Below are positions 1 through 64,000 of a DNA stretch of 64,000 bases, piece by piece. Made by a program: the position numbers and the translations under genes. Location: assembly GCA_033065855.1 (NCBI GenBank), contig JAVXUO010002741.1, positions 62,001 through 126,000 on the forward strand. The letters run 5' to 3'. The notes under the pieces are model-generated. The model had not been told where the DNA came from. It was given only the letters and a program-made list of their open reading frames with translations, and did no database searches. This DNA is from Escallonia rubra. Lineage: Eukaryota > Streptophyta > Magnoliopsida > Escalloniales > Escalloniaceae. The stretch's first letter is position 1. Every line of letters starts with the position of its first letter.

Positions 1-208
1 TACGTAAATCAAATAAGTTCTGCAGGTTATGGCTGATTCTAAATATTGCAGCGTAGGGCATTAGAGAGAGATTTAAAAAGTTCAGAGTTGTGGAAAGATT
101 TAGAAAGAGATTTAAAAAGTCAGGTAAGGGCATTAGTAGGGTAGATATCAAAAGACATTGAAGATCTCCCTCCAAGCCTACGTATGCAATAACTTTAAGA
201 CTGTTATG

Positions 209-367
209 TAGGGCTTTACCCTTGTTTAGAGGGAGCCCTTCCAGAAATTCTCGAAGGCCAAGGCAGAACCCAGGCCAACGAGGGGGTTTGGAAATAGTTT
301 TCAACCAGCAATTGACGCGCCTCGGTTAGAACCTCACTAGCTGCGTCATTGCCCCAAGCGCAAAGAT
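209..367 (-). ncRNA. U4: U4 spliceosomal snRNA gene
   Basis: U4 pairs with U6 snRNA in the U4/U6.U5 tri-snRNP and holds U6 inactive until spliceosome activation. Read on the minus strand, the RNA begins ATCTTTGCGCTTGGGGCAAT, the plant U4 5' end (stem II and 5' stem-loop). It continues with the conserved run GAGGCGCGTCAATTGCTGG (stem I region) and the central stem. An Sm-like site AATTTCTGGA is followed by a terminal hairpin whose arms are AGGGCT and AGCCCT. The total of about 159 nt fits plant U4. A USE and TATA-like box stand upstream at the right distances. The Sm site carries a C where T is usual, so activity is likely but not certain. The 5' end is set by homology; the 3' end is approximate. 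Confidence 0.9.
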
Positions 368-392
368 ACTTTCAAATTGAACCCTGTCCTTG

Positions 393-444
393 TTAATATT
401 GTCATCTTTCACTCCTTCATTTCTTGGATGTCCAATGTGGGACT
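393..444 (-). promoter_or_regulatory. U4 promoter: USE plus TATA-like box
   Basis: On the minus strand AGTCCCACATTG (444..433) matches the plant snRNA upstream sequence element. A TATA-like AATATTAA (400..393) lies about 33 nt downstream and about 30 nt before the U4 start. This spacing is the type used by RNA polymerase II snRNA genes in plants; Pol III U6 genes have a shorter gap. Confidence 0.85.
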
Positions 445-512
445 TGTTAGGAGTTCCCAAGTGTTAAATCTCTCACACACTATCCTAGTTTTGCTTACAT
501 TTTATTAATTCA

Positions 513-785
513 AAGATTGAACATGCCAACAGAAGCAGGGAGAGAGTTATAAGACTCACAACACAAAATCACAAGTCTAATCTATCAAAATCACAAGTCT
601 AATCTCTTATTGTCCATAAGGAACAGCTTCTTCACCCTATTTAAGTAACTTCAAGCAACATTGAGTATGCCCCACATATATGTTACAGATGTTGCACACA
701 TTAGACAGGTTGAAATAATGTTATCAGTATATGATTTTTTGATATTACTTAACTCTTCTTGCATTGTTACTTCAGCTAGAGAGAA
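513..785. repeat. Duplicated flank block C, copy 1
   Basis: This stretch, starting near the words GAACATGCCAACAGAAGCAG, recurs at about 6181-6475, and its later part recurs at about 1930-2060. Each copy runs into the words AGATGTTGCACACA. I see no convincing reading frame in it. It is part of the duplicated spacer DNA between the snRNA genes. Confidence 0.75.
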
Positions 786-933
786 AAAGAATGGTGATTG
801 TTTATGAAGCAGTCAAGATGCGCATCACCACATTTCTTGGTATGCTCTTTTATTTTCCTCTGAACATTGTGCTTACAGATAACCTTATTCAATGTTTTCC
901 ATGGATTTTGGATGATATCGTGATTTTCATTTT

Positions 934-1869
934 AGGGCTAATTACACCTATGTCCCTGAGGTTTGGGGGTAATTACACTCATGTCCACAAAGTTTCAAAA
1001 TGTAACACTTATGTCCATCGACAAACGGAACCCTAAAAATCTTAACGGTTTTAATGAAAAGACTTGATTGCCCCTGACTTTAAAATAAATTACCCAATTA
1101 ATTTACTGTTCATTCTTCTTCTCCCCACACCCCCCCCCCCGCGCCCCAACCCCCCCCCCCACACCCGTCTGCCTCTTCCTCTCCCCACACCCCCCGCCCC
1201 CACGCCGTCTGCGCAGTAGCAGGCCCTCCGGCGAGGCAGGCCGCGGTAGCAGGCCCTCCGGTCGCCACCATCACCGCCGCGACCTACCTCCGTACCCCGC
1301 CCCCATGCCGTCTGCGCAGTAGCAGGCCCTCCGGCGAGGCAGGCCGCAGTAGCAGGCCCTCCGGTCGCCACCATCACCGCCGCGACCTACCTCCGTACCC
1401 CGCGTCGTCCGAGATCGCAAGCATCCCCACCGAGCTACGTCGCGACACCGGCCTCTTCCTTCGAGATGCGCGCCACCGTGACCACCAGTAAGGCAGAGCC
1501 ATCACCACCACGATGGGCTTGCAATGGCCAGATCTGTCTCCTTCCCATCGCCACGGGCTTGCCGGCGTGGTGGGGCAAGGGGAGGGGGGCTGTCGGCGGC
1601 GGCGTGGGGCGGGGGAGGGGGGCTACCGGCGGTGACTTCAGATTTAGGGTTTAAATTGTGGAGAGAGAAAATTAGGATATCAACAGGGGTAGTATTGTCA
1701 TTTTCAAAATACGTATTGACGAAAATTACACTTTTTGGACGGAATACTGACGGTTGGATAAAAGTGATACTTTGTTTAACGTTTTTGGTCACGTATGTTA
1801 CATTTTGAAACTTTGTGGACATGAGTGTAATTACCCCTAAACCTCAGGGATATAGGTGTAATTAGCCCT
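934..1869. mobile_element. Non-autonomous TIR element with GC-rich cargo
   Basis: The left end AGGGCTAATTACACCTATGT is repeated inverted at the right end, and the terminal similarity continues for about 75 bp. A 7-bp target duplication TCATTTT flanks it (927-933 and 1870-1876). The centre (about 1110-1660) is GC-rich, unlike the AT-rich surroundings, and holds two direct repeats of about 102 bp containing GTAGCAGGCCCTCCGG. No transposase is visible. A sibling with the same ends is at 45,066-46,052. The superfamily is not assigned; a Mutator-like type is possible. Confidence 0.8.
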
Positions 1870-2375
1870 TCATTTTACTTGTTAATTGTTAAGCAAGCAA
1901 GGACTTCGAGATTGTAGGTGCAACTCTGTTGCAAATTAATCTCTTAGCGTCCATAAGCAACAACATCTTTACCCTGTGTAAGTAACTTCATTCAGGAACC
2001 AAGTGTCAGAACATCTGACTATGCCACATGTATATTACAGATGTTGCACACAGTAAGGTTGAAAATTTGCGATTGCTATGGTATGAAGATATAACTTACT
2101 TCAACCATAGGAAGAAAAAAAATGCAAACAGAAATTACAGTTATGCAAGGGTGAGCGTTTGTGAAGCAGTCCAAGATGCGCATGACCACATTTCTTGGCA
2201 TGAAATGTGCAATATTTGGTGTGTACCATCCAAATTTGAGCATCTCAAACTCTGCTGACGAGTTCAAGTTGCTTCTGAGTTTCCAGCATGGGCATGCTAA
2301 TTAGAAGTGAAATTTGCCAAAAGTTAAACTACATGGTTCCCTTCCGTTAAAACAAATCACAAAATTTTAAGTAGA

Positions 2376-2520
2376 TTTGGGTGGGGTGCACTAGGCCAAG
2401 GCAGTAGGGCAACACCAAGGCGACGTGCAAGGAACCAGTAGCAAGCTACCATGAACCGTCCCCACAAAAAATTAATTAAACATTGTTTTGAGCCATTGGC
2501 CCACATGTCAGATATTAAAC
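2376..2520 (-). pseudogene. 5'-truncated U2 snRNA pseudogene
   Basis: The minus strand reads from TTTAATATCTGACATGTGGG through the Sm-site region AATTAATTTTTTG to GTGCACCCCACCCAAATCT, matching the U2 body and 3' end. The first ~50 nt of U2, including the branch-point recognition sequence, are replaced by unrelated DNA. No USE or TATA is in place, so it is almost certainly dead. Confidence 0.85.
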
Positions 2521-2644
2521 CATTGTCACTTATAGTGACCCTACCGATAAGGAACTCGCCACCACTCCTGTGCAATGGCAAACTCACAGAGCACTCCCTG
2601 CAAGATTCATGGTTGAAGTGAGGACCTCTATAGTGAGAATCTTA

Positions 2645-2946
2645 GGCCTCGTACGCTACCATATTCGTTTTCTGTTTTTAGCAATGATGATGAAAACGAT
2701 TCTTTTTTTGCGTACTTTTATCATTTTCTGTTTTCGTTTTGGATAAAATTACTCAAATAGTAACAAAAAACTGAAAACACCTAAAATGTGTTTTCAGCTT
2801 TTTTTACTCAAACTTAATCCAATATATAAAAAATAGCTAAATTTTTTTTTTGTGAAAATGATAAAAGTACAGGAACGGATTTTCAAACTGAATATGAAAA
2901 TCATGAAAATGAAAACAGAAAACAAATATGGTAAGCGTACATAGCC
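2645..2946. mobile_element. Tourist-like MITE
   Basis: Ends GGCCTCGTACGCTACCATAT and its near-inverse (ATATGGTAAGCGTACATAGCC) are flanked by a TTA target duplication, the hallmark of PIF/Harbinger-derived MITEs. The interior is AT-rich. A close relative is at 31,083-31,399, and a decayed relative follows directly. Confidence 0.75.
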
Positions 2947-2949
2947 TTA

Positions 2950-3190
2950 GAGACTATATGTTTAACATTTTTCGTTTTGTGTTTTCATTTTCATTATTTT
3001 CATTTTCAGTTAGAAAATAAACTCACGTACTTTTATCATTTTCATCAAAAAAAAATTAGCTATTTTTATTTACATTGTATTTTCAATTTTTTGTCACTAT
3101 TCAAATAATTTTACCCAAACGAAAAAATTTACACACAAAAAAAACCTTTTTAATATTCACTGCAAAAAATCAGAAAATAAAAATAATTAA
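2950..3190. mobile_element. Decayed second copy of the adjacent MITE
   Basis: It shares the internal words ACTTTTATCATTTTCA and AATTAGCTATTTTT, and the homopolymer layout, with the MITE at 2645-2946. The clear terminal repeats are lost. It lies directly beside that element, so the two form a tandem MITE pair. Confidence 0.5.
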
Positions 3191-3245
3191 AATACAGGTG
3201 CTCGCTAAGTTGCTATTTGAAACCAAAATTTCCAAATAAATTTTA

Positions 3246-3372
3246 GGAGCTCTTTCCATATGGAAAGAACACCTCCAAAAATAGGCGTATGCCATTGTAT
3301 ATGGCGAGCACACGGTATTCTTTAGTAAAAGGCGAAAGAATAGTTCGCTTTGTGCTCACCACATGGCTGCGT
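3246..3372 (-). ncRNA. U5: U5 spliceosomal snRNA gene, copy a
   Basis: U5 aligns the two exons in the spliceosome. The minus strand carries the invariant loop 1 sequence within TTCTTTCGCCTTTTACTAAA, closed by a long stem whose arms include GTGAGCAC and GTGTGCTC. The Sm site TATTTTTGGAG is followed by a perfect terminal hairpin CTTTCCATATGGAAAG. The length of about 127 nt fits plant U5. A consensus USE and a TATA-like box lie upstream. This copy looks fully functional. The 5' end (near ACGCAGCC) is placed by distance from the TATA and by stem pairing. Confidence 0.92.
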
Positions 3373-3396
3373 GAGTTGTGAACGAGTAGAAGAGGC

Positions 3397-3450
3397 AAAA
3401 TATTGAACTCCTTACTTCTTTTGTTGCCTTTCTTGGCCAATGTGGGACTA
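3397..3450 (-). promoter_or_regulatory. U5a promoter: USE plus TATA-like box
   Basis: The minus strand shows TAGTCCCACATTG (3450..3438), a good USE, then TCAATATTTT (about 3406..3397) some 34 nt downstream and about 28-30 nt before the U5 start. This is Pol II-type spacing. Confidence 0.85.
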
Positions 3451-3780
3451 TATCTTTTGTTATTTTCTTGGTGTGCATTTTGATGAGTTGTGAGATCCAT
3501 TACAATGGGAGGCACACTTGAAATTTTTGCCTATTGTAATCGTACACGTAGTAATCAAGTAGAACGTATTTTGGAATCCGAAACAGCTTCATAGATCCAA
3601 TTATTATATATTCTAAGAAAATGATCCAGTTATTTCGCAGATATAAGTGCTAGTAGGCTTGTGGCAACAAATGCTTGTAGTGCTTTATTTTGTTTACATT
3701 CATATCTTTGCAATGAAAATCGTGTTTCTTGCTCCGGAATTGAGGCGCTGTTTTCTCTTGCTAGGTATAAGCATCAGTGC

Positions 3781-4635
3781 CCTATCTAACACTTTGGATT
3801 CATTCTATGTGATTCAGGAAATGGAAGTGTAGTTTGATGTGTTCCCCAGCTGTGTGCCAAGATGCTAGTGAGTTTACAAACTCCTGGAGACTCGAGAACA
3901 AATTCATCACCCGGTTGAAGGGCCATACTTGCAGCCCTATCAAAGAAACCAGCATCAGCAGATGTGCGCACACTCATCAGCATGGAACTTGGCAGAACTG
4001 TCACCTTATCTTGAATCAGGCAGTACCTCCTGAGGTACTTCCTTTTCTCTCAGCTTGGCATATTGACAAACGCAAAACATATATATGAGGTATATTGAGT
4101 TTAACAGGAAGGACATGGTTTACATGCCACTACAATGCAAAGGAGAAGATGGATCTTGATTGTGACAATTGTTGAGTTTACCATGGTTTTGGCACCATGA
4201 GTGAATACCCATCCATACCGAGTATATTACGTATATGTTATTCATCCTCCATGTCTTCGATAACATCAAGTCCAGGGGAGGTAGTGATATTTTCCTTTTT
4301 GTTGATATCACTCTTTATTAGAGTTCATATCTCTTCATGTGTTGGTGATCTTCTTGATTGTGTGTTTAATTGTACTATCATATTCTTAGCTTATTTTTAA
4401 TAGTTGTGATTTAGATTGCTCATTAAAAAAAGGTGACAATGAAATTACAGATGCATTCTGTTGTGTCCTTTGTTGTTGTAAGAGCTTAGGAGCTTCTCTC
4501 CTTTTGTTCTGTTTCTTGTTGCCATGTGTAGCTGGTTCTGCGAGTATGCCTGCTATGGTCTGCTTATTCTGATTACTTATTCTGCTAAGCAATCTGAGGG
4601 TTGACACTTGCATGCATACACATAAATGTTGCGCT
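3781..4635. other. Intergenic spacer, no supported gene
   Basis: Several short open frames exist on both strands (for example 4004..3786 minus), but none has a recognisable domain or splice pattern. I see no RNA gene here. Confidence 0.5.
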
Positions 4636-4777
4636 ATGACATGTGGGGCTTTACCCTTGTTTCGAAGGCTAAGGCTGAACCCTGGCCAACAAGAGGGTCT
4701 GAAAGTAAATTTTATCCAGCAATTGATGCGACTCAATCAGAACGTTACTAGCTGCGTCATTTTCCCAAGCTCAAGCG
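4636..4777 (-). pseudogene. U4 snRNA pseudogene lacking the Sm site
   Basis: On the minus strand, GCTTGGGAAAATGACGCAGC, then CATCAATTGCTGG and GTTGGCCAGGGTTCAGCCTT, follow U4 with many substitutions. The 5' end no longer reads ATCTTTGCGC. The segment between GCCTTCG and AAACAAGGGTAAAGCCC, which in the intact copy at 367..209 holds the Sm site, is deleted. There is no USE. Without an Sm site it could not assemble an snRNP. Confidence 0.85.
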
Positions 4778-5145
4778 CTTCCCAAAAATATATTTACAAC
4801 TTAATACAGATTAAGTCAAACCTTGAACAAGTCCACAGATGGAGGGTGAGAGTAATAAGAGGCAAACGCAAAAACACACGTATATTATTTTTAGTGTCAC
4901 CAAGCAGCAGCTTGCTTAATTAACTATAGGCAAAAAGGAGTATCAGAACATCCGAGTATATTACGTATATGTTATTCATGTCGCTAACATTATAGATATC
5001 GATTTCCAGTAGATCGATATTATTCTGTTCCCTTCTAGCTTGAACAAGAGTCTTTTGTGAGCTTGTATTTCTCTCTGAAATCTTCATTTATAGTTTTAGT
5101 GATACTATGTCGAGATAACCAACAACTAGTTGTTTCTTTTCTCCT

Positions 5146-5296
5146 TTTCAGTAACATCCTTTGCTATTATATTTTCTTGGTATGTTGTTCTCCAACTAAT
5201 TAGGTGGGGCGTGGCATGCAGCCGTCATTACTTGGAAAATGATGTGGCTTTACCAGCCCAAGCAATTGTATGGGCATTCTTGATAACCACTTTCAG
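5146..5296 (+). other. Possible coding exon, hydrophobic, unidentified
   Basis: A polypyrimidine tract and CAG precede an open stretch that reads VTSFAIIFSWYVVLQLIRWG and continues with LPAQAIVWAFLITTF, which looks like one or two membrane segments. It ends near TTTCAGGCATGTG, which would need a GC donor. I do not recognise the family. It could be an exon of a plus-strand gene whose other pieces may include 8780-8950 and 16326-16470, or a chance open frame. Confidence 0.25.
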
Positions 5297-5435
5297 GCAT
5301 GTGCAAAATTCTCTTTTACTTAATACCTATTAAGTCAATTGTTGTTTCAGACAGATTCATTAAATCTTGACTCTACTTTGAAACTCGGCAACATTGTCCT
5401 CATTCCACCCAAACTTACACAATGTTAGATACTTA

Positions 5436-5560
5436 CTTGGGTAGACCTTAGGCGAGCACCCCTCCAAAGTGCAATGAAAGTCACTAACCTAGGCCTATCC
5501 TTGTTTATATTGTCATCTTTTCACTCCTCCATGTCTTGGATGTCCAATTTGGGACTTGTT
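5436..5560 (-). pseudogene. Chimera of U4 promoter and internal U1 sequence
   Basis: The minus strand 5556..5496 copies the U4 promoter, including a USE-like AGTCCCAAATTGG and ACAATATAAAC. It then joins directly at 5495 to U1 sequence starting in its middle (GGCCTAGGTTAGTGACTTTC) and running to CTACCCAAGT at 5436. The U1 5' end, the Sm site and stem-loop IV are absent. The U4 flank further upstream (block D, to about 5625) is also shared with 384-500. It is a recombinant pseudogene. Confidence 0.85.
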
Positions 5561-5625
5561 AGGAGTTCCCAAGTGTTATATCACTTAACCACCCTCACAC
5601 ATACTATCCTAGTTTTGCTTGCACA

Positions 5626-6180
5626 TGGGAGCAATGACAGATCAATAAATTAGGATAATACCAATTAAAAAGACAAATGTGGAGAAAAGGGGACAGAAGC
5701 ATGATCTATAAACAAATTCAAAGCCAAACTCAAATAAAATAGTCAATATACATAAGAATTAGAATTTTTCATTGGAAGTGGAGGTGATATTTTGAAATTA
5801 AAATTGGTATAACGTAAACAAAAATGTTTAATTGGAAGTGAAAACAAACAAAACTTTCTTTCTGTGAAACCGAGAAAAAGAGATTTGTGGAGAAGAAAAT
5901 GAGAAATTAAATGATAAAAGGCCATTTAAATGATGACAGAGATATATTAGGGAGACTTTTGAAATTGAAATGGCTAAATTTGATTGGTTTGTGCACATAA
6001 TTGAGGTGCCTAGAAGATAGGTATTGATTAAAGAGAGTCAAATAAAAAAAAGGTTGATCCTACATAAAAAATTAATTAATCCACATGGCAGAAGAGAGAA
6101 CGACCACGTAGGCGGTGACGTGGCAACATTATTTCAGCTTCGACTTTCATATATATATATATAATTAGATGCGTATTAAC
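5626..6180. other. AT-rich spacer, no gene seen
   Basis: No supported coding or RNA feature. A short (AT)n tract lies near 6151-6162. Confidence 0.5.
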
Positions 6181-6475
6181 TCAAAGCTTGAACATGCCAA
6201 CAGAAGCAGGGGGAGAGTTATAGGAGGCACAACACAAAATTACAAGTCTGATCTATCAAAATCACAAGTTTAATCTCTTAGTGTCCATAAGCAACAGCTT
6301 CTTTACCCTATGAAAGTAACTTCAAGCAGAATTAAGTTTCAGAACATCGAGAATGCCACATATATATTACAGATGTTGCACACATTAGACAGGTTGAAAT
6401 AAATGCTATTAGTATGATTTGTATGACATAACTTATCTCAACTCTTCTTGCATTGTTACTTCAGCTAGAGAGAAA
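6181..6475. repeat. Duplicated flank block C, copy 2
   Basis: About 80% or more similar by eye to 513-785, from GAACATGCCAACAGAAGCAG to GCATTGTTACTTCAGCTAGA. It is non-coding spacer of the snRNA cluster. Confidence 0.75.
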
Positions 6476-6505
6476 AAATGCTATTAGTATGATTTGTATG
6501 ATATA

Positions 6506-6966
6506 GCTGATTCTTTCTTCATAATATGACTTGATATTATTACCAATTACCAATCTAATTAGTAAGAACTGCATTCAATTGAACAGAAAATAGAATTTTT
6601 AACTTTAGCCTCAGTTTCTTATTGCATACAGACATGATGGAGCCCTCTGCTATTCAAGAATGTCGGCAACCGCTTTTGATAGTTCTACTCACCATAGTGA
6701 TACATGGAAATTAGGAAATAACATAATCAAGGAATAGTGCAACGCCAAGGCGCAAGGAACCAGCAGACTGTAATAAGCTGTTAATGTGATCAGAATACTG
6801 TGACTTGGTCAAACCTGCCTCTTTCAGATACTGGAAATTCGAATTAGAATCTAATTTATGGCTTCTCTAATGCATTACCTATTAGAATGGAGAGCTTGCG
6901 AGCTGATTGATTGACATAAAATTATGTTCAAGCTGATCGACGAGACATAAAATTTTGTTTAAACTA
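6506..6966. repeat. Segmental duplication B, copy 1
   Basis: It recurs at about 13,640-14,041 with shared words such as TCTTTCTTCATAATATGACT and CTTCTCTAATGCATTACCTA. It contains a small piece of U2 3' sequence at about 6735-6765 (minus: GGTTCCTTGCGCCTTGGCGT). In copy 2 the block runs straight into a truncated U2; here it does not. Confidence 0.8.
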
Positions 6967-7833
6967 AGCATACCTTTCACAGACATAGTATTATCAACAC
7001 GATGGAGCTCACTGATATTCGAACAAAATGAAACCACTTCTGATTTACTTTATTACTTCCTACACTCGCGCTTTCAAATTACAGATGTTCATCTTAAATT
7101 TTGCCTTGTTCAGAGCTCCTCAAGGACTTTAGAGCTTGATATTCTCTTTGTCGTTTCCTGTTCAAGCTGCTTAATATACCATTTTAGTGACAATGAATTA
7201 GATCTGAGATATACAATCCATGCTGTGAGTCATAACGGCCTATCTAGGATGGTCTAAGAAGCCCTGACAATAAAACCGTTGAACTTGGGGATATCTAGCT
7301 GAAACTAAGGGAGCTACGTTATAGCAATGTTTGAGAAGAGTGACTTAATGTCATTCTTGAGCTCTGCTTCTAGAGCGTGAAGTGCTATCGGAATGTAAGG
7401 TAAGCAAGATGTCCTTCTTACACCCTAGTATGCACTATAGTGAAAAAAGGTCTTAGTAAGGCTCTTTGCTTTTGTGTCCCTAACTTACCTACTTTAGGAG
7501 GTAATTGAATACTAATCATACTTGTTTGTAAGTCTACCACTTAGCTTTCTTTTTCTCTCTTTTAGTAAGGATAACTCCCTTTGTTTTTAAAGTATCTTAA
7601 AGGTGTTGATTGTGCTTGTTTTTGCTATAGCTCTATACCACTTAGCTTCCTTACTTTCTGAGAGCAAAGAGATAAGGGATGTCCTTCTAATCTCCAACTA
7701 TATATGCTAGTATGGTTAAGTGGAAGAACAAAGGAGTGTCGTGAGCAACTTCGACTTCAAATAGTTTGAAATAGAGCTGTGTAGAATCAAAAGGGTTATT
7801 TTCGGGTTTTATTAAAGAATACGATATTAAATA
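6967..7833. other. Spacer, no gene seen
   Basis: Short open frames only, without a recognisable product. Some words near 7080-7150 resemble pieces at 4446 and 17,640, suggesting old duplicated non-coding DNA. Confidence 0.4.
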
Positions 7834-8344
7834 CTCCTTCCGTCCCTCATAAATTGATCATCTTTCCTTTTTAGGCCGTTCCAAAAAAATTGCTCACTTT
7901 CCAAATTAAGAAAGATTCTATATGTGTGTTTCCGTACTTACCCTTTTTACGCTTTTTTTATTAAATTTATCTCTCCACATTTAACTCTCATCCAACTCAT
8001 TTTCTATCTCTTGGCCTATCTTCTTACTTTTTTTTTACTCTATTTCTTTTTAGGCTATCTCATAAGAATTGCTCACTTTCCAAATTAAGAAAGATTTTAT
8101 ATGTGTTTTTCCGTACTTACCCTTTTTACGTTTTTTTTATTCAATTTCTCTCTCCACGTTTAACTCTCCACCAACTTCTATCTCTTGGCCTATCTTCTTA
8201 CATTTTTTACTCTATTTCTTTCTCCTGTCCCACTTTCTTCCGCTCCTCTCTCTAAAGGGTAGAATGAAAAATATACAATATATGATATAAATTCTTAATC
8301 TGCGCGCAAAAATAAAGCGATCGAGTTATGTGGGACGAAGAGAG
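7834..8344. mobile_element. Stowaway/Mariner-type MITE with internal duplication
   Basis: The left end CTCCTTCCGTCCCTCAT and inverted right end (CTCTCTTCGTCCCACAT on the minus strand) are bordered by TA, the Mariner target duplication. The inside holds two direct repeats of about 175 bp, from TTTTTAGGC..TTGCTCACTTTCC to the T-rich tracts. No transposase is visible. Confidence 0.8.
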
Positions 8345-8779
8345 TAGCTTTTTGACCAGTAGGTTTTTCATGCAGGTAGATTATATCATCTTTTTCAGTC
8401 TACTCATCTCGTTACTCCATTGTACGAAGCTAAAGCGTCAAACTATCCTGGATATTAGTGCTTTTCTGAATACTCTTTCACCCTTACCTAAACTCCATAA
8501 TAGATACTACCTGCATATAGTTGTTTCAAGTACTACATGAAATACTTTTTTCAGATGAATGGTCCTTATAGTAATAGAACCCGAGGACGTCATATTTTCA
8601 TTTCTGGTGCTTACAGGGGATGAGTCATTTTTTTTTTATTTCAGACGACTGTAAATCTTGTTTCTATATTTGCCACTATCTTGCTTGAAGACCAAAACAG
8701 GGTTTTTCTTGTTGCAACAAGAGTAGAACCAAAAAGAAAGAGCTTCTCAGCCAAGAACTGAGTACATGATCCTTTTTAG

Positions 8780-8950
8780 CAAGTACATAGAAATGAATGA
8801 ATATGTAGGATATGCAAAACTTGATGAAAAAGCGAGGCCGATTCTCATGCTTTTCTTAGTTAAAGCAGGGCACAATGTTTTGAGGCTGGAAACTCACTTG
8901 AAAAGGGCACTGCAGCTCAAGTTAAAAGAAGAAGTTGATGACTTTAAATT
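8780..8950 (+). other. Possible coding exon, unidentified
   Basis: A clean 3' splice site (CCTTTTTAG) and a strong donor (GTGAGTTAAT) bound a 171-nt open stretch reading KYIEMNEYVGYAKLDEKARP and ending EEVDDFKL. The composition is protein-like: charged, helical and without low complexity. I do not recognise the family and cannot chain it to other exons with confidence. Confidence 0.4.
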
Positions 8951-9065
8951 GTGAGTTAATCTGCTCTATTCTTTTGTGTCAGACTTTGAAATTTATTCTA
9001 CTTTCGTACGGTTATTTTAAGCCACTTATTTAACGACTTTCTTACAAATCAAGAACTTTTACCGT

Positions 9066-9128
9066 TCTGCACACAAAATTCTTACTAAAGGTGAAAGAAC
9101 GTGCTCACCACATCGGCTGTGTGACGTA
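9066..9128 (-). pseudogene. Decayed U5 snRNA fragment
   Basis: The minus strand GATGTGGTGAGCACGTTCTT and then a stem-like TAAGAATTTTGTGTGC follow U5 stem I, but the invariant loop is altered (CACCTTTAGT in place of CGCCTTTTACT). No promoter or Sm site follows. It is a dead fragment. Confidence 0.75.
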
Positions 9129-9235
9129 GGGATTGCGTTATAATAAGTAACCAAGAACCTTCGCCTGAAACGATTAATTTTGTCAAACTGATAGGAACAG
9201 ATACTTGTTAATTTGCTCAATTTAAACAAAAATCA

Positions 9236-9545
9236 AGTTGATACTATTACTTGGTGCCAAGTGTTTTGAGAGCTTCCTTGTGTGTATATCCAGCTCCCTC
9301 TCCCACCTCAAGTGTTAGTTTTAGTGACCCTACCGCTACGGAACCTCGCACATGCCCCTGTGCAACCAGAACCTCACACCCACTCCCGAGCAACTGAGGT
9401 TCAAAACTAAAATGAAGAGCTCAGAACCTCAAACCCGCTAAGTGCAACCGGAACCTCGCACCCACCCTGTCACGTGCGACTCAGATTCGAGTTAAAGTGA
9501 GGACTCACATTTTCAGTTAAAATAAGGAGCTCAGAACCTCGCACC
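9236..9545. repeat. Dispersed spacer repeat E (copy 1)
   Basis: The words TTGGTGCCAAGTGTTT and CTCCCTCTCCCACCTCAAGT, plus a repeated CGAACCTCGCACC theme, recur at 10,620-10,860, and in part at 2525-2640. Non-coding. Confidence 0.65.
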
Positions 9546-10289
9546 TAGGGGTGCAACTTGGGTTGGGAACCCGTGGGCAATCTGTGCCAACCCGTAGAAA
9601 TATGGGCGTGGGCCTAGTATCATAGTGACCGCAGTGGACACAGACACAAAAATTTTAAGCCCTCAAAAAATATGGGCTGGGCATGGGCAAAGGTTTTTCG
9701 AAACCCGCCCAACCCGTCGAATTTTTATGTTAGATATGAATCACAAATATACATTTTACGTTTACAAGACATGCAATTTTTTTATTTAGTCTTTAAAATC
9801 CTCGAACGATATGCGTTTAGAGACCTTTGAAGACTTATTTCTTTCTCCCTTGTTTCTTATGACAAGATTACACTCTGTAAGATTGTTTCTCAATCCTTTG
9901 TCTTTTTCTTTTTCTTTTATTTTGTCCTGAAACTTTATTTTCACGCTTATAACTAAATGCATTTTGAGACTTTACTATACTCTTCTTTATTATCATGACT
10001 ATGTAGTATACTTCGATGGTAAATGATATGCTTAAAATTGAATAAATAAAAATACATAACTAATTAGTAGACTTGGATGATAATTGATATGCGTTAAAAT
10101 TAAGTAAACAAAAGTTAATATGACCACCATGGACAATCCGTGGGCAGTCCATGTTCAACCCATGCCCATGGGCCAGACATGGACATATATTATTTGGGTC
10201 GTAGAAGGGTTGGGCTAGACAGGAACACGAGTTTTTTAGAGTGGGCTGGGCATGGTTTGACTCTTGGGCCTGTCCAAGTTGCAACCCTA
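9546..10289. mobile_element. hAT-type non-autonomous element
   Basis: TAGGGGTGCAACTTGG at the left and its near-inverse CAAGTTGCAACCCTA at the right bound the element. The flanks CTCGCACC (9538-9545) and TTCGCACC (10,290-10,297) form an 8-bp target duplication with one mismatch. Ends and duplication length fit the hAT superfamily. No transposase is visible. Confidence 0.8.
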
Positions 10290-10489
10290 TTCGCACCCAA
10301 TCCCATGCAACCGGAACCTCACAACCACTCCTGTGCAAATAAGATTCATAATTGAAGTGAGCAACTAAGATTCATAATTGAAGTGAGGACCTAAGTCACA
10401 CGCACTCCCTACATCAGAGGAAGTGAGGAGGTAATCTGATTATTTGTGCTATTTTGAATAAAAATTTCCTTACAAATTTTAGAAGCTCA

Positions 10490-10540
10490 TCCCGTATGGA
10501 AAGAACCCCTCCAAAAATAGGCTCATCCCGTACGGAGAGA
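10490..10540 (-). pseudogene. 3' fragment of U5 snRNA
   Basis: The minus strand reads CCTATTTTTGGAGGGGTTCT and then a hairpin CTTTCCATACGGGATG, which are the U5 Sm site and terminal stem. The loop 1 half is missing. The downstream flank matches that of the U5 copies at 3246 and 11,536. Confidence 0.75.
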
Positions 10541-11479
10541 GATGTACGGAGACAAAAATGGATCCATACATTGATGGAATCGTGAAATTTTTTTTTTGAA
10601 TGCAACCTTTCCTCAAAGGTGATGCTATTATTTGGTGCCAAGTGTTTATGAGAACTTCATTGTTTGTATACCCTGCTCCCTCTCCCACCTCAAGTCTTAG
10701 CTATAGTGACCCTACCACTACCGAACCTCGCACCTACCCTCGTGCAACCAGAACCTCCACCCACTCCCGTGCACTGGAACCTCACAATCACTCCCGTGCA
10801 ACTAAGATTCATGGTTGAAGTCAGGACCTCAAGTCTGAATTTAGGGACTACGCACCCACTCCTAGCAATCAATAGCTTAGACATTGGAGGCAAAGGACGT
10901 TGATTCCGGTTGCGATTCTGGTGTGGCAACATTTCAAGCATGTTCTTATCTTGGGGTTTTGGAACGGGAAAAGGAAGTCAGTATATTAGGCTTAAACCTA
11001 CTTTGACATAATGGAAGGTATACTTTCATTATATTACTACCCTTTTATTTGTTCTTTCCTGCATTGGGAAGGCATTTTACTACCATTTCATTGATGTTTA
11101 TCCAACATACATGCTTATGTTTCCCGATATGTCCAGTGGCTCTATACTCCTAATATTAAGGGGTTTTCTCTTTAAGATCTCTAGTGTACTGCCTATTCAA
11201 CTTTGCCATGCTTGTATATACTTGCACTCATGTGTGTGGCAAAAGGTGGGACACAAATCTCAGACTATTTAGTGGTATTTGTTGACAAAAGAATTAATGG
11301 ATCACTCGCATTTACCCGTCCAGACGTTGTTGCTGGAAGCTTAGGAATTTTTCTGGTCAATTAGCTGCCTACAGCGTGCACGCGCCTCTGTGCATAACCT
11401 CCTGCCCAATCCCATGCATCTGAGATTGAAAGTTGAAATGAGGCCGTCCTGTGCATCTAAAAGATTGAAAGCATTAAGT
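10541..11479. other. Spacer with repeat E copy 2, no gene
   Basis: 10,620-10,860 repeats the spacer at 9236-9330. The rest shows no supported gene. Confidence 0.5.
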
Positions 11480-12060
11480 AAGAAGATAATCTGATGTATT
11501 GCGCTACTTTGACCAAAAATTACTCACAAATTTTAGGAGCTCATTCCATGTGGAAAGAACCCCTCCAAAAATAGGCGTATGCCACTGTATATGGCGAGCA
11601 CACGGTATTCTTTAGTAAAAGGCGAAAGAATAGTTCGCTTTGTGCTCACCACATGGCTGCGTGAGATTTGATTGAGTAGAAGAGCCAACATATTGAACTC
11701 CCTAGTTCTTTTGTTGGCTTTCCCAGCCAATGAGGGACTATTCCTTTTTTAGTTTTCTTGGTGTGTGATTTGATGACTTGTTAGATCCTTTACAATGAAT
11801 GGCACACTTGAAATTTTGACCTATAATAGTCATCAACATGGCAATCAAGTAGAACGTATTTGGAATCTGAAACAGCTTCCTAGATCCAATTATTATATAT
11901 TCTAAGAAAATAATCCAGTTATTTCGCTGCTATTAGTGCTAGTAGGCTTGAGGTAACAAATGCTTGTAGTGCTTTGAGTTGTTTATGTTCGTACTTTGCA
12001 ATGAAACTTGTGTTTCTTCCTTCCGAATTGAGGCACTAATTTCTCTCGTCAGGTACAAGA
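11480..12060. repeat. Segmental duplication A, copy 2 (contains U5)
   Basis: Second copy of the U5-bearing block at 3190-3780, same orientation, with scattered substitutions and small indels. Confidence 0.85.
11536..11662 (-). ncRNA. U5: U5 spliceosomal snRNA gene, copy b
   Basis: The transcribed region is nearly identical to copy a. Loop 1 CGCCTTTTACTAAAG and stem I are intact, and the Sm site TATTTTTGGAG is present. The terminal hairpin is slightly weaker (CTTTCCACATGGAATG). The upstream USE reads AGTCCCTCATTGG, so the core TCCCACA has changed to TCCCTCA, while a TATA-like CAATATG stays in place at 11,695..11,687. The RNA could be functional, but transcription may be reduced. This may be a recently weakened or silent copy. 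Confidence 0.8.
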
Positions 12061-13639
12061 AAATGATCAAGTTATTTCGCAGCTGTTAGTGCTAGTAATT
12101 GCGGAAAACAGATAAAAGTAAGGGGGGGGGGGGGGTGGGAAAGCAGTTGCTTTGTTAGTAATAGAGAGCTGATTTCAATGTCAAGACTCGAGACCAAGGG
12201 TGTTTTGAAAAATTTTGTTTTGTGTTCCTCCACTAAACTAAGGCAACTGCTGGCCAAGTTGTGTCCTTACAATTTCTGCTTTAGATTGGAAGCTCTTTGG
12301 CGGTGAGGGATTTTGGGGTTTTCAACCCCAAGTAGGTAACCTCTTATAGTGCGCTCTCTAATTGTGTAATACCTCAAGTTTGGCAAAAACTCTTAAACTT
12401 TCATCACTGAAATAGTGGAAGTTTTCCCCAGGGATTTATTCCGCCAAATGATTGTGTTTTGTCTTTGATTTATTGTTCTTGAGTGCCTCTGATTACTACT
12501 GGATTTGTAGAAATCATTTTGTGATCTTGATTAGAGCTTTTGTAAATAGTGTGCTAGTGTTGATTTATTTACTTCACACTCGATACTCTACCTTGGGATT
12601 ACTGCTGTTTTGATCCCAACAAAATTATTATTAACCACCCCTAAGACTTGCATGTACAATGACAGAGAGACCCGTTGCCGGTGTTGGGGAGTGAGGCATT
12701 TGAAAAAGGTAAAGTCTATATAGTGAGATATTTGAAAATTATTAATGATGTCCCCATAGTGATAAAGAATAAGCAATGTTGGTGTCATTTAAATATGTCA
12801 GGGGGTTGCCATTCCATTTTCCCAAGGGAGTCTAGATATATTCGTAGTCTTGATGCCAAGAAATTCTTATAAGTCTCCATTTGGTTGATCCATTACCTAC
12901 TAGAATGGAGAGCTTGTAAGCTGATTGATGAGACATAAGATTTTCTTGATAGCTCTTTATTAGAATTCTTATAGTTCTTCATCTGTTGGTGTTTTGTTTT
13001 ATTTGTGTTAACTATTCAGTCATAATCTAGATATTGGTAGTTTTATTGGTGAGCTTGCAAAACGATTGACAAGTCAAACCTGCCTCTTTTAGATACTGGA
13101 AATTCAAATTAGAATGCAACCATTTATGTCAAGGAAGTGAGGATCGAGGTACTGCTTCCCTATTAATAAGTCAGAATGCAACCATTTATCAAATTTTCTG
13201 TTGTCCTCGTGATCGTGTTTTCATATAAAAGGCTGTGTTGCTTTGTCTTGACTGTCTTGAGAGCTTGATATACTAGCTTTTATTCTGTTTATGTGATCTG
13301 TGTGGCAAGTTATGGTCCTCTGGTTGAAGCAAGGTTGCTCTTGCTTTGTTATCTAATACGCTGACGTCTACCAATAAAAGATTTGGATTCAGGTTTACTT
13401 TTCTTTAGGCTTCCACCTGTTTGATGAAGCAGCCAATAAGCACGTTTTCTGTGTGTTGCTTGGTTTCAGTTAGAAAATCACATCATGAGAAGCTGGCATT
13501 AGACTACTGCTCCCTGAGCTTGAGATCTTTAGTTTTAAAGTTGTATTTTTCTTCTTATTTTAGCTTTTTCGGTATCCAAACAGAGAATTACTACAGCAGT
13601 AGTTCCAGAAGTTCAATAACTGATTCCGCCGGTTCGATC
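12061..13639. other. Spacer, no supported gene
   Basis: Contains a poly-G run near 12,122-12,135 and words shared with 6815-6930 (for example GTCAAACCTGCCTCTTT). Short open frames only; no recognisable product. Confidence 0.4.
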
Positions 13640-14041
13640 TAGCTGATTCTTTCTTCATAATATGACTTGATATTATTACCAATCTAATTAGTAAGAGCTG
13701 CATTCAATTGAACAGAAAATAGAATTTCTAACTTTAGCCTCAGTTTCATATTGCGTAAAGACATGATGGAGCCCTCTGCTATTTCAAGAATGTCGGCAAC
13801 CGCTTTTGATAATTCTAGTATTCTACTAACCATAGTGATACATGGAAATTAGGAAATAACATAATTAAGGAATAGTGCAACGCCGAGGCGCAAGGAACCA
13901 GTATAAGCTGTTAATGTGATCAGAATACTGGGCCTAATTTATGGCTTCTCTAATGCATTACCTATTAGTATAAGCGAGCTGATTGATTGACATAAAACTA
14001 TTTCAAGCTGATCGATGAGATATAATATTTCATTAAAACTA
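13640..14041. repeat. Segmental duplication B, copy 2
   Basis: Copy of 6506-6966, including a short U2 3' fragment at about 13,872-13,900. It ends where a truncated U2 begins at 14,045. Confidence 0.8.
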
Positions 14042-14044
14042 GAT

Positions 14045-14146
14045 TTGGGTGGGATACCAAGGCAATAGTGCAACGCCAAGGCAACGCTCAAGGAACCTTC
14101 CCCTTCAAAAATTAATTTAATATCGTGTGAGCCATTGGCCCACACG
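14045..14146 (-). pseudogene. 5'-truncated U2 snRNA pseudogene
   Basis: On the minus strand TATCGTGTGGGCCAATGGCT through ATTAAATTAATTTTTGAAGG to ATCCCACCCAAATCT matches U2 from stem-loop IIb to the 3' end. The 5' half is missing. A flank word (GATACATGAGACATAAATTT) is repeated just before the complete U2 at 14,226, suggesting tandem duplication of the U2 3' end. Confidence 0.85.
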
Positions 14147-14225
14147 ATACATGAGACATAAATTTAATAAAAATGGAGAGGTTGCAAGCTGATACATGAG
14201 ACATAAATTTAATTAAAACTAGATT

Positions 14226-14394
14226 TGGGTGGGGTGCGCCAGGCCAAGGCAGTAGTGCAACACCAAGGCAACCACAAACCTTCCCCTCAAAAAATTAATT
14301 TAATATCGTGTGAGCCATTAGCCCACATATCAGATATTAAACTGATCAGAACAGATACTACACTTGATCTTAGCCAAAAGGCCGAGAAAGGTAT
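14226..14394 (-). ncRNA. U2: U2 spliceosomal snRNA gene (short variant)
   Basis: U2 pairs with the intron branch point. The minus strand begins ATACCTTTCTCGGCCTTTTG, followed by GCTAAGATCAAGTGTAGTAT, which includes the branch-point recognition GTAGTA, then stem-loops IIa and IIb. The Sm site AATTTTTTGAGG and the conserved end GGCCTGGCGCACCCCACCC are present. It is about 169 nt, shorter than the ~196 nt usual in plants, because the region between the Sm site and the last stem is reduced. Stem IIb carries substitutions that keep pairing through G-U. A USE-like GATCCCACAGTG and a TATA-like box lie upstream. It is probably an expressed variant, possibly one under relaxed constraint. Confidence 0.88.
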
Positions 14395-14420
14395 GCTTTG
14401 TATTGTGTTCAGCTTCCTTC

Positions 14421-14469
14421 TTTATATGCATGCTCTCTGCAGTCCCTCTTTTTCGCTCACTGTGGGATC
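14421..14469 (-). promoter_or_regulatory. U2 promoter: USE-like plus TATA box
   Basis: The minus strand shows GATCCCACAGTG (14,469..14,458) and CATATAAAG (around 14,428..14,421). The gap is about 30 nt and the TATA sits about 30 nt before the U2 start. The USE deviates at its 3' half from the plant consensus. Confidence 0.75.
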
Positions 14470-14719
14470 AAACAGCAAGTCTATTGTAATTTCTTCGCCA
14501 ACTGATAAAAATTGATCCTACATTTGATTCTCACAAAGAGAGGTAGTTATGTTCAAATTCTTTTCATTTACTTAGTTCGCTACTGATATTTAATTAGCCA
14601 CTGTCTCGCTCAGAAGGTAAAAGGACTGCGAGTTGCAAAAGCATCTACCAAGAAAAACGCAAAGAAAGTGTCTACCTGTACCAAACACCCAACAATGGTT
14701 GAACATGCCCAGACTTGGT

Positions 14720-14955
14720 GAAGATGATTGCAATTGTTTTATGTCTAGGAAGTGGCCCCTTTTATAGATCAGAAAGTGCGTACTTCAAATTACAGAGTGC
14801 AGGCCACTGCTTCCCTTTCTCTAAATCAGATTGCAATTGTTTTTCAAGGAAGTGAGGGTGGAGGTACTGCTTCCCTTTTATAGATCAGAAAGTGTGTACT
14901 TCAAATTACACAGTGCAGGCCACTGCTTCCCTTTCCATAAATCAGAATGCAACCA
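14720..14955. repeat. Tandem direct repeat
   Basis: Two units of about 125 bp share TTTTATAGATCAGAAAGTG and CAGGCCACTGCTTCCCTTTC. Non-coding. Confidence 0.7.
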
Positions 14956-15484
14956 ATTCTGAAATTTCCTGTTATTTTCATGATTGTGTTTTCATATGGA
15001 GGCTGTGTTGCATTGTCTCGAGTGTTTTGAGAGCTTAATATGCTTTCTATTGTGTTTTCTATTGGTTTTTTTTTCTTTTGTTGTGGGGGGAGATTTCTGT
15101 TGCATACCTGAGGTATGCCTGCTTTTCCTTTGGGTTCCACCTGTTTGGCTTACGTTGATAGTTGCAACTGAAAACAATTGACTTGCTATTATGTGGTTTT
15201 TGAGACAGTGTATTTCGGAATTACAAACACTGTTGGAATTCCCTCAGCTTAAACATAGTATTTTGAGCTTATAGATATCTTTTGTTGCACAGGCCTGCAT
15301 TGAGCTCATCCTGTTATGTGGACCTTCGTCTGTGGACAAAATAATTGGAAATCAGATTTTGTTTGGGTGGGTGGGGTGTGCGGCTTGTTAGACTGTACTT
15401 TTTGGGAGTAACTAGGAGCTTAATTGTTGTCCGACTCGATTTATGTAAGAACATGTAATTTTTTTTTAGTTTAACTGCTCTTAC

Positions 15485-15605
15485 TGGCCGTTGCCTAGTC
15501 AGTGGTGCAACACCGACGCAGTCACACCTGTTTGAAACCCGAGCTAACTGGCTGTTGCCTTAGCAGAGGTGCAAGTACAACACAGACGCAGTCACCAGTT
15601 TGAAA
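15485..15605. repeat. Short direct repeat next to U1
   Basis: Two related units contain CTGGC(C/T)GTTGCCT, GGTGCAA and GACGCAGTCAC, about 63 bp apart. I considered a tRNA or U2 remnant but the fit is poor. Confidence 0.5.
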
Positions 15606-15693
15606 GCCACAGTGAAATTCTACAATTACATCAATGGCCCCTCAAACAATAAATTTTATTCAGATGGGAGTACAAAATCTCGAGAGTTTATTG

Positions 15694-15854
15694 GAGGTGG
15701 CCGCGCGAACGCAGGCCCCCACTGCCACAAATTATGACGTAAGTTCCACCACTTGGGTAGACTTTAGGCAAGCACCCCTCCAAAGTGCAATGGAGGTCAC
15801 TAACCTAGGCCATGGACCTTCTTGATCACCCATTGACCCCGTCCAGGTAAGTAT
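15694..15854 (-). ncRNA. U1: U1 spliceosomal snRNA gene
   Basis: U1 recognises the 5' splice site by base pairing. The minus strand starts ATACTTACCTGGACGGGGTC, carrying the 5' splice-site complement ACUUACCU. It continues with stem-loop I (GATCAAGAAGGTCCATGG), stem-loop II (CATTGCACTTTGGAGGGG), stem-loop III, the Sm site AATTTGTGG, and stem-loop IV with a UUCG loop (GGCCTGCGTTCGCGCGGCC). About 161 nt. Stem-loop III differs from the form I remember, but both arms changed together (AAGT..ACTT and CTACC..GGTGG), so pairing is kept. A consensus USE and TATA lie upstream. It looks functional. Confidence 0.93.
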
Positions 15855-15879
15855 GATTCTCTGTGTTGTACCCCCTCCA

Positions 15880-15926
15880 TTTATAGTCTAACTATCACCC
15901 TCGTTCTTCTTTTCCAATGTGGGACT
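15880..15926 (-). promoter_or_regulatory. U1 promoter: USE plus TATA box
   Basis: The minus strand shows AGTCCCACATTG (15,926..15,915) and CTATAAA (about 15,886..15,880), with a gap of about 30 nt. The TATA is about 30 nt before the U1 start: Pol II snRNA architecture. Confidence 0.88.
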
Positions 15927-16325
15927 GAAGCCAAGCCCAAAAAGTGGTTTTTATAACTTCCCTTTGACTCCGTTTCACTTAGCTCTCACTTCATCATTAT
16001 TACACTTTGACAGTGCTTAGGTAAATTTCTTCATAGAGCAGGTTAGGGCATAGGGACCTGGGTAATTTTGTGGCTATTTTCTGGCCTTTTAGGTAAGGAA
16101 ATGTTATTGCAACAAACTAGAAGAGCAGCTTAATTGACAAAGAGCTCAAGGTATTATGTGAAGTATGAGACTGTTTTTACAATGAATGCGTAAACAAGAT
16201 TGGTTGCACGTTTTTCCATGTGAGGGTTTTAACTATGGCTAGATTCTCAATTTCCTTGGTGATTATTGGTGCAAGGTCGAGATTGCCTCTGAAGTATTCT
16301 TCAGTTTTTCTCTCTCCACAGGCAG

Positions 16326-16470
16326 TAGGTGGTTACAGCAAGCGAGTCTTCTAAGACAGCAAAAATGGTACCATCCTTTGAATGAAATGCCAAAGGGATT
16401 GAGAATACGTGCAAGCAAAGAAGAGATGGTTTATGCATTCAGTACTTTGCGGAAAGATCTTTTGCTATGA
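16326..16470 (+). other. Possible last coding exon, unidentified
   Basis: After a pyrimidine-rich tract and CAG, an open stretch reads RWLQQASLLRQQKWYHPLNE, then MPKGLRIRASKEEMVYAF, and stops at TGA (16,468-16,470). The composition is protein-like. I do not recognise the family. It could end a plus-strand gene whose earlier exons lie inside the snRNA cluster, but I could not join the pieces. Confidence 0.35.
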
Positions 16471-18250
16471 AGTAAGGACCTTGCTTTAACTCTTAACACA
16501 TACACCGGAAACTGTCAATATAATTTGTCGAAGCATGCGTGTCTTTTGTTCCAACTCTCAAGGACATAGAGGTACGAGCCTATAGAACAAATCTATTCAA
16601 GCAAGGTTGCAACATGTAGGTAGTCTGTCTGTATATGCTCCTTATTTTTTCCCCCTTGCATTCGTTGCTTTGGAACTTTATTTTGCTAACTATCCCAGAC
16701 CTGCTATATGTGCATGTCTTCTTAACTATCACCAATGACGGTACTTTGGTGGTATTCTGCATTACACGATTCATGAATATGACCAGCCTTATTTTAGTGG
16801 CTTGATTAATACTTGAATGTTTTTCAGGCAAAGATGTATTTACACGGATCAGAATATGTTTAGTGGCTTCTGGGCTGATTCAGAATATTACATCATAGGT
16901 TTAGCCTTCTAAGAGTTGGAGTGGTGGAGAGAGAGAGAGAGAGAGTCGAAAGTCAGGTATGAGCGTAAAACGGGTTCAAGAATCAATTTTGTGTTTATAA
17001 ACGCTAAAATCGATTAATTTGGCTTTTTACCCATATTGTAGGGTGGATCTAGAAAGATATGAAAGATCTCCCTCTAGGCCGTACACATGACACGTTCATC
17101 CAATACGGCTTTCCCCTGTATGAGAAGATTCTAAAGGACCGATAATCTATATCCAATGACTAGGTGCTGGTTTATCTGAGTTAACCCAAATTTTTGGTGG
17201 GCTACACGTGGGTAGTCTGCTCATTTTGTTGGATTATTTAGTTCTTCTGTATACCTGTTTCTGTAGAGATAAATTTTGGTGGGATACAGTGACACAGAAT
17301 GTGGCGAAAACTCTGTAAAGTCAAATTTTGTTTGGGTTGGGTGACTCTAGAGATCGTGCTGCTTGTCAGACTCTAATTTATGGAACTAGGTAAGATCATA
17401 ATTTTGTTGGACTTGATTTGAGTGGGGGTGCGTATGTTTACTAATGTGTTCTGTACTCTCCGCAGGTCCTTTGTTGGCTTCTTCTACCCTCTGCGGGATT
17501 AATACTAAACTCAAGGGTGAGCCATTGTGATTTCTTACCAACTTTAAACCACACAATGGAGTTCACTGCCTCATTATTTATCAATGGAACTCGACCATCT
17601 TTGAGATTCTGCTTATCCTTGTGGCATCCAGGCCTTTGAATTACAGATGCATATATCTTCAATTTCTCAAGGTGGCCTATTCCGGGAGTGTTTTGGGGAG
17701 CTTCATATCTTTAGTTGTGCCAATCAGCTTGCCTCCTTATGCTTCGTTCTGTTTTTTGTTGCCGATTGCGATATTTTGTTGAAGCAATCTGGCTCTTCCA
17801 CCAGTTTTCTTATCTATATTGTCACTTTTACTAGGAAAAATGTACTTATAAGCACTTCCTTTCGGCTTCTACCTGTCCGAGCCAAGTTTACTGATGTTCC
17901 TTGGCTTCACCGTTCGGTTTTATAATTAAGCATTACTTTCTACTTGATTTTCAACGTGAAAATCATATTAAATAGATAAGATAATATCATTTCTAAACTC
18001 TAAAGATCTTCCCCTCGGCCCCCTATATGACCTTTTGTAATTTCCCAAAATGCTTATCGCTAATACCAAATATATGATACTCCCGTAGCGCAACTGGGAA
18101 GAGAAATATATTGTTCTGGCCATACAAAAGAAAAGATATCTTTATCTTACAGACAGTAAAATAAATTAAAGGAAGTTAAGCATTGTTATTATTACAAGTT
18201 TAGATCTAGGCAGCATCTAGTCTACTAGTCCTTGTCATAGATATTGACGA
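16471..18250. other. Spacer, no supported gene
   Basis: A (GA)n microsatellite lies near 16,926-16,945. Words near 17,090 resemble 160-180 at the far left. No convincing coding or RNA gene. Confidence 0.4.
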
Positions 18251-18259
18251 TCTAGCCTT

Positions 18260-18520
18260 GCAAGCAAAATTAGTAAGTTTCGTTACTTCGACATAATTGG
18301 CGTCTTGCTCCCTACTAATATTCGACAATAGTGAAAATAGGTACTGGCTATGCAAATATCGTACATAATTGGCGTACCTGGTGCACTAATTAAGCAAAAT
18401 TGGCGAGTGTCGTTGCTTTAGTCAGCAATATCCTACTCTCTACTAGTATCCGACAATAATGAAAATAGGTACCGGCTATGCAAATATATCATACATACGT
18501 GAGGTAGCTATTGCACTAAT
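18260..18520. repeat. Tandem direct repeat, period about 128 bp
   Basis: Two units share CGACAATA(G/A)TGAAAATAGG and GGCTATGCAAATAT. Non-coding, just beyond the LINE 3' end. Confidence 0.7.
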
Positions 18521-18949
18521 TTTCTCCAGTCCTATTATCTGTGCAAACAATCGACTAGAGTTGTGTAAACAATTATATGTACCAACTTTTTTGTTTTGCC
18601 CATTGTATTGTTTTTAGAACTGCTAGCACTTGTAATATGAAAGGATATTGTGAATAGTAAAATGTGAGCTCAGGGTATGCATTAAATTCTTTGAGATATA
18701 GATACCCAGGTATGATCTTTGCCTGTGTTGTTGGAAACATGCCCCCACGTATACAAATCTCATCAGTGTTCTGTGACACTGACATATGTTGGTATACAGG
18801 TTGTATGATATTTGGATTTTTGGGAGCGACTTTGTCAGCGCTCCTGCCATAACCTGCCTTGTATTTTTTAGTTGTAATCTTAAATAAATTTCTCGAATTG
18901 GTTTGAACCTGAGTGTGGACTTTCCTGATGATGATCATGGGGTTGAAGG

Positions 18950-21900
18950 TGCCCCCTGAAATATGATTTTATTTTCGTGTAGCCATGTCTGCCAGTGAAT
19001 GGTGAAGATGGTGGTCACTGTTTTTTATTTATGTGACAAGGGAGCATTATCGATGTTGATCCAAGCTATAAGCCATTCAAAAAAAATCCGACATCGGTGG
19101 TTGGGTTCGAAAACCAATATTTAATCTGAACCAAGCTGCTCATATTCCTGGGCGTTCAAACAATATGTGCTCACGTCTCCTCTTGTGAATGACAAAAGTT
19201 GCATTCATCGTGTCCGCCTATTCCAAACTTCGATGATCTTTTCATTGTTGGTAGTCTTTTCAGTAAAAGATGCCAAAGGAATAATTGCATTTTGTGTGCT
19301 AGCTTAAATTTTCACAAATGGCCCAGGTTTTCGAAGGTTAGGCCAGGATTGTTATTCGGATTTGCAATTTCCAACTTCAAAGTTGCTTGGTCATAGCATC
19401 TGATATCCTAATTTAACTGAGTAGTAACCTGACGGATTTCGGTTCCAAAGTAGTTTATTTGGATATTCACCTTCAAAAATATGTGTGCTTACTATGGTTT
19501 TGCCAATATACTCCGGGAAGTTCTCTTGTATGAGTCGCAGATTCCACTGTTTGTCTCGTACCATATTAGCTACCCTTGATATTGATGAACTTTGATTTCT
19601 GACACTCTGCATAGCCGATGGGTGGGTATCTGGGATCCAAAAAAAATTCCATACGTTTATCTTTAGTTCGTTGCCTACTTGCCATCGCAATTCTGGAAGT
19701 AGACAGTCCCTACCATGGAAGATCCTTCTCCAAGCCCAAAAACAGGCTCGAGCAGGTTTTATTTCCAGGAACTCTTTCCTTGTATAGTACTTTGCACTAA
19801 ACAATTTTGCTCATAAGTGATTGCAGTTCCTGGATAAAAGACCATCTAGTTTTAGCAAGAAGTGCTGAATTGAAAACATCTCATTTCTTAAACCCCAAGC
19901 CTCCTATGTTATGTGATCCATAGAGTGTGAACCAATTAGTTAGATGTAAAGCTTTTCATTGATTTGGACAAGCCCAGGAAAACTAATTGAACATGCGATC
20001 TAGTTGTTTGCATATAATTGCGGGGAGTTTGAAAACCTGCATATGATAAGTCAGAAGGGACGGTAGAACCGATATTATAAGTGTCTGTCTCCCAGCTTTA
20101 TTTAGTAAGAAACGTTTTCAACCCACATATATGTTTTGAACTTTCATATTCAACTCAAGAAAAAATGTTGTCATGTGGGTGACTAGATCCAAACTTGTAT
20201 CCAGATATCTTCCAAATGTTTTCACTCTTGGATATTCCAAGCCTCGTGAGCGTGTACATTATTAGTTCCTCAGAAATGTTGGGACAAAATGAAATTGTTG
20301 ATTTGCTCAGATTAATTAATTGTCCCGATTGGGCACAATAATTGTCCAAATAGATCTTTAACAATTCACAACCCAACTTTGAAACCTTGAAAAAGAGGAT
20401 TGAGTCATCAGCGAAAAAAAAGATGGTTTATGGTCTGACTGTGATTTCCTAAATTCATCCCCCATATACCTCCCAACTCTTGTGCCCTCATGAGGTTTGC
20501 CGATAGGACCTCCGCACAAAGTTTTAACAAATAAGGAGAAAGGGGATCTCATTTTCTGAGCTTTCTCATGGGCTGAAATCTTTGTGTTTGGTCCCCATTA
20601 ATGAATACCGAGTACAAGAAAGTTTGGACACATTCCATAATAATATAGATCAAGTGGTGGGGGAAGCCAAAACGATTCAAAATAGCTCTTAAAAATTCCT
20701 AATTGATAAGGTCATATGCTTTACTCATGTCCATTTTTAACGAACAATAAGCAACTTTTCCTTTATTCTTCAACCTGAGATGGTTTGTAAGTTCTTGCAC
20801 AATAAGAATATTATCAGAGATTCTGCTCCCTGAGTTGAACGCATTCTAGTAAGGTGAGATCAAGAAGTTCATAACCGATTTAAGTCTATTAACTAACATG
20901 CAAGCAATGAGCTTATATATGGTATTGCACAAGTTGATAGGTGGAAAAATCGGCTGGTGACTGTTTTCCTTTATCTGAACAAGCGCAATGAAAGATTTGT
21001 TGGCTATGGTCAGACCGTAAAAAGGAGAGTGCTGCCTAAGTAATTTCATTTCCCAGTATGGACTAAGATTTTTGGTAGAATAAGGCTGGAATGCCATCGG
21101 GCCCAAGGGATTTCATGAGGGGCAAGGTGGGTAGGGTTGTCCACTTGTCCAGACTTCAGAGGCTTGAAAGGGCAAACTCAAGCTATTGTACTGGTCCAAT
21201 GATACAGAGGTCGTAAGAGCTGCCAAGGTACAAAACTCACGGTTTTGGGTCACCATGGTATGTTCTTCTTACAAGATATCCTTGAAATACTTTAGAAAAC
21301 ACCCATTGATAGAAGTGTTTACCAAACAAGTGTTGCCACAAGTATCCATAGATTCTTAAAATGTGGTTTTTGCTCTTTCTCACGGTAGTGGTCGCATGAA
21401 AGAATTTGTACTCCTATCACCCAGTCGAAGCCATTTTTCTCCTGCTTTTTCGGCCCAATGTATTTCCTCGCAATCAAGCAACCAGTTTAGGTGATCGAGA
21501 TTTGCGAGAATTGATTTCTCGAGTAGGGATCCGTGATTCTTAGTTGAACCTGATAAAGCTTGGTTTGCGCCTCTTCTATTTCCTTTGCAAGGTGACCAAA
21601 AGTTGTCCTATCCCAGGAACCCATAACTTCAGCTGGCATTCTACCCCTGGGCATAGTTCGAAATAATGGGGAGCCTAAAATGAAGGTACCCTAAATATTC
21701 AGAATTAATCTGGAACTGTCTGGATATTGTAACCGCATGACTTCAAATTTGAAAGGTTTACACTTGTTGGGAAGTGACAAACAGGCTTGAAATAGAAGCG
21801 GTGTATGATCCGAAGATTGTATGCTCTTATCTTTTATTGCAAAGTTTGGAAAAAGTGACATCCAAATCGGATTTGCATACCCTTTATCCAATTTCTCAAA

Positions 21901-22500
21901 GGTACTATGGATCCCTTCTCGAGTATTTGTCCAAGTAAAAGGGGGTCCATCCCAAGCAAGGTCACAAAGTCATAGCTTAAACAAAAATTGATAGAGCCAG
22001 GCATATCCCTGGAAGTCATTGGAATGGGGGCTTGTTTTTTCCCTAGAATGTAGTACTTGATTGAAATCCCCAAGAATTACAAACAGCCTTTAGTCTCTTC
22101 CGCGTAACCTGATGTTTAGCTAGAGTCGGATGCCTATAAATGAACGACGCCGACCAAGTAGGCCCTAGTCTATAAGAAACGGAAATAACTATATGTTTTT
22201 GTATCTAAAGATGACAGAGACAGATAATGAGTCCTTCCGACCTAAACAAAGACTCCCTCTAGCACCATTTAAATCAACACCCATAAAGGAAGAAAACCTG
22301 AATCAACTCAATTTAGAACCCACCAAGGCAAAGGGACTTTTTCTTTCAGATAAAAACATAAATCTGAAACTATTTTTGGGGCAAATGAGATTGCCAAGTG
22401 AACTGTTCGAGGTTGGCAACCCAGTTTGTTGGATGCCCTTTTGGATGGCACTCTGATTGAGAAGAGAGACCAAGAGATGGTCGATGAAAGTGTATTCAGC
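18950..22500 (-). mobile_element. Decayed L1-type LINE
   Basis: Read on the minus strand, fragments in order match a plant L1 ORF2. An endonuclease piece (FMFLSERKSPFALVGSKL near 22,350) is followed by the motif GDFNQVL near 22,060. Reverse transcriptase follows, with NLCNTIYKLIACMLVNRLK near 20,930 and the catalytic FADDSILFF near 20,400. The zf-RVT end comes last (KLAHKMQLFLWHLLLKRLPT and CNFCHSQEE near 19,200-19,310). Reading frames change and stops interrupt many times, so it cannot encode a working enzyme. ORF1 and the start of the endonuclease are not seen, so it is probably 5'-truncated. A poly-A tail is not evident. Confidence 0.88.
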
Positions 22501-23091
22501 CATTAAGCTTTAAATCATGCTGCTAGGGGTAGAGACAGAGAGAGATGTGCGGGGAGGAATAGGGATCTATTCGTTGACGGTACTATGAAAAAAGTTTGAA
22601 TACAATAGTGATAGATATGAGGTATACTAATAAAAGCTCCCCTAGTAGTAAACTGCACGACAGACTTTGGGAAGAGGTGAAAGCGGCCCAACTTTGATCG
22701 GACTTCTTTTTAATAAAAAGTAGAGGCGGTAGAGGTGAGTGCTTTGAATCCACAAATAAGGTCACGAAGTAGTTGCTACGAGCTCCTTTGTTTGCGCCCT
22801 TAGTTCCTCCATAAGATCTTAGGTTAGCAGTTTAGTTGATAGAATATGACTAGAAATTAAAAAGTCAGTCACCTCGTACAACATAACTTGCTTAATGAGA
22901 GTTCATTGCCGAGGACGGCCCTCCAGTAAATGGGGTTTTGTTTCCTTTTGTATTTGCCACCTTATGTAATGCATAAAACCAAATCGTTGAAAGTGATTTG
23001 TATTCCCTGAATAAGCTATCTATATAGAAATTCCTTTATCTCGTCAAATCCCACACGTCCGTTGCCTTAGGAGCAAAATAGTTGTAACAAT
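22501..23091. other. Spacer beyond the LINE 5' end
   Basis: No gene or structured repeat that I can support. Confidence 0.4.
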
Positions 23092-23414
23092 GAGTCTGTT
23101 TGAAATCACTTTCAGTTTTGGTTTTCAGTTTTCAAAAAAAAAAAAAAAAAAATCAAAACTAGTTTAGTTTTTATTTTTTACAAAAATAAATGGTTGTTTG
23201 ATTACCCAGTTTTTATTTTGTTGTGGGGGGGGTGGTCTCAAAATAAAAACTCTAAACTCCAAAATGAGAGTTGTCAAAAATAACTTTGTTTTAAAAACTG
23301 ATTTTCAAAATTGAAAGGAAAAAAAACAAAAACTGTGTGCTAAGCGCGTTATTTTTTCTCCAATTTATAAAACTGAAAAAAAAAATGGAAATAAACCAAT
23401 TTTCAAACGGTACC
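23092..23414. mobile_element. MITE with GTTTGAAA ends
   Basis: The left end GAGTCTGTTTGAAATCACTT and inverted right end (GGTACCGTTTGAAAATTGG) are flanked by AAT. The inside is A/T homopolymer-rich with alternating T- and A-runs. It is related in layout to elements at 30,148, 47,301 and 55,940. Confidence 0.6.
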
Positions 23415-23784
23415 AATGTTGTCCACTTATTTTGGTGGAAGTTTGTTGTTCTTATATGACTAACCCTCCAAAAAGTGGCCAGTCTTTTAGTAATACCAAC
23501 TTTTGTTTTTGCTTTTCTCTTCGAGCGCCTTTGGTAGGATAAAAAACTGAGGGATGGAAGAATTTCACTTTACTAATTACGAGGGGAGAGTGAAACAAAG
23601 GAAAAGCAAGAGAGTGACCTTACGTCCTGTACCCCCACCATTTTCTTTCCACCGAAAAGCAAGCAGAAAATGGAGGAGGAGAGTCGACCTTTTTTTATCC
23701 TTCTTATGTCTACATTCAATGCATTTAGCTAATTTTGCTTATGTTTACATTCAACAAGGCAATATCCTAAAACTATTAACACTG

Positions 23785-24000
23785 TCTATTTCCTTCCTCT
23801 TTTCCTTCGCACACAAGCGAACGACACAGAGGAATAAGGCATCGCGCTTCCTTGTGGGCGAAATTTGGAGTGATGACATCCCCTAGTTTTCCATCTCCTT
23901 CCTCTTTTCCTTCGGACACAAGCAAACGACACAAAGGAATAAGGCATCGCGCTTCCTTGTGGGCGAAATTTGGAGTGATGACATCCCCTAGTTTTCCATC
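23785..24000. repeat. Two tandem 105-bp repeats
   Basis: Each unit runs from TCCTTCCTCTTTTCCTTCG to GACATCCCCTAGTTTTCCAT, nearly identical. The apparent reading frames here are a by-product of the repeat. Confidence 0.85.
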
Positions 24001-24615
24001 TTCTCTTGCAAACAAGCCATCGGCTACACAACGGGAGATAGCTACGCGGCCTCCTCCCTCAAACCAAACGCTGGTGGTTTAAGTGTGAATACTCACTGTT
24101 GTGGAGGTTTTGGTTAGGCAAAGACACAGAATTAAAAACATTCAAAAGGAACAAGAGAAGCACGTTGGCCCATTTTAAGGCACCCAACGCTGCTCAAGCA
24201 CTCAATAATATCACTTACAGCTTTAGCTTTGGCGACGATTGAATTCTATTGAAACTTAAACAGGTTATTCCTTGCACCTTCGTTGCTACAACGACGAATG
24301 TCATATTATTAGAAACAAAATAAAGTCGTTGAGGATCCCCTTTCTTAGAAACAAGCTTGTTCGTTGCACTAAAAATACCCAACTTATCAAAGATGTTTCC
24401 TGCATGTTGCCTGTGTAGCCATCTTCCAAAACCAAGGAGGCGGCCTTTCTTGATTCATGATGCTACAACATGCTTAATCACAGCAAAATTTTAATGCAAA
24501 AGATGAAGGCCAAAGCTTGACAAGAAAGTCATATCGACGAGGAATACCCTACTGGCTTGAGGGAACTAATGATGGTAGGATTTCAGGTTCAAGCCACTTG
24601 TGACCCTTTCTTCAA

Positions 24616-27600
24616 TCATGTACCAGTAGAACCAACCTCAGCAGCCTTCTTTTCCTTTTGTTTCTCCCTTTTCTTTTTGTTCTTCAGTGCATTCTTGCTC
24701 ATTTCTCTGAAGTGACGTAGTATTGAACACCATGATTAGCTCCAAGACAATCAGAACTGCTTCGGATAACTAAAAAGGAAAAAATAGTAGTGTACTTACG
24801 CGGAAGGGCCTCCTCCAAATAACTGCCATTACAAAGTAAGAAAGTGATCATTGGCCACATCAGCAGGAACAAAAAAGTAAATAAGTAAACGAAGTCATCC
24901 CAAGTGCAGAATTTCCCAAGCATACGATGATGGATTAAGATGAATCTCAACTACAAAGGATGAAAAATGTAGACTTTCTTGTAGAATATCATCTTTACGG
25001 AGCTTTTTCTCGACTGCACAATCTCAGCGTAAAACAAATGACTGCGTATCCGACTGGTAAGTTTCTTTTAGTATAGTTGTAGCATGCTTCCCGCTTTTTA
25101 GTGGAAAAAGTACTCCCTTCCCCATACTATAGGGAGCGTGCAATCTACCCCCTCAGACAAATATTTTTACTCTAAACCTCCTTCTGCCCAAGTTTATTGG
25201 GTAAATTTGACGGATCCTTTTAACTTAACTGAGCATTTGGGGGGGAAGACTTTGGGGTCCAAAGAAACTTTTTTAATGACAGAACCAGCCGACAGCGACG
25301 CCTGTTAGTGGATCACCATGAAGTTACAACACCAAAGAAACCTTAAAAAAAAAAAAAAGAAACAGAGATGGGAGCAGCACCACTGGTCAATTAATGACCA
25401 CTGCTACATCACCGGTGAAGGACAGGAACGGCCCCGTAGCCACGCCACGGCCAGCCGCAAGCCAACCGCTGCAAACTGCGATCATCAACAATTGCGCACA
25501 GTAGTCATCAGCCCCACCAGTGCCGGAGACAGCTGTTACAACGACCAAAGTCCCTTCCCTTAGCAAATCCCAGCAGGGAACGCAACCCCGAGCAGAGATG
25601 AGAGAGAGAGCGAGTCGATCGTGTGTGTGTTATACGGGGGTGTGTGTGTGTGTGTTACGGGGGGGTGTGTGCGTTTGTTGCGGATGTGACAGTGTGTGTG
25701 GGTGGGTTTGTGTGTATCCCCGTGAAATAAAGAAGAACAAAGAGAGAGAGAGAGAGAGAATAGGGAGAAAGTCGAGAGAGAGAGAGAGAGAGAGAGGGCC
25801 CACGTGAACAGGTTTTATGCCCTTTTTTCATAATGACAGTCCTACCCTTTGGACTTTTTAACGGCATCTGTGGTCCGTTAGCCAAAGGACTGATTTGGGT
25901 TATTTTTTGCGCATCTTCAAAGTTGGGTACTAACGTTGTAATTGGGGTAAAGTTGAGGGTACAGTTTGGGGATTAGCCCTTAAAAATAACTTTCTACAAA
26001 CCAAATCACCTTGAGTGAAATTCCAGAGAAATTACAGGACAATTTTTTTACGCTACAAAGAAAAAGCAAAGCCTGGTGGGCCACGAAAATTGTGAAAGAA
26101 ATCTGGAACAAAACCAAACCAAAATTTGAAAACCTGTACCAAAAATATGAACCAAGTCTGAGACCATCTTAATAACTATGCATACCCATTGCAATTGTGA
26201 TTTGCGTTGTTCTTCGTCAACTCAATTTAGATCTCCACCGATGCCCTGTTCGTTGCTTCCAAGTTTTCCTTCACCGTGCTAAATACTTGAGAGATCTTAC
26301 TCTCTCACGATTTGCACCACCACCACACCAGGAAAGTCCGAGAACTCGGCACTACCAACTTTAAAAGCGCACCCCCCCCCCCCCCCACACACACACACAC
26401 ATAGACAAAACCCTCCAATCCCAGCCGTCCATCTCCATTACCGTACACATACACCGTAAACAGCACTACAGTATGCTCGTTCGTCAGCAACGAAGTAATC
26501 AACACCCTTCGTAAACCCAAACATACCACCACAACCAATACAAAATTCTAGGTATACGGCAAATACAGAGATTGAGGGAGGAAGAAGGGAGGTGGTGCCG
26601 AAGGTAAGAGGTCCATAGGCGATGGTAACTGTCACTAGGGCCACACTGTTGTCTTGGGGGGCCCAGGAAGTGCACCTGGGGGGGCGTCTGCTTTTGGGGA
26701 GCAGATCAGCGTAACCGTGGAACCCAGTAGCGTGGTGTGCCAGGTGTGGTGGCTATTAGCAGATTGAGATCTTTTCTGAGGGTGATTTTGCAATGACAAA
26801 CTTATAACGATGGCATTTGCGTACTTTTTTTTATATTTCGTGACAGCACATTCCATTTTCCCCAATAAACTTAACCAGGAGGAGGATTAGTGCACCTTTC
26901 AGAAGTTGAAGGGGGTAAACCGCATTTGAGGTATAGTATTGGGGTGTAAAGTGCTTTTTCCCTACTTTTTAATGTAGTCACTTCAAATTTCCATGGCTTT
27001 AATTGTCAGCATCTTCACTGCTCATGGATAGTGGAGGACTGGAGGTTCAATAAGCACCAGAGGGCAGAAATTTCATCCATCTCACCATCATCTAGAGATA
27101 ACTTCATATCCACTGGCATTCGGGTCTCAAGACTCTCCTAATCTTCATTAGCCTTATTAGCTCTTTGAGATTCTATATCTAAGAGTTGAGATTCAATATA
27201 TGAGTACAAAGTGTTCCCACTGAGGTGTTCAGATCTAAAAGGGGTTTTCGACAAAATGTACGATAATGCGTTGCATACCTCTGCCTGAACCGAAGCTGCA
27301 TCCTTAGCATGAGGTGGACGATAAGCAGCAGGTTTCTGTGCAGGAGGGTTGGCTGGTGAAGATTTTGTTGGGGCCTGGGTAGATTTTGACACTTGCCCTG
27401 AAAATGATTCCATCACTTCAATCACGCATCTACATGCAAGGAACTAAAAATGATTTAAGAGTCTGTAGGAAAAACCTCGCATTTTTGTGTCATCAACCTT
27501 TAACGAGTCAAGAGACTTGACGACTTCAGCAATTTCACCAAACTTATCAGGCGATTCTGGTTTCCAATCAACCTGTTAACAGTATTTAGCATGAGTTTCA

Positions 27601-30600
27601 ACAAGATGAACAACCCGAGTTGATTCAAGACTATATAAAAGAAGATGATTGAAATCAATGACCTGATACAATTTGTCAAACATCTTCTTGAAGTACAAAG
27701 ATCCGTTGTGGAGGAAAATTTTAATCCTGCAATAAAATGAAAAGGATCACGAAATGAAGTACTAGGAAATATGTTCTTAAGACCAAAACAATCCCCATAA
27801 ACCCTCCATAAACACCATGCAGATATGCGCAACCCCCTAGCCCACTAGGGCAAAGCCTTGATAGACCACATGGCTTATATCCTGTTACAAGTACCTTCAT
27901 ATACTTATTCTCATGCAGCAGAAACGGCTCTATCAGTAGCTAGACTTCTATCTAGCTCATAACTATTAAAGTTTGGTTACTGATGAGGATCTAATGAACA
28001 GAACTCAGGGAGCTGGGATTGCAATTAGGCATTTATGGGATATGTTTACTTTTAGATCCATCATATTGCCCTACCTCCCCTTGTTCTCCTGAAGCCGCTA
28101 ATATACCTGGTCCATTCCAAGCTTGAGGGATTAAGAGGCTCGGAATAGCATATCAAAGAGATAAGTTCCTTGCGAGGAAGAAGCAAATGGACTGTGGACC
28201 GGTGGACCCCTTGCAAGTGTGACACAAAATAGTCTACAGGTCAGCGTATCCCCTGCGGGAGGGTAACGCAATTCTATCTTTTTAATTATCTACTTTTGGG
28301 GTTGCATCAGTGGTGACAAATTTTTTCGGTATTGAATAACTGATATTAACTACACATCAAGGTAGAAGGGCCTGAAATTCAGCTACATAGAGTCAGTGCT
28401 TATTGAACTGACTAATGGAGCTGCACGCGCACTACATGTGAACATTAGTGTATGTTGTATGTGTATGATACCAATATGGTAATACAGTATTGACTTTTGT
28501 CGAAGCAATGCCTGCTTTCAATGGTTGTACAACTTGCTTCCGATTGCTTTATCTTGCTTTGGCAAAAGACATTGATACTTCAGTAACAGGCCTGCCATCT
28601 CAATCTACTGCACAGACAAATTACAGAGGATCTTAATTATTTTCAGCGGAACCATGTGAAGAAAAAGAATGTGGGGGAGAATTTGTCTGAATTTTCTAGC
28701 GAAGTGGGTTTGTCACTCATACTAGAAGCTTAAAGGACAACCAAAAAGAAAATGCAGAAGCTTAAAGGACAATTTGGTACTTGGTAAGTTCCAACTTTTC
28801 ATTTCTTTTTGGATTCATAGAGTTACGAATTGAGCAAGAAATTTTTAGTAGCATATGAAGAAATAAAGGGTCACTGTGTTTAAGTATATTCAGATGTATT
28901 AGTGATTTGGTGACTATTAAGGGGTAGGCGAGTCCAGTGAATATTTTACACCATCACCCACTTTATGTGTAGCATAGACATAGATGGCTCAGGTCCAACA
29001 GTTAGCTGATGGCTTATATTTGACCATGATCGATTTGTTTTCTTATTTTCTTCTTCTTGTGACGAGTAATATTCCTCTTGACCATTTGAATCAAGAGACT
29101 CTCTCATTCAAGTTTCTACCGTAATGATTTGGGAAGTTTCTACAGATAATCACATTTCACGACAGACCTGCTCTTCTCCAGCCACAAAACATTAATAAAT
29201 ACGAACATACCCATTGTCAACTTGTAATCTTGGAGCTGTTGTGGCAGTCAAGAAATAACGGCCATCTGGAGACCATTCACTTGTTACTGACCATTCAGCC
29301 TTTGTGGTCCCCAGCTGCTTTTTTTCCATATAGTCCCAGAAAACCTGAACAACCAACGTAAACTACTATAATGAGACATTGTTTTAGATGGCAAAAGAAT
29401 CTAGGTGGAGCTACTTTGGAGTGACAATACAAAGGAAAATGAACATAGACAAGGATTATTAAAGGTCATGTACGTAGTTGAATCGTAGAAGCCACAAAAG
29501 AGGAAGAGAGAGAAGAGAGGAAAGAGAGGGAGATAGAGAGAGCCATAGCTGGGCAGCAAAATAATGAACATAGAAGCCAGAAAGAGGGGGAGAGAAGAAA
29601 GGGAAGAGTGGAAGAGAGAGTCGTAGCTGGGCAGCAAGATAGCACCACAAACTATGTGTTTCCCGCATCTATGTCCGTGCTATATGGCCTTGTTGATAGT
29701 AATATCATGAAGGTTTGAGTTAAAAAGTATGAGTTGACATAGACTTCCGTAAAAGTCCACTAGTCAAAATTGCATGAAGTTAGGTGCACTTAATTGAGTT
29801 TATGCAGGTTTAGCTAGTTCCAAAATATGGAATGTGAAACTTATTAACGTTCTCTTTGCCCGATATTAAGATGGTCTTGACCAGCACTCTCACATTTTCC
29901 TTGTTTTATAATTCCCTAATTCCATTCACAAATGTCTTCCTTATGTTGTGCAAAGAGGAAGCAATACAAGAGATTAGGGTAAGCAGTTTCCAGGACCACA
30001 AGACATTTTTCTTCTCGGAGTTGCCAATTTTCGCATGTTCATGGTTTCTTTGTAGCTTTGCATTGATAACTTTGGAGAGGCCAACCTGCCCATCTCTTCC
30101 TATGAAGTTTGTTAACATTTGGAAGCAAAATACCTACTAAACACTTAGGGTATGTTTGGTAACACTTTCAGTTTCAGATTTTTTTTGGAAGAAAATTGGA
30201 AAGAGTTGTGGTTTTTTTTTTCACCAGTTTATAAAACTGGTGGACGTTTGACAGAGTTTATTTTTTAAAAAAATAGAAAAGAGCAAGCGTTTGACATCAC
30301 TGCTCTTTAGGGTATTTTTTTTTTTTTTTTAAATATACAATTACTCCCTGCCGGCAATACCCGTCGGCATCACCCATCAGCAACACTGCCTGCAATACCC
30401 GTCGGCATCACCCATCAGCAACACTGCCGGCAAACTCGCAACACTCACCACCGCACAACAACCTACGGCAACCCACAAATCTGTCCATCACCGCCGGCAA
30501 CTCGCAACACCCACCATCGCACAACAACCTATGGCAACCCACAAATCTGTCCGCCACCTAGAGCACCACCGCACCAATCAAATATGTCCATCACGCCAAC

Positions 30601-33600
30601 CGACCACCGCCGGCCACGAAGGCAACCATTTGCCGATGTAAATCCAACACAACCTACGGCAACCCACGAGACCCATCTCCAATGGCAGATCGACAGAGGC
30701 CGCCAGTTTCGGAAGGTACCGATTCCCAAGAATTGGGCGCAACCATCTCCAATGGTTGTGTTCATCTTGGACCGAAGAGTGGCCGGTGGAGGCGGTGACC
30801 GCTAGCCGGTGGAGGCGGTGACGGCGACGGGCTGTGGAGTCTTTGCTGATGAAAGAGGTGAAGAAGGGTTTTATACCCAGAGCAAAAAAATGCGTCTGAT
30901 GTTGCTAGTGAGGCTCGAAGCCTCAACCTCGTTAATCCAGCCTCAGCCCCGCGTGAAAAAGAGCAAAAAAAAAGAGCTCTGAGCTCTTTTCGGAAATGGG
31001 CAAGAGTTTAAAAACTCTTGGGCCCTTTTTAAAAAGAGAACCCAACCAAACACCCCATTTTTTTGGGCTTTTGAGAAATTTAGGCCCCGTACGCTTACAA
31101 TATTTGTTTTCTGTTTTCATTTTCTGTTTTTATTTTCATGATTTTCATATTCAGTTTGAAAATCCGTTCCTGTACTTTTATCATTTTCACCAAAAAAAAA
31201 ATTATCTATTTTTTCTTATATTGGGTTAAGTTTGAGTGAAAAAAGCTCAAAACACCTTAGAGGTGTTTTCAGTTTTTTATTACTATTTGAGTAATTTTAT
31301 CCAAAACAAAAACAGAAAATGGTAAAAGTACTCAAAAAAATAATCTTTTTCATCATCATTGCTAAAAACAGAAAACGAATTTTGTAAACGTACGGGGCCT
31401 TAAAATTTGGGCCAAAAAAGAGCAAAAATAAATGGTGTCAAACGGGCCCTTAATACATTGTTTACTGTTTAGAGTGAAATAAGCGAATGACCACAGGACT
31501 TGACTAAAGCCAATTTGGTCACTGGACTCATAGTTGTGTCAAAATGGCCATTCGGCTTGTCCATTCGCCCAATCGAATACTTCTGTTAGCTTCGGTTATG
31601 CCCAAGCCAGTTAAGTCCCCATGTTCGAGGCACATGGGACTTCAGTGGAGAGATAACTGTGACAAAGTCATTTTCTCTTCTCTATTTTGTTCTCCTTCTT
31701 CTCCCATCACCACCCACCCACCACCACCGGGAGTTCCATACCCACCTCCACTGCCACCACCAGATTTAACCATTCCAGATTTCTCTCATATGAAGGTGTC
31801 ATGGACAATTGAATAAACCCAATTGTTATTCATGATGAAGATTCCTTTATCAAAGTCCTTATAATCTTAAAACCACGGCAGCAGAGTTGATACATATCCT
31901 GATATCCATAGTACAAATGTCGAATGCATAAAATCCATCATATTGAAGTGAGCTTTGCACTTCGCAAAATGATCAGTGTTTTTTTTTGCTCCTGGCAAAT
32001 GATCGTATCAAACAACTCTGTAGTATATTTCTCATCTTAGATAGTGGACTAAATTTAAGGAGGCAATCAGAAAGCAGTTTCTAATTTTGTACAAGTTAAC
32101 GAGATTTTAACTTGGCAATTTTCCAGGAACCGTTGCCATTGAAATAAAAAATGGAACCTACCATCAAATTACCACATCGACGTCGCCGTTAACAGTAAGG
32201 AAAGGTGAAGATGATTCGATCTATGGGCCGAGTTCAAGGTTGTGTTCAATGGTGCTTAGATCAATGATAAGGGCTGGTTCTGCTAGTTAACTGATATGCT
32301 GACATGTTTTTCTCATTCGCCGTGGTTTCTTGGTGGTCGTTGTGTTACGGAGTTGCAGAGCTCCCTTTTGGAAGAGGTGTGTGGGGGCTTAAATTGTGGT
32401 GGGAGAGAAAATGACAACTAAAAGTACAATGCATTATTTGTTTTGGCAATTTCGCCCCCGATTTCAGTGCCATGCACGAAACACAAGACGACTTAACGGA
32501 TCAATTATTGACAGCAGCTAACGAAAGGACTTGATTGGCCCAGTCAACGAGTCCAACGACCATTATGATACAAGGATAGTCCAGTGACCAAATCACACTA
32601 GGGTAAAATCCAGTGGTCATCCGTGTATGTCACTCATTTTTTTAAGGACTTGTGCGATTCTGACCATAAATGGTAGGCCTAGGAGCTAAGAGCCAGGAAA
32701 CAAGTGAATGTCAAAGTTAAAGGTATATACATACCAACTAGTGCAGGTAGTTGTCTGGCTATATTCTTCATGTTCGACCCTTAAAATCACCATGGAAGAT
32801 GGTAAAAGTGAAGTTCAAGGTAACAGCAAGATAGTCCATAACATTGGACAAATTTCAAACCATCAATCCTAAATTGCCACTACAGAATAGTCCCTACTTC
32901 ATATTGTACATATTCGAGTCTCTGCAACCTTTGATTCAAGTCCCTAAGTTCCCAGAAGTAAAGTTTAATTCCCATATGGTTGCATATCAATAAAGAGTGA
33001 ACCAGAAGAAAAACCGGTTGTCCTGCTGCTGCATCCCAGAAGGCAAGGCGACGTTTAGAAACGCTACTTGGGTAGCATTAAAAGAATGATGCAAAAACAG
33101 AAAATGTGCCCCACATCGTTTCTCCATTCTCGTCATCCTCACATTCCTCTACTTCATCCCCGTTAAAGTACGAGCTACCACTGACTACTTATGCCTTAAA
33201 CAGGGACAACAGCATTGCAAAACTAACCTACTAGATCTGAAATCCACTCCATCACCAAGATTATCCACCACCAGTCATCTCCTTACTCTCCTACACCTCC
33301 CTGCCTCTGAAACTAAGGGGAACACGTAATTAACATGTGAATCATGGGAGAAACTGGAGAGCCAATTTCCATGGCAATGAGGTCAAAGGCTCTATGCAAA
33401 TATTTCATGTCTTCTACCATGTTGTTTCAAATAGGGACGCACCACACATCCTTTCTTTTACTCCATAATTTCATAAACTACCACGACCTTTGTTTCTGTT
33501 TTCACCAATCTCATTTTGAAATTTTGCTAGCCAAATATTCGGGTCATGTTGCTTTTTAAAATTAAGAATGTTTATTTTTGCATGTAATAAGTTTTGTGTA

Positions 33601-36600
33601 AGACCTTTGACTAATGAATCATGTTGCGGATAAGAGTACTAGAAATCCATGTAGGTTTGTTGCAGGGTGTAAGATTAATATGACTTGTTAATTCCACATG
33701 CTACGGAACACTTACCGCATAACAACTATCTTCTACTCCATTCCTGAGTTTCAAAACCAAAAAGATGACAAGCTGCAATTACTAAGACCAAGGTGATAAT
33801 CTCCCTTAATATCTTGGCAGCAGCTTAGAGATTCGTTTAACCTCCCTCCTCTCTCCACAATAAAAAGGTGCACCTCCTAACACCTAAGTCACCTGCCAAT
33901 TACGAGAAAACAATGAACCGACTGCAAGATTGTTCTCCCTTTCCTCAGTCCACTAAGTCATCACGTTCCATTTCAGTACATCACCTCTTTCAACTGGCTC
34001 TCTCTGAAGAATGTCTCCAAATCGCACCAAGCACGCCTTAGAAAAAGTAGGAAAAAGGTAAATAGAAAGTGGGCGTGGGGAGGAAAATCTGCTGCCAGCA
34101 GATGCGAGTCCTACAAGAGCGAGAAAGAGAAAGAGGATTGTATTTACCAAGTCATCACCCACGTAGCTTGATTATAAGAAGTGACTTATATCAGGTTACC
34201 CACTCAAATTAATGCCAGAAGCGGTATTAAACTCCCATCATAAATTTCTTATCGTCATTTGCATCCTCCCACTCCTTTTGCTCTATGAGTATAGTAACAA
34301 GCATATCATTATAACAAAAAATATTTGACTTATTACTAAAAGGCAGGCAAGCAAATCTTTGTGTAGACTTTGGATGAGAAAGTCCAAGTTGAAACAAGAA
34401 TAAAACACACTTGCTGTGAATCATTTGAAATAAACAAGAAACATGAAGAAACAACATACCATATCGCCAGGCAGGTTCCCAAAGCCTGCCAAACATAGAA
34501 CTGTTGAACACAGAATTAAGGCGACAAAGTACCACGTAAAAGGAGATGAAGCACCATCCTCCTCAAAATGTATATAAACTACAGACGCGCAAGTGTGAAT
34601 TATCTCTTGTAAAAGAAAAAAAGGATACACTTCCCTTTTGGATTCCATCGGATTGTGTTGTAAGGGCCTGTTCCAAGCTCTAGTAGTGGTTTGCACTTCT
34701 TGTCAAACACCGTCGCCATTGCCGGCATAACTAAGTATGTCAAGGAACGAGAACATGTACAAAGAACAAAAATATGAAGACTATGGAGTGAGAAGCAATA
34801 AGCAGTTATTTACTACCTCCTTCATTATCCCCCCAAGGCTCCCACGTAGAAAAGCAACAGCTATGTGTGCAGATCTTTGGGAAGTATGGAGGGGAGATGA
34901 CATTTGCATCTGGCCTCAAATATGTGGTGTGGGTTTTAATCTGGCTTTCAAAAATATCCTTCTTTTATGTGGAATCTTTTTGCAATTATGCCAAAAGTAA
35001 ATTCCCATCGAATTGGAACCTCAAATTCTGAAAAAGGAAAAGTTCTTCTAACTTTTTTGCCAACTATAGTACAGATGGTCTGCCTTTCATTGATGTACTA
35101 GGAAAAAGAAGAGAAGGATACATCCATAGACAACTGCAAATTCTTTACCCGAATATGACCATTGCACATCATGTACAGGCCCTTCCTTACCTGCCAATGT
35201 CTCCAAATATCAACTGTTTGCAATTCAATTTTACAAGTTTACATATGAGGGACAAAGAAAAAGAGCTTACGGAGAGGCACAACTCCGTCGTGAGTTCCAT
35301 CGGTAGTCAAGTAGTTCAACCTTGATTCTCCATAGTAACTCTGATTGGTTTTATCAACATCTGACTGCACTACAATTAGAAGCCCTGTAGAACCATAGTT
35401 CCAACTCAGTTGCACTGTCGAGCAGCGGAAGAAACTTCGTCGAGCAACAGGCTGACTCGGCGAATCCTTTCCACAAGCAAATATCTGAACACTAGCAGGC
35501 ATTCCCTATAGAGAAAGAGAGGTGAGATAAAGACGTATATCGATATCCTCCTTCTTGAGGAAGCACCAGGGAGGGTCCCTGTTGGGATGTCTTCCTGCTT
35601 TTTAACTTCTCTTCACTATATGCCCTGTATGTTCCAGAAAGTAGGTGCTTTCTTGTCAAACAAGAAGTAAACGATGAGTACCAGATGTGATCAGGATGAA
35701 TGTTTTCAACAGCGGGTAAAATCATCTCTCGGGCCTTTGACTATTTAATGTTTCTGCCAAACACAACACATCCAACAGCAATATGAAGCCTATATAGAGC
35801 ATTGGCTATCTGCCAAGCCTGCAAACTCATAAGAACTGAATGGATGGTGTAGTTTATCGTCAATTATGAATAATAACTCTTAACCAACGTGTTAAGAGTT
35901 TAATGGGTTTTCTGAAGAAAATCTCCTTTACTTCTTGCAGCCATATGACTCACTTAAAGATTCTCTAAATTCAAATTTCCATCTCTTCAAAGCTCAGGTT
36001 CTATCATCTATATAGTGCTCCAACGCACATTCGATCTTATTCCAATCAAGACCTTATTCAAGATAGGAATCAAGTTCAACATAATTGTCTAGACACTTTT
36101 TCTGCTAAATTTTGCTTCATATTAACCAAAAATTGCTTAACTTGAATCTGTTTATTTTCCGTGAAATAAACATGGAAAATTTGGCGTTGAAACAGTGTCA
36201 AACAGAATATTTTTTTCTTCAAGTGTATTTTTCTTTTAATTCTGAAAATAGGCAAGAGGGCAGAGTTGTCGGCTTCTACCTTGGATTCTGGAACAAATGC
36301 CGCAACATGGGACCCTGGTGTCTTAGAAAGCTCAATGCCAGCTATTCCGGGAACTCTTATTCGATGGATAATTCCTTTTGAGAAATCCCCAGCATCAAAA
36401 AGCTGTATCTCATTTGTTGCCAGACGACATGCACTAGCTTCATCAGAGCTAAATACTATTGAGGGCCTGAAGGATACAAAATCAAATAAGTGAAAAGCAT
36501 TTTCAAGAACTGGATCTAATATTCTACACACTAAGCATCAAACAAACCATGAGGCTTTTGTCATGTTCTTCTGGAATAACTGATACACCAGATCCCCTGT

Positions 36601-37031
36601 CTCTACCTTCCATAAGGTTACATTCTTCTGCTGTGGCGACAGGGCTTTCTGAAACGTCTGAAGATAAGTCCCACATGGGGAAAGAGCGTTTGCAAGAAGG
36701 TTGAGAACTTCAAAGGTTCTCAACTCTTTGGAGCTTTTGCAATCATATATGCCAATTGTAGAGTCGGACTTTATCACCATGAGTTTAGATCCATTTTCAC
36801 TGAATTTTGCATTTGTACAGGGGATTCTATCGAGTTTGATGCTAGGTTGACCATTTGTAAATGGTGGCCCAGTCCAGAGAGCTAAAGCCCCAGGTTCTCT
36901 AACTGAGAGACACGCAAGGAGCAGAGGAGAAAATTTTAGAAGAAGAAAAGATAGTATTAGCTAACATTTACCAAAAGCGATAATGAGTTACCTAAAATCT
37001 CCAGTGATGCCGGGGAGTCTGCGACTGACAT
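24616..37031 (-). CDS. Eukaryotic translation initiation factor 2A (eIF2A)
   Basis: eIF2A is a cytosolic WD40-repeat protein that can bring initiator Met-tRNA to the 40S subunit independently of eIF2. I join 13 exons: 37031-36992, 36902-36548, 36466-36280, 35505-35271, 35190-35122, 34730-34629, 34500-34460, 29344-29211, 27726-27663, 27572-27476, 27397-27279, 24822-24800 and 24706-24616. All introns are GT-AG. The sum is 1557 nt with no internal stop (518 aa, the usual plant length). The start MSVADSPASLEILVREPGA matches plant homologues. The propeller includes TIGIYDCKSSKELRTF and GPYNTIRWNPKGKF; the tail has the proline-rich AAYRPPHAKDA and the basic KNALKNKKKREKQKEKK. Exon 12 is a 23-nt micro-exon (LFGGGPSA with its neighbour). 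Introns 7 (5.1 kb) and 11 (2.5 kb) are swollen by TIR elements. The gene looks intact. Confidence 0.95.
25101..26964. mobile_element. TIR element in eIF2A intron 11
   Basis: The left end GTGGAAAAAGTACTCCC and the right end (GGGAAAAAGCACTTTACACC inverted) continue as imperfect terminal repeats through ACTATA and TACCCCCT. CTTTTTA is duplicated on both sides (25,094-25,100 and 26,965-26,971). The inside carries GC-richer DNA plus GT, GA and C-run microsatellites. No transposase is seen. Confidence 0.75.
25617..25797. repeat. GT and GA microsatellites
   Basis: (GT)n with G-run interruptions at about 25,620-25,710 and (GA)n at about 25,741-25,797, inside the intron 11 TIR element. Confidence 0.9.
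29480..29645. repeat. GA-rich tandem repeat, period about 78 bp
   Basis: Two units end in TAGCTGGGCAGCAA and start GAAGCCA(C/G)AAA. They sit in eIF2A intron 7 close to exon 8. Confidence 0.7.
30148..31449. mobile_element. TIR element with GC-rich cargo in eIF2A intron 7
   Basis: Ends GGGTATGTTTGGTAACAC and inverted GGGCCCGTTTGACACC are flanked by TTA, suggesting PIF/Harbinger. The middle (about 30,350-30,870) is GC-rich with repeated CACCCATCAGCAACACTGCC-like units. A MITE is nested at 31,083-31,399. Confidence 0.7.
31083..31399. mobile_element. Tourist-like MITE nested in a larger element
   Basis: Ends GGCCCCGTACGCTTACAAT and its inverse GTAAACGTACGGGGCC, flanked by TTA. Same family as 2645-2946. 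It inserted into the 30,148-31,449 element after that element had entered the eIF2A intron. Confidence 0.8.
31472..32635. mobile_element. TIR element in eIF2A intron 7
   Basis: The terminal repeats are about 60 bp long and imperfect. Shared words are GATGACCAC/GAATGACCAC and TTTGGTCACTGGACT in inverted orientation. No clear target duplication or transposase. Confidence 0.65.
32636..34459. other. Remainder of eIF2A intron 7
   Basis: Intron sequence between the TIR elements and exon 7. No separate gene is seen; short open frames lack recognisable domains. Confidence 0.6.
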
Positions 37032-37373
37032 TGCAAGAAGCAGAAAATTTGTGAAAACGATGACGGTAACGGCTGTTAACAAATTTTCCGCAAGAGCTCC
37101 TAAATGCAAGGCGAAGCAAATAGTGAATAACTTGTTGGATTTAGAAATTGTGTACGCATTTATAATCTCTAGATTTCAACTGTACACTTCTGAATCTGTT
37201 GGTTGCGTGATATAAGTATCCTATTTCAAGTCCATCTATTTGATTATACAATAAGGGGCATATAAAGTATACCAACTTTACATCTCCACAGTAAAGTTTG
37301 TCTCAAAAGGAAATTATTCAAACGGATTATACAATAACAAAAAGAGACTTGTTGTTAGATAGATCATAGAACC
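37032..37373 (-). other. eIF2A sequence just upstream of the start codon
   Basis: Minus-strand DNA before the ATG. TTGCATTTAG near 37,093 would serve as a 3' splice site for a 5' leader intron. The LTR element starts at 37,374. Confidence 0.45.
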
Positions 37374-37826
37374 TGATATGGGTAAAAATAATACACCCGT
37401 GGGAGAGCGACACGTGTCGCAATCAGAGAAGTCTGAAACTGCCCCATGACTCTTGGAGAGGTAGGAAGTGGCATTTACCCACTCTCCCTCTCTCCCATTA
37501 TGGGTAACTAACTACCCATCAATTTTGTTAACTCCCCATTAAGGGGACGTAACCGACCATTTAATACTTTCCTATAAAATGAAAGTGAAAGGGAGGAAGA
37601 TGGTAAGGTCTGGCACTTTATAATATTATCAGATACTCTCTAAAAATGATGGACTGACTTAAGCATCGGAGGCTCCCCGCCGGAGCCCCCTTCGGGGGTC
37701 CCAGCGCGTCACCGTTTGCTTGTGTTGTGCTTTGCAGGTCTGCTCGCGTGCTCGTTTGGTCCCAACCGACGCTCGTTCGGTCCCAACCGACGCTCGTTCG
37801 GTCCCGGTCAGTTTTTGGCCGCAACA
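37374..37826 (+). repeat. 5' LTR
   Basis: Begins TGATATGGGTAAAAATAATA and ends GGCCGCAACA (453 bp). It is 21 bp longer than the 3' LTR because it has one more copy of a CCAACCGACGCTCGTTCGGT-type unit. Confidence 0.93.
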
Positions 37827-40800
37827 TTTTGGCGCCATCCGTGAGACCGACTAGTCAGGCAGACTTAGCAAACGTGTCAGCAAAGAAAAGCAAAGGAGTA
37901 CAGAATGCCAGGGCGGTCAGCATACCACCGGTGGTCATCAATGACGTTACAGTCCAACGACGCTCGATCACCACTGACCACAGCCATCGGTTGGTGTCTC
38001 ATTCTCTATTCTGCGCCCACTACAGCTGCAGCGAAGCTGCTGTAGCAACCAAAAAAAATAATTGAGGGAAAGCAGAGACGGCAGAAGCACCACCATCGTA
38101 CGCCACAACGGTGAATCTTTGAACAGCTCTAGCGACCAGCATCACCGTCGCACCCAACGGTCGCCGTAACTCCATTCAAGTATCCCCCCATCAGGGGGGC
38201 TAGACACATCCCCACAACAACAACGTCTTCGTCCAGCTTCACAAAACTATCGACGCTGCTGCAGAAGCTTTCCAAATAAACCAACGCGCGGACCTCCTCC
38301 TCCCGTCCAAAAATATTCCGGCCGGTTGGGACACCGCACACAACCATTCGCAGGCGAAGGAATCTACGAACACACTTTTGCAGTCCCCTACTGGCCACAA
38401 CCAGCACTAGTCAAGACCCTAACAAGGCTGTCATCACTACGCCGGCCCACTGCCCTCAATCACGGCCAACAGTAGCGACGCCTCCACCAGCTACGGCCAT
38501 GGAATCAACATAGAGTTACAAGCACAAAAAAGAGAAACAGAAAGGAGGGGAGAGGAATCTGCCGAAATCGGCCCCCGCCTCGCCATCAAAATCCTTAACA
38601 TAGCAACCGCAGAACGTGACGATCGCCATCACGGCAAAATAGAAACAGCAGTCCACGATCGGCGTTGCAAACAATCATTATAAGGCGTTCACAGTCACAG
38701 CAGCCGGGCATGATAGTAGCCACCACGATCGCGCCGCCGCTGCATCGCCCACAGAAGACCCGTGACACAGCAGATTCACTTGGCGCGGGCCACATGCAGC
38801 AACTGCGGTGGCAAGTCAGCCTCAAAACATAGTGAGTTGCCGGCACCACTTCGGCCAACTCCCCACCAACTCCATTCCGCCCAACGTCACGCCGTCGCAA
38901 TTCGTCTTCTTGTCTCTGCGTCACCAGATTCGCCACCAACAAGGGGCTGCCGTAATCTGCGCCTCCTCCTCTAGTCAACCTCGCCACAATCGGCGAATTC
39001 ACTGACCATACCCAACGGTTCTTTTATCCGATCACCACAGAGTTACAAAAAAAAAGAGGCAAATAGCAGAGATTGGAGAAACACCGAAGACGGAGCATCG
39101 CCGCCGCCGCCATGGGCCTTCGCCCATTTGCTGCCTTGCCACTGTCATGACCGGAACAGCCGTCGTCACCAAACGATGGGATGCTACAGCCACACCAAAC
39201 AGCCCATCGCCATGGGCCCTCCTTCTAGCGCCACTGCCGCCAAACACACGCTACGATCGACGACCACACCACCAAATCGCCGATCTAAACCCCGTCGTTG
39301 TGCCGCCCCAATCCGCTAAGCAACGTGGCCGGACCACCATGACCGGCTACATACTGCGGGGGCTGCACCAGAATCGTCGACGTTGCCGTCACAATTGCCA
39401 GCTCCACCTCGAGATTGCCGACGGCAGAATTGGCCAACATCACAGCTAGCCACGCCAATCCTGGACCAACCACTGCAAATCGCGATCAACAACAATCGCG
39501 CACACCGTAGCCACCGAGCGGCGTGCTTCCGCCATCGCTCCGGTAACTTTCCGCCGTCGCGCCGGATAGCAGTTCCACCGAGATACACGCCACCGCCGTC
39601 GCTATTCAGTCCAAGCTCCTACCATCGTAACCATTGAACGACCACCACCATGGGTCTTCATTCCTCAATCAATGAAAGCCCTAACGCTGTTAATCGGCCG
39701 CTATTACCCGGCAATGGACCAATCGGTCAGGTTTGCTACGCCGGAACAACCACAGGTCCACTCACCATGAAGGTTCCATTTGGCCACCGAACCAAGGCCT
39801 TCGCCAGTGACCGGCAACCGTTCTTTTTGCCGGCAGCGCCGTCAGGGTCAAACGCCCCACCAATCACGACTCACCCACCGTGACAGTGCAGCCGCCCCAT
39901 CACTCATTGAAGATCCGGGCCGCCGTGGATTTTTTTTGAGCCGGCCACTGCCGCGACTTCTCAGGCCAGCTCTCTGCAGTCGCGCCCGATAGCAACTCCG
40001 CCACCACCGTGCGCCACCATTGCTGGTCGTTATCGCGTCCAATTGCCGTGATTGCCAAATGATGGGCTGTCACGGTCTCACCGGACGCTCCACTGCCTTG
40101 GGTCTGCACCGAACAGTGCCAAGCGCAATCGAGCGGTGGCGACGGCGCTTCCGCAGTGCTTTGATGGCCTGAAGGAGAAAAACTTGAGCCACCAATCGAA
40201 TAAATCAGGTGCACACTTTCCTTTTTTGGGATTTAAGTTTTTAGCCCATAAATTTGCATATTTAAACTTAGAACCCACAAAGTTCTGTTTATTTGATATA
40301 TGCAACATGTGTCTTATAGCCTATACATGTGTAGCCATATTCGTCACTAAAAACATGTATATGCACTTTTTGTACACGTCATAATACACAAGGGCTATGA
40401 TTTTAAGCGTCGGCATGGTTAGCATACGCTTTTGTATTGCTTAATACACCTAGACCTGTTTATTCAAATTCGGCCTATCATCATCCTATTGCTTCAATCA
40501 GCTAAACACACTCAGGTCATACTAGTGCTATAAGTTGTTACTAACCCTCACTTGCGTTAAGAAACACACCTCAAACTGTTTAACCGACATGATCATTATG
40601 GTGTCGCAGAGTATGAATTACTTCTCTCAGTTTAGTGCTAAAATATAGTTGCCTTAATCAGTTCGTACGCTCTCTTGCTATATTTTTCCGCGCCATGTTT
40701 TTTCTGTTGCGAGGGTCTATATTGCACCCCACTTCATACTTGAAGAAAATTCACAGCCCCTGTGGCTTTAGTTATACTAAGAGATTCAAAGGCAGCATCC

Positions 40801-41919
40801 TGCCTACTAAGCGTCACATGTTGACTTGTGTAAATGGCCACGCACACGTTATTATGAATTTGATAACCATGAGAGCGTCAAAACCTATGATTATAGCGTC
40901 ACCAGTATGTTCGGCGAATTTGAGATCTCGTGCCCATATTTTTGCCACACTGTTGCACATCGCAGCACAGCGTATCGGCAAAATGTTGCAACGTCTTTGT
41001 TAGTCATCTAGTGGCATCTTGCTTTGACGGACTCCACGTCTGTTACTTACTTAGACATACCATGGTCCCCTAACTTTATCTGCTCATTTAGCCAAGCAAA
41101 CAGATCGGACTACATAGCTTTATCTACTTGTCTCACCGAGCCGACAAACAATGGTTTTGTTTACGAGCCCTACATAGTGACTAAGAAGCCATCTTTGCAT
41201 CTACGCCTTCTTAGTCAGGGGGGCTACATGTATACGAGACTATGACCACTCTCGCACAGAGCCTATACTCCCCCTCACAGAAACTCTCGCCATTTCCATC
41301 ACAAGGACCAAGACCATTGATCGTTATAATGGCCACATCACTTTTTTTTTAAACGACGAGGAGTATCTATCGTCATTCAAAGAATAAATGACCTAAGAAG
41401 AGATATTACGAGGCTCACTCGTTAGTGCCTCAGCCACGCTCTAGCCATTGTCATGACCGACACATTGAGAAGTTCAGCATCACAGTGTCAGTCATCATCC
41501 GACAACCCTTCATAGAGAACATTTACGTTGATCTATTCGAGAATCCGTGCTCATCTCTACAGAGTCACTTAAACCGTGACCCAGCTAAGCACTCGTATTC
41601 CTTTCTCGAGGTATCACATAAGCTTCGTAGAGCAGAGATCCTTCGAATTCCTAGTTCAATGATCGCCAGACCGAGTTAAAGAATTACGGTGAACTCTTAC
41701 CTCGCCAGGCCGAGCAGACAAGCTCCTTTAGGCCTCTCGGAGTCTCTCTTGCTCAAAATGAAATAAAGTTCTCCTTACATAGAGATATTATTGTAATCTA
41801 ATAGCACGATCTCACGACCTTTGGGATAACTAACACATGGTGCCATTCGATCAGCATAACAGGAGGGCAAGTTACCCTTTGTACCTGTTGATGGAAACGA
41901 AAAAATCGAATAGACATGC

Positions 41920-43250
41920 TACTCCACTTGAATCCTCTATAAAGCCTCTGCTCCCCAAACCGAGTAGACAAGCTTCTTTAAAGTAAGCCTTTACTCGCCC
42001 AACCGAGTAGATGAACTCTTTTTTAGGTCTAGCCTCTACTCGCAAGCCGAGCAGACGGCGCGTTAGACCCATCAATGCCTCTACTCGCCCAGCCGAGTAG
42101 ACAAACTCTTTTTGAGGTCTAGCCTCTGCTCGCAAGCTGAGCAGACGGCGCGTTAGACCCATCAATGCCTATACTCGCCCAGCCGAGTAGACAAGCTCTG
42201 GTGGTCTTAGCCTCTGCCGAGCAGACTAGCGCACAGACCCATGCCTCTGCTCTAGCCGAGTAGACGAGCACCTTTGGTCTTAGCCTCTGCCGAGCAGACA
42301 AACGCATTAGACCCATGTCTCTACTCTACCGAGTAGACGAGCACCTTTGGTCTTAGCCTCTGCCGAGCAGACGAGCGCATAAGACCCATGTCTTTGCTCT
42401 AGCCGAGTAGACGAGCGTATTTGGTCTTAGCCTCTGCCGAGCAGACGAGCGCACAGACCCATGCCTCTGCTCTAGCCGAGTAGACGAGCGTATTTGGTCT
42501 TAGCCTCTGCCGAGCAGACGAGCGCACAGACCCATGCCTCTGCTCTAGCCGAGTAGACGAGCGTATTTGGTCTTAGCCTCTGCCGAGCAGACGAGCGCAC
42601 AGACCCATGCCTCTGCTCTAGCCGAGTAGACGAGCGTATTTGGTCTTAGTTTCTGCCGAGCAGACGAACGCACAGACCCATACCTCTACTCTAGTCGAGT
42701 AGGCGAACTCCATTCGAGGTCTAAGCCTCTACTTGCAAAATCGAGCAGACAAGCACATTAGACCCCTCTGCCTATACTCGCCTAGTCAAGTATACAAGCT
42801 CCCTCCGAGGTTAGTCTCTGTGCTTGCGAATCTGAACAGATGAACACCTTTAGAGACTAAGCCTCTATTCTACATGCCGAGTAAAGGAGCACATTAGTCT
42901 CTTAGTCTCTATGCTTGCCAAGCCGAACAGACGAGCGCCTTTAGAGTCAATCCTCTGCTCGCTAACCCGAGAAGACAAATGCATTAGACTCAAAGTCTCC
43001 CTGCTTACCCAGCCAAACAAACGAGCTACTTTAAGTCTCTTAAGCCTCTGCTCGCTAAGCCGAGCTGACAAGCACATTAATCTCACTCTCTGCTCGCCCA
43101 GTAGAGCAGACGAGTGCATCCATTCGCTTTACTCAGCCAGCAGTAGGCGAGCACGTTTAAGGCCTCCACTCTGCCAATTGAGTAGGCGAGCCCTTCTAAG
43201 CCTGTATTCGGAAGGCCGGGTAAACAAACCCGCCTTTGCCAAACCAAAAG
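41920..43250. repeat. Tandem array of GCCGAGTAGAC units inside the LTR element
   Basis: Many copies of a composite unit of about 71-78 bp alternate CTCTGCTCTAGCCGAGTAGA with CCTCTGCCGAGCAGACGAGC. The units are most regular at 42,190-42,700 and decay outward. They are the main content of the element's 3' interior. Confidence 0.9.
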
Positions 43251-43399
43251 TTTCTGCACTCTACCAATGAGAGAGATATATCACTTTTGGTTTAAATTCC
43301 TAACGCGGAGCATCCCTTAATAGGGTCCAAAATTTGATGCTAAGTCAATTATCCTGCTTCCACATTCTTTCTCAGAAAGAACATGGAATGGGGGGCAAA

Positions 43400-43831
43400 T
43401 GATATGGGTAAAAATAATACACCTGTGGGAGAGCGACACGTGTCGCAATCAGAGAAGTCTGAAACTGCCCCATGACTCTTGGAGAGGTAGGAAGTGGCAT
43501 TTACCCACTCTCCCTCTCTCCCATTATGGGTAAATAACTACCCATCAATTTTGTTAACTCCCCATTAAGGGGACGTAACCGACCATTTAATACTTTCCTA
43601 TAAAATGAAAGTGAAAGGGAGGAAGATGGTAAGGTCTGGCACTTTATAATATTATCAGATACTCTCTAAAAATGATGGACTGACTTAAGCATCGGAGGCT
43701 CCCCGCCGGAACCCCCTTCGGGGGTCCCGGCGCGTCACCGTTTGCTTGTGTTGTGCTTTGCAGGTCTGCTCGCATGCTCGTTTGGTCCCAACCGACGCTC
43801 GTTCGGTCCCAGTCAGTTTTTGGCCGCAACA
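43400..43831 (+). repeat. 3' LTR
   Basis: Begins TGATATGGGTAAAAATAATA and ends GGCCGCAACA (432 bp). Nearly identical to the 5' LTR. Confidence 0.93.
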
Positions 43832-44449
43832 TAACCAAATCTAAAACTCAAACTTGGCCTAACAGGCGGAGTACGTATTTGAGAAAATCTTAACATGTGG
43901 ACTCTATTTAGCAAGTATCAAACCAGAAAAGTTCTAGAAACAATATATAGGTTCATTCCATTAACGGTTCAACTTAACAATGCATTCAACTTCTGTCACC
44001 TGCAGATGAACCTTGAAGATTTAACAACACCCAATCACGGAGGAACCAACGGTGGCCCACACGTGTCATTCCTTACAAAGAATACTAGTATGAAGCGTTA
44101 ATTTTGGTAGATAGGCACGCGCACACACAGAAACACGCACATAGTGGATAGAATTTGTCTACCCCTCCAATTTAATCCAGCTGTCTGCACATTCATTCAA
44201 GTCAGGCAACGCTTGGTTGTACTTCTCTTTGCTGTTCCACTTTAAACAATTGATCGAGCACCTTAAGTGCAGCATTGTACACAGGAAATTAAGCTCCAGT
44301 TAAGAAAATACTAGCGCCTAAGGCCCTAAGAGCATTCAACTAAGCAGCAAAAATTGAGCTTTTACCACAGTTGAACAGATTAATTACCAATTACATTTTG
44401 TTAATCGTACAAAATAAGCAAAAAAATCAAGACAAGGAAATTACCCTAA

Positions 44450-44630
44450 CAAAGCTGTTGAAGCTAAACGGCGCTAACTTTCCGACGGCAGAGGCTAGTA
44501 AGAAGGGAGCGGCGCCGCGGCGGTATGTCTCGATTTGTGGTGGCGCCGCCGGAAGGGATACCGCGAGAGAGAAGAGAGAGGGTGAGAGTTGGGCTTGGGT
44601 ATCCGGCTTGGAGCCTTTTCCACAAAATTA
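44450..44630 (-). promoter_or_regulatory. Probable displaced 5' leader/promoter of eIF2A
   Basis: On the minus strand this is a CT-rich, GC-richer stretch (CTCTCACCCTCTCTCTTCTC) typical of plant 5' leaders. It ends TTTGTTAG followed by GGTAATTT, a possible splice donor. No other gene starts here. If it is the eIF2A leader, the leader intron contains the whole LTR element; without it the intron would be about 0.9 kb. This is inference. Confidence 0.4.
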
Positions 44631-45065
44631 GAGATGAGAGATAATGGGCTGAGAATCCATTAGAACGCGGGCTCAGAGCCCAAAATCAAATACGTTGGGC
44701 CTTGGTTTTGAAAACCGGCTAATCCATATATGATATGACTACTTTGGATTCAAGTTGGACCCTCGGCCTCGTAAAATCCCATGAGCCATCACTTGTGTCA
44801 TTGTCTGCATGACGGGCAAGAATCACCTATCACTGTTCATATGTATTTATATCTACCAGTACAGAGCACGTGCGTTGCACGTGAATATAGTCGAGGATAA
44901 TGTTTGAGCTAATATTATTATCTTTTTTGGGATCAAAATAATGTAATTCAATTATGTTTATATTTCTTTTGTGACTTATTTTAGAAAAAAACGTATATTT
45001 GATGTTCGCAATTATAATCAGTTAAATGTTTAGAAATATTTTTTATAAGCTTCTAAATTGAAAAA

Positions 45066-46052
45066 AGGGCTAATTACACCTATGTCCCTGAGGTTAGGGT
45101 ATGATTACAGTCAATGACACTAAGTTTCAAAATATATCAGTCGTGTCTCTCCATCATTTTTCCGTTAAAAAATCGTACATTTTGATGATGTCATCCGTTA
45201 CGTATTTCTAAAATATCAATATTACCTAAGTACAGATTTAAACCCCCATTTTTTGTCTTAAAAAAAATCCTAATTTTTTCAAACTCTCTATTTCTCTCTC
45301 TAACTCCCCTTACATTCTCTCTCTTTCTGTAATTTGTGCGTGTGATTTTGAAGCTATGCAGCCTTGAACCAGCTTCAGGAACTGGGTCAACAGCAACAGC
45401 AAATGGCAAGCCAGCCCTCCTACTTCGATCCTGCGGCGTCGTCCCACGACGACTTCCTCGAGCAAATGCTCTCCACCCTCCCATCGTCGTCATGGCCGGA
45501 CCTCGCCAGTGGGCCCCGACGACTCCGACAGCGTCCCTAAGTTGAACAAGAAGAAGACGTCGGTAGATCGACCGAAAAAATACAAGAAACAGACCAATCG
45601 CGAGCAACGCCGGCTGAGGAAGAAGACGTCGGCTACAGTGCCGGCATGGGTTGTGGATTTGAGGGTGAGTCTAGGTTGTGCAGCGATGCGGGTGAATGGG
45701 GGCAGCCGTGAGTTGTTAAGGGGGCCGGCGATGGGGTGAGGAGGGAGGTGCCGGCGCCAGCGTGGGCAAGGGAGGTGCCGACTGTTTAAAACCCTAATCC
45801 TAAAATAAGATTCATCAGTGTTTCCCTAAAACCCTAATTTGAAAAATTAGGGCTTTGAAACCCCTAATTTGTCAAATTAGAGTTTTGAAACTCTAATTTG
45901 GAAAATTTGAAACCCCAATTTGAAACTGAATGGAACCCTAATTTGAAGAGATAACTGAATGGCATTTAAAAAATTATGTTGTAATTTGTCCAAACTATTG
46001 TCTTTGCCTGTAATTATACCCTAACATCAGAGACATATGTGTAATTAGCCCT
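45066..46052. mobile_element. Gene-capturing TIR element (sibling of 934-1869)
   Basis: Same ends as 934-1869 (AGGGCTAATTACACCTATGT, inverted at the right as ACATATGTGTAATTAGCCCT). TGAAAAA is duplicated on both sides. The cargo at about 45,350-45,780 is GC-rich and includes a piece of a host bHLH gene. No transposase. Confidence 0.8.
45380..45540 (+). pseudogene. Captured bHLH transcription factor fragment
   Basis: The plus frame reads MASQPSYFDPAASSHDDFLE, then QMLSTLPSSSWPDLASG. This matches my memory of the N-terminal region of bHLH66/LRL-type factors, which carry DDFLEQMLS followed by a PSxxW stretch. The bHLH domain itself is absent. A second open piece follows in another frame (KKYKKQTNREQRRLRKK) and ends at a splice-donor-like GTGAGT. 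It sits wholly inside the TIR element. Confidence 0.7.
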
Positions 46053-47300
46053 TGAAAAAATGTTTGATGATACTGCTGAAAATAAAAGCAAATGGAAAAA
46101 TTAAAAGAATGAATCTACGTCTTTATTTTTTAAATCTGTTAAATTGGTTTATAATTAAGATTTGTAATTTTCAAGACCAGATGCTTTGCATTTCATCAAT
46201 AAGAAATGCAGAATACCTAGTATTCAATTGCAATAATCGAACATGTTTTCAGTTCAAATTGACACCATATATAAGCCTTATTTTCTTATTCATATTTTAC
46301 CCTTCTTTTTTTTTCTATTTTTGTTTTTTCAACAATTTATTGTTTGTTTATTGATTTTTCACATATTTCAGTTTCTTTATTTTATTTTTGTTTTTCAGTT
46401 TGTCAATTGGTTAATTGTTTGGTAACCTAAAAATGCAAGGAAAAAAAATCACAGTCCTCATTGACCAGTTCAATATCTAATGTTTATTTCATTTTAACCA
46501 AATTAAAAAGAGAATAATAAATAAATTTCTTTGTTCTGTTTTTCTTTCTCATCACATTTTTTATTTTTCAATGTATAGAATAACTTCATTACCAAATGTT
46601 CTTTCAAAATTTAAAAGGGAGTAATAAAGGAAGGGTAAGAATACAATTGACGTAATTAACGGATGACATAATTGTCCAAAAATAATGTACAACATTCATA
46701 CATTTATAGGTAGCGCGTGCGTGCGCACACGCACATATATATAAATATCTTTTTTGCAACCTAATGTTCATTAAACGCATTACAAAAAAAATAATTAAGG
46801 AAATGTAGGGTTGTCATTGGAATAACTAACGGAGGGTAAAATCGAAAATGATCACAAAATTAGTAATTAATAATAGTATTTATGAAATGGTATGTTTGTT
46901 ACTGGAGTAATCAATGAAGGGCAAAAACCGGATAAAATAATTTACAAGATTCATACTTTTATAAGTAGTATAGATATAGATATAAATATCTATCTTCTAT
47001 ATCTATACTACTTATTAAGGCAAAACATAGTTTCGCATAACATCTCTTTCGTATTATATTCAGACTTATCGTGGTGCAGACAGGTGTCCACATTTAAGAA
47101 CTTTCCTTAATTACCCGTCATTTGAACTTAAAATTGCGATCAATTAAGGGCACAAATGTAAAATATTTTAGCCCACAATCACAAGCTTATAGTTATCTGT
47201 TTAGTTTCTTCATTTTATTGGTAACTATCATCTCCTCTCCGTCGAAGCATCATTCTACAGAATTGGTGAAAAGCCCTGATTGGTGCAATTTAATCAGTAA

Positions 47301-47646
47301 GGTAGTGTTTGGTAACAATTAATTTTTAAGTTTTTTCTCAAGTTTTGTAAACTTGAGAGAAAAACGCGTTTGACACACAATTTTCGTTTTTGAAAATTTC
47401 CATTTTGGAGTTTTGGGTTTTGTTGTGGCCACCCGCAACTATTGCCCCTCCGCCGCCGCAACCACCACTAAAGAAAAAATTCAAAATAAAAATTGGGTAA
47501 TCAAACACCCAAAAGAAAAAACTCAAAATAAAAACTTGATAATCAAACACCAATTTGTTTTTGTATAAAAATGAAAAACTAAAGTGGTTTTGGTTTTTGT
47601 TTTTTTTAAACAGAAAACCCAAACTATAAGTGATTTCAAACATTGC
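47301..47646. mobile_element. MITE with GTTTGGTAAC ends
   Basis: The left end GGTAGTGTTTGGTAACAATT and right end (AGCAATGTTTGAAATCACTT inverted) flank an interior of A/T runs around a CCGCCGCAACCACC core. Family resembles 23,092, 30,148 and 55,940. Confidence 0.55.
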
Positions 47647-48590
47647 TTTCATTCCTTTTTAACCTTCCATACCCCTAATTTTTTAACTTTTGTTATTAAG
47701 ATTATTGACCTATTACTACACCCTTGTTTACTCTCAAATAATGGAACGGCTGGAGACTCATCTGGGTTTGATAGTGTCTGTATAAATGGTGACCCGGTGT
47801 AGGTGTGGTGGTGATTGTGGCTGTGGTCGGCGGTGTTGGGTGGTGAAGGTTAAGACTAAAAGTGGTGGTGGCCGTGGCGATGGCATCAAATTGGTGGTGA
47901 GTGGGTGCAGAGTGAGCAATCAGCGGCGCCACCGTACGTTATCCGCACCCGCGTAATCTCTAACTCGGAGAATCCCGTTTAGAATCAGCACTTCAAGATC
48001 TCCCTGCCCACCTCGCCTCGCAAATGGAGTTCCAAATCAAGGACAACGACTTGTTCTATTTCCGATCACCGCCCGTACGGGTAAATCCCCTAGTGGAACA
48101 CGACATTGCTGCTGATCCCAATTATTCCAGGTTAAAATAGAGTTATTTCCAATGTGGAACGAGGAAGGGGTTACACTGTACCAAGACGTGCGCCTACATC
48201 TTGGTACACTTTTTTGGTGTTACATTGAAGCCTTTTTCCACCTTTGTCGTACCTCGAACAAATTAGGTTATGATTGCCTTGTATACCTTAATTTCTACCC
48301 TTTTTTATGCTTACATACATTGCAACTCATGGATATTGGTGGATTGAATTCTTGTTGTGTTAGATACAGAGTGGCTTTTTAGTTCCTTTACCTACGTTAA
48401 CTAAATCTTTGAATTATCTTCTAACTTATTAGCTTTAACCTGACTAATAGTTATAATGGAGCAGAGCTCAAGTAAAAGTGGTGGTTGTGTTTTCTGTCGA
48501 AGTATGGTAGGAAGCCTGTTCAAAGGTTCCATTTTTTGAGGAAAAAAATTTGGTTGCAACCCCGATTGGAGGAATCTTCATCCTATTCCC

Positions 48591-48850
48591 TATATAGCAA
48601 CAATCAATCGTCGCTAAATGTTTCTAGTGACTATTATTTAATGACGTTAAAAAAGTGTTACTAATAAATGTCGATGAATGTGTTAGACGAAAAGTCACTA
48701 GAAACATTTAACGACTATTCCTTGTATAGCGACAATCAATCGTCTCTAAATGTTTCTAGTGACTATTATTTAGCGACGCTAAAAACATGCTACTAATAGT
48801 TGTCGCTGAAAGTGTTATTCGAAAAGCCTCTAGAAACATTTAACGACTAT
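48591..48850. repeat. Two tandem hairpin-forming units
   Basis: Two copies of a ~130-bp unit. In each, CGTCGCTAAATGTTTCTAGT is mirrored by its near inverse complement AGAAACATTTAACGAC about 70 bp later. It is probably a duplicated MITE. Confidence 0.75.
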
Positions 48851-51041
48851 TATTTATCACTATACACGGGGTTGTAGGAAGGTTCTAAAACCCGGATATG
48901 AGTCAAAGTTTGTTCTTTTTTTAGCAAATCATAAAGAAGGTTAAAAAATGAACTAAGCATGTTCAAACTTATTCATCTGAAAATCTTGGAGATGGATTTG
49001 TCGTTATTTCTTCTTAACAAAGTTGAGATGGATTGGTCGTTAGTTGACTCTTACTATCACGGATCGGAGCTCAAATGACAGTGTAGTAGTACTTTCCGGA
49101 GGTAGTATATTGGGAACCATTTTTTTAGAGGAAATTATGATACAGTTAAAAATAATCAAGAAGATAATATGGATTCGTTGATTATTAAAATGTGATTTTG
49201 CATTACTTAGACGTAGGCTAAAAGTCAGAAATAGGAAAGAAAAAACAATTGCTCACCTTAGCTATTTGTTCTTATATTTTCACATAAATTGTTACGTGTT
49301 CATGTATATGACTACGACTTTGATTAAGATGCTAAACTTATTTGTTAAGTACCTTTTTTAATTATTTGTAAAGTGTCTTTTGGTAGTTTTTAAAGTACTT
49401 GCGGAGAAAGAATATACACATAGCCATATATAAAACCATAGTCATTGTTTGACCAGGCAAGGAAAAAAATTATCCATATTTGTAGGAGAACGAAAAATTT
49501 GACTCAAATTTACATACCTAACAAAGTAGTCTAATGTTTCGACACAGGATGTGCACAACGATACAAGAAGCAACAGAAAGAAACAAAGGACAACATACAT
49601 AAATGCATGAGAATGTTCTAGATACTTATGTGTATATGTTTAGACTTGATATATATAAATTTAGATCCAGAGACACCTTTTTTGGGTTATGTTACATTAT
49701 ATTTGTTTTCCAAAATTTTCCTTGAAGTTGGATACATAATTCCTTTGGGAGGATATATACAATTAAGTTGTGCAAGCATCGCATGTGCCTAGCAGCTAAA
49801 TATAAAATGATATATCGTTCCTTGACTTGGTACGAAGTAAAAAATTATCCAGATCTGCCTACGATGAAAAGTTTGCGCCAAATTCAAAACTTATATGTGA
49901 ATAAGGTAGTAACGTTTTTATGTGTGTACCATATTTATAGGGCTGTGGCTGAAACTTGGAGAAAACAATAGAAGAAGTAATGGAAAGGAAATAAGGGCCG
50001 CATTTTTTATACGTGCAAATAATGTTTATGCTTACTATCTGATGTGTAGATTTGAATAGACATCCTTCGTTTTTTGTGATGTTATTAGCTTATCTGTTCT
50101 TTTGACTTATATGAAGTGTCGTGTAAAAGTTATGTTAAGAGTGAAACAATAAATGAGTCGCGCACGCATTGCGCGGGCACGACAACTCGTACTACATATA
50201 TAGGAAAAACTTTTTTTAGTGTAATACTTATTTGATGTTACATAACTAACTATTTAAAATTGTGACACTTGACACGGAAAAAAAAATTCTTAGAAAATGA
50301 CACAAAATAAAAATATGAAATAGTAAATAACTACCCTAAGGACATGTTTGACAATCACATTTTAAAACACTTATATATTATGTTTGATTTTTTACAAGTT
50401 TCAAATAACTTTATTGTTGCACATGGGGCCATTCAAAATTCATTACAAAATATAGTCAACATATATATTATAAATGCCAAGCTTGCTTTTATGAAAATAT
50501 CAAATTACTAACTTCTTTTTTGCACAAGCATTGCGTGTGCCACGATAACGACCTATTTAGAATGTATTGTGTGTGTGTGTGTCTATATATATATAGAAAA
50601 AATAACACAAAATAATTTTTTTTATTGTAAATAACTACTTATAAGGACATGTTTACTTTCAATAATCTAAAATTCTCTTTAGCGAATGTGATAATAAACA
50701 TTTATTCGTGATCCATGATTTTTTAATTTTTTTTAACAAAATTCATATCATTAACTTTAGATTTACGCACGCATCGCGTGTGCCACGTTGACTTATCAAA
50801 AATTAAAAGAAAACATAAAAGATGATTTTGGGGACTTTCAATCTTCAAACCTGGACTTCACTTGTTTCCTCATTTTAATGTTTTTACATGTGTTATCACG
50901 ACTCTTTGCTCCCGACAGTTTTGTTGGTTATTTTTTTCACTTATGCACGATGTACATCAATTTTTTATTTTTTTTGTAATAAGAGAATTACATTGATAAA
51001 AATAAAGAATACATGGAGTACCGTTTTGTAGCCTCATGGGC

Positions 51042-51830
51042 TTACAGATACCATTTCGAGCATAAAGTAAGCATGAGAATAAAATTACTAATAGAAAGTA
51101 GCAAATAATTAGTAAGGAAACTATCCACGAGTGACTCCATAAAAAACTTCATCATATCTGAAGATCCTCGGCTGCGCAAGGTGTCACATACCCAATCTTG
51201 GTAAATGGATATGCGAGTCTGGCAGGCAAAATGAGCTAAGGATCGTGCTTCCGTCAGGGCGTGTGATCCGGCCCTGTGGATACTATACTGATGAAATTGA
51301 GTCGAAAGATGGCAAAAGTAATAGAGAATAGGTGCCATCGTATCCAGAATATCTTCAGATCCTGACATCTGATGTAAGAGAAAGTGAGATATAGTTAGTA
51401 CACGAATATGTAAGAATTTCTGTTTCAATGCCCATTGTTATGTAAGAAGCAGGCAATGTGACAAAGCAATATAGTGATCAGACGAGCTAATAGAGAGTGC
51501 TGCCGATCCACATCGCTTATTTTTGGTGTAGCATACTAGACCAAAGTCGGCCCGTAGTTTCTGCTGGTCAAAACAAGTATGGATGATCATGTTAACCGGT
51601 GCAGATTCTATGCAAGGGCAAGGTATATGACTAGAGTGCAAAGAGATTGGCGCAGAGGGTGTAGGGGAACAAATAGTCATAGTCATTGGTGAGCAGTTCG
51701 GTTGTGGCAATTTTCGAGGCGATGAGGGTAGTTTATGAGAGTATTGAGAGATGTTATTAGTTAGCTGACATATATGTCGCATCACAGCTATAGGTTGAAA
51801 GGGAAGATGCACGTCATATTGAGCATCCAT
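51042..51830 (-). pseudogene. RNase H-like (RVT_3-type) coding fossil
   Basis: One minus-strand frame runs about 260 codons with a single break. It reads RADFGLVCYTKNKRCGSAA, then SSDHYIALSHCLLL, and later SHALTEARSLAHFACQTR and IYQDWVCDTL. This resembles the RNase H-like domain found at the end of plant non-LTR elements and in related host ORFs. It may be the tail of an old LINE copy. No reverse transcriptase is seen beside it. Confidence 0.5.
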
Positions 51831-52576
51831 TATTGTTTAAAGGGTGGGTGATACTGTGTATTCATCTTTGTACCATGTTTTGACATAACATCTAAACAGC
51901 GTATGTATGAGGGAGTTCATTTTTTTTTTCCAAAGTATGACATAACATCTAAACAGCGTATGGAAATTTACGTGGACGAATTCACCAAAACATGTGTGTG
52001 TCTGTCTGCCTTTCAACCTCTAAACCAAATAAGATCTCTTTTCTGACATGCCAAAAGATCTGACCACAAACTTATAATAAGAATGTCTTACGACTAACCC
52101 CCAAAAAAAACTTTAATTAAAAAGGCGTTATTGTGTTTTTATCAAGCATCCCAACACAGATGACATTATTATTTTCAAAGTTTTTGGAAGTTGTATGCAA
52201 GAACTATGACTGTCTCATCCGCAACAAGTGTACGTCAGTCACTTATAATAAGTAAACAATTGCATGTTAAAAGCATTTATGTTTCACATAACAAGAATAC
52301 CATTGTTACTATCTATTATTATCGCTATTCTTCCGTTCAGCCAAAAAAAAAAAAAACCCAAAGAACTAGCAGTGTTATTCATCAATTGCTAATACAAGAT
52401 GAGCACATTAAGAAAGGGTCACTGTCATATTTATATGTATTTGTTTATAGCTAGGCTAGACTAGCTGGATACATGCAACATTATTGTTTAATTATAGATA
52501 AATAAAATTGGAGTAGACATGCATTCCTCCCTTATCCAACTTGTCCCTGCCCTCCTTACACAATTATTCCCTCCCA

Positions 52577-52681
52577 CACACACACACACACACACAAGGA
52601 TTCCCACAATTTCCTGTGTCACCATCATTAATGGAGGCCTACCTCTCAACTCCAACAATTATTATTATTATTATTATTATA
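52577..52681. repeat. CA and ATT microsatellites
   Basis: (CA)n at about 52,577-52,596 and (ATT)n at about 52,659-52,681. Confidence 0.9.
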
Positions 52682-53309
52682 CACAAAACAAATGCAAACC
52701 CAACCCAGATGTATATATATCATCTCTCAATATAATTCTTATAATCCCCTTCCTCTCTCCCTTTGTAGCTATAGATAGATAGATCAGAGTTGACAAAAAC
52801 CCAACAAACCACTTCCTTTTTTTTTTTGTATAGAATAGCATATATAGCATGCTTCCGCACTATGTGTCTGCCTTAATGCGAGTTGCTGTGTGAAATTTCC
52901 TTCCATGTCCTTTCTCCTGTCACTGCTTCTGTTTCTGCCCCATGACATGTCCTGCATTTACTAAAACACCACTGCAATGCAATTAAAGCCATTGCTACTC
53001 TTTTTTTTCTTTCTTTGGCTTAAAAATGAACACTGCATTGCAATATACATACATCATTGTACGATTTGAACTCCCATATGGTTAAAATGTGTACTTCACC
53101 TGCTCACACTTATAAAAGTTACGCACACAAACATAAACGTCCAAGTTACCGGTGTGTGAGTGAAAACTACGATTTTTTTTTGGAAAAGACAGTCTTGCCC
53201 TAGCCCTTTAATTATACAAATCACTTGATGTATAACATACTTAAAGGACTGACCACATTTTTTATTAGTTGCAACTAGAGGATAAGCCACTTGTGTTTAT
53301 TCCGGAAGC

Positions 53310-53645
53310 TGTGAATTATGGTGGCAATGGATCGTGGTGGGGGATCGAGGTATGTTGGCAGTTTGTGGTGGGGGATATGGTAGGTCTGAAGGTGGTATGT
53401 GTCGTGGTGTGCTAGTTGTGGCCATGTGGTGGTGGATACAACATTTTTTCTTTGGCGGTGGGGGCTGGGCGGTGGGTGGGCGATTGGTGGTGGTTGGTGG
53501 TCGAAGGGGTTCAAGTCGTGGTGTGGTGTTGGGTGTGGTATTGTGGTGGCCGGGTATGGCAGTGTTGTTTGGTGGTGGGTGATGCGGTGTCGTGGTGGGT
53601 GGGGCAGTGTGGTGGAGGAGGTGGTATGCGGCGGTGGGTGAGATG
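53310..53645. repeat. GGT/GTG-rich low-complexity tract
   Basis: Strand-biased G+T DNA with many GGTGG words. Open frames of Gly/Val/Trp here are composition artefacts. No tight repeat unit seen. Confidence 0.7.
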
Positions 53646-53879
53646 TGGTGATTTTGCCATATTAAAACTCATTAGTCATTTTGTCATATTAAAACTGATT
53701 TTTAATACACTCTATGCAAACATCATTAATAGGTTAAAGCCAATTTTGCTAAAAACAACTCAAAGTCGATTATCAGACATAATTATATTTATGATTAACT
53801 TAAAATTTGCTTTTGAAAATCAATTCTCAAATGGGCTCTTAATTAGTTTCGGAGAATTACCAAGTTGCATCACATGAAT

Positions 53880-55930
53880 AAGTAGCCGGCCATTAAATGC
53901 CACTTTAAATCTTCATACACTATTTTGTCATTTTTTCATACTAAACCTATTTTTAGCACTTTTTATTCAAACATCTTCTACAACTTTAAAGTGATTCTTC
54001 TTAAAAATACTTTAGAGCTGATTTTAGAAGATTTTGATTTACTAAGAAATCTCTTTTGAGAACTAATCTCAATGACCTCTTAGCGATGCTTCTTGGTGTG
54101 GCACCCTACTTTTACAACCCGGGATTTAAATTTTTCACTACAACGGGGTTTGACATTTGTCACTAACAGTAACAAGACTTAAATCGTGTCGAAAGCAACA
54201 ATATTTTTAGTAATCCATTTTTTAATTCTGGCAAAAAAACCCAATAATAACTTGTATGACAGTTTTTTTAGACTAACACAAATTGCAAGTTTATTAGGAG
54301 CTGCTACTATAAGCAAAACCAAACAAAACTACGCATTTCCGACTCTCAAAGCATTCTCATAAAGATAACAGAGGCATCCCAACTTTGGTCTAATTTTGGT
54401 TGTTCTAATAACATAATTCATTGTGATCTAAGTTTTTTATCACTGCAGTAGAGAACCAGTCCATTATCCCAATTATATGGTAACTTTCAAAGAAATGAAC
54501 ATGAATTACAAAAGATCTGTATCTCATGGCCATCAGTTATTGGTATTTGTACATTCTTACAAGTTGGGTAAAGCCAATTTGTAGTTACATTGTAATGTGC
54601 CATCAGAAGACCCCATGACACAGTAACAAGGCATATTATATGTATGAAAGGCCAAAAAGGAGAATTAGGTCCTTGTCTTCTACAGTTGTTTGTGTTCTCT
54701 TTCTATAATAATAGTTGATGACTCTAAGAGCCGTATGGAGACTGCACTTTCACAACCAAGTCTTAAGGTCCCTTTTAGGTTCCACTAAAAAATTGAAAGT
54801 GGACATGCTAGTTTCGATCCTAGTGAAAAGGCTACAAACTTGTGATTTGCAATATATAGAAGTTGGAATTTTGTCCGTAATCGATTGTTAGCTAAACTAT
54901 TTGATCATATGTAAATTTACTCCATCACCACAGTATAGTAGGTCGCTATCGTTTGCCAGCTAAACCACCCAACACCACTACCTCAACCGCCACCAATCCC
55001 TTCGTTTTCACCCTTAACGATGTCATCACAAATCGCTCTCAACGCTGTCACTCCATGAATATGACCACTTGTCCGTGACTACATCCACCATGCCACTGTT
55101 GTGGAGCAACTTTGTGTTCAAGGCTTCAAGCACAAGTTCATATCATGGTTACCACAAATGTGAACTTTCTTATGGAGAGCGAAGTGGGGGAGTTTATACG
55201 AGGTAAGAATCAAATCAACCAACATATGTAAAAAAATGATGAGCTTGAATGCACTAGATAGAGAGTGACTGACAACTGAACTTGGTGGAATATGACACTT
55301 TCTTACTATTGGAGAATAGTAAACATCACACCGATTTTATATTTTTTGGATTTTTGGTTGATAAGAAAATAAGGGAAGAAGAGTGAATAAGCTGTTTTAG
55401 TTTGTATTAAGAAATACAGTAAAACAAGCAAAGACTTGCACCAACCCTAGCATCGCTCCGACAACTGAGCGATCTAACAGAAAAAAGGGTATGGGGGCTC
55501 AGGTTTAGGTATAGTTGGTTGTACGTGTGAGCGAAGGTTTTTGGGTCCGTCATAAGTGGCCTCAGAATGAGTCTCATTTTGTGTATGAATGTTAGAAAAC
55601 TTGGGCAATATCAATGCATTTTTTGAAACTCCTTTGACGGCGAGCTTCAGGGGGTACTGTATGTGAGGAAGTCACAAAGAGCCGTTGTAGCATGCGGGAT
55701 GCTAGCGCAAGATGAAATTTAACGAAATTATTTTATCCCTCTTACAAGGGTGCAAGAAAATAGGCGTAGTAACTATCACATTGTCAATTGCGTGGACATC
55801 TAGTGCAGGGGATTAGGGTTAAAAATAATCTTGTCAAAAAAAAAATTAACTTTATGACAAATTCACTTCTTGAAAAATAAAAAAATTCAGTTTATTGCAA
55901 TAAATGCATTTTTTTTGTTCAAACTCAATC
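53880..55930. other. Intergenic DNA, no supported gene
   Basis: AT-rich sequence with short open frames only. I see no domain, RNA gene or well-bounded element. Confidence 0.5.
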
Positions 55931-55939
55931 CTCTACTAA

Positions 55940-56646
55940 GGGTTCGTTTGACAAAATTTTTTTTTTGGTTTTCAGTTTTTAAAGAGCAGTTTTTTAAAGA
56001 GCAGCTTAATTTTTTTTTTTTATAAAAACAAGTGGGTGTTTGATAACCCCTTTTTTTTTGAGGTTTTTTTTTTTGGTGTTTGGTAACCCTTTTTATTTTG
56101 ACTTTTTTTTTTTTGGTGGTTTGCGGTGGCGGTGGTGGGGTGCAGCGGTGGTGGCCGGTGGTGGTGGTGGTGGTGGTGGCCGGCGGCCGGAGGTGGCTGC
56201 CAGCAGTCGCCGGCGGCCGGAGGTGGCTGCCGGCAGTCGCCGGCGGCCGGAGGTGGCTGCCGGCAGTCGCCGGCGGCCGGAGGTGGCTGCCGGCGGTGGT
56301 CGCCGGCGGCCGGAGGTGGTGGCCGGTGGTGGTGGCCGGTGGTGGTGGTGGTGGCCGGCGGCCGGAGGTGGCTGCCGGTAGTCTCCGGCGGTGGTCGCCG
56401 GCGGCCGGCGGTGGTCGCCTGAGGTGGCTGCCGGCGGTGGGAGGGTGGTGGTGGTGGTCTAAGAAAAAAAAACCAAAAGTGAAAAAAAAACCAGTTTCTG
56501 GAGTTTTTTTTTTCACTCTTTTTTACTCTTCAGTTTAAAAACTGGTTTTTAAACTGAAAAAAAAAATGGTTACCAAACGCTCCTTTTTTTTTCAGTTTTT
56601 AAAAATTGAAAAAAAAAAGAGGAAATTTTTTTTGTCAAACTAGGCC
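55940..56646. mobile_element. PIF-like TIR element carrying a 30-bp minisatellite
   Basis: Ends GGGTTCGTTTGACAAAAT and inverted GGCCTAGTTTGACAAAA are flanked by TAA. The core (about 56,160-56,430) is a minisatellite of the unit GGAGGTGGCTGCCGGCAGTC + GCCGGCGGCC repeated about four times, then decayed. The long open frames on both strands are repeat artefacts. Confidence 0.8.
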
Positions 56647-57099
56647 TAAATCTAGCCTTTTGTAGTTAAGGCTAGCTCAATCGCAAAAGCACAATTTGCT
56701 TTTGCCAAAGCACAGTGGTTGTGTCACCTGCTCGAAGCTGTTTTGATAGGCAGACCTAAATGTCAAAGCAAGTTGTAAAGTCCGCACATTGACCGAAAGT
56801 TTTGCTTTTCTCTAAAAACAACTTTTATATGATGGCCTTAACTTCTTCTAAGAATCTCACATGCTTTTGCTAGAAAGATCTGCCAAGTATTTTAGTCTAA
56901 TCGGTAATTACACTCACTCAGCACTCCTAAAGTTTATCACACAGCTCCTCTTATCCGTTCCTTGTGGTTCGTAATTTGTTTAAGCAAAGCTCCACCCCGC
57001 TAAGGATCCATGAATAGAAGTTAGGGCATTAAACATGTTTTTGTGATCTACTAAAATTGCCCTAGCGATGTCTTCCCTTTGTGTTAGCCACTACCGGTG

Positions 57100-57840
57100 A
57101 AGCCCACACACAGTTGAACCACCACCGACGCACCAATATCCCCACACACAGTTGAACCACCACCGACGCACCAATATCCTTCTTCACGTATCCAAACACC
57201 ATCCCACCACTAAACTCCACCCCAAACACCAATGCTCATCAATCACACACTCTGACGACCGCCGCCGACACACCCTTATCCCTCTCCATGTATCCAAACA
57301 CCTTCCCACTGCCAAAATTCCATCCCTAAACACCACTGCCCAATGCCCATCACAAACACACACATACACGCCTGCAACCCCCCCCCCCCCCAACACACAC
57401 ACACACACACACACACACCAGTGAACCACCACCGGCGCACCCTTAGCCTTCTCTGCCTATCCAAACACCATCCCACCCCAAAATCAATACCTAAACATCA
57501 TTGCCCCCCCACACACATATGCATGCATGCGCGCGCGCGCACATACACACAAATACATATCACACAGACCAGCGACCATGAGGACATCACCCAAACACCC
57601 ACACACACAAATACATATCACACAGACCAGCGGCCATGAGGACATCACCCAAACACCCACACCCACACACACATATAGCGGCAAGCACCTTCTACCCATC
57701 CCCTCTACACCAATAGTAGCCACATCCTTTCGATCTCACAAACGCACAAGCAGCATAGACCCACCACCTACCATCACCACCACCGTTGAAACACCCCCCA
57801 TTGCCACCAAAGACCATACCCCTTAACACTGCCGCTAGAC
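57100..57840. repeat. CCA/CA-rich minisatellite region
   Basis: Repeated GTTGAACCACCACCGACGCA units near 57,110-57,180, a (CA)n tract at about 57,393-57,418, and two 58-bp units containing ACATATCACACAGACCAGCG at 57,541-57,660. Confidence 0.8.
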
Positions 57841-58025
57841 ACCACCACTAATCACAATACACACAAACCTAAGCAAAATTGGATTTATTTATGAAGAGCA
57901 ATTTTGGGTTTAGTTTTTTAGGACATATTAGGAAATTGGTTGATTTATGATTGCCCTTGTGAATGTGTGGATGTTGTGGTGTAGGCCAGCAGTGATGGGT
58001 TCGTCTATGGTGGTCGTGGTGGTCG

Positions 58026-58368
58026 GGCAATAGTGGTTGTGTTGTGGATCGGCTGCGGTGGGGTTAGTTTTGGTGGTGGTGGTTGGGTAGTAGTGGGTTT
58101 GTATTTTATGGTTGCGGTGGTGTGGCAGTGATGGTTGTGGTGTAGATTGGCGGTAGCCATTTGTGTTCAGTGGTGGCGACGGCGCAATGGTGGTTGTGTT
58201 GTGGATCGGCTGCGGTGGGGTTAGTTTTGGTGGTGGTGGTTGGGTAGTAGTGGGTTTGTTTTTTATGGTTGCGGTGGTGTGGCAGTGATGGTTGTGGTGT
58301 AGATTGGCGGTAGCCATTTGTGTTCAGTGGTGGCGACGGCGCAATGGTGGTTGTGTTGTAGAACAGTC
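58026..58368. repeat. GT-rich tandem repeat, 157-bp period
   Basis: Two full units and a partial third begin CAATGGTGGTTGTGTTGT. The units contain GGATCGGCTGCGGTGGGGTT and GATTGGCGGTAGCCATTTGT. Confidence 0.85.
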
Positions 58369-58449
58369 GAACCACGGCGGGGGGAGCTATGTATGATTTG
58401 GTCGGTGTGGTGGTGGTGACTAGTGGGTGTGTTGGGTAATTTTATTTTT

Positions 58450-60700
58450 CAAAGAGCGGTATTACCGTCTTTTTATTAATTTTGTTAAATATGCGAAGTG
58501 AAAAACAAAAAAAATTTATAATAGTGTAATTTGAATAATGAGTGGCCAATGATAAAGGCAAATCTCAAATATATCGAGTGCAATGAATCCCACTTTAATT
58601 GAGTAGCACGGTACGGTCTTGGAATTTTGTTGGATTGACTAGTAATTATTTAAAAAACTTTATAAACTTATATACAAATGAAGCAAGCAACTAATGATCC
58701 AATACTTTCTCTCTTACATAGGTGGCTAGACAATTTGGGATGTCCTCACTAATTACGTTATATATGTCCATCATAAGGCAGTGCGTTTCAATTTTTTTTT
58801 GAATCTATTGTTGATATGTTTCACAAATATCTTCAAGAGTGGTATATTTGTTCCCTCTTGAAAATAAACTCGTTTCGAAAATTGGATATGCCGAAGACTT
58901 GAACTCTCAGATATCTGGATCCTTTTTTTTTTGGTTGCTAAGCAGAAGAATTTGTATAAATAATTGTTTCGTTTTCTCGGTTACATTCAACAACTTTCAT
59001 AACTGCTAATCGAGAGAAGGGAGAACCAACAATGAACAAAAATCAATAAAAAAATGTAAATAAAAATTTTGAACTTTTTATTTTGTGTTGGTAGATACAT
59101 TGAATATTGAGGTGAATGTGCGTAATTAAACTGAGTTGGACATATATACTTGGATGTACCAAGTCTACTGACTTAAGATTTTAAGTAAGTTTAGACTCGT
59201 ATTGTATTTGAGCATTCTATATGTAGACTATGGGCTTCCCGTAATCTCCCTAATGGTACAAGAGCTCATAGTGACGACCTGACTTTACACTAAGCGCCGG
59301 TGGCTTTGGGAAGAACGATAGTTTTTAGCATAATAGAACTCGAGGGGTAGGTTTGATCATGGGTGGACTCCCATCGAGCAAGTGTTTAAAAGTAAATTGG
59401 ACACATGTCCATCGATGGATCAAATGTTACTGACTAAAACGTTTAGGTCCTCGTTCGGTGTATATGAGCATCCAATATGGTAGATGACACTGCACTCCGC
59501 CGAGCACTAAAAATGAAAAAGCAGGTACTCTATAAAGTAAAACACATTGTTTTTACTTTAATTATAAGTAATCATTATCTACATATTTTCAAATTTTATG
59601 TAACTCCACTTTTAAGGATAGATAGTGAATATTTAATCCTTATGCGGAAATCATTTAATTATTTTCAATTCCTTCCCTAGAAATCTTATTTAAAATTCAT
59701 ATATGTACATGCTCATCCAAATCTTATCTGAAGGCGACGGCCGCCATCATTTCCTAGCCTTAACACAAATTTTTCTGCTTTGGAAAGGGGCCAAAAAGGG
59801 AAAATAAGTAAAGTTTTAGTCAAAAAGAATAATTTCCCCAATTTCAAAATCTAGAGATCACCAAAAATTCATTTAATCCTCCACGCATTTGAACTCGAAA
59901 ATTTATCCGCCTCTTTAATGCCAAATAAGTTTCATATCATTATATAACTTGGCTTTTGTTTGTGTTCATTTGATAGCCTTAGCAACATATTATCAATTTC
60001 AACATGACCCAAAATGGGAAGAAACTAAGTTCCAGCCGCATGCCTAATGTAGTAAAAAAATTGTTGCTATATGAATATTGCCTGAAGATTGTCACTATAA
60101 ACTTTAGTAATAGTTACAAAACACTTTCTTTAGCAATCTTTTGTCGTTAAGGTTGTAACAACAGACCAAGCTTATTCGTTAAAATGAGTAACTTTCGCAA
60201 GATTTTCCAATTCTAGTGGTCGCCAACAATTCATTTAATTCGTCCATGCATTCGAACCCCAAAATATATTTCCCTCTCACAAGTCCAATTGATTTCCATT
60301 ATAGCACATCTATTATACTTGCGTCCGTGAACGACCAACAAACAATTTGCTACGAGCGACGCCTCACTTTCTCGTACACATTTCAATATGCATCTCAACA
60401 TATGACCTCGAACCGATAGCCATTACTATCTAAGAACGTTTATAGATATAAAAAATATATCACCAATCTCTCTTAGCCTTTCCAACTATCACATGAATTA
60501 TCCCAAAAATATAATTTACTCCGAACGATTAGTGAGAGCAGAAAAACAATGAATTTTCTTACCAGCAAGAAGGAACGTAAAGAGGCTGTTGAAAAGATAT
60601 CTAGAGTGGCTAACCCGTAAATAAGACCAAAAACCAGGGACGTTTCCATTCACGCAAATAAAGACAGGCCTATTTCGTAAATTCCGCCACTGCACCCATC
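58450..60700. other. Intergenic DNA upstream of the RINGv gene
   Basis: AT-rich. No supported gene or bounded element. Promoter elements of the downstream gene are presumably near 60,500-60,780, but I cannot point to a clear TATA box. Confidence 0.5.
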
Positions 60701-60777
60701 CACCCCTTTTTAAACAACTCTCTGCACACTCTCTCTCTCCCCGCCCCTCCCTCTGTTCATTTGTAGTGTTAAATTTA

Positions 60778-60802
60778 GAGAGAGAGAGAGAGTTGAGAGA
60801 GA
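60778..60802 (+). repeat. (GA)n tract in the 5' leader of the RINGv gene
   Basis: AGAGAGAGAGAGAGAG-type repeat within the last 40 nt before the start codon, after a CT-rich tract at 60,725-60,755. GA/CT tracts are common in plant leaders. Confidence 0.8.
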
Positions 60803-60817
60803 AAGAAAGCAAAAAAA

Positions 60818-63800
60818 ATGGTGGATGACTTTATGGTGTGCGTGGACCGGATTATAGCATCGGCCTGCTTCGAGTCTGTCAATGAAAGAGAGAGGCTCTT
60901 GAGAGGCGCTAATGGGGGTGACGTCATAGTGGTCACCGAGAAGAATAACGTGACATCTTCATCTTTGAACAGCTGTAACAGTGAGGGTTGTTCAAGTATG
61001 GTGGTGAGGGAGTGTAGGATTTGCCAGGAGGAAGATGATGAGCATGACATGGAGGTCCCTTGTGCCTGTAATGGCACTCTCAAGGTCTATCACTTTTCAC
61101 TTATTTTTCTTCCCCTTTTTTTTTAACTTTTTCGTTGGAGGTATAAATGGATAAAATGGTATTTTGAAGAATAAAGATTGGTTTTGGCCAGTGGGTTTCT
61201 GGGTTTTCTCATCCATTGATGCTTTTTTTTTGTGTGTTGTCTCTATGATTATTTTTAATTTTGTGTGGGTTTTGGCACTTTCGAGATCATCACACACACA
61301 CACACACACACTCACTTTACTTTCTTTTGGAGTGTAATGGAATTTTGTTTGTTATTATCAATTAAAGATTGGTTTTGACTTGTGGATTCTGGTGGGTTGT
61401 TAAAGTGCTTAATTCTTTTTGTAAATTTGAATGGAAGTGCTTTGTTTCTAAATCGAAAAATTGGTTCTGGGATGTGGGTTCTTTGCGAGTTTTTGGGTTT
61501 TTTTTATGCTTTTAATGTTTTCCTTGTGTTGCTTACTGATTTTGTGGGTTTTGGCATGCGGGTATCTGTTGGTTTTGATGAATTATTGAATGGTAATCGT
61601 GTTTTACTTTTGGTGGAACATTGGTGCTGGCATGTGGGTTTTTACGGATTTTTATGATGCTTGATTTTTTTGGTTGCTTATTCATTTTTGTGGGTTTTGG
61701 CATTTCGGTGTATGTGGTTTGATGCATTTATTAGTTTTTTTTGTTTTATCAGTCCTCATGTTCTGTAATTAGTTTTGGTTTCTTCAAAAGAGAGAGAAGA
61801 TTTTAAATGTGGTGGGTGCCACTTCCAATTCATCCTATTTTTGGAGGTCTTGTACTTTGGGCTAATTTTTGGATCCACGGAAGTGGCACTTTCCTTTTTG
61901 GATTGTACAGCTCTATTATGGGTTTTGATAAATTAAAGTATCCATTTTTGCAGTTAATATTCTGGAATTTCTTACTTTTTGAAATGGATTCAGGTAATTT
62001 TTATTGTCAATTGTGTATGTGTCTGTGCTTAGAAATTACTTCAATCACAGAAAACAACTGTAAAGTGGAACTGTAAGTTGTACCTATACGAACAATACAG
62101 TTCTATTTAGGCTTTGCTGCAAGGTGCCTTTTTCCTTGGGCATTCGCTGTCGATAATGCTGTTTTTAAAGTCATATCTAACTTTTTGTGTAAGCATTTAG
62201 AGCTTTTGCAACTAGATCATCTTTAATGGTGTTGAAATTTTTTTCCTTCCTGCTTGGTGTTTCGAGTCTATTTACATTTGCTGTCGTCTCAAGTTCACTG
62301 ACTAAGTTGATTTTGAGTTTTCATCTGCATAATTTCTCTACTAGTTCTTTGTGGTCAACGACTGTTGGCTTCAAAGTGGGTTTCTGCTTACATATATTTT
62401 GCACATTTTCTGGCAGGATCCATTTTTCTTTCCTGTTAGTTCAAGTGTTTGATAAATCGTAGAATTTGTTGGCAGTGTTCTGCATCATCTGATCTGGTGT
62501 TTTACTGGTCTATTAGCTCTAATTACTTGATTGATATGTTGGTGGACTGTGAACTGGTATTGACATGTATACTCTTTTGATTTGGTTCTGGCATGTAGTT
62601 TGCGCATCGGAAGTGCATTCAGAAATGGTGCAATAAAAAAGGCGATATTACCTGTGAAATCTGCAACCAGGTTGGTGTTTTGTAAAATTACTTTTGGTAG
62701 GTATTCTTATATGGATACATATGCTAATTAGATCTGTCTCTTTTTCTAGGTTTATTCACCAAATTATACTCTCCCACCAGCAAAAAGCAATTCCGATGTT
62801 ATGGCAATTGATATAAGGTAAACTTTTGAGGCTTCACGCTCAATTCTTTCCTTTGTGTTTCCTCTTTATGATGTATGTCTACGCGCAAAACTGTCATTCA
62901 AATCCTGGATGTTCTTTGCTTCCGTTCAAATAAGAAGTCCTTTTCTTAATTTATTCGGGACCTTTTTTTAACTATAGGTGAATGCCATGTCAAAGATAAT
63001 AGCAAGACAACAGTAAATTTATCTCTCATCTCTAGAGATGTTGGTACCTGGATGGTATATCCTACTTGGTAAGAACATTAGATTTAGTTCCCATGTATTG
63101 GAGAATAAGCGCTTTAGATGAATTGAGACAAAGTCTCTGATGAGGACAGTTAGCGCCAGCTACATTTGTGGAAATTGGTACCCACAACAGAAAACCGATC
63201 CCTGGGCTGCCTGGCAAAGTATCTTGAGTCATTTGAAGTGGTGAAGATAATGGATCACGCCCCCCCACCCCCCCAAAAAAAAACCCTGAAATTAATGCCA
63301 AAGACTTGTTTGTTTAAGAAATTGTTCTTAGAGTGAGAGAATAGGCACATTCTCATAATTTTTCTGATTTTTTTTCCCAAGATGTAATGTTTGCGACAAC
63401 CCTAACCTGTTAGCCCTGCATGGTTGTATTCCCTCCTTATTCTGAACTGGACAGACCTTTGCCAAAGCAATCTACCCCAGTAAAAGGATATAAGTGTTTG
63501 CCTTGACACATGGGAATTTTGTTTAGAAATGGTGGTAGCCTTTGAATGAAAGTGACAAAATACATTATGTTGAAAATATTTATGCTTTCATTCCTTATCT
63601 GCTTTAAAGACAGCATGAACTCTCCACAATCCGTTATCTATAACATTATGCAGTTGCTATCTCTCTTGTTTTACTTTCTGCTTATTCAGTTTCAGGGAAC
63701 TCCAGTTTTTGTGCCTCTTCATTGATTCTCTATCGTTTCTGTGGCTTATTCTTTAGGCAAGCATGGGGCCCTCATATTGATATCCGGGATCCTCATTTTC

Positions 63801-64000
63801 TGGCTTTTGCTGCTGCTGAGCGTCAGTTTCTGCAATCTGAATATGATGACTATGCTGCTGCTAATAGTGGCACCATTGCCTGTTTCCGTTATGTGGCTAT
63901 CATTGTATGCAGCCCAACAGTATACTGTTTGAAGCTTTGACATCGATTGCTTTTACCTGTCCAACATTGAGATATTGGCCTTGCTTGTGTGCGCAGTTAA
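60818..64000 (+). CDS. RINGv (RING-CH) membrane E3 ubiquitin ligase, PIT1-like, 3' part beyond window
   Basis: Members of this family are membrane-anchored E3 ligases with a C4HC3 RING-CH finger. Exons read: 60818-61084, 62599-62670, 62750-62817 and 63757-63904. All introns are GT-AG and phases match. Exon 1 starts MVDDFMVCVDRIIASACFES, the typical family start, and holds CRICQEEDDE and PCACNGTLK. Exon 2 supplies FAHRKCIQKWCNKKG and TCEICNQ, completing the zinc ligands C-C-C-C-H-C-C-C. Exon 3 (VYSPNYTLPPAKS) and exon 4 (HFLAFAAAERQFLQSEYDDY) belong to the conserved region after the finger (DUF3675-like). The two C-terminal membrane helices expected in the family lie past the window end. Intron 1 is 1.5 kb. 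I judge the gene functional as far as seen. Confidence 0.93.
61290..61311. repeat. CA microsatellite in intron 1 of the RINGv gene
   Basis: (CA)n run of about 11 units. Confidence 0.9.

What the first reader, a model, noticed from the sequence alone, without database searches (positions are those of the whole stretch)
209..15926. One locus with U1, U2, U4 and U5 snRNA genes, all on the same strand
Five near-complete snRNA genes of four different kinds lie within 16 kb on the minus strand. Four have a USE and TATA at Pol II spacing; U5b keeps the TATA-like box but has a changed USE. Plant snRNA genes are usually described as dispersed or in small groups of one or two kinds. A locus with all four Pol II-transcribed major-spliceosome RNAs would be an unusual spliceosomal gene cluster. 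Shared flanking blocks show it grew by local duplication. Sequence identity of the RNAs is seen directly; rarity is from memory.
Basis: partly seen in the sequence, partly recalled or inferred. Interest (0 to 1): 0.93.

Follow-up and report, generated by a model that had tools for sequence, protein, structure and literature searches.

The report
Plant cluster of four spliceosomal RNA-gene kinds
A 17-kilobase stretch of what looks like a plant chromosome holds one-directional genes for U1, U2, U4 and U5, four of the five RNAs of the main splicing machine, among the decayed remains of further copies; it looks like an old, locally duplicated gene cluster, more mixed than the two-kind pairs described in Arabidopsis.

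Summary
Rfam models at gathering score find U1, U2, U4 and two U5 copies, all on the minus strand between 212 and 15854, and nothing else in the 64 kb. Each has an upstream sequence element (USE); USE-to-TATA distance is about four helical turns, the Pol II arrangement, but the U5 TATA boxes are weak. The locus is larger than reported: decayed copies of U1, U2, U4, U5 and a U3 fragment lie between the genes on the same strand, up to about 17.1 kb. Long-range repeats are 32 direct to 2 inverted, showing same-strand local duplication. The two U5 bodies agree at 115 of 119 sites, their upstream flanks at 334 of 398, suggesting selection on, or conversion of, the RNA. The U2 gene lacks stem-loop III. 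Arabidopsis has seven U1-U4 pairs and one U2-U5 pair, and some fish have U1-U2-U5 linkage, so the kind is known; no four-kind plant cluster appeared in the listings and passages I saw. Expression, species and synteny could not be tested.

The parts
212..367 (-). U4 snRNA gene
   Evidence: Rfam RF00015 106.0 bits, gathering 46; full-length alignment
433..443 (-). USE of U4 (GTCCCACATTG); TATA-like TATTAA at 393-398
   Evidence: 1 mismatch to RTCCCACATCG
196..208 (-). 3'-box-like sequence of U4 (CATAACAGTCTTA)
   Evidence: 1 mismatch to CA(N)3-10AGTNNAA (consensus); such matches also occur behind relics
2381..2558 (-). U2 relic: keeps stem-loop III and Sm site; 5' part replaced by a local repeat, no USE found
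   Evidence: 37.5 bits, below gathering 46
3250..3368 (-). U5a snRNA gene; loop 1 GCCTTTTAC and Sm site present
   Evidence: Rfam RF00020 92.4 bits, gathering 40
3438..3448 (-). USE of U5a (GTCCCACATTG); weak TATA-like CAATATT near 3399-3406
4645..4778 (-). U4 relic without Sm site; no USE within 2 mismatches upstream
   Evidence: 28.4 bits, below gathering 46; 80.5% over 113 bases
5435..5495 (-). U1 relic (U1 nt 44-104) joined to a U4-type promoter (5494-5623)
   Evidence: 93.4% to U1 over 61 bases; promoter 83% like 383-499
6651..6850 (-). weak U2 3'-end relic inside a duplicated spacer
   Evidence: local score 50 against shuffle maximum 47; no U2-body match there in cmscan, blastn or nhmmer
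9001..9200 (-). weak U5 relic with internal deletions
   Evidence: score 50; 0 of 500 single-base shuffles and 0 of 1732 tiles of 18001-64000 reach it. Not found by cmscan, blastn or nhmmer
10447..10529 (-). U5 3'-end relic with downstream flank
   Evidence: E 2.3e-7, 1.9e-4. Not found by cmscan
11543..11658 (-). U5b snRNA gene
   Evidence: Rfam RF00020 89.9 bits; 115 of 119 identical to U5a
11728..11738 (-). changed USE of U5b (GTCCCTCATTG); weak TATA-like CAATATG near 11689-11696
   Evidence: 2 mismatches to the published USE
14044..14182 (-). U2 relic, 5' half and stem-loop III missing
   Evidence: 32.0 bits, below gathering 46
14230..14394 (-). U2 snRNA gene lacking stem-loop III; branch-site, Sm and loop IV sequences present
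   Evidence: Rfam RF00004 129.4 bits, gathering 46; alignment
14458..14468 (-). USE of U2 (ATCCCACAGTG); TATAAA at 14421-14426; 3'-box-like CACCCAAATCTAGTTTTA at the 3' end
   Evidence: USE 2 mismatches, 3' box 1 mismatch
15694..15854 (-). U1 snRNA gene; 5'-splice-site pairing region, loops I and II and Sm site present
   Evidence: Rfam RF00003 146.8 bits, gathering 69.5
15915..15925 (-). USE of U1 (GTCCCACATTG); TATAAA at 15880-15885
16509..16610 (-). Plant U3 fragment (5' part), relic
   Evidence: RF01847 32.6 bits, E 1.9e-5, gathering 80
16848..17089 (-). copy of the sequence downstream of U4 (within 8-190): trace of a further lost U4 unit; no U4 body found
   Evidence: cmscan of 16600-18000 found nothing

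Best explanation
This is a genuine nuclear gene cluster, almost certainly of a plant, that carries Pol II-type U1, U2, U4 and U5 snRNA genes. It arose when a stretch already holding several snRNA kinds was duplicated repeatedly in the same orientation. Many copies then lost promoters, 5' ends or Sm sites and became relics, while one U1, one U4, one (possibly two) U5 and a shortened U2 were kept. Each kept gene would be read as its own unit: USE plus TATA at about four helical turns for Pol II, then 3'-end cleavage by the DSP1/CPSF73-I-type complex, with a recognisable 3' box at U2 and U4. The RNAs would join the ordinary spliceosomal pool. Shown: sequence, covariance scores, promoter spacing, strand, repeat pattern, unequal divergence of the U5 body and its flanks. 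Inferred: transcription, function, order of events, plant origin.
For: Five of five gathering-level hits on one strand within 15.7 kb, none elsewhere in the 64 kb. USE and spacing. Relics of U1, U2, U4, U5 and U3, same strand, only in the first 17.2 kb. Repeats more than 300 bp apart are 32 direct to 2 inverted in 1-18000, against 0/2, 7/1 and 0/2 in three other 18-kb segments, two of which overlap. U5 body 115 of 119 against upstream 334 of 398, binomial P 1.1e-5. Full-length alignments to the Rfam models for U1, U4 and both U5 copies, with motif strings present. [quoted passage not shown]
Against: No expression data. U2 lacks stem-loop III, its last stem has non-standard pairs, and its minimum-energy fold (z -2.58; 3 of 200 shuffles fold as well) does not show the canonical structure throughout. 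U5b has a changed USE; both U5 TATA boxes are weak. One-mismatch 3' boxes lie only 27 (U1), 31 (U5b) and 49 (U5a) bases downstream, and the one exact match in this scan is behind a U2 relic, so the 3'-box test discriminates little. One 100-bp bin upstream of U5 is also well conserved (91 of 99). The U5 test cannot separate selection from gene conversion. Some motif strings (all those of U4) were read off the window's own genes, so only the Rfam alignments are independent. Plant origin rests on promoter type, Plant_U3 and gene content; no genome is held.
Confidence: 0.82

Rival explanations
1. The cluster is mostly or wholly a graveyard: all five copies are recent or ageing pseudogenes, and the organism's working snRNAs come from elsewhere.
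For: Nine listed relics, some weak, against five genes; U2 lacks stem-loop III; U5b USE changed; weak TATA at U5 and no close 3' box at U1, U5a or U5b.
Against: U1, U4 and U5a keep full-length structure scores, USE and spacing; the U5 bodies are conserved beyond their flanks. The U4 relic, by contrast, matches U4 at 106 of 132 aligned sites and lacks the Sm region.
Confidence: 0.12
2. Independent insertions (retroposition of snRNAs) put different kinds side by side by chance.
For: snRNA pseudogenes by retroposition are common in animals (recalled).
Against: The five genes carry upstream promoter elements, duplications include hundreds of bases of flank, and every copy found by Rfam has one orientation.
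Confidence: 0.02
3. Assembly artefact: unrelated snRNA loci were joined.
For: Repeats can mislead assembly; the window edge lies close to U4. I did not and could not test for read support or junctions.
Against: Repeat copies are diverged (mostly 65-93% alike) and interleaved: one spacer block lies just downstream of the U2 pair (13636-14041) and again near the U4-type promoter of the U1 relic (6500-6966).
Confidence: 0.04

Closest known systems
Arabidopsis U1-U4 and U2-U5 snRNA gene clusters (Wang and Brendel 2004, PMC545797; passages seen)
   Same: Different Pol II snRNA kinds in tandem, USE/TATA promoters, some members counted as likely pseudogenes; U1 upstream of U4 as in the relic pair here
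   Different: Two kinds per mixed cluster, 180-300 nt (U1-U4) or under 200 nt (U2-U5) apart; here four kinds, kilobase spacers and many relics
Fish U2-U5 and Soleidae U1-U2-U5 snRNA linkage (PMC3464664; passages seen)
   Same: Several snRNA kinds linked
   Different: Animal PSE promoters and, for U2-U5, a tandem array with low spacer variability; no U4 in the fish linkages of the passages seen; here an irregular, decayed plant cluster
Drosophila U1-U2, U2-U5 and U4-U5 linkages (cited in PMC3464664; passage seen)
   Same: Mixed snRNA kinds linked
   Different: Two kinds named per linkage type; here four
Euglena U3-U5 linkages (PMC2784804; passages seen)
   Same: U3 near U5; attributed to locus duplication
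   Different: Convergent genes a few hundred bases apart; here U3 is only a fragment on the same strand

Membership tests
Plant Pol II snRNA genes (U1, U2, U4, U5) | Conserved RNA sequence and structure | tested here: met
   Five hits above gathering score; exception: U2 lacks stem-loop III
Plant Pol II snRNA genes (U1, U2, U4, U5) | USE and TATA about four helical turns apart | tested here: met
   40, 42 and 45 bp start to start for U1, U2 and U4; 42 for both U5 copies, but there the TATA match has 2 mismatches of 6
Plant Pol II snRNA genes (U1, U2, U4, U5) | 3' box CA(N)3-10AGTNNAA just downstream | tested here: inconclusive
   One-mismatch sites close behind U2 and U4; at U1, U5a and U5b only 27-49 bases away; similar matches behind relics
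Plant Pol II snRNA genes (U1, U2, U4, U5) | Transcribed and assembled into snRNPs | not testable with these tools
   No expression data
Arabidopsis-type U1-U4 / U2-U5 clusters | Two kinds in tandem, a few hundred bases apart | tested here: not met
   Same strand, but four kinds with spacers of 1.3-8.2 kb (coordinates)
Homogenised tandem snRNA arrays | Regular, nearly identical repeat units | tested here: not met
   Repeat pairs are irregularly spaced and mostly 65-93% alike

The most novel reading that the evidence does not exclude
The locus is a maintained spliceosomal-RNA hub: an ancestral unit with U1, U2, U4 and U5 (perhaps U3) linked on one strand, kept together by selection for balanced or co-localised expression, and including a working plant U2 that lacks stem-loop III, a lack described for Leishmania major and Trypanosoma brucei U2.
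Probability: 0.1. Interest if true: 0.7.

Novelty: new variant of a known kind. Interest (0 to 1): 0.42.

Why it matters
It shows an snRNA gene family caught in birth and death, with apparently intact genes, a chimera (a U1 body behind a U4-type promoter) and fossils of four kinds side by side. It suggests that the separate U1-U4 and U2-U5 clusters of Arabidopsis could be pieces of a larger linked set, which synteny in other plants could test. If the U2 gene is expressed, it would be a natural test of whether stem-loop III is needed in plants.

Tried and rejected
Whole-genome search for other snRNA loci: no genome is held. Related loci by exact patterns: U1 and U5 patterns in viral contigs, 0 hits each; a U5 pattern in genome contigs (prokaryotes), 0 hits. 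These say nothing about plants. The U5 relic near 9.1 kb is not seen by cmscan, blastn or nhmmer and rests on alignment controls; the U5 end near 10.5 kb is not seen by cmscan but by the other three. A U4 body near 17.1 kb was suspected; cmscan found none, only the downstream flank matches. tRNAs: none found with a bacterial-code scan.

Literature: ten answered searches, of which one search was about U2 stem-loop III and the rest about snRNA genes or clusters. Searches listed 20 of 29 and 20 of 25 papers. No listing, and no passage of the eight papers I opened, reports a plant cluster with four snRNA kinds; a yerba mate genome paper with snRNA counts (PMC11709435) was seen only in listings. 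The library lacks most subscription papers, probably including early plant snRNA work (inference). Rarity is therefore open.

In one search the USE consensus was widened to RTCCCACATYG after the sites were seen; with the published RTCCCACATCG the three best sites have one mismatch each. At up to 2 mismatches the window holds 37 sites against a shuffle mean of 44.6, so a USE alone is no evidence; position relative to a gene is. In that scan ties between TATA candidates were broken towards 42 bp; the distances I report come, where ties go to the more upstream site.
Full report
Observation. A scan of the whole window with all Rfam families at gathering score returned five hits: U1 15694-15854, U2 14230-14394, U4 212-367, U5 3250-3368 and U5 11543-11658, all on the minus strand. 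A permissive scan of 1-20000 gave ten hits: these five and five below gathering score on the same strand, two U2, one U1, one U4 and one plant U3 fragment. A permissive scan of 16000-64000 found the U3 fragment again and no other spliceosomal RNA.

Gene quality. U1, U4 and both U5 copies align to their Rfam models end to end. String checks found the U1 5'-splice-site pairing region, loops I and II and Sm site, U4 pairing regions and Sm site, and U5 loop 1 and Sm site; motif roles are recalled, and the U4 strings were read off the window itself, so for U4 only the Rfam alignment is independent. U2 keeps the branch-site region, Sm site and loop IV sequence but has lost stem-loop III. A neighbouring U2 relic at 14.1 kb lacks it too, while the relic at 2.4 kb retains it, so the loss may predate the local duplication; a second, independent loss is not excluded. 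The minimum-energy fold of this U2 (z -2.58; 3 of 200 shuffles fold at least as well) is not canonical throughout. Leishmania major and Trypanosoma brucei U2 also lack stem-loop III (passages of PMC4950102), so the loss need not be fatal.

Promoters. Plant Pol II snRNA genes have USE and TATA four helical turns apart; in U6 and U3 genes the USE is one turn closer (passages of PMC9845283). Start-to-start distances here are 40 (U1), 42 (U2), 42 (U5a), 42 (U5b) and 45 bp (U4). U1 and U2 have TATAAA, U4 has TATTAA, and both U5 copies only boxes with 2 mismatches, tied at -38 and -36, further from the RNA start than the -31 or -32 of the others. The USE of U5b and that of U2 have 2 mismatches to the published consensus. 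The 3' box defined in PMC5079582 (passages) is matched with one mismatch directly behind U2 and U4; behind U1, U5b and U5a such matches lie 27, 31 and 49 bases away, and relics have similar ones, so this test says little.

Relics and extent. BLASTN with 14 gene and flank queries gave 47 rows (E up to 0.1, self-matches included), all within 1-17089; eight are on the plus strand, the best with E 2.6e-4, and these are short matches such as self-complementary stems. Twenty dinucleotide shuffles gave 17 hits, the best with E 0.004. nhmmer with the same queries agrees for the main copies, but does not find a U5 match near 9.1 kb or a U2-body match near 6.7 kb. A tiled local-alignment scan with six queries, with the threshold at the maximum of 12780 shuffled tiles per query, gave gene or relic regions on the minus strand between 1 and 17150 and none between 17151 and 64000 on either strand; the two plus-strand hits are the place of the self-complementary U5 3' stem and one marginal match at 8051-8200. 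The weak U5 relic near 9.1 kb scored 50, reached by 0 of 500 single-base shuffles and 0 of 1732 tiles of 18001-64000.

How it grew. In 1-18000 there are 40 repeat pairs; of those more than 300 bp apart 32 are direct and 2 inverted, against 0/2, 7/1 and 0/2 in 18001-36000, 28001-46000 and 46001-64000 (the first two overlap). Flanks travel with genes: 3212-3771 matches 11503-12059 (U5 and about 400 bp upstream, 86%), 6500-6966 matches 13636-14041 (downstream of the U2 pair, 79%), and 503-788 matches 6174-6477 (upstream of U4, 84%). The U1 relic at 5435-5495 sits directly behind a U4-type promoter (5494-5623 against 383-499, 83%), a chimera that recombination between neighbouring snRNA units would make. 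Sequence downstream of U4 recurs within 16848-17089, so a further U4 unit may once have lain there. The relic pair keeps the order U1 then U4, as in Arabidopsis.

Are they alive? The two U5 bodies agree at 115 of 119 sites, their 400 bp upstream at 334 of 398, and downstream at 49 of 65. With the upstream rate as neutral, P is 1.1e-5; one upstream bin (91 of 99) is also well kept. This fits selection or gene conversion on the RNA and is the best sequence evidence of function. For U1, U4 and U2 function is inferred from structure scores and promoters only.

Surroundings. Of 94 stop-to-stop frames of at least 90 aa I scanned ten against Pfam: a RINGv domain at 60797-61126 and DUF3675 at 63644-63940 pass Pfam's cut-offs, and WD40-type and eIF2A matches at 36538-36960 on the minus strand are below theirs. 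With the plant-type USE promoters and the Plant_U3 match this points to a plant; the species is unknown.

Comparison with the known. Arabidopsis has 10 snRNA clusters: seven U1-U4, one U2-U5 and tandem duplications of U2 and of U5 (passages of PMC545797). Fish have U2-U5 and, in Soleidae, U1-U2-U5 linkage, and Drosophila U1-U2, U2-U5 and U4-U5 (passages of PMC3464664). In 2009 no U3-U5 linkage was known outside Euglena, and U3 was otherwise reported directly linked only to tRNA genes among small-RNA genes (passages of PMC2784804). The present locus is thus of a known kind but carries all four Pol II major-spliceosome snRNAs, which none of the listings or passages I saw reports for a plant. It is a new variant of a known kind, of moderate interest: useful for the evolution of snRNA genes, not a new mechanism.

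Noticed in passing
935-1868 and 45067-46051: Two elements with similar inverted ends (GGGCTAATTACACC) and 9-bp target-site duplications (TTCATTTTA; TTGAAAAAA), as expected of non-autonomous Mutator-like elements (class recalled); the first lies inside the snRNA cluster.
   Followed up: partly
2644-3184 and 31072-31400: A palindromic (fold-back) element between U5a and the U2 relic; 2644-2940 has an inverted 88% copy at 31089-31400.
   Followed up: no
5435-5623: Chimeric relic: U1 nucleotides 44-104 directly behind a U4-type USE/TATA promoter.
   Followed up: partly
19391-21969: Frames on the minus strand that read like pieces of an L1-type LINE (by eye; three frames gave no Pfam match).
   Followed up: no
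14044-14394: U2 gene and adjacent U2 relic both lack stem-loop III, while the relic at 2381-2558 retains it.
   Followed up: partly
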